From: Spirochaetales bacterium | Lineage (GTDB): Bacteria; Spirochaetota; Spirochaetia; JC444; Marispirochaetaceae | Assembly: GCA_016935695.1 (NCBI GenBank) | Contig: JAFGQL010000064.1 | Coordinates: 1-64,000 of the forward strand | Length of the DNA: 64,000 nucleotides | Reading direction: 5' to 3' | Part shown: one piece after another, positions 1-64,000 of the stretch | Position numbering within the stretch: position 1 is the stretch's first letter | Layout: the number at the start of each line of letters is the position of its first letter | Made by a program: the position numbers and the translations under genes | The notes under the pieces: generated by a model | Seen by the model: only the letters and a program-made list of their open reading frames with translations | Database searches by the model: none | What the model was told of the DNA's origin: nothing

Positions 1-1692
1 CACGTTTCCGGTCATGAACTTGTCGCTTCCGATCCTGTCGCGGTTGATAGTGCACAGTATCCGGTTAATGATGTCATACATCTGGGAGATCCTCAGCTCC
101 TTTGCCAGAACCTGGGATGTTTCCAGGGCGGTCTGAAACGCCGTTATCTGGATCAGGGCGGTGATTCCCGATGGAAGGCCGTGGCCGCTGACGTCCCCGA
201 TGGAGAAATAGTTACCGAACGGGTTCTGCCGGCTGTCATAGGCGTCGCCTCCTACTTCCGTTGCAGTCGACATGGAACAGGCGGTTTCGTAGCCGGGAAT
301 GTCAAGCTCTTTCGGCACAATGGAGGTTTGAATTTCCTTTGCAATATTCATTTCCCCTTCGAGGCGGTTCCGCTCTTCCTGAACTTCTTTTCCGTACATA
401 AGGGAAAACAGGGTGTTGATGCTTTCGGATGTGTCTGACAGCTGGGCTGTTTCATGGGGGAATAATTTGTCAAATGAGTCCTTTTCTATGAGAAAAAACC
501 CGGTGACTGCCTCGTTGTTCATTATAGGGTAGAGGGCCATCATTTTCACTACTCCGCGGTAGGCCGAAGGCAGGGGGTCTATGTAGATGAGCTGCTTTTC
601 CGATAAGAGGCGGTAAACGGCTTCCTCGGCGAAAGTCGCCGACTGGGCGGGTCCAGCCGACAGAATGTGCTCGGCATTGAATTTTGTCTCAAGGTTGAAT
701 TTCCGAATTTGCTCGTCGTTGGAACGCTTGATGGCGTCGAATTTCATCAGTGGCGCACAATACCCTTTTACAAGGGACTGGTGTTCTATGGAAAAAACGC
801 CTCTGTTCAGCCGGTACAGGGCAAGGCCCGTTATTTTATACTGAGGCAAAGGGAGATCGTGAAGAATTCGCTCCCGTGCGGCGTCCAGAAGTTCTGAAAG
901 TATGTCGATATCCTTCTCTTTTGTGCTTACGATTGACAGATTGATCAGCTTATTGCGGGTTTTTGTTGCGGTGTCCTGTTTGACCAGAAGATCGTTCACA
1001 TGGAACAGCCGGTAAAAGAAATATTCCTGGTACATGCGGTACACATAGGTTCCGAGGATGAGAATGCCTACAAACGCTGCGGCCTGTACGGAGCCGTGGC
1101 TGCCTGCAACAAGACTGCTGAAATTCGCGATGATCACCGACACACTTACAAGAATAAAGGGATAGTGTTTTTTACGGATGAGCCCTTCCTGAAAATTAAA
1201 AACCCTTCCAGCGATGTAAAGACAGGCGGTGAACAAGAGGAGTGAAGAGGCGAACCCTGCCTTGTTTCCGTAGGCGCGCAAATCTACCCCGCTGCCGGCG
1301 ATGCGGGCAATCATGAAACCTGAGGATACCGCGCTGAAGATACCGAGGATGATGAGGGCGTACAGCGCAGGCTTGAAAGCGCGTTTATGGTCCTCGGTTA
1401 GAAAGCTTCTGCGGATACGCTGGCAGTGGATGGAATACTCAAGAAGATAGATACTGATTAAAAGAAGGGGAAACGCGCTGTTGACCAGGAGAAGCCTCCG
1501 GGTATCGGCATCATTTCCTGCGGCAAAAAAACTTAACAGGGATACGATACCGGCGAAGGTTATGGCTGTGATGGACATGAGGAGCACAGCGGGGCGTTCT
1601 CCGAATTCCTGTTTTTTATGGAGTTCGGACCAGAGGGCGAAGGCAAACAAAACCACCGGCAGATAACTGAAAAGATACAGGGTATATACCAT
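1..1692 (-). CDS. SpoIIE/RsbU-type PP2C serine phosphatase with N-terminal multi-TM sensor region (3' end truncated by window edge)
   Basis: Reverse-strand reading from ATG at 1692 is open to base 1. It starts MVYTLYLFSYLPVVLFAFALW, has several hydrophobic segments, and ends with EMNIAKEIQTSIVPKELDIPGYETACSMSTATEVGGDAYD...NYFSIGDVSGHGLPSGI, typical of SpoIIE/RsbU PP2C domains. Absent from the ORF track because it is partial. Confidence 0.85.
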   Translation of the reverse strand, partial: MVYTLYLFSYLPVVLFAFALWSELHKKQEFGERPAVLLMSITAITFAGIVSLLSFFAAGNDADTRRLLLVNSAFPLLLISIYLLEYSIHCQRIRRSFLTEDHKRAFKPALYALIILGIFSAVSSGFMIARIAGSGVDLRAYGNKAGFASSLLLFTACLYIAGRVFNFQEGLIRKKHYPFILVSVSVIIANFSSLVAGSHGSVQAAAFVGILILGTYVYRMYQEYFFYRLFHVNDLLVKQDTATKTRNKLINLSIVSTKEKDIDILSELLDAARERILHDLPLPQYKITGLALYRLNRGVFSIEHQSLVKGYCAPLMKFDAIKRSNDEQIRKFNLETKFNAEHILSAGPAQSATFAEEAVYRLLSEKQLIYIDPLPSAYRGVVKMMALYPIMNNEAVTGFFLIEKDSFDKLFPHETAQLSDTSESINTLFSLMYGKEVQEERNRLEGEMNIAKEIQTSIVPKELDIPGYETACSMSTATEVGGDAYDSRQNPFGNYFSIGDVSGHGLPSGITALIQITAFQTALETSQVLAKELRISQMYDIINRILCTINRDRIGSDKFMTGNV

Positions 1693-1732
1693 GTCCGCGT
1701 CCTCCTCTTTTGTTGGAACCTTGCGGATTGTG

Positions 1733-2110
1733 TTACGAAATTATTTCCACTGATCCCGGTACCAGGTAGGTGAGGGTGGGCAGAGACGTCAACTGCCAGG
1801 TAACTTCAGGATTGTGGATGATCTTAATCTTGTATTTTCTGGCATCGGGAACTGCTGCGAGTCTCATGATCCATTTGGCAATTGCCTTTATTCCGGATGA
1901 ATTAAGAAAGGCGAGTTGTGTAAAATCAAGAGTGACTGCCGAAGCACCTCCGTCCAGAGCCTGGGAGTGGACCTGTTCGAACAGAGGGTCAAGGAGCGGG
2001 CTCGGATCCGCCATGTCGATATCCCCGGAAAAGAAGACGGTTCCCCCTTCAGGAGAGGATGTCGCCGATATTTTGATTTTTTCCTGCTCAACAGGATTGA
2101 TGTGTATCAT
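1733..2110 (-). CDS. STAS-domain anti-sigma factor antagonist (SpoIIAA-like)
   Basis: 125 aa; VTLDFTQLAFLNSSGIKAIAKWIM matches the STAS phospho-acceptor Ser region; follows an HATPase gene and precedes the phosphatase. Confidence 0.8.
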   Translation of the reverse strand: MIHINPVEQEKIKISATSSPEGGTVFFSGDIDMADPSPLLDPLFEQVHSQALDGGASAVTLDFTQLAFLNSSGIKAIAKWIMRLAAVPDARKYKIKIIHNPEVTWQLTSLPTLTYLVPGSVEIIS

Positions 2111-2119
2111 GATATCCTC

Positions 2120-2602
2120 CTACTTCATTTCCACGGTAATCGAAACCCGGGTGTCCTGTTCAATGCGCATGGACAATTCGGCGCCCGCTTCATAGCGGAT
2201 CCGTACCAGCCCAAGCTGGCTTTTTCCGTCGCTCCGGGTTGCTGCCTCTTTCATCTGGGACACGTAGGCCTCCAGTGGATCGCCTTTGGTGACTTTGTCG
2301 AATATTGCTTTAAGGGCCTGTATGGATTCGGGAGTCGATTCATTTGTAACGGTGATGGATACCGACCTGGATTCATGGTCCACCCCGACATACATATAGG
2401 TTTCCGAGTTGACCGAGTATTTTACGGCATTTTCCAAAAGCTCGCTGGCCGACATGGCAATCCTGTCAGCCCTTGTCTGGTCGCCGGTGCTGATAGCCAG
2501 AAAATTCTGCAGGAAACTTCTGGCTGCGGATATATAATTCCAGTGGGGACTGAATTTGAGCTCTATATATTCCTTTGAGGAAGCGTTAGGTTCCATGAGC
2601 AC
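2120..2602 (-). CDS. HATPase-domain (RsbW/slr1658-like) regulatory kinase
   Basis: 160 aa; N-box-like MSASELLENAVKYS and late GKSQLGLVRIRYEAG glycine box; adjacent to STAS and SpoIIE genes. Confidence 0.65.
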   Translation of the reverse strand: MLMEPNASSKEYIELKFSPHWNYISAARSFLQNFLAISTGDQTRADRIAMSASELLENAVKYSVNSETYMYVGVDHESRSVSITVTNESTPESIQALKAIFDKVTKGDPLEAYVSQMKEAATRSDGKSQLGLVRIRYEAGAELSMRIEQDTRVSITVEMK

Positions 2603-2757
2603 CTCCAGTGTCTTGAAGTATAGAAATCCTTTTGGATAATTTCAAACAAAAGTTTGTCGTCTTTATTTTTCTCCAATCCCGTGCTACGGTATATATCCGG
2701 GAGCTTCGCGGCTTCTTTAAACGTACTAAAGACCTTATATACAGGATATTAAGCGGT

Positions 2758-4056
2758 ATGAGCCTTATTGGTGTATTTAACCGGGACCAGGCAGTCGATG
2801 CACAGGTCCGTTCGAGTCTCCTTACAAAAAAAGGGTTTTTCCTGAAGTTTTTTTCCGACAGCGCCGAATTTCTCGAGTTTTTGAATTTTGAACTCCCCGA
2901 GATCGTCATCATAAATTTATGCGATGAACACGGAGAGTTGATGAAGGTCGTAGAGAGTGTCCGCACAGATGCCTGGCTGCACAATTTCGGTATCATCGGC
3001 ATTTACGACCGTCATGTGGAAAAGGAAGAGTCTCTTCTGGAAAAATTCAAGGAAATAAACATTCTGACTGTATTAAGCAAGGACCGGCTTGCTACCCATC
3101 TGGAGAAGGGCGTAGAGATAATTGAGCGAAACCGGCAGATCATTTTTCAGCTGGAGCTGACCGACAAGCTGGTAGAAAAAGGAACCGGTGCTTTTACCAT
3201 AGATAACGATCCCCTGTCAGTCCCCATCTACGCGGGGCTTGCCGCGACAACCCTCATGCAGCGCGGACTGGTAAATGCCGATCTGCGTGTACAGCTTCAG
3301 GTTGTTCTTACAGAACTATTGCTAAACGCCATTGAACACGGAAACTGCGGCATTACCATGGACGAGAAGTCTGAAATCCTGCGGGAAGGGAAATCCATCC
3401 TGGATCTGGTGGCAGACAAATGCCTGGATCCCGAAATACAGAAGCGCCGGGTGTATTTTGAGTGGCAGTCGGATAACGACGGCACCATGTTCCTTATACG
3501 TGACGAAGGTGACGGGTTTAACGTCAAGGCCATGCAGGAACGCCTTGAAAACCAGGGCCCGGAAGCACTGAACGGCCGGGGTATGCTGATGGCCCGGCGC
3601 CTGGCGAAAAAATTCGCCTATAATCAGAAAGGCAATCAGGTGAAAATGTTTTTCGCCCACCCCCAACGGCCGGCCAACAGGACTCCCGAGGGGTTCTCCA
3701 CGGAAGAAGTGGTTACCGTCAAACCCGGCGACATCATTTTCAAAGAGAACGAGCTGTCTAATTTCCTGTATTATATTGCCGCGGGAAAGTTCGAGGTGCT
3801 GCACAACGGCACAATAGTCGGGTTGTTGACCGCAGCGGATATTTTTATGGGAGAAATGTCCTTTCTCATGAATAACCGCCGATCGGCGACGGTGCGGGCC
3901 ATAACACCGGGGCGTCTTCTTAAGATTTCCCGCAAATCCTTTGTCAGCGTCGTCAAAGAGTATCCTCACTACGGAATTTTCCTGTCCAAACTACTGGCCC
4001 GGAAACTGTCCCGCGCCAATGACGAAGCAACACACCGCATGGAGCGGGCAGTATAA
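2758..4056 (+). CDS. Pseudo-receiver / HATPase (RsbW-like) / cyclic-nucleotide-binding domain protein
   Basis: ORF 2632..4056, more likely starting at the internal ATG 2758 (MSLIGVFNRDQ). Receiver-like N-terminus, HATPase motifs (LTELLLNAIEHGN, IRDEGDGF, NGRGMLMARRL), then a cNMP-type beta-roll (VKPGDIIFKENELSNFLYYIAAGKFEVLHNG...GEMSFLMNNRRSATVRA). Confidence 0.8.
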   Translation: MSLIGVFNRDQAVDAQVRSSLLTKKGFFLKFFSDSAEFLEFLNFELPEIVIINLCDEHGELMKVVESVRTDAWLHNFGIIGIYDRHVEKEESLLEKFKEINILTVLSKDRLATHLEKGVEIIERNRQIIFQLELTDKLVEKGTGAFTIDNDPLSVPIYAGLAATTLMQRGLVNADLRVQLQVVLTELLLNAIEHGNCGITMDEKSEILREGKSILDLVADKCLDPEIQKRRVYFEWQSDNDGTMFLIRDEGDGFNVKAMQERLENQGPEALNGRGMLMARRLAKKFAYNQKGNQVKMFFAHPQRPANRTPEGFSTEEVVTVKPGDIIFKENELSNFLYYIAAGKFEVLHNGTIVGLLTAADIFMGEMSFLMNNRRSATVRAITPGRLLKISRKSFVSVVKEYPHYGIFLSKLLARKLSRANDEATHRMERAV

Positions 4057-4066
4057 AGGGGTTTTT

Positions 4067-5257
4067 GTGAGCCGAGAACGTGTTCTTTTCCTAGCGGTAT
4101 CGATTGCCGTTGTCTTCCTTGTGTTCAATCCTTTTAAACGCTCTGGAGCCAGAATACAGGGAGCAGACGCGAAAACACGCCTTGCCTTGTATGCGCAGGT
4201 GGTGGAGCAGCATCAGAGTCCGGAAGATTATGTTGTTTCACTTTTTAACGACCATGATATCGTGCTATTAGGTGAACAGCAGAGCATTGCCGATCAGCTT
4301 CTGTTTGTCGCGGATCTTATTCCTGCCCTGGATGCGGCGGGAGTGCATTTTTTAGGGATTGAATACGCCAATGCTTCTGATCAGGCCGAGATTGACAGGG
4401 TCCTGACCGCCCCGGAATACGACGCTGAAGCGGTCAACGGTATACTCTTCAGGTATCTTGTTATCTGGGGATTCCAGGAATACGCGGACCTGTTCCATGC
4501 CGCCTGGAAAGTGAATGCAGCAAAACAGGAAGGGCAGGAGCCTTTCCGTATCCTGGGTTTGAATATAGAGCGTAACTGGGGGGCGATCCGTACCCAGAAA
4601 GACCTGGAGGACCCCGAGGCCAGAAAAGCGGTCATCGCAGCCGGGTTGCCTGACCAGGTGATGGCCCAAACCCTTATCCGGGAGGTTGTAGCCGGCGGTG
4701 AGAAAGCGGCGGTACTGTGCTCATTCCAGTCTTCTTTTACCGATTTTCAGTTCAAGGGATATGTAGAGAACGCCCGGAAACAGGGATTATCCAGTACCCT
4801 GCGTCTGGGAAACTTTTTATACGAGGAGATCGGCGGCAGAGCCGTTACGGTTTTGCTTCACGGCCCCTGGCACGATGAGAAGGAAAAATTCGGGATAGGG
4901 TATCCCTTTGGCGGCGCAATAGACGAGCTCATCCGGGCTTTGCCAGAGGATAAGCGCCGCTTCGGGCTGACTCTTCCAGGGACAGCATTTGAGCAGCTTG
5001 GGGTTACCGGAAGCTTTTCCCGGGGATATGCGCGCCTGACTCTTGGTGAAATGGCCGGAGGGTATGTGGTGCTGGGGCCTCTTGGTGAGTATGCACCGGT
5101 GACCCCCATCCCGGAGTTCATCAACGAAGGCAACATTGACCAGGCAATTGCCCGTTTCCCGGGGCCAGCTCCGGGGAACATAAGTGTTGCCGAGTTCAAT
5201 CAGTTCATAGCCGGTATTCCCCAGGATTACCAGAGGGCCCTTGATACCTTGAAGTAA
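4067..5257 (+). CDS. ChaN-family (haem-binding uptake-like) protein
   Basis: GTG at 4067 follows an N-terminal TM start (VSRERVLFLAVSIAVVFLVF); NDHDIVLLGEQQSIADQLLFVADLIPAL resembles the ChaN domain start. Confidence 0.6.
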   Translation: MSRERVLFLAVSIAVVFLVFNPFKRSGARIQGADAKTRLALYAQVVEQHQSPEDYVVSLFNDHDIVLLGEQQSIADQLLFVADLIPALDAAGVHFLGIEYANASDQAEIDRVLTAPEYDAEAVNGILFRYLVIWGFQEYADLFHAAWKVNAAKQEGQEPFRILGLNIERNWGAIRTQKDLEDPEARKAVIAAGLPDQVMAQTLIREVVAGGEKAAVLCSFQSSFTDFQFKGYVENARKQGLSSTLRLGNFLYEEIGGRAVTVLLHGPWHDEKEKFGIGYPFGGAIDELIRALPEDKRRFGLTLPGTAFEQLGVTGSFSRGYARLTLGEMAGGYVVLGPLGEYAPVTPIPEFINEGNIDQAIARFPGPAPGNISVAEFNQFIAGIPQDYQRALDTLK

Positions 5258-5368
5258 TGTCCCGCCTGGAACGTGGACGTCTGCTTTTCTTAACGACTTC
5301 CCGCAGTGTCCATTACGTTCCCTCAGATGGGGGAACACACCGGAATAACCAGTGCGTTTTTTTGTCTG

Positions 5369-6241
5369 TTATCTGCAGCCAGGGTACTGTGATGGTTCGA
5401 TGTGGATGGTCGCGTGGATATTCAGGTTTTCAAGGATGGCTTTTTCCAGGCGCGTTGCCTCCTGGTGTCCTTCCCTGATGGTCATGTCCGGGTCCAGCCG
5501 CATGTGGAAGGTGAGTTCCCGGTGGCGGCCGTAGGTGTGGATATGCAGGTGGTGAATGTGTTCACAGCAGCTGCATTCCTTGCGGGCCAGATCCTGTATT
5601 TCTTTTACCAGATCGTTTTCCGGTATTTCCCCCAAAAGCGGGTTGATTCCGTCCTTGAGGATGTCCCAGGCGGTGTGGAAAATGAAAAATGATATGAACA
5701 CCGCCAGGACTGAGTCGCTCCACCAAAAAGTCTGGCCTGCAAGTATGCCGGCCAGGAGCACCAGAGAGCTCAGGGCGTCGCTCCGGTGATGGGCCCCGTC
5801 TGCCTTCAGGGATTTCATTCCGGTTTTTCTGTAGCACCAGAAGGCGAACTGGGCCCCGGCTTCCTTGATCAGCACAGACGCCGCAGTAACCGCAATGACA
5901 AAGGGCGGGAAACTGCTGCCGCTCCGTGACGAAAGGCGTTCAACTGCTTCCGTGAGAAAACTGAATCCGGTCACCCCCAGAAGCACACCGATGATGACTG
6001 AGGCGATCAGCTCGAAACGGCCGTGTCCGAAGGGGTGTTCCCGGTCTGCAGGTTTGGCCGAAACCTTTGCGCCGATGAGTACGATAACCGAGGTGAAGCT
6101 GTCGGAAAGGGTGTGCCAGGCATCGGCCATGACGGCGATCGATCCGCTGAGTATACCGGCGGTAAGTTTCGCGGCAAAGAGGACCAGGTTGACAAGGATG
6201 GACACCCAGCCTTCAGCCAGGGCAATACGGTATCTGTTCAT
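5369..6241 (-). CDS. Cation diffusion facilitator (CDF) family transporter
   Basis: 290 aa; SIAVMADAWHTLSDSFTSVIVLIG, DREHPFGHGRFE, DGAHHRSDALSSLVLL and a C-terminal cytoplasmic domain are CDF hallmarks. Confidence 0.92.
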   Translation of the reverse strand: MNRYRIALAEGWVSILVNLVLFAAKLTAGILSGSIAVMADAWHTLSDSFTSVIVLIGAKVSAKPADREHPFGHGRFELIASVIIGVLLGVTGFSFLTEAVERLSSRSGSSFPPFVIAVTAASVLIKEAGAQFAFWCYRKTGMKSLKADGAHHRSDALSSLVLLAGILAGQTFWWSDSVLAVFISFFIFHTAWDILKDGINPLLGEIPENDLVKEIQDLARKECSCCEHIHHLHIHTYGRHRELTFHMRLDPDMTIREGHQEATRLEKAILENLNIHATIHIEPSQYPGCR

Positions 6242-6316
6242 ATCCCTCTTGGCAAAGTCTATAAGTATTTCCCCGTTTCTTCTACTGTTTTACCTGAACC
6301 TTTATTCCCGCATTTC

Positions 6317-7597
6317 TTACAACACTTCTTCCAGGACATAGAAGTAATGGTTGTCGGTGCCGAAAATGATCCAGCGGCCGGCGATCACCGGCGCGCTCAA
6401 GATGTCTCCGTCGGTCTCAAGGGACCACAGCTCTTTTCCTGTGCGCGCCGACAGGCAGACCAACAGGGAGGGGAAGGCTTTTTCCGGCATACCTTCATCC
6501 GGAGAACCCCTCAATCCCAGGTACACCCTGTCGCCTGCGACAATAGGAGAACTTGAAACAGGTTGGAGGAACTCGGTCCGCCACACTTCCGTGCCGCTGT
6601 TACCTTTGAACGCCTGGACGACCTGGTCACCCCGGGCATAGATCACCAGCCGGTTCCATATCGCGGGGGCGAGGTGGTCCAAAAGCTGGAGATTTTCGCG
6701 CCACATACGGTACACATTCATGCCTTCAAAGGGAAACACCTCGGCGTACTCAGTGTGTTCCCACAGGAGGTTCCCGTCCTGTTTGTCCAGGCCGTAGAAC
6801 CGGTATTCCCAGGTATCCACATACCGGGTGACCGTCGCATAGTGGAGTATTCCGCCTTTGATGGCCGGAAATGAGTACCAGGTCGGCCCGTCGTCCCAGG
6901 TGTTTATTTCCCACAGGTATTTCTGCTGTTCTATGTCATACACGCCGAAACTGTGGGGATTTTCCGGAGGACCGGGAGCAAAGTACATTTTGCCGTCGGT
7001 TATCTGAAATGAATGGGAAAGCCATACAGGGTTCGGAATTCGGTGGAGTTCTATGCCGTCGGGAGAAAAAAAGTGGGAAGCGCCGATGTCGCTGGTAAAT
7101 ACGATCATGTCCTTGTAGCCGATAACGGTGGAATTGACCTGGTGCCCGGTATCGTAATCCCAGGCCTTTTCCCCGGTTTTCTGGTCTACGGCGTACATGA
7201 AGCCGTCGGAAGATCCGAAGTATACCTTATTGTCATCGGCATAGGGTATCGAGTTGATCGGCGCCCTTGTCTTGAATACCCATCGCATGTACCCGGACTG
7301 GATGTCCAGGGCGTAGAAATTCGAATCCGAGGACCCGAAAAAAACAGTGTTGTCCACCACGATCGGCGGGTTGAAATTCCGGTCCCGGCCCGGCTGGTCC
7401 TGGAGTTTAAGTTTCCACTTGATCCCCAGGGGCGGAGAGACGCCCTGCCTGGTGAACCCCTGGTTTTTTTCCCCGCGGAACATGATCCAGTGGGCTGCAG
7501 GGGAGCAGGCGGTAAGAATCAGGGCAGCGGCCGCTGCCGGTATGATGTTCATGAACAGACGCACAAGGCTTTGCTTTGCGGGTTTCATTGTTTCCAT
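6317..7597 (-). CDS. PQQ-like beta-propeller repeat lipoprotein
   Basis: 426 aa; lipobox AALILTACSPA; repeated blades such as NFYALDIQSGYMRWVFKT and GFMYAVDQKTGEKAWDYDT. Confidence 0.8.
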   Translation of the reverse strand: METMKPAKQSLVRLFMNIIPAAAAALILTACSPAAHWIMFRGEKNQGFTRQGVSPPLGIKWKLKLQDQPGRDRNFNPPIVVDNTVFFGSSDSNFYALDIQSGYMRWVFKTRAPINSIPYADDNKVYFGSSDGFMYAVDQKTGEKAWDYDTGHQVNSTVIGYKDMIVFTSDIGASHFFSPDGIELHRIPNPVWLSHSFQITDGKMYFAPGPPENPHSFGVYDIEQQKYLWEINTWDDGPTWYSFPAIKGGILHYATVTRYVDTWEYRFYGLDKQDGNLLWEHTEYAEVFPFEGMNVYRMWRENLQLLDHLAPAIWNRLVIYARGDQVVQAFKGNSGTEVWRTEFLQPVSSSPIVAGDRVYLGLRGSPDEGMPEKAFPSLLVCLSARTGKELWSLETDGDILSAPVIAGRWIIFGTDNHYFYVLEEVL

Positions 7598-7601
7598 AGG
7601 C

Positions 7602-9818
7602 TTACAGGTACCTCAAACCCTTGAGGGAAAACAGGCGGGCCAGTGCGGCGGAGAATCCCTTGTTTTTTGCCTTTTCCGGAATTGATCGGCATAAGCTGGC
7701 CAGCCGTGTGTAGGAGTCATTGAAATTTCTTAGATGCAGTCTGAACCTCAGCTCATTGTACAGACCTGCAAATTCATTCATGTCCCGGATTCCTTCAAGA
7801 GTATCTGCATATTCCGTCAGGGTCTGGGAGTACCGCCGCGGGGGTTTTCCGTCGCGGATGAGTGATATCAGAAGGAGGCGTTCCGCTGCCCGGACGCCTG
7901 CTATCGACGGTGTGCGGATTTTTCTTTTAAGCATGAGTATTACAAACCCCTGGAGGATGTACAAAGCCGCGGTTCCGGCGACAATTCCCGTTACCAGGAT
8001 CTGGAAAAGCAGCCGCCAGGGCATTCGGAAGTTCTCTCCCCGTACCGTCTGTTCCGAAATGAGGGGGATGACCACCTCTCGTTCGTTCGCGTCGCCGCCG
8101 GGCGGAGGGGGTATTGCATAGTCGGTGGATTCGAAATCTATCCACCCCAGACCCGGCAGGTAAAACTGGGGCCAGGAATGGCGGTGGGCCGTCGTTACCA
8201 GAAACAGGTCCTGTATGGGGTATTTCTCCAGCGGGGGCATGTTCTGTTTGAGATTGTACAGGCCAAAGAGGTGAGAACGGGTCTGAAGCCCTGAGCTGGC
8301 CAGATAGCCTGTAACCACCCGGGACGGAACCCCGGCGAGCCGGCCCAGGAGGGCTGCGGCGTTGGAAAACTCTGTGCAGTCGCCGGTCTTTGTGACCAGA
8401 AGGAAATCCCGGATGAAGGCCACCGATGTGTCTTCCTTGAAGCCCAGGTTGTACTGATGCTCCTTGAATGACATGAGGATGTTCAGGACCTTTTCCCCCG
8501 GGGATTCCGATCCGTCGAGAATCCCGGCAAGATAGGCTTTAAGTTCTTTTTCTGTTGCTTCGTCCAGAGGAACAGCCAGGTCCCCGGCATACTCGGTGCG
8601 TTCTTTGTCGGACAGTTCCGGGACTTGTGTCCAGTCCCAGCGGTCTGCTATTGAAATTTCCGATACGCTTTCATAGGAATAATTGAAGGGATGGTAGCGG
8701 GTGTTGAACACAAGGGGTGCCGCTTTCACAGGATAATATGCAAGAACCCGTTCCCGTCGGACAGAGAACACGGCCACGTCAGTGGGCAGCCGGCGGGTGT
8801 CCTCGAGGCCCAATGGGTTTTCCCAGGTTTCTACAAAGCGGGTGAATACCAGCTCGTTAAGAGGGTTGTCTGCGGAAGGGTAAAACCCTTCCCGGCTATC
8901 AAACCGGTCCTTGTAATCATCGGCGAGGTATACAGGATCCTGTTTGCTGGCGACCACCATGACGGCGTACTGCTTGTCGATTCCCGTTCCCCCTCCGGTT
9001 TGTTCTCCCCACTGGTCCGACGGGATGCCTGAGAGGCCGGGTTCGCCGTTTCGTCCCCGACGGGTTTCAAGCCCTTCATTACCTCTGATGCTGCCTCCGG
9101 GATCGCGGTTGGGGTTGCCGTCAATGGGGCTGGGGTCGGGCTCTGCCTTGTTGAACAGCTGATTGAACACAACTGAATGTTCAATATAATCAGGGCTGAC
9201 CAGCAGGGCCGATACCAGGAGGACGGGGACGATGACCAGCAGTAATATGAGGTAGTCCCGGAGAGGCTTTCGGCCCTGGCCGTTTCCTTCCCTTGCCCTG
9301 TGTTCCGTGGCTGATGCGCGGTAGAGTACCAGGATATGGGCGGCGAGGGCTCCGAGGGCGATGAACAGGAGCACCCTGGTAAACCCTTCGTGGGTTCTGG
9401 CGATCTGTTCGGAACCTCTGGTGAAGTTGATCAGCCGGACATAGATGCCCGCGGTGAACAACACTTCCAGGGCGGAAACCGAAAACCACTTGAAGCGGAA
9501 CAGTGCCAGCGTCAGGAGATAGGCACCTGCTCCGTACCCGATAAACTTCCAGGGAGCGGCTCCCATTCCTGCGAAAAACAGGGTGGTGACTGCCGTGATG
9601 GCTGCAGCCGACACAAGTGATACCTTGAGGGTCATCCCGGTCCCTGTGCGTAGTGTGCGCCGGGATGGCAGGTAACCGAAGACCGCCATTACGGGAATAA
9701 GAATAAAATACAGTACGATTCCCGCCGTATCGTAGGAGACCGCGATTCCCTTATGAAACAATACCGCCGATACCGCGGTAAAATACAGTAAAAGCCGTGA
9801 TAAAAATACTGCTATCAT
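7602..9818 (-). CDS. Transglutaminase-like domain membrane protein (TgpA-like)
   Basis: 738 aa; N-terminal TM helices, core KTGDCTEFSNAAALLGRLAGVPSRVVTGYL with HSWPQFYLPGLGWIDFEST (Cys-His-Asp triad), C-terminal TM; downstream of DUF58/MoxR. Confidence 0.85.
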   Translation of the reverse strand: MIAVFLSRLLLYFTAVSAVLFHKGIAVSYDTAGIVLYFILIPVMAVFGYLPSRRTLRTGTGMTLKVSLVSAAAITAVTTLFFAGMGAAPWKFIGYGAGAYLLTLALFRFKWFSVSALEVLFTAGIYVRLINFTRGSEQIARTHEGFTRVLLFIALGALAAHILVLYRASATEHRAREGNGQGRKPLRDYLILLLVIVPVLLVSALLVSPDYIEHSVVFNQLFNKAEPDPSPIDGNPNRDPGGSIRGNEGLETRRGRNGEPGLSGIPSDQWGEQTGGGTGIDKQYAVMVVASKQDPVYLADDYKDRFDSREGFYPSADNPLNELVFTRFVETWENPLGLEDTRRLPTDVAVFSVRRERVLAYYPVKAAPLVFNTRYHPFNYSYESVSEISIADRWDWTQVPELSDKERTEYAGDLAVPLDEATEKELKAYLAGILDGSESPGEKVLNILMSFKEHQYNLGFKEDTSVAFIRDFLLVTKTGDCTEFSNAAALLGRLAGVPSRVVTGYLASSGLQTRSHLFGLYNLKQNMPPLEKYPIQDLFLVTTAHRHSWPQFYLPGLGWIDFESTDYAIPPPPGGDANEREVVIPLISEQTVRGENFRMPWRLLFQILVTGIVAGTAALYILQGFVILMLKRKIRTPSIAGVRAAERLLLISLIRDGKPPRRYSQTLTEYADTLEGIRDMNEFAGLYNELRFRLHLRNFNDSYTRLASLCRSIPEKAKNKGFSAALARLFSLKGLRYL

Positions 9819-9849
9819 ATGCCTGCCGTGTTTGTATCCTTTTCTCGCG

Positions 9850-11259
9850 CTAATCGCCGCCGGCCAGCGCGGTGTTCACATGCAGCACCTGGGCGCTGCC
9901 TTTGGAAAATCCCGTCTGTGGATTGAAGCTTCTCTCTCCCCGCTGTGTATTCTTCGGGGTGTGCATGAAAGGTCTCGGGTCGCACAACCACGGAAATGGT
10001 ATGTCCCTGCCGGTAATCCGGGGGAGAAGGACGGCGTCGATGCTCCCCGAGGTGTGTCTTTTATTTTCCAGGGGTGTTTCCGCGGCAGTGCTGTTTTTTG
10101 CAGCGGGTGGCAGGGACAGGTGCCGGTGGAAAGTAATGCCGGGGTACGTCCTCTCCAGAGAAGACAGCCCTGGATCGAACCATGGTGCGAAAAGGTAGAC
10201 ATTGCCTTCGGTTATTCCCGCCTCTGCCAGTTCACCGGGGAAAGGGGCGGCTTTCCTGCAGGGCAGTCCCGCGAGGAAGGCTGCAAATGCGGTGAACTCG
10301 TCATCGGCGTCCAGCTGAAACTCTTCTCCTCCGGCGATTATCCGGAAGCGGTAATCGGGATGCTCAGCCCGCACTGCGGTAAGAAAGGTCATGACCCAGC
10401 TTTTTATCAGGTCTGCGTGAAGGACATTCTCAAGGCGGGGGAAATCAACCCGGTCATGAATACGTACCCAGACTGTCAGAACGTGGGTTTTTTCTTCCGC
10501 CACAGGAGAAATACGGGTGAAGAGTTTATCCCCGCGGCTGGAGGCTTTCCAGTTGATGTCCCTGAAACGGTCGCCTGGAACATAATCCCGCATATAATAG
10601 CGTTCGATATCGCTTGCTTTCATTTTTGTCTGTTCCTCGGCTCCCTGGGTCGCAGAATGGTAGCGGATGCCGGTTCCCAGACGTCCCGGCAGTACAGGTA
10701 TCTGGCGGGTGTGGACATCGAGGGCCTGGGAGCGTGTCAGCCCGAAAAAATCCCGTACCGCGAGCCGGGCGGTGACATTCAGTTCTCCTGAAAGGGGAAT
10801 ATCCAATGGTGTGGGAATTACTGTGCTTTCTGCATGTGCTGATGATGAGTAATCCCGGAAGATGTACAAAAGCCGTATGTTTTTTTGTGAAAGGATACCC
10901 GTGATTTCGGCGTGGAGCCGAAAGAAGGGAAAAGTGTAAAAACCCCGGATTTCCATGGCATGGCCATGGCGGACCAGGGACCTTGAGCTGAAAACAGTTC
11001 CCGCGGTATTCCAGGTAACTTCTTTCATGTTAAGCCGTGCGCCCTGGATCCGTGACACAATGGCCAGGACCAGAGATAAAAGCAGAGCAGTAACAGACAG
11101 CAGGTATCCATAGGGGTTGCGCACTGCGTAAGAGTAACCCAGCAGATACAGGGAACCCGTGACTACCGCCGTTCCGGTAAGGGTCAGAGGCCAGCGTTTC
11201 CTGAAACCCGCTGAAAGGGCCCCGATCAGCTTTAGCTGCGTTTTCCATTGACCGTTCAT
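9850..11259 (-). CDS. DUF58 domain-containing protein
   Basis: 469 aa; two TM helices and YMRDYVPGDRFRDINWKASSRGDKLFTR, the DUF58 signature; adjacent to MoxR ATPase. Confidence 0.87.
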   Translation of the reverse strand: MNGQWKTQLKLIGALSAGFRKRWPLTLTGTAVVTGSLYLLGYSYAVRNPYGYLLSVTALLLSLVLAIVSRIQGARLNMKEVTWNTAGTVFSSRSLVRHGHAMEIRGFYTFPFFRLHAEITGILSQKNIRLLYIFRDYSSSAHAESTVIPTPLDIPLSGELNVTARLAVRDFFGLTRSQALDVHTRQIPVLPGRLGTGIRYHSATQGAEEQTKMKASDIERYYMRDYVPGDRFRDINWKASSRGDKLFTRISPVAEEKTHVLTVWVRIHDRVDFPRLENVLHADLIKSWVMTFLTAVRAEHPDYRFRIIAGGEEFQLDADDEFTAFAAFLAGLPCRKAAPFPGELAEAGITEGNVYLFAPWFDPGLSSLERTYPGITFHRHLSLPPAAKNSTAAETPLENKRHTSGSIDAVLLPRITGRDIPFPWLCDPRPFMHTPKNTQRGERSFNPQTGFSKGSAQVLHVNTALAGGD

Positions 11260-11276
11260 ACGCTTTCCTGCCGCGG

Positions 11277-12287
11277 TCAGTCTTTTGAACGCTTTCTGCC
11301 GTCTACAGGAACTGATGTGAGTATTCCTTTAAGAATGTCGGCGGCAGAATCCTCAGGGTCCTGTAGCTGGAGGCGGTGGGCTACCGCGGATATGAATATT
11401 TCCTTTATGATATCCGGGGTCACGAAATCACTGCCCCGCAGGAGGCACAGTGCCCTTGCCAGCCGTGAAAGCTTGACCCCCGTCCGGGGGCTGGCGCCGA
11501 CGACAATGTCGGGATGGTTTCTTGTTGCCCGCACCAGGGCGACAATATAGTCGACCACATCATCATGAATGGTGACGGAATCGACCATTTCCTGCCATTT
11601 GAGCAGGGTAGAATAGGGAATGACCGGCCCGAAGGACTTCCATCCGTCAGCGCGTCCGTGCTGTTTTACGATTTCCTTCTCGTTGTCATGATCAGGGAAG
11701 CCCATTGATAATTGCAGCATGAAACGGTCCAGCTGAGGTGCCGGGAGGGGAAAGAGGTGCGCGCCTTTCAGGTTCATTGTCGCAATAATGAAAAACGGCG
11801 AGGGCAGACTGTACGTTTTACCTTCTATACTGACCGACTGTTCCTCCATGGCCTGGAAGAACGACCCCTGTGTCTTCGGGGTCAGGAGATTTATTTCATC
11901 GCAGAGAACGAAATGGGCAAAAATGGGACCTTTATTAAAGGCCAGTTCGCCTGAATGACCGAGGATGCGCGTATAGCCGATGATGTCCTGGGGCAGCAGG
12001 TCTACCGTACACTGTACGCGGCTGAATGCTTCAATGGCGATGCCCTCTTTTGAGACAGACGATCGGTCCCACTCAATGGACCCTGCAAGGGCCCGGGCCA
12101 GAGACGTCTTGCCCACACCGTGGGAGTCGGCGAGGATGACATGGCCGCCTGCAATTTTAGAGGCAAGAAGATATTCAAGCTTGATCCTGTCCATAAAAAT
12201 GACTTTAAGAATGTTTGACTGGAGAATATCGACTTCCCGGGGAATAGCCTGAATACCGGCTGTGCTTGTTTCCTGTATGCTGCTCAC
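11277..12287 (-). CDS. MoxR-family AAA+ ATPase
   Basis: 336 aa; Walker A-like ADSHGVGKTSLARAL, FVLCDEINLLTPKTQGSFFQAMEEQSVSIEGKTY, ASPRTGVKLSRLARA. Confidence 0.93.
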   Translation of the reverse strand: MSSIQETSTAGIQAIPREVDILQSNILKVIFMDRIKLEYLLASKIAGGHVILADSHGVGKTSLARALAGSIEWDRSSVSKEGIAIEAFSRVQCTVDLLPQDIIGYTRILGHSGELAFNKGPIFAHFVLCDEINLLTPKTQGSFFQAMEEQSVSIEGKTYSLPSPFFIIATMNLKGAHLFPLPAPQLDRFMLQLSMGFPDHDNEKEIVKQHGRADGWKSFGPVIPYSTLLKWQEMVDSVTIHDDVVDYIVALVRATRNHPDIVVGASPRTGVKLSRLARALCLLRGSDFVTPDIIKEIFISAVAHRLQLQDPEDSAADILKGILTSVPVDGRKRSKD

Positions 12288-12553
12288 GGGGGTTCCTCTT
12301 TTTCAATATAGTAGGTGATATGCCCAACGCCCTGGAAACCGGGCCGGGCACATCCGTCTGATAAATATACACTCTCTGGAGGGTGTCTGGAAGGGTTTTC
12401 CCCTGATTGTTTGCTGAAAGGCTTCAGGATGTGTATTATGAATACAATATGAATAATTATTCAAAATTGGGGCACAAGTATTGAGTAAGGACACCGATAT
12501 CACTATACTTTCTGCGTATACGACAAATAAATTATTTTCCACGGAGGATATAC

Positions 12554-13582
12554 ATGGGAAAAATACGTGTAGCATTTAATGGAATGGGACGGATTGGTAA
12601 GAACGTTATGCGCGTGATTACCTCCGAACTCAATGACAAAATCGAGATCGTTGCAGGAAACGACCTTGTAAGCGCAAAGGAAATCGCCGCGAGTCTCCCC
12701 AAGGACTCTATTCACGGCAAGTTCCCCGTCGAAGTAAAATTGATCAGTGACAATGTGATCCAGATAGGCGAGCACAAGGTTACCGTGTACGCGGAAAAAG
12801 ACGCGAACAATATTCCCTGGGCAAAGCATGATGTTGACGTGGTTCTTGAATGTACCGGGTTTTACCTGAGCACAGAAAAGGCAATGGCCCATATTAACGC
12901 AGGAGCGAAGAAAGTCATCGTTTCCGCACCCTGTAAGGATGATACAAAAACCGTCGTTATCGGCGTAAATCATGAATCTCTTACCGCAAGCGACAAGATC
13001 ATATCCAATGCTTCCTGTACCACCAACTGTCTTGCTCCCCTTACCAAGGCCGTTGACATGAGTTTTAAGGTTATTTCCGGTCTTATGTGTACTACTCACG
13101 CGGCGACATCTACCCAGCGTGTACAGGATTTCTTTGGCGGCGGCAAGAACCGCGCTACCGGCAATAACATTATCCCTGCATCTACCGGTGCAGCAATTGC
13201 AGTGGGAAAGGTTCTTCCCCATTTGAACGGCAAGCTGAACGGAACCGCTTTGCGGGTTCCTACCGATACGGGTTCTGTTGTTGAGGTTGTGTACCTTCTC
13301 GAAGGCGTTCATTCAAAGGACGACATTTTAGCCAAGGTTGCTGAAAACGCGAAAAAGATTAATGCAAGCTCTATGATGGGCAAGGTTCTTGACGTGAGCG
13401 ATTACTATGAGTGTTCCCGCGACTGTGTGGGCGAACCCTGGAGCTCTATGTTCATTCCCGGAAACACCCAGGTGGTTGAATCTGCCGGAAATACCATGGT
13501 GAAAATGACTTCTTTCTATGACAACGAAATGGGATACTCCACCAGAATGGCGGAACTTGCCCAGATTTTTGCTGCTATTTAA
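12554..13582 (+). CDS. gap: Type I glyceraldehyde-3-phosphate dehydrogenase
   Basis: 342 aa; NGMGRIGKNVMR, active site SNASCTTNCLAPLTK, THAATSTQRVQDFFGGGKNRATGNNIIPASTGAA, YDNEMGYSTRM; SD GGAGG upstream of ATG. Confidence 0.97.
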   Translation: MGKIRVAFNGMGRIGKNVMRVITSELNDKIEIVAGNDLVSAKEIAASLPKDSIHGKFPVEVKLISDNVIQIGEHKVTVYAEKDANNIPWAKHDVDVVLECTGFYLSTEKAMAHINAGAKKVIVSAPCKDDTKTVVIGVNHESLTASDKIISNASCTTNCLAPLTKAVDMSFKVISGLMCTTHAATSTQRVQDFFGGGKNRATGNNIIPASTGAAIAVGKVLPHLNGKLNGTALRVPTDTGSVVEVVYLLEGVHSKDDILAKVAENAKKINASSMMGKVLDVSDYYECSRDCVGEPWSSMFIPGNTQVVESAGNTMVKMTSFYDNEMGYSTRMAELAQIFAAI

Positions 13583-13602
13583 GGACAGTCTTGTTCTTGT
13601 AT

Positions 13603-13628
13603 AAACCGCCGGAAACGGCGGTTTTTTT
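13603..13628 (+). terminator. Rho-independent terminator, probably shared by convergent gap and pbpC
   Basis: AAACCGCCG-GAAA-CGGCGGTTT followed by a T run, directly after the gap stop. Confidence 0.85.
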
Positions 13629-16047
13629 ATTGCCTCATTACTACTGAAATGTCCCTGGACACCGATCTGCCGTAATCATCCACGACACTGATAACATGCC
13701 GCCCGGGAACCAGGTTCCACCATACCGGAGTTTTGGGATCAGCCCGGCCGATGAAGCTGTCATTGATAAACCAGTACAATTCTCCCACATCGGGATCTGC
13801 GTTGGCGATAAGCGCCAGGTCGTTGTATTCTCCTGTTTCGAAGCGTTTGACATATTCAATACGCTCCCGGGGCGACACAATTTCCGGCGGGTTACCGGCA
13901 AGACCGATGGGTTTTTCCAGAGGGTCGAACATGGGAGGCGTCCTTCTGGGAAGCCCGGCTTTCTTAAACAATTTCAGAAGGTTTGTTGGCCAGAATTCAA
14001 CCACCTCTTTTCGAATGCCCGGTCCTGAGCGTCTCAGGGTTTGATAACCGGTCCTTGTATCAATGGTAATGTGCCTGCAGACTGAGCATTTTTCTATTGG
14101 AGATACGCCGGGTATGAACCAGGTGGACACTGTTTCCTCGCAGTACTTGTTTGGGATGTGCCCGGAGGCGGCGCATACATCGGTAAGCTGCAGTTCTTTG
14201 GGAATTTCTTTGTGAACACGGCCAGTGTCAGCCTGAGACCGCAGATAATCCGCTATTTCAAAAAGAAGAGGTGATGCCAGGTACCTGCCGTTGAAGGCCG
14301 GGTTACCGTAGCCGTCGAAGTTTCCCAGCCACACCAGGAGGATGTAGCGGTCAAAAATACCGACCGACCAGCAGTCCTTAAAACCGATGGATGTCCCTGT
14401 CTTATAGGCAACCGGGTTTTCAATGTCTTTCGCGTAGGGGATGGAGCTGTAGCTCGGCCGGGGATTCTCCTGAAGCATGCCAAGAGTCAAGTAGCTGCTG
14501 GCGGCACCGAGAATACGGATGTGGCTGTCATCCTGTGTTTCCGGTTCATCGATAAGAACTTTCAGGGGGTAGCAGTATCCTTCGTTTGCCAGGGTGCCGT
14601 ACATGACACCTATATCCATCATGGACAGTTCGGCGCCTCCTAACACGATGGAAAGGCCGTAATGGTCCCTGTCGAAAGGAAGATTAATACCGGCAGAGAG
14701 AATGAAGTCGTACAGGTCAGGGTTTTGTATGCGGCTGGCGAGATAGACCGCAGGTACGTTCCTGCTGGTTATGAGGGCGTTTTTTGCACGTATTGGCCCG
14801 TGGAAATCACTTTGGTAATTATCCGGCGTGTATTCGGAAAAACTGGTGGGAGCGTCAATGAGGGTCGTCATTGGGTGAATGAGGCCTTGCTCCATGGCCA
14901 GAGCATAGATAAACGGTTTCAGCGTTGACCCCGGCGACCGCAGGGCTGTTGTTCCGTTCACCTGGCCCTGTATCTCATTGTTAAAGTAGTCTGCAGAACC
15001 GATCATTGCAAGAATTTCCATGGTGGTGTAATCGATCAACATGGCGGAAGCGTTCCGGACCCCTTCAGCCGATTTTCTTCCCACATAGCGCTGTACCAGA
15101 GTTTCAAGACTGTGTTGAAGATCCAGATCGAGGGTCGAGGTGATATCACGGGAGTCCGGGTATTCAGACAGGAGGTAATCGGTAAAATGGGGGGATTCAA
15201 AGGGCAGATGATAATTGATGTCCACCGGCAGCGCGATGTTCGCGTGTGTTGATTCGTCGGCACCGTACCGGTCTTCCCATGTTGTGAACAGCCGTTGACG
15301 GGCCTTTGCCAGCTGCCTGCTTTCATTGAATTTATCCAATGACCGGTCAACAGGGTTCTGTGGAACCACGGCTAAGAGGAGGGCTTCTTCCAGGGTCAGG
15401 TCACCGACATTCTTACCGAAGCAGATCAGCGCGGCTGCAGGAAACCCCTCAATGTTTCCTCCGCAGGGAACAATGTTCAGGTAGGTCTCAAGAATGGTGC
15501 GTTTGCTTGTTGTTACCTCAAGCCACAGGGCCCTCAGTATCTGGGCCAGCTTTCCCGGGACAGTGCTTGTGTTCATTCTGTATAAAAGTCGCACTGTTTG
15601 CATGGTGATGGTGGAGCCTCCTATGCGCCTGTCCCGTTTGACATAGGTGGCATGGACCGCCCGGATCAGTGAGCCCGGGTTCACGCCGGGATGGAGGTAA
15701 AAATGGCGGTCCTCCTGGAGCAGTATCGCTTTTAGAAGTTCAGGTGAATGCCGGTCAATTCCGGTATAAATACGGTATTTCTCATCCCTGGACAGGGTTA
15801 TCCTGAGTATTTTCCCGGTCCGCTCCTTCAGGACTGTGGAGTAAGTCCACGGTGAAAGGGGAGAAGGCCCGATGTCCGGATCAACAGCCCACAGAACGAA
15901 AAAGAGGATGAAAGGAAAGGCGAAAAGGACTGTCATGACAGTCCTTTTCCTTGTGTAAAAAAAGCGTATTGCCTCGTGGTTACTCAATGACAAACGTTTC
16001 TCCGGGGAATATGGAGTAATAATCAGGGTTGTACATCCCTTCGGCAT
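13627..16047 (-). CDS. pbpC: Penicillin-binding protein 1C (glycosyltransferase/transpeptidase)
   Basis: Up to 806 aa (true start possibly further in). GT51 motifs LLQEDRHFYLHPGVNPGSLIRA and RRIGGSTITMQTVRLL; transpeptidase PGSTLKPFIYALA and AYKTGTSIGFKDCWSVG; C-terminal BiPBP_C-like region. Confidence 0.93.
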   Translation of the reverse strand: MPKGCTTLIITPYSPEKRLSLSNHEAIRFFYTRKRTVMTVLFAFPFILFFVLWAVDPDIGPSPLSPWTYSTVLKERTGKILRITLSRDEKYRIYTGIDRHSPELLKAILLQEDRHFYLHPGVNPGSLIRAVHATYVKRDRRIGGSTITMQTVRLLYRMNTSTVPGKLAQILRALWLEVTTSKRTILETYLNIVPCGGNIEGFPAAALICFGKNVGDLTLEEALLLAVVPQNPVDRSLDKFNESRQLAKARQRLFTTWEDRYGADESTHANIALPVDINYHLPFESPHFTDYLLSEYPDSRDITSTLDLDLQHSLETLVQRYVGRKSAEGVRNASAMLIDYTTMEILAMIGSADYFNNEIQGQVNGTTALRSPGSTLKPFIYALAMEQGLIHPMTTLIDAPTSFSEYTPDNYQSDFHGPIRAKNALITSRNVPAVYLASRIQNPDLYDFILSAGINLPFDRDHYGLSIVLGGAELSMMDIGVMYGTLANEGYCYPLKVLIDEPETQDDSHIRILGAASSYLTLGMLQENPRPSYSSIPYAKDIENPVAYKTGTSIGFKDCWSVGIFDRYILLVWLGNFDGYGNPAFNGRYLASPLLFEIADYLRSQADTGRVHKEIPKELQLTDVCAASGHIPNKYCEETVSTWFIPGVSPIEKCSVCRHITIDTRTGYQTLRRSGPGIRKEVVEFWPTNLLKLFKKAGLPRRTPPMFDPLEKPIGLAGNPPEIVSPRERIEYVKRFETGEYNDLALIANADPDVGELYWFINDSFIGRADPKTPVWWNLVPGRHVISVVDDYGRSVSRDISVVMRQ
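15922..15949. repeat. 28-bp perfect palindrome GAAAAGGACTGTCATGACAGTCCTTTTC
   Basis: Self-complementary by direct reading; lies in the 5' coding region of pbpC with an ATG (minus strand, 15936) at its centre. Confidence 0.9.
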
Positions 16048-19000
16048 ACTGTACGGGAATCCGGAAGCTGCCCTTGTTGACGGCGTTCACCGGGAACACA
16101 AAGTCGGTTACAGAACTGCCGGCGCTGCCGTAGAGTACGAGCCGGTCCTCTCGTACGTCAATGTACTCAGGGCGGAAGCTGCCCTTCGTGCTGCCCCGCA
16201 GCTGTGCTGCATCAAGTTCCAGACCCGCCGGAAGCAGGTTCACCACGGCTATGTTGGTGACAGTTTCGTTTTTGAGGGAGCGCAGCCGCAGCCGTATGAA
16301 GAGCGTATCACCAAGGACAGCCCTTTCGACCTTTTCTCCCTTGCTGTTTTCGATCTGCATCCCGATCTCCAGGTTGCTGTTGACCGCTTTCGTTGGTGGG
16401 ACGGTATCAAAACCGGCCTGGACAACCTGGTAATACAGAGGCGATGTGTCCCGGTTCCGCAGATCAAGGGAAACCGCCTCCGGCGAGATATCAGTTTTTG
16501 GAAATTTGCCTTCCGGAAGGGTGAGGGCGTTTTGGGTTTTGTCCCGCATGTTTTCATATATTTCGATAGCGCTGCCAGCCGGTTCGGAAACAGCCCCGGA
16601 ATATGCGTCGAGGGCAAGGATCGCGAAGGAGGCGTCAATGGTAGTGGGTGGGACGCTGCTGATATGTGCAGCAAGCCCCTCCAGAAGCCGGGCCGAAACG
16701 TCGGGCAGCACCTGGGGGAAATGCCTGGCCGTGAGGTAGAGAACCCCTGCGTCCTTTAGAAAGTCTGAGTAGAAATCCCATGTGTCCAGGGCTTTTTTCT
16801 GTTCTTTTGCCAGGTCCCTGATGATCCGTGATCCTTCTCTCATATCCTGCATCAGGCCGTAGGACGCTGCTATATACCCCGCGGCTATGTCGGTTTTCCA
16901 CTCAGCCGACGCTTTTTCCAGACCGTCCTGGATTTTCGTGATATAGGCAGTGGTGATGATCTGGTTTCTGGTCAGTATATATGCCGCGTATGCCTGCAGC
17001 CGTAATGCGGCCAGACTCGATTCCTTTTCCCTGCAGATATTGGTAAGGGCGTTCAATCCTCTTTCAAGAAGTACCGGTGGAACGGGGTACGCGCGGTCTT
17101 TGGCTTCGGTCACGAAATGCATGCCCCAGATGGTAATGAAATCACTGGTGGTTGAATTCGCGGCCCACACCCCAATGTTACCGTCCCGGTTTTGCCTGGA
17201 CAGCAACACATTGAACACATACTCTACTTTCTTGCCTGCCTCAGTATCGGAAATACCGAAGCCGTTGGTATCTCTTAACAGCAGATAGGGAAACGAAGCG
17301 CTGATGATCTGCTCACTGCATCCGTAGGGGTAGTCATCGAGCCAGGATGTCAGTCCCTTTGCAATGCTCAACGGAAGCCTGGACGCAGTAAATTCACGTT
17401 TTCTGTATTCCTCGAACATGGTGCGTTCAACCTGGATGGTATCTCTTTCTTTTCGTAGGACGCCGGTCGTAACTTCGTTCCGGTAAGGGACCACCGGCCG
17501 CAGGCTGATGCCAACCGTCCGCTGTACGGTTTCACCACCGCCTTTGACAGTGAATACCATTTCACCGGATCCGGGTACGCCGCCAGCCTGTACCGTGAAG
17601 TTGAAGTTCGCATCGGAGCGTTCATCAATCTCTGCTTTCTGAATGGCCTGTTCCACGGTGAAATGGGAGGATGTTCTGAGGCTTACCTCTACAGGCAGTT
17701 TCTCGCCTGATGCGTCTTTTACGTTTGTGACCAGCAGGCTTATCTGGAAACTGTCGCCCGGTGTGGCAAAAAGGGGCACATTGGGCGAGAGGACGAAGGG
17801 GTTCCGGACTACTGCGGGAGTTTCCGTCACACCGATGCGGTCGGCAGAAACGGCAAGAGACATTATTCGTAAGGTGCCGTCAAAATAATCCGGCACATCA
17901 ATGTTCCATGTGCCGGGAGTCCCGTCGGTATCCATGATACCGGACCAGAAAACCACAGGTTTTTCCCGCTTGCGTTTAAAGGGATTCAAGTTCTTCGCAA
18001 TCGCGTCAAACCCTGCGCCTCCTCCCATGGCAGCCATGGATTCGAGTACAGAGAACTCCGGCAGAATGAGGTCGAGTATCTGCGAGGTCCGGACCTCCAG
18101 GGCGTGCTTCTTGAAAAAATGTGACAGCGGATCAGGAGTCGAGTATTTCGAAACCTGGAGTATTCCTTCGTCGACGGCGAACAGCAGAAGTTTTGCCGGT
18201 TGTTGAGTCTCGTAGTCAACCTTCAGGCTGGTCCCCGATCTGGAAATGTCCGGTACCGAAAGACTGACCGGGATCATACGGTTGTCCTTGCTGACCGAAA
18301 AAGGCGCGACTCCGTAACTTAACGGACTCATGAATACTGCCCTTGATCCGACATCGCGGATGAAGGACACGTTTACGTAACCGTTGCCCTCCAGCTCTTT
18401 CGGCACCCTGATTTTCTGCACACTTGCGGTGCTTTGGGCGGAAAACCATGTATAGGCGTAGACTTTTTCTTTTTCTATGGTGATAAGGCCTGACCCGGTA
18501 TAGGGTGCCTTTATGAACACTTCGATTTCTTCTCCCGGATCGAAATCGGTTTTGTTAAGCTTTATTTCCAGCTCAGCGGTTTTATCCAGACTTCTTGTCA
18601 CGTTTTCCTGACCGATTATGGAATAGCTGAATTTCCCCAGGGTTTCACCACTTTGGTTTTTAAGGGCGAACCTGTAGTCTCCCGGGGTATCCGTCGGGAT
18701 ACTCCATTCAAGACCCTTTTGGGGAATTGTCAGTGTTCCTCTTGCGTGCGGGCTTTCCTTTTCCACTGATTCATAATCGTAGGTGCCGTTAGGCTGTTTT
18801 GTCAGGACTGATACGTGATCTATCCTGGTAATTTCATAGTCAAGCCGGTCCTTCGCTATCTGTTTCAGCTCAGGGTCAATGGCGATGAGGGACACTTTTC
18901 TTTCTGTGTTCCGGTTTATGTAGGAAAGGTCCCCGTTCGGCTTGATGCCCACCAGGTACTCCAGGGGAGACACCAGCACTCTGGATTCGGCATGAACACT

Positions 19001-21766
19001 TCTTCCGCTGTCCTTCTCAAAGCCGTCAGCCATGAAACGGACAAAATAGGTAGCCGCATCGAATCTGTTCAGTCCCAGATTGAATTCCGCCCGGCCCTCA
19101 CTGTCGGTCAGAGCGTCCGGGAGTTCTTCGTTGTAGCTTTTTCCCGATGCCAGGGGATCGTTGAATAGATAATCACGGTATTTCCGGAACCACATGGTTC
19201 CCGGTGAGAGGGACAAAGAAGCCTTTATTTTATTCCCGGAGGCGGCAAACCCCGCCAGGTTCCGGAGGGTAACCTGTCCCTTCAGGTCCTTTGGTTGTAC
19301 CCACCCAGTATTCCCGGAGACACCCAGGTCCGCGTTTATCAAAAGCTTGTCCGGGATGAATTCCTCCACTTTGAGGGTGACCGAGCCCAGGACCCGGTCT
19401 CTCCTGTCATTTCTCATTTTATGAAGATTCACCTGGTAGGTGCCCGTAGGCGAGGTGTCAGCGGTGGTGAACGAGTATTCTTCGAACCCATGGGAACGGG
19501 CGGCGAAAGCGCGGCTGGCTATTTCGACACCTCTTGGGTCCGTTACCGTTAATTCCATGGGAGTGCCGGAGAAGGATGAAGTCCAGTCGGCGGTTTTAAT
19601 GACAGCGCCGATGTTCACTTTATCTCCGGGGCGGTAAATACCGCGGTCCGAGAAAAGATATGCGTTCAGTTCCTTGGGGTCGGAGAGCCCATGTACCCCC
19701 GAGGTATCGAAATCTGAATAATCCAGATAACGACCCCGCCCTGTTACCGGCAGAAAGGTCAGGTCATTCATGTCCTGTACCAGGTAGGCAACAGGGGATT
19801 TCTCGTTGCGCAATCCGGCAAAAGACGGGAATTCACAGTGTCCGTCGGTATCGGTAAATGCCGACAGGACAGGCAGTCCGTTTTTTCCGATGATTTCTAC
19901 TCTGGCATTGGTTACCGGCCGTCCCGATGCAACCGACTGGACAAAGACCTGATGGCTGCCCCTTTGTTCGTCCTTCACAAGGAGCCCGAGGTCGCTGACG
20001 ATGAGCAGCCGCTGTTCCCTGGAAGAGTGGATGCTGCCGCTTGCCGGGTTCCATTTAGACAGTTCTATCAGGAACAGACCTTTCTGGCCGCCGGCGCCGC
20101 TTTTCAGGTAGTGGCCCACGTCGATAGAGAAGTAATTCGGGTCCTCTGGTGCGGCGTTCGAGAGTTCCCGTTTTTCTGTGAAAATTTCTGAAATATTATG
20201 TTCGTTAAACTGGTAATTGTTGAACTGGAAATTGGTCAGAACACCGTTGGACTGGCTTATAAGGTGCTGGACCTGGTTGTTGAGCACACGGGCGACACGG
20301 ATGTACACACCAGATATTCCCTGGCTGATGACCGACACCTTCTGTTCTCCGCGGCTGCTCAATAATATACCTTCCTGCATGATCTGGAGAAGTTTTGGGT
20401 AGGAACCGATCTGCAGAATACCGGTGTATTCTTTCGAGAGACTGTAGCCGCCGTAAAATGGCATTCCCTTCTTTATGCGTACATATACGTAGGAACCGAC
20501 GGCTTCCTTCATGCCGAAGCTGTTCAAGGAAACGTATTCCCGTTCTGTTGGTTTTGGTTCAAGCTGTATTCTTTTACCTGCTTTAAGGTCTTCCGGTCCG
20601 ACAACCGCCGGATCGTTCCACCTCATGTTCTTTATTGCTTTCATGCCCGGAACTTCCGGCTTGTCTTTAGGCAATACCCATGCTTCCATATGGCCGGCGA
20701 GGGCCTCTGGCGAGGTATCTCCTTTTGTTTCCACAACAAGAAGCTGTTCCAGGGAATAGTCTTCCCGGCGCAAGGTTGTCTGCCGGACCGATCTGATGGA
20801 GATGAAGCTGGTAAGTCCCGGTACGGTTACCGTCCGGGTTAGCTCTTTCCGCGATCCACCGCCCTTTAACGAAGACTCAATTCCCGACCGGAGTTTCAGT
20901 TTCATTGTCACGTCTTCGTCGGGAATCGGCAGGGCTTCCGAGAGGATATAGGCGGTACCGAAGAACTCATCATAATTAATGGTGAAGCCGTAGGCTTTTT
21001 GAGTGAAGGAAGTTTCGTCTTTTGACATCTGGTCTACAGTGAGCTCAATGTTGTTTTCCAGCGACTGAGGATTGACCGGATGGGAAAAACGGACTGTCGC
21101 GGTAACCTGCTTCAGATCAGGGTCTGTGGGATCTATATGAAAATCGAGGTTCGCGATAGAAGGAGAGAACTCTTCGGTCTTGAAAGAGCCTTTCATGCTG
21201 CGCAGAATCGTACTAGGGCTGACCAGTTCTTTCACGATGGTGTAGCTGAACTCTGTGCCTGCCGGCCAGTCTCCTCCAGGCATAAACACAAGGGTGCTGT
21301 CCCCTTCCCATTTCCAGGTACCTTCGATCTCCGGTTTCAGTTCGATGCCGGCAGTTATTGTCTGATCAATCATGGTGATAGGTGCTGCTGATCTGCTGAA
21401 TTCCAGACGAAGCGGATTGACCTGGGCATGTGGACGCAAGGGGGTCGGTCTCGGCGGCCTTACGCGTATGGTGGTGTATACGGTTTCAGCTTTCTGACGA
21501 ACCAGCAGATAGCCGATTCCCCCTGCGGTAATAACACCCAGAACAATCAGAATGGTGATCAGTATCCGTTTTCTGCCCCTTTTCTTGTTTGTTTCTGGCG
21601 GCTGGCTTTCTGTTTCTGTCTCCGCTTCTTTGCGTACAGCTTTTACCATATGATCATGCCATTTTTCGGCTGCTGCCGTGACAAAACCGGGGGGTGTGTA
21701 CTGAATTTTTCCAAAGATGAACGAAAGAATTGATCGAATTTTCGTGAGAAATACTTTTTTGGGCAT
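15980..21766 (-). CDS. Alpha-2-macroglobulin family protein (membrane-anchored)
   Basis: ORF 15980..21793. The start at 21766 (MPKKVFL) has an SD GAGGAA. One TM helix (RILITILIVLGVITAGGIGYLLV), MG-type repeats, FSDRGIYRPGDKVNIGAVIKT, thioester-type motif YPYGCSEQ, and location upstream of pbpC. Confidence 0.92.
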   Translation of the reverse strand: MPKKVFLTKIRSILSFIFGKIQYTPPGFVTAAAEKWHDHMVKAVRKEAETETESQPPETNKKRGRKRILITILIVLGVITAGGIGYLLVRQKAETVYTTIRVRPPRPTPLRPHAQVNPLRLEFSRSAAPITMIDQTITAGIELKPEIEGTWKWEGDSTLVFMPGGDWPAGTEFSYTIVKELVSPSTILRSMKGSFKTEEFSPSIANLDFHIDPTDPDLKQVTATVRFSHPVNPQSLENNIELTVDQMSKDETSFTQKAYGFTINYDEFFGTAYILSEALPIPDEDVTMKLKLRSGIESSLKGGGSRKELTRTVTVPGLTSFISIRSVRQTTLRREDYSLEQLLVVETKGDTSPEALAGHMEAWVLPKDKPEVPGMKAIKNMRWNDPAVVGPEDLKAGKRIQLEPKPTEREYVSLNSFGMKEAVGSYVYVRIKKGMPFYGGYSLSKEYTGILQIGSYPKLLQIMQEGILLSSRGEQKVSVISQGISGVYIRVARVLNNQVQHLISQSNGVLTNFQFNNYQFNEHNISEIFTEKRELSNAAPEDPNYFSIDVGHYLKSGAGGQKGLFLIELSKWNPASGSIHSSREQRLLIVSDLGLLVKDEQRGSHQVFVQSVASGRPVTNARVEIIGKNGLPVLSAFTDTDGHCEFPSFAGLRNEKSPVAYLVQDMNDLTFLPVTGRGRYLDYSDFDTSGVHGLSDPKELNAYLFSDRGIYRPGDKVNIGAVIKTADWTSSFSGTPMELTVTDPRGVEIASRAFAARSHGFEEYSFTTADTSPTGTYQVNLHKMRNDRRDRVLGSVTLKVEEFIPDKLLINADLGVSGNTGWVQPKDLKGQVTLRNLAGFAASGNKIKASLSLSPGTMWFRKYRDYLFNDPLASGKSYNEELPDALTDSEGRAEFNLGLNRFDAATYFVRFMADGFEKDSGRSVHAESRVLVSPLEYLVGIKPNGDLSYINRNTERKVSLIAIDPELKQIAKDRLDYEITRIDHVSVLTKQPNGTYDYESVEKESPHARGTLTIPQKGLEWSIPTDTPGDYRFALKNQSGETLGKFSYSIIGQENVTRSLDKTAELEIKLNKTDFDPGEEIEVFIKAPYTGSGLITIEKEKVYAYTWFSAQSTASVQKIRVPKELEGNGYVNVSFIRDVGSRAVFMSPLSYGVAPFSVSKDNRMIPVSLSVPDISRSGTSLKVDYETQQPAKLLLFAVDEGILQVSKYSTPDPLSHFFKKHALEVRTSQILDLILPEFSVLESMAAMGGGAGFDAIAKNLNPFKRKREKPVVFWSGIMDTDGTPGTWNIDVPDYFDGTLRIMSLAVSADRIGVTETPAVVRNPFVLSPNVPLFATPGDSFQISLLVTNVKDASGEKLPVEVSLRTSSHFTVEQAIQKAEIDERSDANFNFTVQAGGVPGSGEMVFTVKGGGETVQRTVGISLRPVVPYRNEVTTGVLRKERDTIQVERTMFEEYRKREFTASRLPLSIAKGLTSWLDDYPYGCSEQIISASFPYLLLRDTNGFGISDTEAGKKVEYVFNVLLSRQNRDGNIGVWAANSTTSDFITIWGMHFVTEAKDRAYPVPPVLLERGLNALTNICREKESSLAALRLQAYAAYILTRNQIITTAYITKIQDGLEKASAEWKTDIAAGYIAASYGLMQDMREGSRIIRDLAKEQKKALDTWDFYSDFLKDAGVLYLTARHFPQVLPDVSARLLEGLAAHISSVPPTTIDASFAILALDAYSGAVSEPAGSAIEIYENMRDKTQNALTLPEGKFPKTDISPEAVSLDLRNRDTSPLYYQVVQAGFDTVPPTKAVNSNLEIGMQIENSKGEKVERAVLGDTLFIRLRLRSLKNETVTNIAVVNLLPAGLELDAAQLRGSTKGSFRPEYIDVREDRLVLYGSAGSSVTDFVFPVNAVNKGSFRIPVQYAEGMYNPDYYSIFPGETFVIE

Positions 21767-21940
21767 GGCGGTTCCTCGATTGAATTTTTTCATATCCTAA
21801 ACCACCGCCGGTAAATTCGCAAATCCTTTTATTGGTGCCCATGCGGCATCTCTCAGGGATTTCTCTGCAACATGCCTGCAGAAGCCCTTTGGATAAAATA
21901 ATGGAAAATTCTCTTGCTTTTTTTCCCCTGTTATGCATAA

Positions 21941-21970
21941 ATTACACGAAATAAGTAAAAAAAGTGTAAT
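21941..21970. promoter_or_regulatory. Inverted repeat ATTACAC-N16-GTGTAAT, candidate operator for the adjacent TetR gene
   Basis: Perfect 7-bp arms just upstream of the tetR-type ATG at 21993; also adjacent near-direct repeat AGTGTAATC/AGTGTTATC. Confidence 0.4.
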
Positions 21971-21992
21971 CAGTGTTATCAGCAGGAGGATT

Positions 21993-22607
21993 ATGCCGTA
22001 CATGGAAATGAAGGACCGCATTCTGGAAGGAGCTCTGGATTTATATTCCCGCTACGGTCAGAGCCGGGTAAGTATGGAAGAAATCGCCGCGTACCTGAAT
22101 ATCAGTAAAAAAACCATTTATAACCATTACAAAAACAAGACGGCCCTGTTTCATGAAGCTTTGAACTACTATGCCCGCAGGCTGGTAGATGAAATGCAGA
22201 ACATAATAAACGACACTGAGCACGGTTTTGCCGAGCGTCTCCATGGTTTCCTTACCCACTCCTATATGGAGCTTGGAAGAAAGGACCCAAGGTTTTTCGA
22301 GGATCTGCGCCAGTTTAACGAAGGACTTGAGGACTCGCCTCTTCTGTTTGTGCGCTCGCGTATGGCGGAGATTATTACGGTGTTTATCGACAGCGCGAAG
22401 GAGGAGGGCATTATCTCCGGGGATATACACACTCAGAATACCACCTATGTGTTCCTGACCATCATGAACGGTATTATTTCCTGGGACCTCCGGGACCAGA
22501 TGCCGATTTCCCGTGTGGAAATACTGAAAAGCACCATCAAGATCGCACTCGAAGGTCTTTTGACCGATAAGGGCCGCGAAATTCTGAAGGAGACCCTCGA
22601 TGAATAG
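21993..22607 (+). CDS. TetR/AcrR family transcriptional regulator
   Basis: SD GGAGG then ATG at 21993; KDRILEGALDLYSRYGQSRVSMEEIAAYLNISKKTIYNHYKNKTALFHEALNYY is a TetR HTH. Confidence 0.92.
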   Translation: MPYMEMKDRILEGALDLYSRYGQSRVSMEEIAAYLNISKKTIYNHYKNKTALFHEALNYYARRLVDEMQNIINDTEHGFAERLHGFLTHSYMELGRKDPRFFEDLRQFNEGLEDSPLLFVRSRMAEIITVFIDSAKEEGIISGDIHTQNTTYVFLTIMNGIISWDLRDQMPISRVEILKSTIKIALEGLLTDKGREILKETLDE

Positions 22608-25281
22608 ATTTTTACATGCTCTGTACCGCTTTCCAAAAATAATTCTTGCTGTCATATTCATGGTAACGGCATTTTTTGCACTTCAGCTGCCACATATCCG
22701 TATCGACAACGATGTGCTGAAATTCCTGCCCGAGTCTGATCCCACCAGGCTCGCGGTTCTTGAGTCGGAAGAGCATTTCGGCGGCGCACTTACTATTTCT
22801 GTGGTGATAGAGCATGACGGCGGTACTATCCTCAGCCAGCAAGGACTGGACTGCATTGTTGAGCTGTCTGAACGCCTCAGTCTGCTGCCCGGTGTGGACG
22901 ATATCACATCCCTCTCCACTCTGGACAGCATAGAAGGCGACGATGACGGAATGGTTGTCCAGCCGCTTTTAACCGCCCTTGACGGCAGATACGATATTCC
23001 CGGGTTGCGCCAGCGCCTCTCTTCCTGGGAACTGTATGACAAATTCATCATAAACGGCGGAGAATCCGCGTCACAGATTATCGTCGCCATGAAAACGGGG
23101 CTGACTCCCGAAGAACGGGAAGAGTTGTATTTCAGCATTAAGGACATGACTGAGTCGCTCCTGCCGGAAGGATTTACCTCTCATATTGCAGGAATGCCGG
23201 CCATCACTGTTCTTGTAACGACCAATATCAAGAAAGACCTGGTGGTACTCATCCCCCTGGTAACCATCCTTATTCTGCTTGTTTTATATCTATCTTTCGG
23301 CCACCTGGGCGGGGTTCTTATCCCTGTCCTGACGGTACTCATCAGTACGACCTGGACTATGGGCCTGATGTCGCTGTTCTCTATTCAGTTATCCATTCTG
23401 GGCACCATCATGCCGGTGCTCCTTATTGCAATTGGCAGCGCCTACGGTATTCATATCATCAATCATTATTACGACCACATGCACTCCTTCGATGACAGCA
23501 CCAGGAAAGACCTTGTGGTAAAGGTAGTGAGTGAAGTCGGAAAACCGGTGTTTCTGGCAGGATTTACCACCCTCATAGGGTTCGGCTCCCTTGTTTCAAG
23601 TACCGTCATTCCCATGCGGGATTTCGGTGTTTTTACCGCCGTCGGAGTCTTCTCGAGCATTATTGTCGCGCTGCTGTTCATACCGGCTGTTCTTATGGTC
23701 AGACATTCCCTGTTATCCGGAAAGGGCAGGCCCCCGGTGCTCTCGCGGGGTGTAGAGAGAGGTATGGGAATCCTGACCCGTCTTTCGACCGTTCACGCAA
23801 AAGGAGTGCTTCTGTGTTTCATTGTGGTTCTTGCAACGGCGGGGTATTTTTCGCGGTATGTAGTCCAGGACAACACGGTCATTACCTACTTCAAGCCCCA
23901 TACCGAAATACGGAAGGCCGAGGAAGCCATTTCACGGAGTTTTGCGGGTATTAACTATTTTGACATAGTAGTTGTATCTGAGGAACCCGGCGGCGTGCTT
24001 GACCCCGGCACCCTTGGTGATCTGGAAAAGGTCCGTCAGTGGCTTTTGCACAACAGCAGGCATGTGACAAAGGTCGTCGGCTATACCGATTTCATAAAGC
24101 GTATTAATCAGGCCCTCCATGCCGGTGAACCAGGCGAGTTCTCTGTAAAGCGGGGGGCTTCGGCTGAACCGGTTTCTTCCGATGCCGATTTTACCGAGGG
24201 TTTCTGGGCAGCGGGAACTGACTCGGAAGAAGCGGCCGGCGGCGCCGGTTTCTTTGACGAGGTATCCTTTTTTTCTGCCGAAGATGCTCCTGATGAGGAT
24301 CCTCCCATGCCTGCGGGCCTTACCGAAGACGCAAAGACGGGAGTAAGCGAAGAAGAGGTTTTTTCCGCCCTTTTTACAGCATACGGAAGAGCAGGCGGTA
24401 ATGCGGATATGGCGGCGGTAATAGATGAACTTAAGCGGATGTACAATTACAACGGACACCGGTTTTACGAAATTCCTGAAGTACCGGCAGTGTACGGTCT
24501 TGAGAACGACGATCAGCTGAAAGAGCTCATATCCCAGTATCTGCTTTTGTTTTCGGGCAATCTGTCAAGTTATTCCGATGACGCTCTCGAGCCCCGGCAC
24601 ATACGGATGACCGTCTTCCTCGATTCCAGCAGTACCCTGGTTTTACGGGAACTGCGGGAAGGACTGGACCCGTATCTTGATGAGGTATTCGGCGAAGGTG
24701 TTGATGTGCGTGTTTCCGGCCCTGCTGTTGCCGAGGAAGCCCTTACCAGGCGTATCGTGGATTCGGCACTCTACAGTATTCTCATTTCGGTGGGCCTGGT
24801 GTGTATAGTTCTTCTCATAAGTTACCGGTCAATTGGAGCGGGTCTCATTGGAAGTTTCGCGGTAGGAGTAACCATCCTCGTGAATTACGGCATAATGGGA
24901 TATGCCTCGATTCCCCTTGATATATCAACTGCCCTTTTGGGGGGGATGGCAATCGGTATAGGAATAGATTATGTCATTCATTTTCTGAATGCCTATATTC
25001 TCGGTCTTTCTTTGTCTGGTACGACCGCGAAGGCAATTGAGCACGCATTCCGCACTACCGGTAAACCAATCATCTTCAACGCCCTGTCCGTGGCGGCCGG
25101 TTTTTGCGTTCTTGTGTTCTCTAATTTTAATCCCCTTATGTACCTGGGAATCCTGATCACTATCACCATGCTGGTGTCGTCTGTGTCAGCACTGACGTTG
25201 GTGCCGGCACTGTTATATGCCTTTAATATCCGGTTTGGAATTACCGGTGAAAAAAATACGCGTACGGAGGAACAATCATGA
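22600..25281 (+). CDS. MMPL/RND-superfamily transporter
   Basis: 893 aa with two repeats of 6-TM type; GTIMPVLLIAIGSAYGIHIINHYYD and GGMAIGIGIDYVIHFLNAY are typical of MMPL proteins; overlaps the tetR stop. Confidence 0.9.
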   Translation: MNRFLHALYRFPKIILAVIFMVTAFFALQLPHIRIDNDVLKFLPESDPTRLAVLESEEHFGGALTISVVIEHDGGTILSQQGLDCIVELSERLSLLPGVDDITSLSTLDSIEGDDDGMVVQPLLTALDGRYDIPGLRQRLSSWELYDKFIINGGESASQIIVAMKTGLTPEEREELYFSIKDMTESLLPEGFTSHIAGMPAITVLVTTNIKKDLVVLIPLVTILILLVLYLSFGHLGGVLIPVLTVLISTTWTMGLMSLFSIQLSILGTIMPVLLIAIGSAYGIHIINHYYDHMHSFDDSTRKDLVVKVVSEVGKPVFLAGFTTLIGFGSLVSSTVIPMRDFGVFTAVGVFSSIIVALLFIPAVLMVRHSLLSGKGRPPVLSRGVERGMGILTRLSTVHAKGVLLCFIVVLATAGYFSRYVVQDNTVITYFKPHTEIRKAEEAISRSFAGINYFDIVVVSEEPGGVLDPGTLGDLEKVRQWLLHNSRHVTKVVGYTDFIKRINQALHAGEPGEFSVKRGASAEPVSSDADFTEGFWAAGTDSEEAAGGAGFFDEVSFFSAEDAPDEDPPMPAGLTEDAKTGVSEEEVFSALFTAYGRAGGNADMAAVIDELKRMYNYNGHRFYEIPEVPAVYGLENDDQLKELISQYLLLFSGNLSSYSDDALEPRHIRMTVFLDSSSTLVLRELREGLDPYLDEVFGEGVDVRVSGPAVAEEALTRRIVDSALYSILISVGLVCIVLLISYRSIGAGLIGSFAVGVTILVNYGIMGYASIPLDISTALLGGMAIGIGIDYVIHFLNAYILGLSLSGTTAKAIEHAFRTTGKPIIFNALSVAAGFCVLVFSNFNPLMYLGILITITMLVSSVSALTLVPALLYAFNIRFGITGEKNTRTEEQS

Positions 25282-26081
25282 AAATATCTGAACAAAGAAT
25301 GAAGGGTAATATGATCAGGATCATATACCTGGCGGCGGCAATGGCAGGAACTGCTGTATGGGCCCAGAGCGGCTACGACATAATGAAAGCAATGGATGAA
25401 AAAGCAATGCCGTCGACTACCCACGCCCTTGTGAAACTCGAACTTATAGATGAAAAAGGCGATGTGAGCGAGAGGGTCGTGGAACAGTGGGGAATGAGCG
25501 AAGGTGACAAGTCTGGAAATGTCATTGCGTTTCACAGTCCTGCAATGGTTAAGAATTCACGGTTTCTTATTCTTTCAGAGAAGGGTAAGGGCGACGGGAA
25601 ATGGATTTACCTTCCCGCGCTCAAAAAGGTCCGGCGGATTGCCGCGTCCGAAGGGGATTCTAGTTTCATGGGAACAGAGTTTACCTACGACGACATGTCC
25701 AGCCGGGAGATCGACGATTACGACTATACTCTTTTAGGAGAAGAGGAAGTAGACGGACGTGTCTGCTACCGCATAGAATCGGTGCCGAAACCAGGGACGG
25801 ATTCAGGCTATGCAAAAACCGTTTCCTGGATAGTCAAGGACCCGGACATCCTTACCGTGGTAAAAATAGAAATGTATGCTGCCGGCGGTGAAGTGGAAAA
25901 AGTGTTTTCCGTGCAAAATCTTGCACAGATCGACGGTTTCTGGGTGCCCCTGTCTGTGTCCATGAAAAATATTGCCAACGGCAGGGAAACCAGGATGATC
26001 CAGGACCGTCTGGAACTCAATAAACCGATAAGCCCCAGATTATTCACAACCCGGTTTCTTGAAACCGGCCGGGTGAATTGA
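25278..26081 (+). CDS. Outer membrane lipoprotein-sorting (LolA-like) protein
   Basis: 267 aa; signal-like N-terminus, WGMSEGDKSGNVIAFHSPAMVKNSRFLILSEKGKGDGKWIYLPALKKVRRIAASEGDSSFMGTEFTYDD is characteristic of this family next to MMPL genes. Confidence 0.82.
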   Translation: MKISEQRMKGNMIRIIYLAAAMAGTAVWAQSGYDIMKAMDEKAMPSTTHALVKLELIDEKGDVSERVVEQWGMSEGDKSGNVIAFHSPAMVKNSRFLILSEKGKGDGKWIYLPALKKVRRIAASEGDSSFMGTEFTYDDMSSREIDDYDYTLLGEEEVDGRVCYRIESVPKPGTDSGYAKTVSWIVKDPDILTVVKIEMYAAGGEVEKVFSVQNLAQIDGFWVPLSVSMKNIANGRETRMIQDRLELNKPISPRLFTTRFLETGRVN

Positions 26082-26093
26082 GGGAGGCCGGAA

Positions 26094-27524
26094 ATGAACA
26101 AGCTTGTATTACATATTATTCTGTTGTCTGCCGCGGCGGCTTTGGCTGCCCAGGACAGTTTTTTTACCGATGAAGGGTCTGCGGACAGCTTCGAGTTCCG
26201 GGGCAGTGTTTCGTCTGTTACCGAAGCCGCCCTGGACAGGGATGCTGTGGATGAGGCAGGGATACACTGCTACAATTCGGTTTACGGGAGCATGACCTAC
26301 CGCTCGGAAAAGGTTGATATTGTTCTTTCACTGGATATGGAAGACACAGGTCTTTCAGAGAATTCCTGGGCCGTGCGTGTCGCCTTTGATGAAGTCTTCG
26401 GCAGATACTATTTCAGCCGGGGAGACTTTGAGTTGGGACTTCTCAAACCCGTGTGGGGTTCGGGGGACGGCGTACATGTTCTGGATATCCTCACACCCAT
26501 GAATTTCAGCCGTTTCATAGAACCTGACTACGCCGACAGAAAAGAACCCATGCCTATGGCAAAATTTAACCTGAACCTGGGAACCACAAGTCGCCTTGAG
26601 CTGGTGTACCTTCCCTATTACGAGCCGGATATTTATCCCGCTGCCGGGCCATGGACCCAGAGGCGGTCCCGTGCCATGTCTGCCGCCGCCCAGTCGGTCC
26701 TGGAGGTTTGGACACCCCTTCTGTATGATGCGTATGTAATTGCGTTAGGAGGAGGCCAGGGGCTTGCCGCAATCCAGACAATGGCCCGGATGGAAGAAGC
26801 CCGGAATGCGCTGGTCAGAACCGACGATACCCGTACCCCCGAATATTCCCAGGGGGCCCTGCGCTATACGATGGCCCTCCGGGCCTTTGATGTCTCCCTT
26901 GTTGCGGGTACAGTGTTCATGACCGAACCAGTGGTGACAGGAGTGGATATGTCCGCTGCGGACATCATCACCGCCCCGAATCCTGCCGTCCTCGATCCCC
27001 ATTTTGAGCTGTCCTACGAACGTGCCTATATCGGCGGCGCCGATGCAGCCGGCGAAGCTTTCGGGTTCGGTTTCCGCGGCGAGGCTGCCGTCCGGATTAC
27101 CCGGGACATGGAAGGGGATGACCCTCATATACCTAACTCCCGGCTGGGCTGGGTTGCCGGTCTTGACCGGAACTTCGGTTTTATTGATCTGTATCTGAAT
27201 CTGCAGACCCAGGGAGAGATTATCCTGTTTCAGGACGGAATCAATGGCCCCTGGGATACCGATTACCGGGAGGACTACACCCGCAATGTCATCGCCCTGC
27301 AGATTGACGCCAAACCGCTGAACGACAATTTTACCCTCGCGGTGAACGGTGCCTATGTGGCGGAAGATGCTTCATTCAGGGTACAGCCGTCTCTTACCCA
27401 TGTTTTTGGCGATATTTTTGAAGTGAAGGCCGCCTATTCAATGTACGAAGGCGATGAGACTTCCCTTTTCGGCCAGTTTGACGGAAATGATTATCTTTCC
27501 GTAACCGGAACCCTCTCCTTTTAG
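26094..27524 (+). CDS. Predicted outer-membrane beta-barrel protein (DUF1302-like)
   Basis: 476 aa; signal peptide, alternating beta strands, C-terminal FDGNDYLSVTGTLSF ending in an aromatic residue; last gene of the tetR-mmpL-lolA-like run. Confidence 0.6.
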   Translation: MNKLVLHIILLSAAAALAAQDSFFTDEGSADSFEFRGSVSSVTEAALDRDAVDEAGIHCYNSVYGSMTYRSEKVDIVLSLDMEDTGLSENSWAVRVAFDEVFGRYYFSRGDFELGLLKPVWGSGDGVHVLDILTPMNFSRFIEPDYADRKEPMPMAKFNLNLGTTSRLELVYLPYYEPDIYPAAGPWTQRRSRAMSAAAQSVLEVWTPLLYDAYVIALGGGQGLAAIQTMARMEEARNALVRTDDTRTPEYSQGALRYTMALRAFDVSLVAGTVFMTEPVVTGVDMSAADIITAPNPAVLDPHFELSYERAYIGGADAAGEAFGFGFRGEAAVRITRDMEGDDPHIPNSRLGWVAGLDRNFGFIDLYLNLQTQGEIILFQDGINGPWDTDYREDYTRNVIALQIDAKPLNDNFTLAVNGAYVAEDASFRVQPSLTHVFGDIFEVKAAYSMYEGDETSLFGQFDGNDYLSVTGTLSF

Positions 27525-27532
27525 ACTCCCCT

Positions 27533-28351
27533 TTATGTCCCGGCGTACCCTGCGTACAAAAGCACATCTGATGTGTTTTTGTCGTAGGGGGTCCGGGCAA
27601 ATCCGGAAAACGCGTTTCCTTTTGTAAATCCGCATCCGGCAAGTTCGTCCTTCAGCATGTCGTGGAAAATGGGGGTGAGCAGTACGCTCCCGCTGAAGGT
27701 TTCTTCCGTTTCTTTTACGGTGAGGCTGACCGAGAACTCTATACAGCTTCCGTTACTGTCATAGTCGTAGGACCGGACAAACCTCAGGTTCGGAGTGTCG
27801 ATGGCAGGCAGGTTCCGGGGCCGGTTTTTCATGATTTTGTCATAGTTCAACATCTGAAGAAACAAGGCCCCGCCGGGAACAAGAACCGATGAAGCGCTTT
27901 TCAGGAAGGAAAGACGGTCGCCGAGGGAACACAAATGCGGCAGGGTGTTGCCGAAACACACGACAGCGGAAAAACGTCCGGGCCCTGCAATGTCGCCGAT
28001 ATGCATGATATTCCCGGTCTTGAAGCAGACTGCCGTTGATAACCGGGCATCCTGGGCCCTTTCCTCCGCGATGGCGATCATGTCTTCATTCACGTCGATC
28101 CCCAGAACTCTGAATCCCTCTTCGGCAAGGGCCAGGCCGAGGGATCCGGTTGCACAGCCGGCATCGAACAGGCCCGGCGAAACCACGGATGTTTCGGTAA
28201 GGGCCGGCAGGGCGCAGGGCCCTGTAAGGTCCCAGTGTACCGATTCCTCAGGAAGCTGGTCGGGCAGCAGGTTTTTAATGAAACCGACTGCCTCGGGAGA
28301 AAATGGGAAAATCTCATCATAATACCGGGCCATTGCTGAATAGACATTCAT
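27533..28351 (-). CDS. Class I SAM-dependent methyltransferase
   Basis: 272 aa; LFDAGCATGSLGLALAEEGFRVLGIDVNEDMIAIAEERA and AVVCFGNTLPHL motifs. Confidence 0.9.
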   Translation of the reverse strand: MNVYSAMARYYDEIFPFSPEAVGFIKNLLPDQLPEESVHWDLTGPCALPALTETSVVSPGLFDAGCATGSLGLALAEEGFRVLGIDVNEDMIAIAEERAQDARLSTAVCFKTGNIMHIGDIAGPGRFSAVVCFGNTLPHLCSLGDRLSFLKSASSVLVPGGALFLQMLNYDKIMKNRPRNLPAIDTPNLRFVRSYDYDSNGSCIEFSVSLTVKETEETFSGSVLLTPIFHDMLKDELAGCGFTKGNAFSGFARTPYDKNTSDVLLYAGYAGT

Positions 28352-28428
28352 GGGCGCATCCTTGATGCATTAAGTTCATACCTTTAGCGGGAATAGTCAA
28401 ACAGGAAGATGCAGAAAAGAACAGCGGT

Positions 28429-29271
28429 TTAATGTATGTGCAGAATAAGGGCCCTGGCGCCTAATGTGCGGACAAAAACCCGGTTTTCCGGCCGTTCATC
28501 AATCCGGTTTACGTCTACGAGCTCACCGTCTACCGCATAGGTGTAGATATGTTTTCCCGGGTAGGTCCGTATTGTCACGGAAAACAGGCCGGGCGAAATC
28601 TCGGTCATGAGGTGAGTGAAGGGATTGAAACCGTTAAAATCGCCAAGGAGCGCAGCGGCGCTGCCTGGCGGTGCCTTCAGATAAAACCGGGCATACCCGC
28701 CGCCGAGGGCCTGGGTCTGCAGGTTTTGTGTCCGTTCCCGCGGTTCCAGGGGCAGTACGGACAGACGGACGCCACGGTCGTCCTTTACGCTGTGCTGAAC
28801 GCTTGTGTCGGTCATCCACAGTCCGTCAGCCACAAGACGGTATGTCACCGATTCAAGGTGTTCCGGTATGTTTTCCGCTGGATATGCCAGGAAAAATACA
28901 CCGTGGCGGTTTTTTTCAAATATATGAACAGTCCTGAAATCCTCATGGGCAAAACTGATGCCTACATACCGTGTGTATTTTTTCGGGGCCTGGGAAAAAA
29001 CCAGGAAACCGCCTACAGTCCTTGGCGGCAGTTGGGTGCGGATATTGTGGATATACTGTTCGACTTCACGGTTGTCCAGATCGAGAGGGCTGGCCGCCGC
29101 GGAAAAAAAGAGAAAAACAGTAAGTATTACGCAAATTTGTGGTGAAATCCGCAAAATCCGCTCCAAAAATGGGATACAATCACAGGCAGCGGTAAATACC
29201 CGTCTGCTGTGTATAAATACGTTATTCATATGATCGGTAAAGAGGAATAAACCCTTAAACACAGAAATCAA
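28429..29271 (-). CDS. Exported glycogen-binding (CBM48/isoamylase N-terminal-like) domain protein
   Basis: 280 aa; hydrophobic signal segment ICVILTVFLFFSAAASPL; C-terminal ARFYLKAPPGSAAALLGDFNGFNPFTHLMTEISPGLFSVTIRTYPGKHIYTYAVDGE. Confidence 0.7.
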   Translation of the reverse strand: MISVFKGLFLFTDHMNNVFIHSRRVFTAACDCIPFLERILRISPQICVILTVFLFFSAAASPLDLDNREVEQYIHNIRTQLPPRTVGGFLVFSQAPKKYTRYVGISFAHEDFRTVHIFEKNRHGVFFLAYPAENIPEHLESVTYRLVADGLWMTDTSVQHSVKDDRGVRLSVLPLEPRERTQNLQTQALGGGYARFYLKAPPGSAAALLGDFNGFNPFTHLMTEISPGLFSVTIRTYPGKHIYTYAVDGELVDVNRIDERPENRVFVRTLGARALILHIH

Positions 29272-29300
29272 TATACCGAAAATAGAACCAAAGGAGTTGT

Positions 29301-32300
29301 ATGCCGACCCTCGAGGACATTGAAAAATTCAAAGCGGCCGTGAATGCCCTCGGTCATGAACCCTCAATTCTCGCCGAACGGGGTGAAAAACTCGAGGATG
29401 TACCTGTGCCCACAGGTTTGGCCGATGATCTCTCGGAACTCCTTTCAGATACAAGCGATGTAACACCGTCAGCATCCGATGACGATGTGGATATTTTTGA
29501 TATTGACGACACCGGGTCAGATGAATATCCAGAAGATGCAGACGGTTTTGACGATGAGCTTTTTGCTCCTGATGATCTTTCAGAAGAATTTTCCGATACC
29601 ATCGATGAGGGCGATGACGCCGTCGAAGATTCCCCCGGTTTCGCTGATTTTTCCTTTGACGATGATGTGTTCACTGAAGAGACCGAAGAGGAAGACGTCT
29701 TAGGAGCGGACACTGGCGAAACAACAGACGAACCACAGACTTTTGGGGAATCTGACGAGGGCCCGGCTGACGACTTTACTTCAGGGTTTTCCGGTGAGCC
29801 CGATGATGCCGACTTCGACTTGCTTTCATCAGCCGGTGAGCTGGACTTTCTGGATAATGGTGATGTTCCCCCTGAAGAAGACGGCGATGAAGAAAGTTTT
29901 CCAGAACCGGACGGTTTTAGCATAGACGACATTGCCGATGCAGATACAGGTGTTGAACCGGAACTTCCCTCATCAATTGAAGAGGCCGAAGACGTGTCGG
30001 AAGAAGGTCTGGAAGAAGAGGATTCTCTTTTGAGTGACATCAATGAAGAGGATTCTTTTTTGAGTGACATCAATGAAGTGGATTCTCTTGTATATGATGA
30101 GGAGACAGCTGACGATATTCCAGGGGACAGCGCAGCCCTCGCCGAGGAGTTTTTCGGTTCTTCTGCTGAAGACGAAGCCGGCGCCGATGAGTTTCTGGCA
30201 GATATAGATGACAGTTTTTCCCTTCCAGAAGACATTGAGGGGGATATCCCCGGGGAGATTCCCCAGGAAGCCGGAGCAGAATTCTCCGGGATTGATGAAG
30301 AACCGGAAGCATCCATCGACGATTTTGGCATTCCCGACGATCTGATCGGCGGTCTTGAAGAAGATTTGACCGAGGCAGGACAGGAACCGTCGGACGCAGG
30401 TGTGGATTTCGAAGATACGGGTTTTGAAGATCTTGGCGGTTTTGAGGAACCGGAAAGTTCCGGCTTTGAAAATGAAGTTCCTGCGGCAGAGGACACCGGC
30501 AGGGAGGAAGTGCCTGAGGTACCTATTCCTCCTGAGGAATTCAGTCTTTTTGACGAGGGTGAAGACGACGGTATTCCCGAGTTCAGCATGCCGAAGGGAT
30601 TCCCCTTTCAGGATGAAGCCGCACCTTCAGAGGAACCTGAACCCTCAGGGGGCGGAGAGGGCTTTGAAACACCGGCGGATTTCGGCTCAGGTTTTGAATC
30701 CGGGATAGACGAACCAGCATTTTCCGGCGCTCCCGGGGGTTTTTCCGACGAGTTCGAAATTCCCAGCGCCGGTGACATAGATGCCTTCTCCGATGATGAT
30801 TTCGAGGTGGATGAGTTCAACCTGGGAGATTTGGGCGCCCAGTTCGGCGAGTTCGAAACACATGAAGAACGTCCGGCGCCGGCGGCGGCAGAGCCTTTGG
30901 CCGCGGCAGGCGGTGAGCTTGAAGCCGGCGATGAAGACCTGCATCTTTCCGCTGAGGACATGGATGCCATTACCCGGACACTCGGACAACTGCCCCTTAA
31001 TCTGAAAATTGTCATTGAAGAGCTTATTGGAGAAAAAGACCTGTCCGGCGAGCCTTTGCGGCGGCTTCTGGAAAGGCTGATCGCCGGGGCGCCGGCGAAA
31101 GAGCTTGCCTCCATGGCGGGGAAAATTTCCGGAAAAAAAATCCGCATTCCCTCTGGATACGAAAAGAGCACCGGAGAGGCCTTTGAGCTGGAAAAGGGGA
31201 CCCTGGGTTATACCCTCAGGTACAATGTCCTGCCTATCCTGCGCGTTACCGCTGCTGCCCTTCTTGTGATTGCCATAAGCGGATATCTGGGTTTCAATTT
31301 TCTCTACCGTCCCCTCCATGCCCTTGTCCTGTACAACCGCGGGTATGATGAACTCGGGCAGAATAATTTTTCCATGAGTGAAAGTTATTTTGCCGAAGGT
31401 CTTGAGGAGTGGGTGTATAAAGGGGAGTTTTTCCGCTATGCCCGTGCTTATCAGCAAAAAGGCCAGTTCAAACTTGCCGCGAATAAATATCAGGATGCCC
31501 TGAGATACTATCCTTTCAATAAATCCGCCATCCTTGAATACGGGTCCATGGAGAGTTCCCTTTTAGAAAACCACGTGAAAGCCGAAGAAATATTCGGTTC
31601 GTACCTGGATGAAAAAGACAAGCATGATTATGAAGTACTCCTTGCTGCCGGTGATAATTACCTGGCCTGGGGTGATTATGATCCTTCGAAATATGAGGAC
31701 GCCCGCTACTCCTACGCGGTCTTGATTCAACATTACGGGCGGAAGCTCGAGCTTCTGTTCAGAATGACACGGTATTTCATACGCACCGACAAGTACGAGG
31801 AAGTCGAGGCCTTAAAGGCCCAGTTTGAAGCAACCAGGAATCTCAAACTGGACCCTTATGTGTACACAGAGATGGCCGGGTATTTCATAGATAAAAACAA
31901 GCTGGAAGATGTGAGAAAAATCCTGTTTCAGGCGTCGGAAGTGAAGGGGGATATTCCCGAAACACATTACCAGCTTGGCAGATACTTTCGAGAGGTAAAG
32001 GAACCGGAAGAGGAGCGGAAAGCCCTCGCGTTTGCACTTACCTTGTATTCCCGTAAAAGCCCGCTGCTGCGAAAGGATATGAACCAGTATATCGATGGTG
32101 AAAACCGCCTGGGTGAGGTGCTTTTTGATTCGCGCCAATTTCTTGACGCCGAACAGCATTTCCTGAATGCCCGCAGGCGCTATGAGGATGCGGCGGCGCG
32201 GAGGGTCGTGGTTCCGGGCCCGATGTTTGGGCGGATATACAAGAATCTTGGAGACCTGTATTACTACGTCAGCGGAGAAATGGATGCAGCCTTTGCCATG

Positions 32301-32873
32301 TTCGAAGAAAGTCAGAATCTGGGTTATACCAACGCCGATGTCACCTACAAGAAAGGGTATATCAATTACCTGAACGGCGAATTCCTGGATGCCCTGAAAG
32401 AGTTTTACAGCTCGGAAGAAGAATTTTCGCCGAACACAAACCTGATGTTCGCAATGGCAAACACGTTTTTTCAAAGGCGGGATTTTCACTCTGCAGAGGG
32501 GTACTATGCCAGACTCCTTGAACGCCTTGAGCGTGAAAGGGACAGCGCCCTGATACTGGAGCCCGAGGAACGGGAAGACCATGCCGCTCTTATGGAAAAC
32601 ATCATGCGGACCCGTAACAACCTTGGCGTAGTCTATCACCGCCTTTCCCAGGCGAGTAATAATAAGGACAAATTCGATGCGGCGCTGGTAGAATTTACCG
32701 GGTCCATGGAGTTGTTTGATCTCCTGACCCGGGACCCGGAAACAGATGCCCGCCGGGAAGTAAAAAACCTGGCGTATGTAAATCAGCGGGCCGTCCTGTT
32801 TCCCATGGGCGACTTTGATCTTCAGATTTATCCGGATATTCCCCTTGATCTGGAAACGCTTTACTATCGTTAA
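29301..32873 (+). CDS. flcA: TPR protein with long acidic N-terminal region, likely periplasmic flagellar collar protein FlcA
   Basis: 1190 aa; start MPTLEDIEKFKAAVNALGHEPSILAERGEKLEDVPVP; acidic region of several hundred residues; one TM (LRVTAAALLVIAISGYLGFNFLY) then TPR repeats. Resembles the FlcA (BB0326-type) family; assigned from memory. Confidence 0.7.
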   Translation: MPTLEDIEKFKAAVNALGHEPSILAERGEKLEDVPVPTGLADDLSELLSDTSDVTPSASDDDVDIFDIDDTGSDEYPEDADGFDDELFAPDDLSEEFSDTIDEGDDAVEDSPGFADFSFDDDVFTEETEEEDVLGADTGETTDEPQTFGESDEGPADDFTSGFSGEPDDADFDLLSSAGELDFLDNGDVPPEEDGDEESFPEPDGFSIDDIADADTGVEPELPSSIEEAEDVSEEGLEEEDSLLSDINEEDSFLSDINEVDSLVYDEETADDIPGDSAALAEEFFGSSAEDEAGADEFLADIDDSFSLPEDIEGDIPGEIPQEAGAEFSGIDEEPEASIDDFGIPDDLIGGLEEDLTEAGQEPSDAGVDFEDTGFEDLGGFEEPESSGFENEVPAAEDTGREEVPEVPIPPEEFSLFDEGEDDGIPEFSMPKGFPFQDEAAPSEEPEPSGGGEGFETPADFGSGFESGIDEPAFSGAPGGFSDEFEIPSAGDIDAFSDDDFEVDEFNLGDLGAQFGEFETHEERPAPAAAEPLAAAGGELEAGDEDLHLSAEDMDAITRTLGQLPLNLKIVIEELIGEKDLSGEPLRRLLERLIAGAPAKELASMAGKISGKKIRIPSGYEKSTGEAFELEKGTLGYTLRYNVLPILRVTAAALLVIAISGYLGFNFLYRPLHALVLYNRGYDELGQNNFSMSESYFAEGLEEWVYKGEFFRYARAYQQKGQFKLAANKYQDALRYYPFNKSAILEYGSMESSLLENHVKAEEIFGSYLDEKDKHDYEVLLAAGDNYLAWGDYDPSKYEDARYSYAVLIQHYGRKLELLFRMTRYFIRTDKYEEVEALKAQFEATRNLKLDPYVYTEMAGYFIDKNKLEDVRKILFQASEVKGDIPETHYQLGRYFREVKEPEEERKALAFALTLYSRKSPLLRKDMNQYIDGENRLGEVLFDSRQFLDAEQHFLNARRRYEDAAARRVVVPGPMFGRIYKNLGDLYYYVSGEMDAAFAMFEESQNLGYTNADVTYKKGYINYLNGEFLDALKEFYSSEEEFSPNTNLMFAMANTFFQRRDFHSAEGYYARLLERLERERDSALILEPEEREDHAALMENIMRTRNNLGVVYHRLSQASNNKDKFDAALVEFTGSMELFDLLTRDPETDARREVKNLAYVNQRAVLFPMGDFDLQIYPDIPLDLETLYYR
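30016..30090 (+). repeat. 30-bp tandem repeat (about 2.5 copies) in the flcA acidic region
   Basis: GAAGAGGATTCTCTTTTGAGTGACATCAAT / GAAGAGGATTCTTTTTTGAGTGACATCAAT / GAAGTGGATTCTCTTG..., encoding EEDSLLSDIN EEDSFLSDIN EVDSLV. Confidence 0.9.
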
Positions 32874-32882
32874 TTGAATAAA

Positions 32883-32954
32883 AACCACAGAGACACAAAG
32901 ACCAGGAGAAAAGCCTTTAGTTCACAATGCTTTTGCGTCTGTGCCTCTGCGGTT
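32883..32954. repeat. Imperfect inverted repeat of the AACCACAGAGACACA.../...TGTGCCTCTGCGGTT type
   Basis: Left arm AACCACAGAGACACAAAG at 32883; right arm GCTTTTGCGTCTGTGCCTCTGCGGTT ending 32954; about 15 of 20 outer bases pair; lies between convergent flcA and glnK. Confidence 0.65.
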
Positions 32955-32982
32955 CAAGAAAAGGAAATGGGTTATTGGGTCA

Positions 32983-33324
32983 TCAGCCAATGGCGGCGCC
33001 GCCGCGTTCCTCGGTACGGATGCGGATGCATTCATCGAGGCTGGTGACGAATATTTTTCCGTCGCCGATGGAACCTGTTTTGGCTCCTTTGATGATTGCC
33101 GCAATCGTGGGCTCAACGAAGGCTTCGTTCACCGCTATGTCTATACGGATCTTGCTCAATAGATTGATTTCCGTAATCGCTCCGCGGAAGGTTTCTGTGT
33201 ATCCCTTTTGCTGACCGCAGCCCTTTGCCGCGGAAACGGTCATTTTGTGAATATCCGCTTCGAACAGGGCCCTTTTCACGTCTTCCAGCTTCTGGGGTTT
33301 TATCAGTGCGGTTATCAGTTTCAT
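32983..33324 (-). CDS. glnK: PII-family nitrogen regulatory protein (GlnK/GlnB-like)
   Basis: 113 aa; [41 protein letters not shown]...[23 protein letters not shown] signature; downstream of amtB. Confidence 0.93.
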
Positions 33325-33334
33325 TTATTCCTCC

Positions 33335-34648
33335 TTATTCCACGATCTGGAATCCGGCGTAGGATTCAAGCCCGTGTTCTCCGATATCCAGTCCCCGCTG
33401 TTCTTCTTCTCTGGAAACCCTCAGCCCGATGGTCAGGTCAATGGTCTTGAATATGAGTCCCATGGCGGTACCGACAAACAGGATTACGCTGGCTATTCCC
33501 AGGGCCTGTATACCAAGCTGGGAGAACCCGCCGCCCAGGAACAGACCGTCACTGGCAAGCCCCAGGCTCGCTTTTCCAAACAGACCGACTGAAAGAGTTC
33601 CCCAGATGCCGTTTATTCCGTGAACCGGAAACGCGCCGACGGGATCGTCGATATGGAGCTTATCCAGTACAAGAACACCGCATACGACAAGAACTCCGCC
33701 AACAGCGCCTATGGCAATCGCGGCCCAGGGATCAATGAACGCGCAGGGCGCCGTCACTGCTACGAGTCCCGCGAGGGCGCCGTTTAAGGCCATGGACAGG
33801 TCGGGTTTTCCAAGAATGATCCACACGGTAATCATTGCCGCTATTCCCCCTGAGGCGGCTGCTATATTGGTATTGGCTGCAACAAGGGCAATAAGATCGC
33901 CGTTACCAACAGCAAGGGTCGATCCCGGATTAAAGCCGAACCAGCCGAACCACAAAATGAACACACCAAGGGCTGCAAGGGGTATGTTGTGGCCGCCCAG
34001 CACATTGGGGGATCCGTCGGCCCTGTATTTCCCCACCCGGGGTTTGAGGATAATGGTTCCCACAAGAGCAGCTACACCGCCGGTGGTGTGAACGACGGCG
34101 GAACCGGCGAAATCCGCGAAGTTCAAGGATGACAGCCATCCGCCGCCCCATACCCAATGGCCCACCACAGGGTAGATGACCGCGGAAATCAGGAATGAGT
34201 AGATCAGGTATGCCGGAAATTTCATCCGTTCGGCCATGCCTCCGGCGACGATGGTTGCAGCCGCACCGCAGAACGCCGCCTGGAACAGCCAGAAAGCGAA
34301 CATGGGAACTCCGGCTCCGCTCTCAGCCCCCTGAAGAAACCAGCCTGTGGCACCGGCGAAGGAATTTCCCTGGCCGAACATGATGGCGTAACCGAACATG
34401 AAAAAGCCCAGCGAAGCCATGCAAAAATCCAGAAAGTTTTTAGTAAGAATGTTGGTGGTGTTTTTTGCGCGAATAAAGCCGGCTTCGACCATGCCGAATC
34501 CCGCCTGCATGAAAAACACCAAAAACGCCGCCACCAGTACCCATACTGTATCCAGTCCCCGCTGGATGACGGCAATATCCAGGGTTTGAGCGAACAAGGC
34601 TATGCTGCCGCACAGCAGAAGTCCCGCCGCGCTTAATGTTCTTTTCAC
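33335..34648 (-). CDS. amtB: Ammonium transporter
   Basis: ORF 33335..34726 starts at a TTG. GTG at 34648 (VKRTLSAAGLLLCGSIALFAQ) has SD AAGGAGG and a signal peptide. Amt motifs FFMQAGFGMVEAGFIRAKNTTNILTKNFLDFC and FADFAGSAVVHTTGGVAALVG. Confidence 0.95.
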   Translation of the reverse strand: MKRTLSAAGLLLCGSIALFAQTLDIAVIQRGLDTVWVLVAAFLVFFMQAGFGMVEAGFIRAKNTTNILTKNFLDFCMASLGFFMFGYAIMFGQGNSFAGATGWFLQGAESGAGVPMFAFWLFQAAFCGAAATIVAGGMAERMKFPAYLIYSFLISAVIYPVVGHWVWGGGWLSSLNFADFAGSAVVHTTGGVAALVGTIILKPRVGKYRADGSPNVLGGHNIPLAALGVFILWFGWFGFNPGSTLAVGNGDLIALVAANTNIAAASGGIAAMITVWIILGKPDLSMALNGALAGLVAVTAPCAFIDPWAAIAIGAVGGVLVVCGVLVLDKLHIDDPVGAFPVHGINGIWGTLSVGLFGKASLGLASDGLFLGGGFSQLGIQALGIASVILFVGTAMGLIFKTIDLTIGLRVSREEEQRGLDIGEHGLESYAGFQIVE

Positions 34649-34708
34649 ACGTTCCTCCTTGATGAATTGTGAATATACCTGAAGGTAGAAATCAGGTTTG
34701 AAACTTAA

Positions 34709-34725
34709 TTGCAGGGAGTGTGCCA
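34709..34725 (-). promoter_or_regulatory. Candidate sigma-54 (-24/-12) promoter for amtB-glnK
   Basis: Minus strand TGGCACACTCCCTGCAA vs consensus TGGCACGNNNNTTGCA; GG and GC spacing exact; about 60 bp upstream of the amtB GTG. Confidence 0.75.
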
Positions 34726-34832
34726 AACCTGAGTCCTTTTACAGAGAAACCGTATGCATGGACGAAAACGGCGAAATTTACAGGAATAATGGGGCCTGCA
34801 GTATTCAGACTATGGCGAAAATGTCAGCCGGG

Positions 34833-34854
34833 CATACAGTGGTATACCTGTATG
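34833..34854. promoter_or_regulatory. Inverted repeat CATACAG-N8-CTGTATG upstream of the sigma-54 promoter
   Basis: Perfect 7-bp arms about 110 bp upstream of the -24 element, a typical enhancer distance. Confidence 0.4.
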
Positions 34855-34872
34855 TAGAAACAGGGGGTTAAA

Positions 34873-34890
34873 AGCTACAGAATTGTAGCT
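34873..34890 (-). terminator. Weak stem-loop directly after the stop of the LacI-type sensor gene
   Basis: AGCTACA-GAAT-TGTAGCT, followed on the minus strand by TTTTAA; abuts the stop at 34893. Confidence 0.4.
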
Positions 34891-34892
34891 AA

Positions 34893-36776
34893 TTACCGCG
34901 GATCCTGCTGGTCTTCGGTCCGGGGTTTCCCATGTTGCTCATGCCGTGCCGTACATGCTGCCAGTTCATCTTTGAGGTAGGCGGTTCTGAGGGCGACAAG
35001 CTCTTCCAGATGGTCCTTATGGAGTTTCAGCTCGGTTTCAGATTCCTTATGTGATGCCAGAATCAGGGCTCCTTCGAGGGCGCTTGCAATTTTCGCGCGT
35101 AAAACCTCGTAAATGAGCCGCCGGTGGGATCCGCCTTCAAAAATCACAAAACCGATTTGATGCGACCTGAAGAACAGGGACTCAACGGTAAGGGACTTTT
35201 TCTGTGCCTGGGTGAAGGCGGCCGCGGGCAGAAGCTCTCCGGTTTTGTACCGTATACCGCCTTTTCCTATGTCGATGCGGCCCTGTTCGTTGAAGGCAAG
35301 TATCAGCCGTGACCATGTGGGAGGCGGGTCCGGGAACTCCCAAAACTCTGGGGTTTCATACAGGGACAGATAACAGCCGGTAATGCCCAGCAAAGGCAGC
35401 ATTTCCGCCATGAGGTCCATCAGCCGCGGGATGTCGAAAGTGGAGATAAAGGCATTGCCTATGCGGTGAAGAACAATGACCTCTCTGTTTTGACGGAAAA
35501 TGTTCAGCGCAAAGGCGTTCTGTGACTGAAGTGAAATGTATTCCCGTGTTTGATGAAGAAGGGTTTCAAGCAGGGCTTTTTCCTGTGTGGAATCGAGCCG
35601 GGGTATGAACCAGTTCCTCATTGTTGAAACCGCTTTGTTGAGAATACCGGGGTGGGTGTTTGCGGCGATGAGCTTTCTGGTAAGCGTGTCTATGCGGGAA
35701 TGGAATCTTCCGGCATCGGGGTCGGCTACAGCTGAAACGAAAATGTCGCAGAACTCCTCTTCCCAGGAGTCCTCTCCCGGACGACCGGAATTCAGGTTGA
35801 GATTTTTTAAATCATCAATTATTTCTTCTCTGTGCCGGGTCTGTATGGAGAGGATGGGTCCTGTCTCCGACAGGATTTCCTGAGGCATGGACTCGTTCAG
35901 CATTTCATTACAGCCGCAGGAATGCCGAATTTTCAGTTCTGCCTGCAGAACCGTGTTGTTGTCACTTTTGTGTCCGGCAATATCCTCCAGCAGCATCCGG
36001 ACCGCTGTGGTCCCCATTTCCTTTAAGGGCTGCCGAATGGTGGTGAGGGGAGGCACGATATGGCGGGCCTGGTGAATATCATCGAACCCAACAATGGCCA
36101 TATCATAGGGTATGATGATGTTCCTTCGGTTCAGCTCGTCTATCGCGCCCAGTGCCATTTCGTCGTTTGCTGCCATAATCGCGTCTATGGGTATTTTCCT
36201 GTCATCCAGAAACTCGCGGACGGCTTCAATGCCCGAAGGCACGAAAAACGACCCCTGGGCGACCAGTTCCGGCCTGAAGGGAATGTCATGCTCTTTCAGC
36301 GCAGACAGATAAGCGGTATAGCGGTCGGCTGATTCTTCGCTGTTCTGAGGGCCGCGTATGAGGGCTATGTTTCTGTACCCGTGATGTTCGATCAGATGAT
36401 TCATGGCCGTTTTAACGGCCTGTTTATTATCAATAACGACACTTGGAATGCCGGGGACAGGACCAATTCCCACGGTGGGGACTTTATGAAGCAGATGTTT
36501 CAGCATTGTCCTGCTTTCCTGGTCCAGAAAATGACCGGTTGTAGCCGAGATAATGAGGCCGTCCAGGTAATCGGGGTTGACGTTGGATACAAGAATATTC
36601 CGCTGGATTTCGTAGGGGTCATGAGGTGAATGGGCAAAGAATCCGCAGGTGATGCGAATCAGGTTTACCCCTTGCTTGTCACAGGCTTCCTGGATCCCTG
36701 AAAGCATTTCCGCCAGGTATCCCGAGTCTATTTCCCAGCTGCTTTCGGTTGCAATGCCTATGGTTATGTTATTCAT
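34893..36776 (-). CDS. LacI-type substrate-binding domain protein lacking an N-terminal HTH, with C-terminal sensor-like and coiled-coil region
   Basis: 627 aa; MNNITIGIATESSWEIDSGYLAEMLSGIQEACDKQGV..., IDAIMAANDEMALGAIDELNRRNIIIPYDMAIVGFDDIHQARHIVPPLTTIRQPLKEMG; C-terminus LKLHKDHLEELVALRTAYLKDEL. Confidence 0.8.
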   Translation of the reverse strand: MNNITIGIATESSWEIDSGYLAEMLSGIQEACDKQGVNLIRITCGFFAHSPHDPYEIQRNILVSNVNPDYLDGLIISATTGHFLDQESRTMLKHLLHKVPTVGIGPVPGIPSVVIDNKQAVKTAMNHLIEHHGYRNIALIRGPQNSEESADRYTAYLSALKEHDIPFRPELVAQGSFFVPSGIEAVREFLDDRKIPIDAIMAANDEMALGAIDELNRRNIIIPYDMAIVGFDDIHQARHIVPPLTTIRQPLKEMGTTAVRMLLEDIAGHKSDNNTVLQAELKIRHSCGCNEMLNESMPQEILSETGPILSIQTRHREEIIDDLKNLNLNSGRPGEDSWEEEFCDIFVSAVADPDAGRFHSRIDTLTRKLIAANTHPGILNKAVSTMRNWFIPRLDSTQEKALLETLLHQTREYISLQSQNAFALNIFRQNREVIVLHRIGNAFISTFDIPRLMDLMAEMLPLLGITGCYLSLYETPEFWEFPDPPPTWSRLILAFNEQGRIDIGKGGIRYKTGELLPAAAFTQAQKKSLTVESLFFRSHQIGFVIFEGGSHRRLIYEVLRAKIASALEGALILASHKESETELKLHKDHLEELVALRTAYLKDELAACTARHEQHGKPRTEDQQDPR

Positions 36777-36867
36777 TAATCCTTAATCCCGGTATCGCGT
36801 TAAACCTCATGAAACCGTACAGCTAATAGTAAGCCATTTAGCTAGGGAACACAAATGAAATGGGGGT

Positions 36868-36903
36868 TAAAAAAACGCCCCGGCGTATATGAGGTCGGGG
36901 CGT
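36868..36903 (-). terminator. Rho-independent terminator of the giant lipoprotein gene
   Basis: Minus strand ACGCCCCG-(13 nt)-CGGGGCGT followed by TTTTTT; starts about 24 nt after the stop at 36927. Confidence 0.85.
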
Positions 36904-36926
36904 GCGGGAAAAAGTATCTACGACTT

Positions 36927-39900
36927 TTAATAATCGTCCATACGGGCTATGAGATTTATGAAATGGACTTCACCGGTATAGGGCCGTGTGGCCATGCGGG
37001 GAAAGCCGTAATGGAGGAACCTACCCTGGCGTACCACCGGAAAGTAATGGGGGTTAGACTCATAAGAGTCTCTACAGTATATGTACCCGTAAGGCGGGTT
37101 TTGGTCGGTCGACAGGTATACAGATATCCTCCTGTCTGTTATGGAACCGCTTCCTCCTAAGGGATCGTCGCTATACCCGTATTGGGTGCTTGCGTTATGG
37201 TTGGGGTTTGCGCCGCCGGGGAATGTTGTGCTGGATAGCGGACTATTCCAGGTTGAGTTTCCAGAGGTCCAGGTAATCATGAAGATATCCTCGGTGGAAA
37301 AGGTGCCGGAGGGTCCGGCAAAGCCGATGTTGGCCGGAGGCTGGGTATATTCAGTACCGGTGGGGTAATTCCAGGAATCCGTCCAGTACTTGTTCACATA
37401 ATATAGGAAGTTAGACCCGTAATAACCCATGGCGACAACTCCGGATGCGCCTGAGGCCGTAGCAGGCGCCGCGTTCCCCGTCGTGTTTGATTTATGTACA
37501 ATGTTGCGGAGTTTATTTGAGTTGGAGTAGGGGGCGAAGGACGGTGTAATGATAATCGGGTCCCCGTAAATAATGTAGCGGTCGTCAGTCTCGGTCCAGT
37601 CGGCGGAAATCAATGAATCCGGCACCATTGTTACCGTCCAGTAGGGCATCGTACCGGATATTGACGTGGAGATGTTCGGAAAATCATGGTCTTCGAGCAG
37701 GTTTTTCATTGACTGTGCTTTCGCCTGGTCTTCCGAATCCGTACCGTCGTAAATAATGGTGATATTGGAACTCCAGGAAACCGCCGCCTCGCTGTACACA
37801 TCGCTGGAGCCTCCTGCGCTGGTGTTGTTCGGGAGTAAGTACAGGTAATACAGGGTGCCTTGCGCCATGCCGGTAAGTGTAATACTGTTTCCGGAACTCA
37901 CAGAGGTTTTGTAGGTTTTGGTGCCGGTCGGGCTTGTGGCGTAATAAGCGTAGTAGTTGAGGGTGGTGCCCGATTCGTTGCCGTAGGTGTCGAAGGTCAG
38001 AGTAAGGGTTCCATTACTGGTTTTTCCTTTTGTTGCGCCGCGCAGGACAGGGGCCCCGAAAAAGATGTAATCAACCCTTTCTATGAAGTGACTTGAGTCG
38101 TTTTCATAGTAACCGGCTGCGTCGGTGTACTGAACGCTTACTTTTTTGACGCCATATCCGGCAGACATGTTCCACGCACGGGAAGATGTGTAGCTGTACC
38201 AGCCACTCCATGCCCCGTTGCCGTTTCTCAAACGCATGAAATTCGCGCCGCTTACATCGCTGTTAACGGTGACTGTCTGGTTGAGGGTGCTTTTGCCGGA
38301 ATTATTCAGGGACATGCTGGTTACTGCCGGCACCACGGTATCAAGGATGATGTAATCGCTTATTTGCGCACTTTCGTTGCCGGCGGCGTCTCTCAGCTGG
38401 GCTTCTACGTATTTGTACCCTTCACCGGATGCCAGGTTCCAGGACTTGGCCTGAGTGGGATTTGCATACCAGCCGCTCCAGGTACCGCCGGAGTTCTTGA
38501 AACGGATATGGCTTGGGCTTCCCGAAGCGCTTGCCTGAATAATGACGCTCAGATCGGTTGTATAGGTATCGCCATTGTCGATGGTGAATGAGTCGAAAGT
38601 CGGTGCGACTGTATCTATGGTGATTGTCTGGACGGATTCTGTCGACCAGTTGCCCGCTTCGTCTCTTTCCTGGACACCAAGGTAGGGCGTTGCGCCGTTG
38701 CTCTGGGCCGTGGTAAGGGTAAAGCTTGTGGAAGTGGTTTCCACCCAGGCTCCACCGTTAAGCCGGTAACGGTAAACCTCTATTCCGCCTCCGTTAGTGA
38801 ACCATTCCCAGCTGGGAGTCGTGTCATTCGTAGTCGACGGAGAGTCAAAATCGACCATATCCGGCGGTGTTGCGTCTATAACAAATTCATCGGAGGCAAT
38901 TTCACCTGTCCACTCGGAACCATTAATCTGTTCTTCTATATAAAAGTGATGTAGTCCATCTGCGCTGCCGTTGGTGCTGAATATGTAGGTGAAGGTCTGA
39001 GTAGCTTCTGATACCGTAGTCCATACTCCGGAATCTATCCGGTAACGGTAGGCTGTCGGCGCGCCTGTACCGCTGGACCAGTCCCATGTGATGCTGGTTT
39101 GGGACGCGTTTCTCAAATATGTGCCCTGGCGTATGAGGTTGGGCGGTGTTATGGGCGCAGTACTGTCTACCCATATCTCAAGCGCACCGGATACCGACCA
39201 GTTTCCGGCCTCGTCCCGTTCCTGAACTTCCAATGTGTTATGGGAGTTGTCGGCTAAGCCAGAAGCGGGTTCGTATGATGTCGCGGTGGTTTCACTTGAC
39301 CAGGAGCCACCGTTTAAGCGGTACCTAAACACGCCTATGCCGCCGCCTCCCGGTATCCAGGACCATACCGGCGTTGTATCACGTGTATGATCGAATCCTG
39401 ATAAACTGGGTGCATTTGGCGCCGTTGTATCCCATTGGACGAAGGCGTATCCGGTTGATATATTGCCGGCATTGTCGGCTACGGAAAGCATCAGGGCATA
39501 TAAGCCGTCGGTGCTCGCGCTGATTGTCGGGTTCAGAGAAGCTGCGCCGGACCCGCCGAATGTAATGACGCCGGGGCCTTCAGCCATAGTCCAGGCATAG
39601 GTGGCAGCATTAATGCCGCTGTCATGTTCCGGATCGAAACTGCCGTCCTCGTTATGGTCATCAATTATGCTTGAGGAGAAATCTATTACTACCGCTTCCC
39701 TTGTAAGGATATACGTTCCATCAGCGACAATGGTCGGCGCTACCGTATCTATGAACAGATCGCAGCTGACTGCCTGGGTTCTGTTTCCGGCCACATCCCA
39801 TCCAGTTATAAACAGGCGGGAGAGCCCGTCATTGCTGGCGGGTCCGCTGGGCGGGGGAGCAGTGACGACAGGGGTATTGTTACGTATATACGGTGTCGTT

Positions 39901-42527
39901 CCCATATAAGACGATGGATCGTTCCAGTCGTATGCTTCCCAGTTCGGGGCCGCGTTTAAACCGTTAGTAAATATGATATAAAAGTCGGCGCCGGTGCTGG
40001 GATCCCACTTAACGTAAGGCTGGGCAGTTGTTGCATAATAAGTTGTTTGGGTCCCGTTGTCTTCGTACAGGAGAACGTTCGTGATATCCGAGGGACTCAC
40101 CGTATCCCAGATGAACGGCACAGTGCTGAAATTCTCGTTTCCTGCATTATCGGTTATGGTGACAAGAAGTTCGTATTCCCCGTCCATATCTGCACTGATA
40201 TACGGATACGGAACTCTTGTATTTATGTCTTCTTCAGTGCCGGCAGGATCGTCGTAGAATGTAGCCTGCCCCACGGTTTCTCCCTGTACCGGTCCGGATA
40301 ATTGTTCCCATTCATACTGGGCCACGCCGCTTGCCGGTCCTGGGCCGGTTGCGGGGTCAGGATCGGTATAAGTAATTGATTGCTGTGCTAATGAGTTCGT
40401 GTTGAGTATTTGACTCACGTCTAGGCTTACCTCAGGCTGGGTATAATCAAGGATAATTGTATCCGATGCGGTGGCCGAGTTATGACCAATTTTATCTTTC
40501 ACCTGAGAGTAAATGGTATACGCGCCTTCGCCTTCTGTCAGCGTGAAGTCTGTAAGTACGGGAGCCCAGTCCTGCCAGGACCTTGCTCCATCCGCCAGTC
40601 CGGATTCGTCGACGGTGGATATCCATACCTGGCTTATTCCCGAATGGTCGTCTTTTGCGTTAAGGCTGATAGTGATTATGCCGTCCTGGTTTTTGGAATA
40701 GGATTTCCCTCCCTCAAAGATAAACGGAGTCGTTGCGTTGTAATAGGGGTTATCCAGATCCAGAATGACCTGCAATCTCCCCGGTGTTTCAGTAACATTC
40801 TGGGCAGCGTCCATGAAGCGGTAATATATGTTGTATTTTCCGGATATGTTGGTGAGGGTCCAGACAATGCTTTCGGGCGCTGTCGAGTAATCCATGTACT
40901 CTATGCCGTCTGCGGACAATGAGTCGACGACATATGATTCCCACACGGCGTCCTGTTCAAAGAAAGGCCGGCCTGCGGTATTGTCACCCCAAATTTTTAC
41001 GCCGTATATGTTGTTAAACCTATCTTCTGCGAATATCTGAAGCGCAAGATTATTATTGGCGGAATAGTTGACTTCCGGGTTGTCGATGTCGAGAGCGATC
41101 ATACCCTCCGGAGGGTCGGTATCCACCGCGGTGTTGGTGGAAAAGTAATAACTGTAATTTGATCCCATCTGGTTTCCGGCTTCGTCCTCGATACTTGCGC
41201 CGATGAAAACGGTATAGTCGGTGTTTTGGTTCAGTTCAAGGGGCTGGAAATCAGCGTCAAGGAACGACACACTCTTCTTGTCCAGGCTGAAGTCAAGCTT
41301 TGTATCCAGTGGAGTTACCCCTTCTGAAAGTATCATGTTGCCTGCGTCGAAACTCTCGGGACTTATGCGCTCGTTAAACACCACTTTAATCAGGCTGGTA
41401 TTCTGGGGAACCGTTGCAGATCTCCTGGGGAATGTAGCATCTTCATCAACCGATGGGGGCGTGAAATCGAGGGTGATGCTTCTTTCCTCAATGACCGATT
41501 CATTGCCGAGTACATCGTTCATCTGTACCTGTATATGCTGTTCCTGGTTCGCAGAGACTGACAATGGGTAATTGTTGAGATGTACGTTATTTGTGGTCAG
41601 GTCTATCCAATCTTTCCATTCTTCGCCGGCATTCCGTATGCGGTACTGGGCTACCCCGATCCCGCTGTCAAGACCTATGATGTCGATTGTAATTAATGAT
41701 TCGAGAGTTCCTTGGTTTCCGTTGTTTAATTCGAAGTAATCGATTGCGGGCCCCGAAGTGTCCAGATGGATGGATCCCGTGATTACCGCCGATTCATTTC
41801 CGGATCCGTCTCTTACCTTTATATACAGAGTTTTCTCGCCGTCTGACGGGCTCAGGGTGTACTCGATTGTATTTGTAGTCTGGTTATATACAGCCCATTC
41901 CGCGCCAAGGAAACCGGGAAGTTCTGCAATTATGGAGTGAGTCACTCCCCGTTCATCAAATACCGCGAGGGTGATGTCTATAGCCTGGGTTCCGGTCCAG
42001 AATTCATCTGCAGTATTGTCGGCATCGGTGTCAACCCCCGCGAACACAGTACTTTGAAATGCAAGGCCCGTAAGGCTGGGCACGGTGGTGTCCGGGGACA
42101 AGCCGGTGGTAAACGACCACGTAAAAGCAGAGGTAAGGGAATTACCGTCGGTGTCCTTGACCCCTTTGGTGACTTGAATGGAGTATGTAGTGCTATAGGT
42201 AAGGGTTCTGCTCAGAGTATAGGTGATGGACTCCGCGGACACTGTAAAGCTGCCGGGCTCAACGACTCCAGCCTCGTTGGTGATGATAATGGAGCCTGTG
42301 TTCACGGTAGAGGCGTCCACGTTCTTAGTGAATATGATGGTGATGTTGCTGGTGTTTACCGGTACATCAACGGCCGATATACTCGGATACACCTGGGCGA
42401 TTTCCGGGGGAGTGACCGCGATTTCCACTTCTTCGTGTATTTTGGTTATAAGAGGGTTTTTACAGGTTGCGGTTGAGCCGGCGATTAGGGCCAGTATGAT
42501 CAGGTTTCCTATGAGTTTTTTGTTCAT
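36927..42527 (-). CDS. Giant surface-type lipoprotein with N-terminal SbsA Ig-like domains and many repeated Ig-like modules
   Basis: 1866 aa; lipobox-like IAGSTATC; PPEIAQVYPSISAVDVPVNTSNITIIFTKNVDASTVNTGSIIITN (SbsA-like); repeated blocks such as DEAGNWS...DTVAP. Confidence 0.8.
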   Translation of the reverse strand: MNKKLIGNLIILALIAGSTATCKNPLITKIHEEVEIAVTPPEIAQVYPSISAVDVPVNTSNITIIFTKNVDASTVNTGSIIITNEAGVVEPGSFTVSAESITYTLSRTLTYSTTYSIQVTKGVKDTDGNSLTSAFTWSFTTGLSPDTTVPSLTGLAFQSTVFAGVDTDADNTADEFWTGTQAIDITLAVFDERGVTHSIIAELPGFLGAEWAVYNQTTNTIEYTLSPSDGEKTLYIKVRDGSGNESAVITGSIHLDTSGPAIDYFELNNGNQGTLESLITIDIIGLDSGIGVAQYRIRNAGEEWKDWIDLTTNNVHLNNYPLSVSANQEQHIQVQMNDVLGNESVIEERSITLDFTPPSVDEDATFPRRSATVPQNTSLIKVVFNERISPESFDAGNMILSEGVTPLDTKLDFSLDKKSVSFLDADFQPLELNQNTDYTVFIGASIEDEAGNQMGSNYSYYFSTNTAVDTDPPEGMIALDIDNPEVNYSANNNLALQIFAEDRFNNIYGVKIWGDNTAGRPFFEQDAVWESYVVDSLSADGIEYMDYSTAPESIVWTLTNISGKYNIYYRFMDAAQNVTETPGRLQVILDLDNPYYNATTPFIFEGGKSYSKNQDGIITISLNAKDDHSGISQVWISTVDESGLADGARSWQDWAPVLTDFTLTEGEGAYTIYSQVKDKIGHNSATASDTIILDYTQPEVSLDVSQILNTNSLAQQSITYTDPDPATGPGPASGVAQYEWEQLSGPVQGETVGQATFYDDPAGTEEDINTRVPYPYISADMDGEYELLVTITDNAGNENFSTVPFIWDTVSPSDITNVLLYEDNGTQTTYYATTAQPYVKWDPSTGADFYIIFTNGLNAAPNWEAYDWNDPSSYMGTTPYIRNNTPVVTAPPPSGPASNDGLSRLFITGWDVAGNRTQAVSCDLFIDTVAPTIVADGTYILTREAVVIDFSSSIIDDHNEDGSFDPEHDSGINAATYAWTMAEGPGVITFGGSGAASLNPTISASTDGLYALMLSVADNAGNISTGYAFVQWDTTAPNAPSLSGFDHTRDTTPVWSWIPGGGGIGVFRYRLNGGSWSSETTATSYEPASGLADNSHNTLEVQERDEAGNWSVSGALEIWVDSTAPITPPNLIRQGTYLRNASQTSITWDWSSGTGAPTAYRYRIDSGVWTTVSEATQTFTYIFSTNGSADGLHHFYIEEQINGSEWTGEIASDEFVIDATPPDMVDFDSPSTTNDTTPSWEWFTNGGGIEVYRYRLNGGAWVETTSTSFTLTTAQSNGATPYLGVQERDEAGNWSTESVQTITIDTVAPTFDSFTIDNGDTYTTDLSVIIQASASGSPSHIRFKNSGGTWSGWYANPTQAKSWNLASGEGYKYVEAQLRDAAGNESAQISDYIILDTVVPAVTSMSLNNSGKSTLNQTVTVNSDVSGANFMRLRNGNGAWSGWYSYTSSRAWNMSAGYGVKKVSVQYTDAAGYYENDSSHFIERVDYIFFGAPVLRGATKGKTSNGTLTLTFDTYGNESGTTLNYYAYYATSPTGTKTYKTSVSSGNSITLTGMAQGTLYYLYLLPNNTSAGGSSDVYSEAAVSWSSNITIIYDGTDSEDQAKAQSMKNLLEDHDFPNISTSISGTMPYWTVTMVPDSLISADWTETDDRYIIYGDPIIITPSFAPYSNSNKLRNIVHKSNTTGNAAPATASGASGVVAMGYYGSNFLYYVNKYWTDSWNYPTGTEYTQPPANIGFAGPSGTFSTEDIFMITWTSGNSTWNSPLSSTTFPGGANPNHNASTQYGYSDDPLGGSGSITDRRISVYLSTDQNPPYGYIYCRDSYESNPHYFPVVRQGRFLHYGFPRMATRPYTGEVHFINLIARMDDY

Positions 42528-42533
42528 GCGGGT

Positions 42534-44648
42534 CTACTCCGTTTCCTCGGCTTCCAGCGAGTCGCTGAAAAAGGTTTTGCCTTTATCCTGGGCGCTCGCT
42601 GCCCGCACCACGATGCTGCTTTTAGTCGAGCTTAAGTAGGCGTAGTTTGCGGCGATGTCCGGCGACAAAAGGGCGAGTTTGGCATAAGCGTTCCTGGCCG
42701 CCTCGTATTCTTCCAGTTCGAACTGGGTGCGGGCGAGACCCGCCAGGACAAGCGGATTGTCAGGCACGGCGGATTCGGCCTTTTTATACCAGGAGAGGGC
42801 CTTTACATACTCTTTTTGCAGAAAATAAATATTACCCAGGTTGAACATAGGTTTCGGATCCTTGCTGTTCAGACGGTTTGCTTTCACGAACATTTCCTCC
42901 GCCTGATCGAATATTCCGTATCTGGCGTACAGGATGCCGAAACTGTTGTAGGTGCTGACGCTTTCTCCCTTTTGGCGCAGCCGGTCCTTATAATAATCGA
43001 CGCGTTCTTCTATTTGTTCAGATACGAAGGCATTGAGGGCGGAGGAGTAGCGTTCGATGATGTTTTCCGGCGACGGAAAAAGAAGGGACAGACTTGAACC
43101 TGAAAACCCTACCGGTTCGAAAGTATCCCAGGCGTCGTGTATTGCATAGAACCCTGCAACTTCCTGTTCACTGGCATCCCGCCACTGTTTGGCACCTGTC
43201 TTATAAGCCTTGATAAACCCGTCCTGGATAAGGGTAATCTCTACAGGGGCCCAGGCCCTGCCGTCTATGAATATGAAATCAGCTGTATTGGCGAATTCCC
43301 GTTTGGCTTCCTCTTCACTCAGACCGAGAGAAAAGGCCATGAAAATATGCCCGGGGACTGTGACAAAAGCCGTTTCTATGCTCACGGATTCCAACAGGGC
43401 TGCGAACAGAATGGACAGATCGTCGCAGTCGCCTGCCCGGTATATAAGAGACTGGGAAGGAAACTGAAGATAATCCAGAAAAAGTTCGTCCTGGGAGGCT
43501 TCCACATAGGAGGACTGGGGGTCTATCACGTAATTCATTCCGTACAGCCGCAGAGCTTCAAAAACACCCATTGCGATTCTGAAATTCAGGTTCAGAGGGT
43601 TTTGCCCCATATCCCGTATAAGCCCCGCGGTATTTTTTGAGAACACAAGAACTGTAGGGTCTCTTGGCGTCACAAAGGATGCGGCCTTACGGTCGTCATC
43701 CCAGGTCATGCTGTTTCTGTCTAAAACCCGCACAGTATGGGGGATGGTTGTGGTGAAACGCTTTCCTAAATAGGAGTACTCGACGATTACCTGGCCGGAA
43801 ATTTTTGTGGATTCTGTAAGATTGAGGATGTTGCCGTTGAAAAGGGCCTTGAGGTCAACTTGCGCGCTTTCGTTTCTCACCAGTTTTTCGATCGTCTGGC
43901 AGAGCATCGGTTGTTCCATATATTCGTTGATGTCAAAAAAGACCTCCACGTTTTGTATGCTGCCTTTTTCCGTGTTTTTGATGGTGACTGTACCGAAGGG
44001 GTTTTGTTCGTAATAGCTGTAAAACACAGGGAAAATGGGGGTTGTTGAGATTCCTTCTGTCTTCAGTTTCTGGCGGCCCGAATCGGGGTTGAACCGGATG
44101 ACACCGCCTATCCAGGCGTTTACACCCTGGTATAGATCGGTAAAGCGGTTGTTTGCCTCATCGTAGCCTATATGATAGGCATAACCAGCTCCTCCTGTAA
44201 CCGCAAAGCCGGACGAGAGGTCCCAGACTGCCCCTGCCCGTCCTCCCGCATAGGGGTTTAAAGCCCAATCACCGGATTCATAGGCACCAAAGGTCAGGCC
44301 GGTGTCGATGCCGACCTGGAGACTCAGGCGATCCATGACACGGAGGTCGCTGCCGAGTCCTCCTCCTACAGAAGTCAGGGTCAAGGTCTGGGCCTGGCTT
44401 GGATGGAGGCCGAAGCGGCCGTTGGCCTCGACGTACAGGAATGGCAGCGACGGGAAGATATACTGCCCGGACAGCTGTATGCCGCCGCCTAAGAGGTAGG
44501 CCGCATCACCGTGAAGCACGGCGCTGTTGCTTCCTATGGGTATGTCGGCTGACGGCCGTATGTGAATGGCGAAGTCCTCGGAAATTTGCGCGGTGGCGGC
44601 TGCCATACCAAGAAGCAGTATGGCCGGGATCAGGTATGAACGTTTCAT
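42534..44648 (-). CDS. Exported protein: N-terminal beta-barrel-like region, transglutaminase-like domain, TPR repeats
   Basis: 704 aa; signal peptide; barrel-like strands; YRAGDCDDLSILFAALLESVSIETAFVTVPGHIFMAF; DPKPMFNLGNIYFLQKEYVKALSWYKKAE TPRs; 6 bp from the next gene. Confidence 0.75.
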   Translation of the reverse strand: MKRSYLIPAILLLGMAAATAQISEDFAIHIRPSADIPIGSNSAVLHGDAAYLLGGGIQLSGQYIFPSLPFLYVEANGRFGLHPSQAQTLTLTSVGGGLGSDLRVMDRLSLQVGIDTGLTFGAYESGDWALNPYAGGRAGAVWDLSSGFAVTGGAGYAYHIGYDEANNRFTDLYQGVNAWIGGVIRFNPDSGRQKLKTEGISTTPIFPVFYSYYEQNPFGTVTIKNTEKGSIQNVEVFFDINEYMEQPMLCQTIEKLVRNESAQVDLKALFNGNILNLTESTKISGQVIVEYSYLGKRFTTTIPHTVRVLDRNSMTWDDDRKAASFVTPRDPTVLVFSKNTAGLIRDMGQNPLNLNFRIAMGVFEALRLYGMNYVIDPQSSYVEASQDELFLDYLQFPSQSLIYRAGDCDDLSILFAALLESVSIETAFVTVPGHIFMAFSLGLSEEEAKREFANTADFIFIDGRAWAPVEITLIQDGFIKAYKTGAKQWRDASEQEVAGFYAIHDAWDTFEPVGFSGSSLSLLFPSPENIIERYSSALNAFVSEQIEERVDYYKDRLRQKGESVSTYNSFGILYARYGIFDQAEEMFVKANRLNSKDPKPMFNLGNIYFLQKEYVKALSWYKKAESAVPDNPLVLAGLARTQFELEEYEAARNAYAKLALLSPDIAANYAYLSSTKSSIVVRAASAQDKGKTFFSDSLEAEETE

Positions 44649-44777
44649 ATTTCTCCCTCCAGGGGATTATTACATTATTGTATCCGTTTATTAATTATAT
44701 CCTTTCACTGAGGAATCATCATCTGTTTTGTGTTAGAATGAGAAGTTTTTTTTACGTCAAGCCGCACCCGGTCAGTT

Positions 44778-47144
44778 TCAGGCCGACAAGGCGTCTATGA
44801 AACCCTGCATGCTGTAGTGGCGGATAATGTGCTCCCGGGCCGAATGGCGCATGTTCCGGTATGCTTCGGGATCCTTTTTCATGAGGGCGTAGATGTCAGA
44901 AAGGGCCTGGGCCCATTGCTCAGCTGTATGTTCCTCTATGACTATGCCGCCGCCGCTGGCGCCGACGATTTCCTGGGGGCCTCCCTGGGCGTCGACTATT
45001 GCGGGAAGGCCGCAGCTCATGGCTTCGGCCACGACTCTTCCGAAGGTGTCGGTCTGGCTGGGAAACACGAATATGTCGCTTCCGCCGTAAATAAGGGGCA
45101 TTGTGGCGTGGTCTATCCGTCCTAAAAAGCGCACCCGGTCATTATTCCGGAATTTTTCCCGCAAGGTATCCTCTTCCGGTCCGTGGCCGGCGATAAGCAG
45201 GTAATGGTCTGTGTCTTCGTCTTTGGCTGCAGCCTCAAGAAACGCCTCAATGGCCAGGTCTATCCCTTTGTCTGCGGAAACACGGCCGGCGAAGAGACTG
45301 TAGACCCCTTCGGGGAGACTGTAGAGGTTACGGAGGGTATCCCTGGCGTTGTCCAGGGGCTGGAACAGCCCTGTGTCGATCCCGCGGGTGAATAACCCGA
45401 TATTATCTCCGCGGTATCCCCTGTTTTTGAGCACTGCCGCGTATTCCTTTGTATTGACCAGTGTTTTTGTGCAGTTGGCGTAAAACCACTTCAGATATCC
45501 GTCTATATAGGTGGTCATGGTAATGTCGTTGATAATCTCCTTGGCCTGGAGAGCGCCGTCGGTATGGTAGATTCCCACTGACGGAATGTTCAGTATCTTT
45601 GAGGCCGCCAGCCCAAGCAGGCCGATGGGGAGCGGTGTGGAGATGTAGATTTCGTCGGGATCGAAATCATTGATCATCTTGAGCGCTTTAAGAAAGGAAG
45701 GGATTTTAATGGTCAGCTTTTCATACTGAGGCATGGGAAAGGATTCGATTGCCGGTATATGCATGATGTTCGGCGGCAGGCTGTCGCTGTCTTCCTCGGG
45801 GCTGAAGGATGCGGCAATCTGTATGTTGCGTCTGGAGGTGTGGGATATCCAGGCGACTTCCTTCACCGTAATGGCGACGCCGTTCATTTCTGTGAGCGTA
45901 TCGGTAAACCAGAGAATACGCTTTTCCCGCTGGTGTTCTTGCTTGCCCGTCTGCTCATAGAGTTTTTTTACCAGATTGCGGTTATTGAACATGTGGGAAA
46001 GGGTGGAAATAAAGGGTATCGAAAGGAAAACGGCAGGCAGTATTGCAGCTATATTGCGGATCAGTTTGTCTATGTTGCCTTTTTTCAGGTTTTTTTGTAC
46101 CGACTCAATGAAATTGATCAGCACCCTGTCTACGAGTTTTGTGACCTGTTTGTAGAGAATGTCTAAACGGGCATCGGTTTCATGAAAGTCGATTTTTCGT
46201 GCTTCTTCTATCAGGTCTAAAATGATGCGGTGCAGACTGTTATTTTTGCTGGATTTTTTCAGGCGCTTAAGGGTGTATTTTTTCTTGAATCCCTTTTCTT
46301 CCTCGTTGAACAGGCTGTCCAGAACGATGGAAACGGGAATAGGTACTGTCGAATGCTGAGTGTGGTGTATGAAATCAAAGGCAATTTTGTATATGGCAAA
46401 AGCCATGGAATGGAAGTCGTGATGTCTTCCGCCAGTTCTGGTGGATTTTCGCCGGATTGCCTGGATGAATTCCTCCTTGGTCGAGGCTTCAGTTTCAGTA
46501 TAGGTTTTCGCGATAAAGATGCCGGCGTGGTCATCGCTTCCCGCGGTATACCCTTTCAGCCATGGTGTATCGCTCATGGGTTTGATCCCGTGTTTTTGAA
46601 TGAGTCTGTCGGTATCGTCTTTTGTAAGGGAGGAAAGGAACTGTTCCCAGTCGCTGTTGTTCCGTTTGTTCCGGCCCCCGTTGATGGTTTCAAAAATATC
46701 AAAAAGAAGAATGAGTTTTTCCAGATGGTCGGGCCCCACCGCCCCGTTGACCGAATAGGTGGCATGGGCAACCGAGTAGGCGATATTCGTATCCCGCACG
46801 TAATCCCTGAACTTATAAATATCGCTTCGGAGTTCCTGGATAATCTCAAACTGTTCTTCGGTAATGTCAAACAGGAGGATATGGACCTTGCACCCGTCGC
46901 CGGGGAAATATACGGTAGATTCAACCGATACAAAACAGTCATCAGGATGGGCTTTTGTCAGTTCCAGAGCTCCCGTGATGCTGTTGTGATCGCAGATGGT
47001 TACGAAACTCATTCCCCGCTTTTTTGCTGTGTCATATATGAACTCGGGTTCGGTATAGGATTCCGAGGTTCCCATTCTTTGCAGGAACCACTCCGAAGGA
47101 TGATCGGAATATTTCGAATGGACATGCAAATCCGTCTTTGCCAT
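44778..47144 (-). CDS. PHP-domain / GT4 glycosyltransferase fusion protein
   Basis: 788 aa; MAKTDLHVHSKYSDHPSEWF...SFVTICDHNSITGA (PHP) then SLFAGRVSADKGIDLAIEAFLEAA...GSDIFVFPSQTDTFGRVVAEAMSCGLPAIVDAQGGPQEIV (GT4). Confidence 0.88.
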   Translation of the reverse strand: MAKTDLHVHSKYSDHPSEWFLQRMGTSESYTEPEFIYDTAKKRGMSFVTICDHNSITGALELTKAHPDDCFVSVESTVYFPGDGCKVHILLFDITEEQFEIIQELRSDIYKFRDYVRDTNIAYSVAHATYSVNGAVGPDHLEKLILLFDIFETINGGRNKRNNSDWEQFLSSLTKDDTDRLIQKHGIKPMSDTPWLKGYTAGSDDHAGIFIAKTYTETEASTKEEFIQAIRRKSTRTGGRHHDFHSMAFAIYKIAFDFIHHTQHSTVPIPVSIVLDSLFNEEEKGFKKKYTLKRLKKSSKNNSLHRIILDLIEEARKIDFHETDARLDILYKQVTKLVDRVLINFIESVQKNLKKGNIDKLIRNIAAILPAVFLSIPFISTLSHMFNNRNLVKKLYEQTGKQEHQREKRILWFTDTLTEMNGVAITVKEVAWISHTSRRNIQIAASFSPEEDSDSLPPNIMHIPAIESFPMPQYEKLTIKIPSFLKALKMINDFDPDEIYISTPLPIGLLGLAASKILNIPSVGIYHTDGALQAKEIINDITMTTYIDGYLKWFYANCTKTLVNTKEYAAVLKNRGYRGDNIGLFTRGIDTGLFQPLDNARDTLRNLYSLPEGVYSLFAGRVSADKGIDLAIEAFLEAAAKDEDTDHYLLIAGHGPEEDTLREKFRNNDRVRFLGRIDHATMPLIYGGSDIFVFPSQTDTFGRVVAEAMSCGLPAIVDAQGGPQEIVGASGGGIVIEEHTAEQWAQALSDIYALMKKDPEAYRNMRHSAREHIIRHYSMQGFIDALSA

Positions 47145-47305
47145 AATTTACCCCTTCTGCCAATACGCCTGGGCAGGTTCCTGTTCATGCGTACTGGTGT
47201 CTTTCACACGAAGATTCCTACATGAATGATAAGAAAGACGTGAAAATACCGTGAGAAACCTGTTAATGCGGATGGTTTTGTGAGGATTCTGCTTATCCGG
47301 GTCGT

Positions 47306-48340
47306 TTATATCCCGCTTTTCCTTATGAGAGTCGAGGGTTCGACAACATTGCGCGGGGTTCCGTTAAAAAACGCCTGTATGTTTTCGAAGGTGGTCGCCG
47401 CGATATTGTCCACCGCTTCCTTTGTAAAAAAGGCCTGATGAGCGGTGATAAGCACGTTGGGAAAGGTTTCCAGCCGTACGAAGGTGTCATCCTGGATTAC
47501 CTGGTCGGACAGATCCTCGAAAAACAGGTCGCCCTCTTCCTCATACACATCAAGTCCCAGGTAGCCGATAATCCCCTCCTTCATGCCCCAGATGACCGCG
47601 TCGGAATCTATGAGAGGTCCGCGGGAGGTATTTATAATCATGATCCCTTCCTTCATGGTGCGGATGGCATAGGTGTTGATCAGATGATAGGTTTCGTGGG
47701 TGAGGGGACAGTGAAGGGAAATGATATCGCTTTCCTTGTACAGGGTTTCCAGGTCTACATACTCGACGCCTCTGGCCTCCAGTTCTTTGGACGGGAATTT
47801 ATCGTATGCCAGAAGGCGGCAGCCGAAACCGGCCATGAGGCCCGCGAAAATCTGTCCTATTTTACCGGTGCCGATGATACCTACTGTTTTTCCATGAATA
47901 TCAAAGCCCAGGAGTCCGTCAAGGGAGAAGTTGCCGTCGCGTACCCGGTTATAGGCACGGTAATATTTGCGGTTAAGGGCAAGAATGAGCCCGAGGGCGT
48001 GTTCGGCAACCGCAAATGGTGAATACGCGGGGACACGCACCACTGTTATACCCTTTTTTGCGGCGTATTCGATGTCCACATTGTTGAATCCGGCACAGCG
48101 CAGAGCCACGAGCCCGATGCCTTTTGCGGCCAGGATGTCCAGTACATCCTTCGACACATCATCATTTACAAATACACACACACCGTCATATCCGTCAGAA
48201 AGAGCGGCGGTTTCCCTGGAAAGCCGGGCCTCAAAAAACTTGACATTGATGCCTTCCGGCAAGTTTTTACCGAAACTGTCGGTAACCCATTTTTTGGAGC
48301 TGAATACCGCGATATTTGTCATGACGCCCTTCCTTTTCAT
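47306..48340 (-). CDS. ldhA: D-2-hydroxyacid (D-lactate) dehydrogenase
   Basis: 344 aa; RCAGFNNVDIEYAAKKGITVVRVPAYSPFAVAEHALGLILALNRK, GKTVGIIGTGKIGQIFAGLMAGFG, TAHQAFFTKEAVDNIA. Confidence 0.88.
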   Translation of the reverse strand: MKRKGVMTNIAVFSSKKWVTDSFGKNLPEGINVKFFEARLSRETAALSDGYDGVCVFVNDDVSKDVLDILAAKGIGLVALRCAGFNNVDIEYAAKKGITVVRVPAYSPFAVAEHALGLILALNRKYYRAYNRVRDGNFSLDGLLGFDIHGKTVGIIGTGKIGQIFAGLMAGFGCRLLAYDKFPSKELEARGVEYVDLETLYKESDIISLHCPLTHETYHLINTYAIRTMKEGIMIINTSRGPLIDSDAVIWGMKEGIIGYLGLDVYEEEGDLFFEDLSDQVIQDDTFVRLETFPNVLITAHQAFFTKEAVDNIAATTFENIQAFFNGTPRNVVEPSTLIRKSGI

Positions 48341-48480
48341 CCCTTCACGTTTTTTTCAATATACTAAAAATGACACGGGAAGGATTGTAACAATTGTGAC
48401 GGCCATACATACCGGAAGTTTTCTTGCTACCGCGGACAGAGTCTGTAAAGCCGGTCAGCTTTTACACTTCATTTGCCGGC

Positions 48481-48756
48481 TCAGCCGTAAATGCACAGAT
48501 ACGCGCAGTCAGCCTCGGCGCTAACCTCGAATTCCACCCCCGCGGCTGCTATAAAGAAAGTGCCGCCTGTATAGGTCTTAGTCTCCTGCCCGGGTACTTT
48601 CGCGGTAAGGCTGCCGCTGATGATGTTCATTTTTTCCTTGGTCGAGGTGGAAAAGCGGTAGGTTCCCGGTGAAATGACACCGATGGTTGCATCTTTTCCT
48701 TCGGAACTGAGGCTCAGGCTTTGTACCTTGCCATCGAAATAGCTGTTATGTTTCAT
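48481..48756 (-). CDS. ppnP: Pyrimidine/purine nucleoside phosphorylase (PpnP, DUF1255)
   Basis: Start at ATG 48756 (MKHNSYFDGKVQSLSL) with SD AAGGA; TIGVISPGTYRFSTSTKEKMNIISGSLTAKVPG...GTFFIAAAGVEFEV. Confidence 0.87.
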   Translation of the reverse strand: MKHNSYFDGKVQSLSLSSEGKDATIGVISPGTYRFSTSTKEKMNIISGSLTAKVPGQETKTYTGGTFFIAAAGVEFEVSAEADCAYLCIYG

Positions 48757-48835
48757 GAAAAAAACATCCTTTTCCTTGCGAATTTGATCTGGTAAGATCA
48801 TACTTAAGATACCGTAATCAGTCTATCAGAAAGTC

Positions 48836-48862
48836 CGTTCCTGATCGTCCTGATCAAGAACG
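48836..48862 (+). repeat. Hairpin CGTTCCTGATC-GTCCT-GATCAAGAACG in the leader of the MCP gene
   Basis: 10 of 11 bp arms, ending at the SD (GGGGAGGGAG) of the ATG at 48876. Confidence 0.7.
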
Positions 48863-48875
48863 GGGAGGGAGTGAA

Positions 48876-50468
48876 ATGGGAATTACCCAGGTTTATAGAA
48901 ATTCGAGTTTCGAGGTTCAGTTGAAAGCACCGCTTCTGTTCAAGGTGCAGGTGTTCGTCATGGCGACCCTCACAATCCTTCTGATAAATGAAATTGTCTT
49001 TTTTAATCTCGCCACGGTGATACTGCTCCCCCTGCTTATCGGGGCTGTAGCTGTTTCTCTTGTGCTTCTCCGTTCAGGACGGTACAAGACGGCTGTTCTT
49101 GTCTGTATGACCAGTCTGGCGGTTATCCTTTTTCTCCTCCCTTTCGCGGGGGTCTATGATCACATGATGGTGTTTTCCCATACGGCATTCACCTTTACCA
49201 TCACCCTTCTTCTTGTATTCTTCTTTTCGCCTTCAAAAGTTTTTACGAAAACAATCCTTATAGCGGCTGCTGCTGTATATACTCTCCGGCTTGTGATGGC
49301 TGCGGCCATGGGTGAGTTTCAGGGCGTTCCTCTCGATTCGGTAGTGATTGTACCCACGGTCCTTTTTGCGTTGGCCGCCCTCATCCTGCGGGTCATATTC
49401 AATCTTGTCCAATCCCTTCTTGACGACAGTCGTGACAGGATCCGGCTCCTGGAAGAAAATGAAGCCGGTATGAGGAAAGTACTTGAAGCCTCGGCCGAGC
49501 AGATGCAGAAAGGCGAAGGCCTGAGCTCTTCGGCAGCGGAAACAGCGGCTGCGTCGGTAGAGATTGAGTCGAATGTCGCGGGAATTCAGACTCAGGTGAC
49601 TCAGTTGAGTAACGGCGTCAAGGATACCGACGCGGCTGTGCGCCAGATAGGTGATAGTATTCAGTCCCTCAATGCCATCGCCGTAAACCAGTCTTCCCAT
49701 ATTGTACAGACAAGCGCGGCAATCGAGGAAATGGTGGCGTCCATCAGGAATGTGTCAACGATCATTGACGCAAAAAAAGTATCGGTGGATTCCCTGAAAG
49801 ACAGTTCCATGGAAGGGGAAAAAGCCATACAACAGACAGCGAATTCCTTTGCAAGAGTGCGGGAGCAGATAGACAATATCAAGCAGATGACCGGCATTAT
49901 CGGCGCCATTGCCAGCCAGACGAATCTTCTGGCCATGAACGCCGCCATAGAAGCCGCCCACGCGGGTGACGCGGGAAGGGGTTTTGCGGTAGTAGCCGAT
50001 GAAGTACGGAAGCTGGCCGAATCCTCCAGCTCAAACGCCAAGCAGATCGGACAGATACTCAAAGAGCTTTTGTCGGCAATCGATACAGCCGGGGAGAATG
50101 TCGGACTCACGGGAAATACCTTTGCCGATATCCATAGCGAGGTTGAGCAGGTATCTGCAGCGATGGCAGAGATTGCCGCAAGTACCGAAGAGCTTCAGAA
50201 GGGAAGCGGAGAGATTTTAAGCGCCACCACGTCTTTGAATGAGAACAACAGCGGGGTGACCGACGGTGTTCAGCATGTAGAGGAAGCTCAGCACCGGGTA
50301 ACCGACAATATGAAGAAGGTTACCGAGGTGCTGTCGCTTATTGTTTCCGGTATTGCCGAAATCAAGGCGGGGGCGGGGGAAATCCGTACCGCCATGGAAT
50401 CACTGCAATCCTTGAGCCTTGAGCTGCAGGACCATTCCCGTACTTTAAACGAGACAATTTCCCGCTGA
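48876..50468 (+). CDS. Methyl-accepting chemotaxis protein
   Basis: 530 aa; N-terminal TM helices; conserved hairpin tip IGAIASQTNLLAMNAAIEAAHAGDAGRGFAVVADEVRKLAESS. Confidence 0.96.
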   Translation: MGITQVYRNSSFEVQLKAPLLFKVQVFVMATLTILLINEIVFFNLATVILLPLLIGAVAVSLVLLRSGRYKTAVLVCMTSLAVILFLLPFAGVYDHMMVFSHTAFTFTITLLLVFFFSPSKVFTKTILIAAAAVYTLRLVMAAAMGEFQGVPLDSVVIVPTVLFALAALILRVIFNLVQSLLDDSRDRIRLLEENEAGMRKVLEASAEQMQKGEGLSSSAAETAAASVEIESNVAGIQTQVTQLSNGVKDTDAAVRQIGDSIQSLNAIAVNQSSHIVQTSAAIEEMVASIRNVSTIIDAKKVSVDSLKDSSMEGEKAIQQTANSFARVREQIDNIKQMTGIIGAIASQTNLLAMNAAIEAAHAGDAGRGFAVVADEVRKLAESSSSNAKQIGQILKELLSAIDTAGENVGLTGNTFADIHSEVEQVSAAMAEIAASTEELQKGSGEILSATTSLNENNSGVTDGVQHVEEAQHRVTDNMKKVTEVLSLIVSGIAEIKAGAGEIRTAMESLQSLSLELQDHSRTLNETISR

Positions 50469-50514
50469 GGCAGGGAAGCCGAATACCGCGGGCGCCGCGC
50501 ACGCAGGTGCAAGC

Positions 50515-51606
<1,092 letters not shown>

Positions 51607-51693
51607 TCATAAGGCCTCCGGTTTGTATGTACTTATACTTAAGATGATTAAGTGAGGCTTAAGATACCGGTTCCTGATAAATTATGCAAGGGG

Positions 51694-52056
51694 TCATTCA
51701 GTGTCGCGGCGGACTGTGTCAGGAGAAAAGGCGGGAAGGCATACTGCCACGTATCTGGCGCCTCCTGCGTGGGGTGTGGAGTAGCGAACCCACTCTCCCC
51801 GGTTAATGATGATTCCCCGGCCCTTTGTCAGGTCCACGATGCCCTCCTGTGTTTCCACTCTCAGGCAGCCTTCCAGAATGACGGTGTATTCATCAAACAG
51901 CGGGGTCTGTCCCGGTTCTTTCCAGCCTTCGGGGCTGTGCATCAGTGCGATACTGACATCGCCTGTGCCGGTGTTCACCCTGCCTGCATACTCGTCTATC
52001 TTTTTTGGCTTGTTTCCCTCGGGGATGATCCGGGTTGGTTCTTCAATTATACGCAT
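51694..52056 (-). CDS. Cupin-domain protein
   Basis: 120 aa; GDVSIALMHSPEGWKEPGQTPLFDEYTVILEGCLRVETQEGIVDLTKGRGIIINRGEWVRYSTP is a cupin fold pattern. Confidence 0.8.
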   Translation of the reverse strand: MRIIEEPTRIIPEGNKPKKIDEYAGRVNTGTGDVSIALMHSPEGWKEPGQTPLFDEYTVILEGCLRVETQEGIVDLTKGRGIIINRGEWVRYSTPHAGGARYVAVCLPAFSPDTVRRDTE

Positions 52057-52089
52057 GTTTTTTCCCTTTATGTCAAAAAATATGTGTAT

Positions 52090-52107
52090 CTGTGAAAATA
52101 TTCACAG
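52090..52107. promoter_or_regulatory. Rex-type operator CTGTGAAAATATTCACAG
   Basis: TGTGAA-N4-TTCACA, matching the Rex operator core, in the divergent gap between the cupin and rex-like genes. Confidence 0.75.
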
Positions 52108-52148
52108 AAAATACTGACACACAGCGTCGGTTTGAGATATTGTTCATT

Positions 52149-52766
52149 ATGGTTCCCAAACCGGCCCTTGAGCGCCTGTGTAGAATATACACATCCCTTG
52201 AGGAAATGGACACTGCAGCAAGTGTGTATGCAAGCTCCCGGGAACTTGAAGACATGACGGGGATTCCGGCGCATACCCTGCGCAAAGATATCAGTTATCT
52301 GGACCAGCCGGGGCCGGGGGGCGGGAAATACCGCGTTGAGAGACTCATGGCGGTCCTGGAGCAGACTCTCGGTCTGAAACGGCGTCCGAAGGTGTGTGTC
52401 GCGGGGCTCGGCCCTCTTGGTCAGCTGTGCTTGAAGATGCTGTGCAGCCGCAGGGAATTCGAGGTTGTCGCCGGGTTTGATGCGAACATCAATGTGATCG
52501 AGCTTACCGAAAGCGATGTGGACCTCTTTCCCTCTTATGAGCTGCCGGCTGTTGCCCGGGCACGGGGCATCGAACTGGCGGTACTCACCGTGGCTGACGG
52601 GGAAGTAGAGAAAACAGCTGCCCGCCTGTATGACGGCGGGGTGCGGGGGATTCTCAACTATACAGGGGTGACAGTGCCTCCGGAGTACGGGTTTGATGTG
52701 CGCAGCGTTTCTTTATTCGAGGAATTGCGGATACTCGCGGCAGGACTGCGGGCGGCGGAAAAATAA
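52149..52766 (+). CDS. rex: Rex-family redox-sensing transcriptional repressor (divergent)
   Basis: ORF 52035..52766 with internal ATG 52149 (MVPKPALERLCRIYTSLEEM); LEDMTGIPAHTLRKDISYL winged-helix, VCVAGLGPLGQLCL Rossmann, GVRGILNYTGVTVPPEYGFDVRSVSLFEELRIL C-terminus. Confidence 0.82.
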   Translation: MVPKPALERLCRIYTSLEEMDTAASVYASSRELEDMTGIPAHTLRKDISYLDQPGPGGGKYRVERLMAVLEQTLGLKRRPKVCVAGLGPLGQLCLKMLCSRREFEVVAGFDANINVIELTESDVDLFPSYELPAVARARGIELAVLTVADGEVEKTAARLYDGGVRGILNYTGVTVPPEYGFDVRSVSLFEELRILAAGLRAAEK

Positions 52767-52800
52767 TTTTTGAATTGAATGACACAACAGGAGGTTATGT

Positions 52801-53874
52801 ATGCGTGTGTTTAATTTTGCGGCAGGACCGGCGGTTTTGCCCGAGGACGTGCTGGCCAAAGCGGGAGCGGAAATGTCCGATTACAAGGGTTCCGGGATGT
52901 CGGTAATGGAAATGAGCCACCGGTCAAAGGTGTATCAGCAGATTTTTGATACCGCAGAAGAGGCCCTCCGCAAAGCCCTGCAGATCCCTGAAGGGTACAA
53001 GGTCCTGTTTCTTCAGGGCGGGGCGTCTACCCAGTTCGCGATGATCCCCCTGAACCTTGCGACGAAGGGCAAGGCAGCCTATGTGAATACCGGAGCCTGG
53101 TCCAAGAAAGCAATAGAAGAGGCCAAGAGGTACATTGATACCGATGTAATCGCGTCCTCTGCCGACAAGAATTTCACCTATATTCCGGAAGTTCCGGCAG
53201 TCGATCAGTCTCTTGATTATCTGCATATCACTACCAACAATACCATTTTCGGCACCAAGTTTTCCCGTCTGCCCAATACGGGGAATGTTCCCCTTGTGGC
53301 GGATATGTCTTCCAACATTGCTTCGGAAGTGATGGATATGTCCCGTTTCGCCCTTGTGTACGCCGGAGCCCAGAAAAACCTGGGGCCTGCGGGCGCGACT
53401 ATTGTGGTTATCCGGGATGATCTCCTTGAGCGGGCGCCGAAAGAAATCACGCCCACTATGCTGCGGTATACAACTCACAGTGAAAACGGTTCCATGTTCA
53501 ATACGCCGCCCTGTTATACCATCTACATCATCGGGCTGGTTCTTGAGTGGATACTGGCACAGGGAGGGGTTGCGGCGGTGGAAAAAGCTAACCGGGAGAA
53601 GGCGGCGATGCTCTACGATTTCATAGATCAAAGCGGCTTTTATTCTTCTCCGGTGCGCAAGGAGGACCGCTCCCTGATGAATGTGCCGTTCATTCTTGCC
53701 GACAGCGCGCTGGACGCGGATTTTCTGTCCCAGGCGACCGCCGCGGGACTGGTAAACCTGAAAGGACACCGTTCTGTGGGCGGTATGCGGGCAAGCATCT
53801 ATAATGCGATGCCGAAGGAAGGAGTCGCGGCCCTCGTGGACTTCATGAAGGACTTTGAGAAAAAGAGAGGTTGA
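52801..53874 (+). CDS. serC: Phosphoserine aminotransferase
   Basis: 357 aa; MRVFNFAAGPAVLPEDVLAKAGAEMSDYKGSGMSVMEMSHRSKVYQQI, LVYAGAQKNLGPAGATIVVIRDDLL. Confidence 0.97.
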   Translation: MRVFNFAAGPAVLPEDVLAKAGAEMSDYKGSGMSVMEMSHRSKVYQQIFDTAEEALRKALQIPEGYKVLFLQGGASTQFAMIPLNLATKGKAAYVNTGAWSKKAIEEAKRYIDTDVIASSADKNFTYIPEVPAVDQSLDYLHITTNNTIFGTKFSRLPNTGNVPLVADMSSNIASEVMDMSRFALVYAGAQKNLGPAGATIVVIRDDLLERAPKEITPTMLRYTTHSENGSMFNTPPCYTIYIIGLVLEWILAQGGVAAVEKANREKAAMLYDFIDQSGFYSSPVRKEDRSLMNVPFILADSALDADFLSQATAAGLVNLKGHRSVGGMRASIYNAMPKEGVAALVDFMKDFEKKRG

Positions 53875-53875
53875 T

Positions 53876-55048
53876 ATGTTCAGAATTCAGACACTTAATA
53901 AAATTTCCAACACGGGCCTTGAACTGTTTTCCCGTGATATGTACGAAATTGCCTCGGAAATTCAGCGGCCCGATGCCATTCTGGTACGCAGCCAGTCCAT
54001 GCATGATATGGAGATCGGTCCTGAGGTGAAGGCTGTCGCCCGTGCGGGAGCCGGAGTGAACAATATTCCCGTGGAGGCCTTGTCGAACCGCGGTATAGTT
54101 GTGTTCAATACTCCCGGTGCCAACGCCAACAGCGTAAAAGAGCTGACCATCGCCGGCATGTTTTTAGCATCCAGGAAGGTGTTCCGGGCCATAAGCTGGG
54201 CCAAAAGCCTGGCCGGCAAGGGCGACGAGGTGTCCATGCTGATAGAAAAAAACAAGTCGAACTTTGTAGGCGGAGAGATCAAGGGCAAGAAGCTCGGGGT
54301 GATCGGTCTGGGAGCGATCGGCGTGGCTGTTGCCAACGATGCCGAAAGCCTGGGCATGAAAGTGAGCGGGTACGATCCGTTCATCAGTATAGAAGCCGCG
54401 TGGGGCCTGTCCCGCACGGTACGGAAAGCCTCAAGCCTGGATGCCCTGTTGTCGGAAAGCGACTATATTACCGTGCACGTTCCCCTGAATGATAAAACCC
54501 GGGGGATGTTCAACCGGGACAAGTTTTCCCTCATGAAAAAAGGAGTGAAAATCCTGAATTTTTCCCGGGGCGGACTGGTGAATAACGCGGATATCATGGA
54601 GGCTATCAACGCGGGGATCGTCGACAGGTATGTGACTGACTTCCCCGATGAGTCCCTGCTTTCAAGCGAAAGCGTGATTCCCATCCCCCATCTGGGGGCA
54701 TCGACTCCCGAGGCCGAGGAAAACTGTGCGGTCATGGCGGTAAGTCAGCTTGTCAGTTTTCTTGAAACAGGGAACATAAAGAACGCCGTGAACTTTCCCG
54801 ACTGCGATATGCCCATGAGTAATAATGACCGGATTCTCATCGCCAACAGAAATGTGCCGAATATGGTGGGACAGATCACCTCGATCCTCGCCACAGAGAA
54901 AATAAACATCTCCGACATGCTCAATAAACACGCAGGAGATTATGCGTACAACATAATTGATATAGACGGCGAGATAAATGATTCATTATTGAATAGCCTA
55001 AAAGCGGTAGATGGTGTTATGATGGTGCGGGGGATTACTCGGCCTTGA
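53876..55048 (+). CDS. serA: D-3-phosphoglycerate dehydrogenase with ACT domain
   Basis: Start ATG 53876 (MFRIQTLNKIS), next to the serC stop; GAGVNNIPVEALSNRGIVVFNTPGANANSVKELTI, KKLGVIGLGAIGVAVAN, C-terminal ACT-like region. Confidence 0.93.
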   Translation: MFRIQTLNKISNTGLELFSRDMYEIASEIQRPDAILVRSQSMHDMEIGPEVKAVARAGAGVNNIPVEALSNRGIVVFNTPGANANSVKELTIAGMFLASRKVFRAISWAKSLAGKGDEVSMLIEKNKSNFVGGEIKGKKLGVIGLGAIGVAVANDAESLGMKVSGYDPFISIEAAWGLSRTVRKASSLDALLSESDYITVHVPLNDKTRGMFNRDKFSLMKKGVKILNFSRGGLVNNADIMEAINAGIVDRYVTDFPDESLLSSESVIPIPHLGASTPEAEENCAVMAVSQLVSFLETGNIKNAVNFPDCDMPMSNNDRILIANRNVPNMVGQITSILATEKINISDMLNKHAGDYAYNIIDIDGEINDSLLNSLKAVDGVMMVRGITRP

Positions 55049-57918
55049 TATCGTCGGTTCATATAAGGACAGTCCGGGAAACCACGTTTTTCCGGACTGT
55101 TGTTTTTTCTGCCCTTCTATTGTCCAACCTGTATCTCTATGCCCATGCCCAGAGCATTGAACGCTCGGCGCTTTTTGCCGGCTGTGTCATTCTGGGTATT
55201 TACAGTATCGGCGCCCTTTTGATTGCCTGGCTGGAAGAATTGCTTCATATCCGTATAGAATTTCCCTTCGCAAAATACATTCTCATGTGCAGCGATCTGG
55301 TGCTGGTAACCGCCCTTGGTACCGCGGTTTCCTGGACGGTTAACGGCGGATGGTCCCTCATGGGCAATGAATTCTATTTTACCTACATATTACTGCTCAT
55401 CAGCACCATGCTCAGAAACGACCCCTGGTTCAGTATGTTTACCGCGGTTTTGGGCTTTCTTTTGTATAGCGGCGCCGGATTCCTGGCCGCGTTCCTTGGA
55501 GAAGGATCCCTTCTGTTCCCGTGGAACAGCTTTGTGCTCAATCTTGGCGGACTTTTTGTTTCTGGAATGATCATGTTCTGGACCACCCGTTATGTCAGTG
55601 ATACCCAGGCCGCAGCGGATGAATCCAGGAGCCTGTTCGAGGGCGTCGCCCAGAATATTCCCGGAATTATTTTTCAGCTTGAAGTAAAACCCGGATTCAA
55701 GGAAGTCACTCCGCGGTTCATAAGCGAGAGCGCCTTTACAATCTTCGGGGTGAATAAACAGGACACAGGCAGGCTTGCCCGCTTGAGCGCGTTGATCTTC
55801 AAGGACAATGAGAAAAAGCTGCATGAGCTGGCAAAGGAGGCTCTTGCCGGGGAACAGCCTGTCTCCTTTGAATTTCTTTTATCCCCGAAAGGAAGCGAAC
55901 GGTGGTTTCGCGGGGTTATATCTCCCTTCTTGCAGCACCAGGATATGAACCTGGTAAACGGGCTCCTTCTGGATATTGACGAGTACAAGAAATCCCAGGC
56001 GGAGTTGGAGAAAGCCAAGGAAGAAGCGGAAAGTGCCAACCGGGTTAAGGCCGATTTTCTTGCGACCATGAGCCACGAACTCCGTACCCCTTTGAACGGT
56101 GTTATCGGTATGGTGGACCTGCTTCTCGACAGTTCCCTGAACGCCGAGCAGTCGGAATATTCGGAGACCATCCGCAGTTCGGCGGAGTCCCTGCTTTTTA
56201 TCATTAATGATGTCCTTGACTTTGCCAAACTCGAAGCCGGCAAGCTGCGGATAGAGTCCCGCAGTTTTGATCTGTTTAATATGCTGCAGGTCATTACCGA
56301 GACTTTTCATGTCCAGGCCAGGGCAAAGGGGCTTTGTCTCTACCTTGATTATGATCCGGTCATCCCCGGTTTTCTGATCGGTGACGACAACCGGATAAAG
56401 CAGGTGCTGTACAATCTGGTGAGCAACGCGGTTAAATTCACCACTGAAGGCTGGGTGATTATCAAGGCGCGGCAGGCAGGCCGGAGTGAAGGCTCTGTCA
56501 GTGTCAACTTCTGTATAGAGGACACGGGTATTGGCATTCCTCCGACCCAGATTAACCGAATATTCAGTAAATTCACCCAGGCTGATTCCTCCATTACGCG
56601 CAAATACGGCGGAACAGGGCTGGGCCTTTCGATTTCCCGGGAGCTGGTATCCCTTTTAGGCGGCGACCTGCAGGTGACAAGCGCCGAGGGGCGGGGTTCT
56701 TCTTTTGATTTCACCCTGACGATGGTTTTAGATACCGGAAGAAAGGAGCAGCACCCGCCGGATCTGGGCGGAATGAACATAACCCTTATAGATTCTGACT
56801 ACGGCCGGAGGGAAGCGGTCAGAAAGTTCCTGGAGCATTACCATGCCTGTGTGCGGACCGAAGGCCAGCCGGGTTTTATAGACACCGAAACTGACGGAAT
56901 TGTTATATCCGACGGCAATCCCGTATCCCTGTGTACAGCCCTTGAAGCAGGCACGGATAGGGAAAACCTTGTCAGGTGCAGTCTTGTCTGCGCTCCCGAC
57001 GCAGACAAGCGTGCATCGGTCATACACAGCATAACGGCAGACTGGATTCTGCTATCAGCGCCTCTGGACTACCGGAAACTTCTATCGGCTCTCTGCGGAG
57101 GTGTCCAGTCCGGTTTCCCTGCCTGCGATGAGGCTCCCGTCGAGGATGCATCCGCCCGGGTGCTGCTTGCCGAAGACAATCCGGTGAACCGCCGGGTTTT
57201 AAGCAAGATGCTGACAAAATTCGGCTGTACCGTTGACTATGCGGAAAACGGACTCAAAGCTATTGAGCTTTGTGATCCCCGGGTCCACCAGCTTGTGTTT
57301 ATGGATTGCCAAATGCCCGAGCTCGACGGCTTGGAGGCGGTGAAGCGCCTCCGGTCCCGCGGGATTGACCTCCCGGTCATTGCCATAACGGGCCATGCCC
57401 TTCCCGGAGACCGGGACCGGTTCCTGGCCGCGGGAATGAACGACTATGTGAGCAAGCCCGTAAAGGCCAATGATATTCTGCAAGTACTGCGGAAATGGGC
57501 GCCGTCGGCAGACCGGGATGCAGACCACAACAGGCACGCTTACCTGCAGGAAGCTGCCGGCGCAGTGTTTGATCCCGAGTCTGCCGGAAAAGCGATCGGC
57601 GGCGGTGTTGAGGATATTGTGGAGATTGTCAGCCTGTTTTTGTCGGACAACCCTCCGCGGGTTAAGGCTTTTCTGAGGGACTGGAAAAAATTGCCCAGAA
57701 GCGAGTGTTCCCGGTTTTTTCACCGTATTAATGGAGCCGCGTCAGCCCTTCACGCCCATACCTTCCGGGAACAGTGCGAGAAACTGGAGCTTGGCTGCAC
57801 CGATATGGATGAAACAGAGCTCTCTGCGGAAATTCACAGGTGGGCAGCAGGCTTTGATGAGCTGGTAACAGACTTGCGAAGATGGCTCCGGGAAAAATCC
57901 GCAGTTCAATCCCCGTGA
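55045..57918 (+). CDS. Hybrid sensor histidine kinase (TM sensor, PAS, HisKA/HATPase, receiver, HPt)
   Basis: 957 aa; FLATMSHELRTPLNGVIGMVDLLL, IEDTGIGIPPTQINRIFSKFTQADSSITRKYGGTGLGLSI, VLLAEDNPVNRRVLSKML...MDCQMPELDG, C-terminal HPt RFFHRINGAASALHA. Start at TTG 55045 is uncertain. Confidence 0.93.
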   Translation: MISSVHIRTVRETTFFRTVVFSALLLSNLYLYAHAQSIERSALFAGCVILGIYSIGALLIAWLEELLHIRIEFPFAKYILMCSDLVLVTALGTAVSWTVNGGWSLMGNEFYFTYILLLISTMLRNDPWFSMFTAVLGFLLYSGAGFLAAFLGEGSLLFPWNSFVLNLGGLFVSGMIMFWTTRYVSDTQAAADESRSLFEGVAQNIPGIIFQLEVKPGFKEVTPRFISESAFTIFGVNKQDTGRLARLSALIFKDNEKKLHELAKEALAGEQPVSFEFLLSPKGSERWFRGVISPFLQHQDMNLVNGLLLDIDEYKKSQAELEKAKEEAESANRVKADFLATMSHELRTPLNGVIGMVDLLLDSSLNAEQSEYSETIRSSAESLLFIINDVLDFAKLEAGKLRIESRSFDLFNMLQVITETFHVQARAKGLCLYLDYDPVIPGFLIGDDNRIKQVLYNLVSNAVKFTTEGWVIIKARQAGRSEGSVSVNFCIEDTGIGIPPTQINRIFSKFTQADSSITRKYGGTGLGLSISRELVSLLGGDLQVTSAEGRGSSFDFTLTMVLDTGRKEQHPPDLGGMNITLIDSDYGRREAVRKFLEHYHACVRTEGQPGFIDTETDGIVISDGNPVSLCTALEAGTDRENLVRCSLVCAPDADKRASVIHSITADWILLSAPLDYRKLLSALCGGVQSGFPACDEAPVEDASARVLLAEDNPVNRRVLSKMLTKFGCTVDYAENGLKAIELCDPRVHQLVFMDCQMPELDGLEAVKRLRSRGIDLPVIAITGHALPGDRDRFLAAGMNDYVSKPVKANDILQVLRKWAPSADRDADHNRHAYLQEAAGAVFDPESAGKAIGGGVEDIVEIVSLFLSDNPPRVKAFLRDWKKLPRSECSRFFHRINGAASALHAHTFREQCEKLELGCTDMDETELSAEIHRWAAGFDELVTDLRRWLREKSAVQSP

Positions 57919-57996
57919 CAGGCACCAGGTGTTTTCATTGCTCAACTTGACGGTATCTGGTATGGTGATGCAACCTTTAAGCTGCCGGAGTTGAGT

Positions 57997-59022
57997 ATGA
58001 AGAATTTATGCCCCCGTATCGCCGCTGTATGCGCTATTGCCGTACTGTTGGCCGTTGTCGCGTCCTGTTCGGGAACCCCGTCCCTGGATGAAGGACTGTA
58101 TGCAAAGATAGAAACGAACAGGGGAGACATATACCTGTTCCTTGAATATGAAAAAATGCCTCTGACGGTATCCAACTTTGTCGGTCTGGCGGAAGGGAGC
58201 TTTTCCCATTCCCGGGGCGATGATACCCCCTTTTATGACGGGCTGACCTTTCACCGGGTAATTGATGAGTTCATGATCCAGGGAGGCTGCCCCAAAGGTG
58301 ACGGTACCGGCGGTCCCGGGTATACCTTTCCCGATGAGTTCCATCCTGATCTGCGTCATAACGGTCCCGGAATACTCTCCATGGCAAATGCGGGGCCGAA
58401 TACCAACGGCAGTCAGTTCTTTATCACCCATGTCCCGACAGACTGGCTCGACGGTAAACATGCTGTCTTTGGCCATGTTGCGGAAGGAATGGATGTTGTA
58501 AACTCCATAGTCCAGGGTGACCAGATAAAAAAGGTGAAGATCCTGCGTATCGGCGACGGCGCCAAAGCCTTTGCGGTGACAGAAGAGGAGTTTCAAGCCT
58601 TGTCGGATAAAGGTTTTGAACGACAGATGGAGCAGGCCCGGGTCAAGCTGGAAAACGACCTGGCGCTTATAGAGGAGCAGTTTCCCGATGCCGCGGTTAC
58701 TGATTCCGGTCTCAAGTATGAAATCATCACCCGGGGCAGCGGGAGCGCAACCCCTCAGTCTGATTCAACAGTTGATATCTACTTTGAGCTGAAACTTCTG
58801 GACGGCACCCTGATTGATTCGAACATGGGAAAGGAACCGGTTTCCTTCGTACTGAATCAGGTCATTCCCGGCTGGAGCGAAGGTCTTTCCATGATGCGCA
58901 GGGGGGAAACCAGACGCCTCATAATCCCTCCGGAACTGGGCTATGGTTCTCAGGGCTATCCCGGGGTCATTCCTCCGGACGCCTATCTGGTGTTCACTGT
59001 TGAACTGATTTCATTTGAATAA
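57997..59022 (+). CDS. Cyclophilin-FKBP dual-family peptidyl-prolyl isomerase, lipoprotein
   Basis: Lipobox VLLAVVASC; cyclophilin [28 protein letters not shown]-terminal [36 protein letters not shown]. Confidence 0.93.
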
Positions 59023-59037
59023 GGAAGGAGCTGTACA

Positions 59038-59979
59038 ATGCAGGACGGACTGTACGCGAAAATAACCACAAACAAAGGGGACATAATTGCTTCCCTGGAA
59101 TATAAAAAGGTGCCTGTGACGGTATCCAATTTCGTCGGATTGGCCGAAGGTACCATTGATCATTCACGGGGAGAAGGAACCCCGTTTTATGACGGACTTA
59201 CGTTTCACCGGGTCATCCCCGATTTCATGATACAGACCGGCTGTCCCCAGGGAACAGGTACCGGCGGGCCGGGCTACCGCTTTGCCGATGAGTTTCATCC
59301 CGACTTGAAGCACAAGGGCCCCGGTGTCCTTTCCATGGCAAATGCAGGCCCCGGCACCAACGGCAGCCAGTTTTTCATTACCCATGTTAAAACCGACTGG
59401 CTGGACGGAAAGCATGCTGTGTTCGGCTTTGTGACAGAAGGCCAGGCTGTCGTTGATGCCATAGAGCAGGGCGATACCATCGAGGGTGTAGAGATACTGC
59501 GTGTAGGAGACGAGGCTGAATCCTTTTTTGTGACCCAGGAGAGTTTCGAGGCTATGCAGGCCGAGGCTGCCACAGCAGCAAAAAGCGCGCAAGAACGCGC
59601 CGACAAGGACATAATTGCCGTGATCGAGGCCCGCTTCAAAGACGGAAAGAAGACCGCCACGGGGATCTGGTACAAGATACTCAAAGAAGGTTCAGGAGCC
59701 ACGCCTCCAAAAGGAGCCCAGGTGAGTGTTCATTATACCGGCATGTTCCTTGACGGAAAGGTGTTCGACAGTTCCATTGCCCGGGGCACGCCTTTCACAT
59801 TTCCCGCGGGTGCCGGCCGTGTAATTCCCGGCTGGGATGAGACGGTACTTGCCATGAAAAAGGGCGAAATGCGGAGTATTGTCCTTCCGCCAGGGCTGGC
59901 ATACGGCAGCGCAGGAGCGGGAGGCGTTATTCCTCCGAACGCTTACCTGGCATTTGAAATTGAGCTTCTGGATTTCTGA
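59038..59979 (+). CDS. Cyclophilin-FKBP dual-family peptidyl-prolyl isomerase, no signal peptide
   Basis: 313 aa; same architecture: [27 protein letters not shown] and [65 protein letters not shown]. Confidence 0.94.
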
Positions 59980-59991
59980 CGGCGCAAGGGG

Positions 59992-61068
59992 TTATTCCAG
60001 TGAGGAAAACCCCTTGTCTGCATCTTCCACATACACAGACAGTTCCTCTGACGCTTTTCTCAATTCTTCCAGAGTAGCCTGTTCCAGAGCGTTTTCCAGT
60101 TCCGATGTTTTCAGGCGGGCTATTTCCAGCTGAAGATGGCGCAATCCCTGGACTGATGAATCCAGCCTCAGTGTGATAATTTCCCTGCGTTCCTCCAGTT
60201 TCCGTACCGACTGTTCGTGACGGGACAGGGTTTGCAGGGTCTTTCCGTATTCTATGCGAAGCGTCTCTGATGCCGCAGCGGCCTGGCGGTCGGTCACCTC
60301 GCGAATCTGGCCGGTAATGGATGAAAGGGGGTGGGCTCTAAGGACCTCTTCGATTTCCACTTTTTTGCGGGCAAGTTCACCGATGCTTCGTACATATCCT
60401 TCAAGAACCGGCAGAATCTCTGCTGCCTGTTCCTGTATGATGAGGCCTCCGGATGAGAGGGCTTTCCGTATACCCTGTTCGAGTTCCTGTGCTTCCTGCA
60501 GCTCATTATTCCGGGCTCCGGAAGACGGTTGACGTACTCCTGCCTCCGAAAGCAGTCGTTTTTTCAGCCGGGCAAGTTTCGCGAAATGAGGCAGGGCGTG
60601 AATGCTCAACCCCATGGCCAACACGGCGGCGGGAATAAGCCACCATTGAAACCGTACCCCTGTTATGGCATTTATCATGAAAAGATAACCCGACACTGAA
60701 GCTGCCGCCGTCGCGTGCTGTCTGAACGCGCCCCGGGAGGCACAGAACCTGTGGAAAGCCGAAAGCCCCTTTTTACCCAGGCCTGTGAACTTTTTGATAT
60801 ACCGGGATTTGAACACGGTGTTGCGCAGGTGGGTATAATGATGGGCGATGCCTATTCCCCATGCACCAAGGGGATAGAGAAACCAGGGATGGTGACGCGT
60901 CAGAAACGCCCATAAAAAAAATAACAGACCGTTAACACAGGCGAATGCCAACAGGTGGGTTTTGAATGCCAGGCGTGCGCCATCGGCGTGCTGTTCAAGC
61001 TGCAGGTTATAATCCCCGGCCGCCCCAACATTGCGGTCGGCCGGACGGTTTTCTATCTGTTTTTCCAT
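59992..61068 (-). CDS. 2TM-domain/coiled-coil membrane protein of unknown function
   Basis: 358 aa; four hydrophobic segments including LLAFACVNGLLFFLWAFLTRHHPWFLYPLGAWGIGIAHHYTH (2TM-like), then a long coiled coil. Confidence 0.7.
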   Translation of the reverse strand: MEKQIENRPADRNVGAAGDYNLQLEQHADGARLAFKTHLLAFACVNGLLFFLWAFLTRHHPWFLYPLGAWGIGIAHHYTHLRNTVFKSRYIKKFTGLGKKGLSAFHRFCASRGAFRQHATAAASVSGYLFMINAITGVRFQWWLIPAAVLAMGLSIHALPHFAKLARLKKRLLSEAGVRQPSSGARNNELQEAQELEQGIRKALSSGGLIIQEQAAEILPVLEGYVRSIGELARKKVEIEEVLRAHPLSSITGQIREVTDRQAAAASETLRIEYGKTLQTLSRHEQSVRKLEERREIITLRLDSSVQGLRHLQLEIARLKTSELENALEQATLEELRKASEELSVYVEDADKGFSSLE

Positions 61069-61083
61069 GAAAAAAGCCTACGC

Positions 61084-63003
61084 TCATTTTCCTAAAAGAG
61101 CAAGGAATTCCTTCTGTTCCAGCACCTCTTTTTCCAACAGAACCCCGGCGATTTCTTTCAGTTTTTCCTGATGTTCTTCCAGAATCTGCAGGACACGCTC
61201 GTACCGGGAAGCTATGACCCGCGCAATCTCATCGTCTATGTACTGCTGGGTGGCTTCGGAATATTCCTTCTGCATGTAGGGGTTTTCCATAGGGTTCAGA
61301 AACTGGTTTCCCCGTTTTGTCAGCGCTACGTTTTTGAAGCGTTCGCTCATACCGTATTCGGTAATCATGTTGCGGACAATGTCGGTAGCCCTGGTGAGGT
61401 CGTTGGAAGCGCCTGTAGAGATCTTCTTGAAAATGAAGTCTTCCGCGGCGCGGCCTCCTAAGAGAACATCGATACGCCCCAAAAGCTCGTCTTCTGTCAT
61501 CAGGTACCGGTCTTCTTCGGGCATCTGCAGGGTGTAGCCGAGGGCACCCAGGCCTCTGGGGACGATGCTTATTTTGGTGACCGGATCCGCGCCTTCTGTC
61601 AACGCCGCGATCAGGGCGTGGCCTGTTTCGTGGTAGGCGATGACTTTCCGCTCCTTGGGGTTGATGAGTTTGTTCTTTTTTTCAAGGCCGGCAATGACTT
61701 TTTCTATGGCGTCGGAAAAGTCACTGTGGGCGACTTTTTTCCTGCCGTTTCGGACGGCAAGCAGGGCGGCTTCGTTGACAATGTTCGCCAGATCGGCCCC
61801 CACCATGCCCGGGGTCATTTTTGCCACCTGAGTAAGATCGATATCATCGCCGAGCTTCACGTTTTTTGAGTGAATTCGTAAAATTGCTTCCCGGCCCGCG
61901 GCATCGGGTTTGTCAACAAGGACCTGTCGGTCGAAACGGCCGGGGCGCAGGAGGGCCGGGTCGAGGATCTCCGGTCTGTTTGTCGCTGCGAGGATGATGA
62001 CACCGCTGGTGGCATCGAACCCGTCCATTTCCACTAAAAGCTGGTTGAGGGTCTGTTCACGCTCATCGTTGGATGAAATGGCGTTTGCCCTGCTTTTTCC
62101 GATGGCATCGAGTTCGTCTATGAAAATTATGCAGGGCGCTTTTTCCCGGGCCTGCTTGAACAGGTCCCTGACCCTGGCTGCGCCTACTCCCACGAACATT
62201 TCCACGAAATCTGCGCCGCTCATTCTGAAGAACGGTACATGGGCTACACCTGCTACCGCCCGGGCAAGCAGCGTTTTTCCTGTTCCCGGCACGCCGACCA
62301 GGAGTACACCTTTCGGAATTTTTCCGCCGATGGAGAGGTATTTATCGGGATTTTTAAGAAAATCTACAACTTCCTCCAGTTCGGCTTTTGCTTCATCCGC
62401 CCCGGCGACATCGGTAAAATCAACGCCGGTTTCACCTTCCGCCACAATTTTTGAACGGTTTCTGCCGAAGGTCATTGCGTTTTCGCCCATATTGCCGATA
62501 CGTTTGAACATGAAGCGCCAGAAGATGAACATGATACCCAGAGGCAGTACCCAGCTTAAAAGAAGATTCAGCATCACCGGCTCTTTTTTCACGATAGCCT
62601 CGTATACAATGCCTTTTTCGTCCAGAAGCGGTATAAATGACGGGTCATTGACAGGTACAGTACGGTATACGTCGGTCACACCGCCGAACCCGGTGTTTTG
62701 GGAGGTGCTTTGCGTAAAGCCCAGATAGTAATCATGTGTCAGCTGGACCCGCCGAATGGTGCCGTCCTCTACCAGGGTTTTGAATTGGCTGAAACTGATG
62801 ATCTGCTGCTGATTGACGGCCCTGTTCATGACAAGTTCGTTCACCAGAGTCAGGAGAACGAGTGCGGCGATGAAGTACCAGATAGAAAAGCGGAATTTTC
62901 CGTGACGGAACATGTCCATGAAGGATTCCGGTTCCTGATCAGAGTCTTTCTTTTTCCATTTGTCATCCGGCGGCTGCTTTGATTCCATCCTTATGTTCTC
63001 CAT
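61084..63003 (-). CDS. ftsH: ATP-dependent zinc metalloprotease FtsH
   Basis: 639 aa; [57 protein letters not shown], zinc motif HETGHAL. Confidence 0.97.
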
Positions 63004-63118
63004 TGTGCGGTCTTAGGTTATAGCCCTTATTGTGTATACTGTTATCCTATGGTTTAAAAATAGGCACATCTGGTGTATTAAGCAAGAATCTTTTAGAATT
63101 ATTACTTCGGAGGTAGTA

Positions 63119-64000
63119 ATGAGTATTATCCTGTTGTCCGCCCTTGTGGTTGCTGCCGTGAGCTCCGGTTTCCTTTCCGTGTACGCGGCCCGGCGTTCGA
63201 ATACTCATCACTCAAACACCCTCTCGGCCATGCTGGCCCTCCTTATGCTGTGGTCCGCCGCCTATTTCCTTCAGCTTGTCCTTCCCGGTGTCGGCCTGAA
63301 ACTATTGTTCTCCAATATAACCTTTGTGTTTATTCCCTTTGTCCCGGTATTGTGGTTTGTGTTTTCAATGCAGTATGCGGGATACGAACAAAAGGTGACT
63401 GCCAAAAACATGTGGCCCCTTTTCTGTATTCCTGTCGGTGTCCAGTTTGGTATCTGGACAGACGCCCATCTCCACTGGTTCCGGGACGGAGTCATACTGG
63501 AAACCCAGGGACCTATTACCAATATTGTTATCGACTACTCCCACATTTTCTGGATTCACGCTACTTACTCCTATCTTCTTCTTTTTCTTGGGGTGTTTTT
63601 TATCATACGTAAAGTGATCAATACTCCCCAGGTGCCGGTAACCCAGGCGCTTCTTCTTCTTGGTGCCTGTTTTATTCCCTTTGCGGTAAACATGGTGTAT
63701 CTGTTTGTCAGGGGCACTACCAGCGATATCGTTGACTGGACCCCGGTGTCATTGTCCGCGTCGGGCATCATGCTGAGTTACGCTACCTTGAAATTCAGGC
63801 TTCTGGAACCGTCCCCCGTTGCGTATACCTACCTGTTTGAATCCATGAACGAGGGAATTCTTGTTCTTGACCATGAAAATACGGTGATAGACGCGAACCC
63901 CGCGGCGGCACTCCTTCTTTCCGTTCCCCTTCACATGATGATCGGGATGGACGCCATGAGCATTCCCGTGTTTGAACAGGACAGGGACATGTTGTCAGAA
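63119..64000 (+). CDS. 7TM (histidine kinase N-terminal) sensor protein with PAS start, truncated by window edge
   Basis: ATG 63119 after SD GGAGG; open to the window end for 294 codons. Multiple TM segments, HLHWFRDGVI, then FESMNEGILVLDHENTVIDANPAAALLL (PAS). Not in the ORF track because it is partial. Confidence 0.85.
   Translation, partial: MSIILLSALVVAAVSSGFLSVYAARRSNTHHSNTLSAMLALLMLWSAAYFLQLVLPGVGLKLLFSNITFVFIPFVPVLWFVFSMQYAGYEQKVTAKNMWPLFCIPVGVQFGIWTDAHLHWFRDGVILETQGPITNIVIDYSHIFWIHATYSYLLLFLGVFFIIRKVINTPQVPVTQALLLLGACFIPFAVNMVYLFVRGTTSDIVDWTPVSLSASGIMLSYATLKFRLLEPSPVAYTYLFESMNEGILVLDHENTVIDANPAAALLLSVPLHMMIGMDAMSIPVFEQDRDMLSE

Follow-up and report, generated by a model that had tools for sequence, protein, structure and literature searches.

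Several described systems come close to the locus reported here. LapG (BTLCP, DUF920), a transglutaminase-like cysteine protease of the periplasm, cleaves the large surface adhesin LapA at its N-terminus (PMC3032545). In Slam/T11SS systems, the gene for a protein that combines a barrel with TPRs neighbours those of variable cargo, lipoproteins or exoproteins (PMC9090332, PMC5449769, PMC12282271), and the surface lipoproteins of Borrelia are handled with tethers and an LptD-homologue pathway, their sorting information lying just after the lipidated Cys (PMC11784454). How surface lipoproteins are chosen and placed in spirochaetes beyond Borrelia is largely an open question. Type IX secretion (T9SS), for its part, also employs a cysteine protease, PorU. 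Here, a pair of genes in a window of 64 000 nucleotides (the whole stretch of DNA that was analysed) from a Spirochaetales bacterium looks, from its sequence, like an undescribed spirochaetal system that handles surface proteins via a tag. Literature searches for the architecture returned nothing matching.

The locus resembles LapG/LapA in pairing a presumably periplasmic transglutaminase-fold Cys/His/acid enzyme with a giant repeat surface protein that may be controlled near its N-terminus, but here the enzyme is barrel-anchored and from another sequence family, it carries an Ig-like domain as well as TPRs and has Glu as its third residue, and its partner is a lipoprotein. Homologues of LapD, LapA or T1SS were not identified at the locus, and the LapG/BTLCP model CystProtLapG was touched by one of 27 cores (E 0.008), the window's own core giving no match. 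Variable lipoprotein cargo adjacent to a barrel and TPR protein, as in Slam/T11SS, is found here, whereas the small N-terminal 8-strand barrel, the C-terminal TPRs and an extra, intact cysteine-enzyme domain set the protein apart; a Slam-type barrel after the TPRs was sought by Pfam, model and Foldseek without a match. We regard the system as LapG/LapA- or Slam-like in logic and a member of neither family. As in Borrelia, it concerns spirochaete lipoproteins with candidate sorting information just past the lipidated Cys, but the Borrelia tether/LptD-homologue pathway has no dedicated adjacent enzyme.

Both genes lie on the minus strand, as do all features given below, and each is present in a single copy in the source genome. 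Gene 1 (42534..44648; ORF, Pfam, AlphaFold2) encodes a 704-aa outer-membrane barrel/Ig-like/transglutaminase-fold/TPR protein and is preceded by a clear ribosome-binding site, GGAGGGAG. Gene 2 (36927..42527; ORF, Pfam Big_5 and Big_13) encodes an 1866-aa Ig-repeat lipoprotein and starts 6 bp downstream of the end of gene 1. Just past gene 2 stands an intrinsic terminator (36869..36903) whose GC-rich 8-bp stem has no mismatch and runs into T7 (folding energy -15.1 kcal/mol, z = -3.17); its loop of 13 nt is above the loop limit of the standard scan, which hence did not call it. The close spacing and strong terminator described in a sequence-only reading of this DNA were thus both found.

The AlphaFold2 model of protein 1 is confident (mean pLDDT 89.6), and the signal peptide, barrel strands and TPRs that the same reading had noticed are borne out by sequence, model, Pfam and Foldseek. 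The signal peptide, MKRSYLIPAILLLGMAAATAQ (about residues 1-21, 44586..44648), is modelled as a helix at 3-20 and is followed by an 8-strand outer-membrane beta-barrel (residues 26-185, 44094..44573), all eight strands of which appear in the model; Foldseek matches it to NspA (1p4t, TMt 0.75) and OmpA, and four of 53 homologues match OMP_b-brl in Pfam. Next in the model come an Ig-like beta-sandwich (residues 195-308, 43725..44066) and a transglutaminase/papain-fold domain (about residues 312-512, 43113..43715). Transglut_core (PF01841) is sub-threshold in this protein alone (E = 0.062), for which Pfam finds the TPRs, but reaches E <= 0.01 in 43 of 53 family members, a match at the level of the transglutaminase-like superfamily. 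A profile of the whole family searched against the PDB returned TPR proteins, and one of the Ig-like and transglutaminase core gave no significant match, the best being a transglutaminase-like protein (E 0.26). A long helix leads from the enzyme domain to the TPRs (residues 564-661, 42666..42959; Pfam TPR_2 and TPR_19), which in the model reach about residue 668. The tail, modelled at low confidence, carries a conserved RA[SA]xA...W[DE]E motif (42537..42623; R in 52, A in 51 and W in 52 of 53 members) in which F694 replaces the W here. In Treponema-type homologues the C-terminus is long and extended, with a transmembrane helix.

The Ig-like and transglutaminase domains are also conserved together in the N-terminus of ProA: all 27 cores match ProA (NCBIfam NF058533) over residues ~14-304 (best E 1.3e-17). 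The window's protein scores 48.8 bits over 14-304 of 1903, far below the cut-off of 1500 bits, and ProA differs in its length of 1903 aa and in a remainder that, judging by matches in control genomes including E. coli, appears helicase-like. No publication on the anti-phage protein ProA was found in a literature search. A defence role, considered on account of this match, was rejected: PADLOC gave no match and viral contigs one weak relative.

Whether the transglutaminase core is degenerate on alignment was a concern of the sequence-only reading, and it is not. The codons of Cys408 (AGDCDDLS, 43425..43427), His434 (GHIFMAF, 43347..43349) and Glu470 (WAPVEITL, 43239..43241) each fall in an invariant column, and the three residues are lost together: of 114 homologues that could be aligned, 106 have the complete triad and the remaining eight none of its residues, so that a Cys implies the full triad in 106/106. 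In the model, the Cys sits at a helix start, the His on a strand and the Glu after the next strand. That the triad varies as a unit argues for catalysis; the reaction would be that of a peptidase or a transamidase. The tail motif is found in 97 of 101 triad-intact homologues, but because triad loss is confined to a single clade of the tree, this association counts as one event and not as independent ones.

The partner is, as first proposed, a giant lipoprotein with repeated Ig-like modules (Big_5 and Big_13). Its lipobox, AGSTAT^CKNPL, fits the type II signal peptide pattern, and the lipidated Cys22 is invariant over 40 partners; these proteins would be outer-membrane or surface lipoproteins. 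The first Big_5 domain (PF13205, E 2.1e-29 for the protein) spans residues 38-141 (42105..42416). The implied idea that Ig-like modules are a conserved feature of the partners did not hold, since the passengers are mostly non-homologous across the family and the N-terminal tag alone recurs. Partner lengths run from about 160 to more than 2900 aa, passenger domains include Ig, FG-GAP, InlB-repeat, Lcl_C and fn3, and where two enzymes share 30-40% identity, their passengers are homologous in just 16-21% of the pairs. Within the giant-partner subfamily, a C-terminal region of about 280 aa (about residues 1586-1866, 36930..37772) is conserved between gene 2 and its ten aligned orthologues, an alignment of 11. 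It has no Pfam match, and a glutamine-amidotransferase-like fold suspected by eye found no support, as the model is poor (pLDDT 58) and Foldseek matches only fibronectin-type domains.

What the non-homologous partners have in common is a short tag directly after the lipidated Cys, here CKNPLITKIHEEVEIAV (residues 22-40, 42408..42464), with the C-x-N-P-L-x-x-x-I-x-x-E-V-like consensus. In cluster-held-out scoring it is detected with an AUC of 0.79, and the five top-scoring "control" lipoproteins all turned out to come from enzyme loci, with three or more immediately next to the enzyme gene. The tag has an amphipathic character (z about 1.0 versus 0.1). As a motif it is weak and contains gaps: of 85 partners, 41 score <=2 bits in the held-out test. 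Since the partners are mostly unrelated beyond the tag, what the enzyme contacts is probably the tag or the lipid-proximal end and not the Ig modules. No conserved Gln/Lys pair was found in the tag, so that classical Gln-Lys crosslinking gains no support from it.

Among 395 genomes sampled from the class, 129 had a match, and a genome often carries several copies; in the small spirochaete genomes that were sampled (1.0-1.5 Mb) the system was not seen. A survey of neighbourhoods confirmed the co-occurrence that the sequence-only reading expected. A lipoprotein starts at the end of the enzyme gene in 82 of 98 barrel forms (distinct, triad-bearing and with sequence beyond the gene), compared with 74 of 808 control genes. 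After checking by hand, the 8-strand form has a tagged or adjacent lipoprotein in 87 of 95 cases against a control background of 9%; this count adds two pattern misses (L030, L064) and three loci with the tagged lipoprotein directly upstream of the enzyme gene (L090, L138, L140), and removes three forms with other barrels. Start/stop overlaps of 4-26 bp recur between the paired genes, suggesting translational coupling. Moreover, in genome G003, from the genus of G001, the flanking syntenic genes adjoin with exactly the two cassette genes missing. The idea that the two genes are mere neighbours, already at odds with the shared tag, was rejected on the neighbourhood controls and this precise empty site, and we consider it extremely improbable. 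Some loci depart from the pairing: the enzyme is lone in L097, L139 and L074, convergent in L114 and L115, and present as a pair without any lipoprotein in two copies within one genome, G246 (L109, L110). By eye, L109 and L110 seemed to have a LysM C-terminus, which Pfam did not confirm.

We give about even credence to the view that the locus is a modular spirochaetal system in which an outer-membrane cysteine enzyme engages the tag and acts catalytically on the lipoprotein. Protein 1 would be anchored in the outer membrane through its 8-strand barrel, with the enzyme and TPR domains in the periplasm, as an OmpA-type topology implies. With its TPRs as a docking surface, it may engage the tag behind the lipidated Cys of the co-translated lipoprotein and act there, most likely by an acyl-transfer or a peptidase-type cut close to the lipid anchor, so that the variable passenger would be matured, released or fixed at the cell surface. 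The proposal of the sequence-only reading, that the first protein processes, anchors or crosslinks the second, is in part supported by the strong co-conservation and the intact core, and a direct action of this kind would fit the same picture. In favour of the explanation count the pairing, the recurrent gene overlaps, the empty site, the triad that varies as a unit, the tag that recurs on unrelated passengers and the patterns among relatives given further below. Against it stand the barrel without a channel, the weak tag and the enzymes without a lipoprotein; in addition, close linkage could reflect a common pathway in which the two products never meet as enzyme and substrate. A bolder version, possible but doubtful, is a categorically new system whose anchored enzyme recognises a portable tag and by catalysis sorts or releases passengers of any kind or fixes them covalently at the cell surface, with the C-terminal RA[SA]...W[DE]E peptide as regulator and the enzyme-TPR core serving PorV-type barrels elsewhere.

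Some of the same evidence could be read differently. Protein 1 might be a Slam/T11SS-like export factor, a TPR/barrel chaperone taking the tagged lipoprotein to the surface, with the enzyme fold serving as a binding platform or having some other target. The genetic logic, a TPR and barrel protein beside variable surface-lipoprotein cargo, is the same (PMC5449769, PMC12282271, PMC9090332), TPR_Slam gives a weak, sub-threshold match in five of 53 family members, and the core occurs fused to a PorV-family barrel beside exoproteins; yet a barrel of 8 strands has no pore, the domains are ordered differently from those of Slam, the barrel is of another type, and the strict triad argues for catalysis, leaving this reading rather unlikely. 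Alternatively, the lipoprotein may be a regulator, its passenger sensing or binding an outside ligand and its tag switching a periplasmic enzyme whose substrate lies elsewhere (the cell wall or other envelope proteins). Passengers of ligand-binding type (Ig, FG-GAP, fn3), a conserved tail that tracks the triad, as expected for a regulated enzyme, and the partnerless enzymes would all suit it. The partner, however, is nearly obligatory in the commonest 8-strand-barrel form and the tail association is a single event, so we find it distinctly unlikely. Much the same low probability attaches to transglutaminase-type fixation, the anchoring or crosslinking variant of the sequence-only reading, in which protein 1 would link the lipoprotein covalently to peptidoglycan, itself or a neighbour: the fold with its complete triad, the outer-membrane anchor and the Treponema-type C-termini with their transmembrane helix speak for it, whereas conserved Gln/Lys residues are missing from the tag, the fold often serves as a peptidase in bacteria (LapG, PMC3032545), and one core weakly touches the LapG model.

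If the preferred reading of a tag-directed catalytic system is true, the tag and its dedicated enzyme form a cassette that offers a testable rule of sorting or processing, and the surface repertoire of many uncultured spirochaetes would be predictable from sequence. An outer-membrane cysteine-enzyme system would then join LapG/LapA, Slam and T9SS, and the Ig-like/transglutaminase module would tie it to an anti-phage protein family (ProA).

Beyond the class Spirochaetia, barrel forms retain the pairing (L237, L238, L239, L246); upstream in L237-L239 a gene looked FecR-like, which Pfam did not support. No tagged partner accompanies the barrel-less forms headed by WD40 or TPR domains (L227-L236). 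In a further subset, and in likeness to type IX secretion, the enzyme-TPR core sits on a PorV-family barrel next to exoproteins, PorV_fam being above cut-off in L240 and L242. A PorV barrel with CTD cargo occurs only among such distant relatives; the window differs in its 8-strand, non-PorV barrel, its N-terminally tagged lipoprotein cargo and its transglutaminase rather than gingipain fold. A FlgD_ig-like domain forms the end of the exoproteins at L242 and L243.

The locus proposed in the sequence-only reading is confirmed; it lies on the minus strand of the window, where a 704-aa ORF (gene 1, 42534-44648) and an 1866-aa ORF (gene 2, 36927-42527) are separated by 6 bp, with a good ribosome-binding site upstream of gene 1 and a terminator with an 8-bp GC stem and T7 3' of gene 2. 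The source genome is a 2.98-Mb draft, 82% complete. An AlphaFold2 model of protein 1, built on a 53-sequence alignment (mean pLDDT 89.6), comprises an eight-strand barrel (residues 26-185), an Ig-like sandwich (residues 195-308) and a transglutaminase-type domain, followed by a long helix, TPRs up to about residue 668 and a tail modelled at low confidence. In the transglutaminase-type domain, C408 begins a helix, H434 lies within a strand and E470 follows the strand after that. By Foldseek, the barrel resembles those of NspA and OmpA, and by analogy with OmpA we infer that the enzyme and TPR portion is exposed to the periplasm.

The transglutaminase core is intact, so the possibility that it is degenerate is not borne out. 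Although Pfam Transglut_core is sub-threshold in the window protein, it is found in 43 of 53 family members, and the Cys, His and Glu are retained in 67 of 77 homologues in a first alignment (10 are without all three); in a second alignment, 106 homologues retain all three and 8 retain none. Furthermore, the tail after the TPRs carries, in most members, the motif RA[SA]xA...W[DE]E (R in 52/53, A in 51/53 and W in 52/53; 42537-42623, minus strand, in the window, whose protein has F where others have W). This motif occurs in 97 of 101 homologues with the triad versus 1 of 8 without it, which suggests a role in the catalytic cycle; since loss of the triad maps to a single clade, the correlation counts as one association, not many.

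The pairing of the two genes, also claimed from sequence, proved to be conserved. A match was found in 129 of 395 genomes of the class, and the named homologue records carry a spirochaete or Treponema label, with two exceptions. In loci from named genomes, a lipoprotein was scored after 59 of 88 enzyme ORFs, one of them falsely (L165, where a barrel-less form precedes a penicillin-amidase-type protein); most of the others are at contig ends, in paralogue pairs, or in loci where inspection finds a partner downstream (L125, L185, L146) or upstream (L138, L140). A uniform scan of de-duplicated loci showed that a lipoprotein follows 82 of 98 triad-bearing barrel forms versus 74 of 808 control genes. 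Hand correction, which restored partners overlooked by the pattern (L030, L064) or lying upstream (L090, L138, L140) and left out L240, L242 and L243 as another barrel type, gave 87 of 95 for the eight-strand form, the remaining exceptions being L074/L134, L097, L109 and L110 (one genome), L114, L115, L139 and L196. Long forms whose N-terminus is not a barrel but WD40, TPR or another type have no tagged neighbour. An empty site gives a further view: G003, a 97% complete genome of the same genus as G001 and G002, is without both genes, and the HD-GYP-like and histidine kinase-like genes (named by eye) that flank the pair in G001 are adjacent and syntenic in G003. The two genes were gained or lost together.

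The sequence-only reading thus withstood both conditions it set for its own refutation, and its interpretation is supported in part; it needs one correction, in that what the partners share is not the Ig array but an N-terminal tag. Partner length varies between about 160 and more than 2900 aa, and the Pfam content is likewise varied (Big_5, Big_13, PKD, FG-GAP_2, List_Bact repeats, InlB B-repeats, Lcl_C, DUF1573, fn3 and others). Compared without their first 45 residues, just 16-21% of partner pairs show detectable homology at 30-40% enzyme identity, versus 90% above 60%; in the window's subfamily (enzyme identity 44-64%), partners have about 1750-2000 residues and a conserved C-terminal region. 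The recurring element follows the lipidated Cys and is of the kind C-x-N-P-L-L-D-x-I-x-x-E-V-x-x-A, a modest, gapped, amphipathic signal. In scoring with entire sequence clusters held out, it told partners apart from the other lipoproteins in these loci with an AUC of 0.79. All five top-scoring "controls" (L138, L180, L090, L063, L140) sit in enzyme loci, and at least three of them adjoin the enzyme gene directly.

A barrel-tethered cysteine enzyme predicted to lie in the periplasm, a tag that would lie at the membrane face and a freely varying passenger together indicate that the enzyme may act at the tag or lipid-proximal end of its partner. By genetic layout, the closest analogue is Slam/T11SS (PMC9090332, PMC5449769, PMC12282271), which differs in barrel and domain order, and a reading of that type leaves the intact triad unexplained. 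LapG, the closest well-studied functional analogue, is a protease that acts on a surface adhesin by cutting its N-terminus (PMC3032545). Because no conserved Gln or Lys was found in the tag and LapG is a protease, we favour peptidase-type processing or acyl capture over classical Gln-Lys crosslinking. Membership tests found no known family that accommodates the system; we rate it as dedicated outer-membrane handling of a neighbour-encoded surface protein, a known kind of system here in a new form, and consider a categorically new system rather unlikely.

Most triad-less copies come from Treponema-like loci (L106, L108, L112, L113 and L111, by gene starts), as an inactive paralogue (A) whose gene immediately precedes that of an active one (B). 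There, B has a Pro/Thr/Glu-rich C-terminal extension ending in a transmembrane-like segment and is followed by a giant tagged lipoprotein. These loci are possibly a trans-envelope three-gene version of the cassette. One complete genome has two inactive-active pairs without any lipoprotein (L109:209-4745, L110:8508-12873), whose active copies have an additional C-terminal domain, LysM-like by eye and not confirmed as LysM by Pfam. The eight-strand form of other classes in the phylum is still followed by a lipoprotein, which bears a related tag (L237, L238, L239, L246). In addition, the Ig-TG-TPR core occurs behind a PorV-family barrel (NF033709, above cut-off) at L240:2610-4982 and L242:1725-3989, and behind one that looks similar by a UPF0164 match at L243:4767-7043. 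All three adjoin exoproteins, the upstream ones at L242 and L243 having a C-terminal FlgD_ig-like domain, and these PorV-type relatives could possibly link the enzyme to T9SS-like cargo handling. The module is wider still than the barrel-lipoprotein system, since the N-terminal part of the model for the anti-phage protein ProA is matched by all 27 Ig+TG cores tested; in the window, the module at 43113-44066 shares homology with the first 300 residues of this family (NF058533), the rest of which looks helicase-like.

Elsewhere in the window, a protein encoded at 34893-36776 has a LacI-type sugar-binding domain from near residue 17 and about 330 extra C-terminal residues, and Pfam detects no DNA-binding domain in it. 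The protein encoded at 44778-47144 joins a PHP-type segment at its N-terminus, matched weakly in Pfam, to a GT4 glycosyltransferase. At 13627-21793, a bacterial alpha-2-macroglobulin gene (1937 aa) overlaps a gene of the penicillin-binding protein 1C type, and such a pairing is known.
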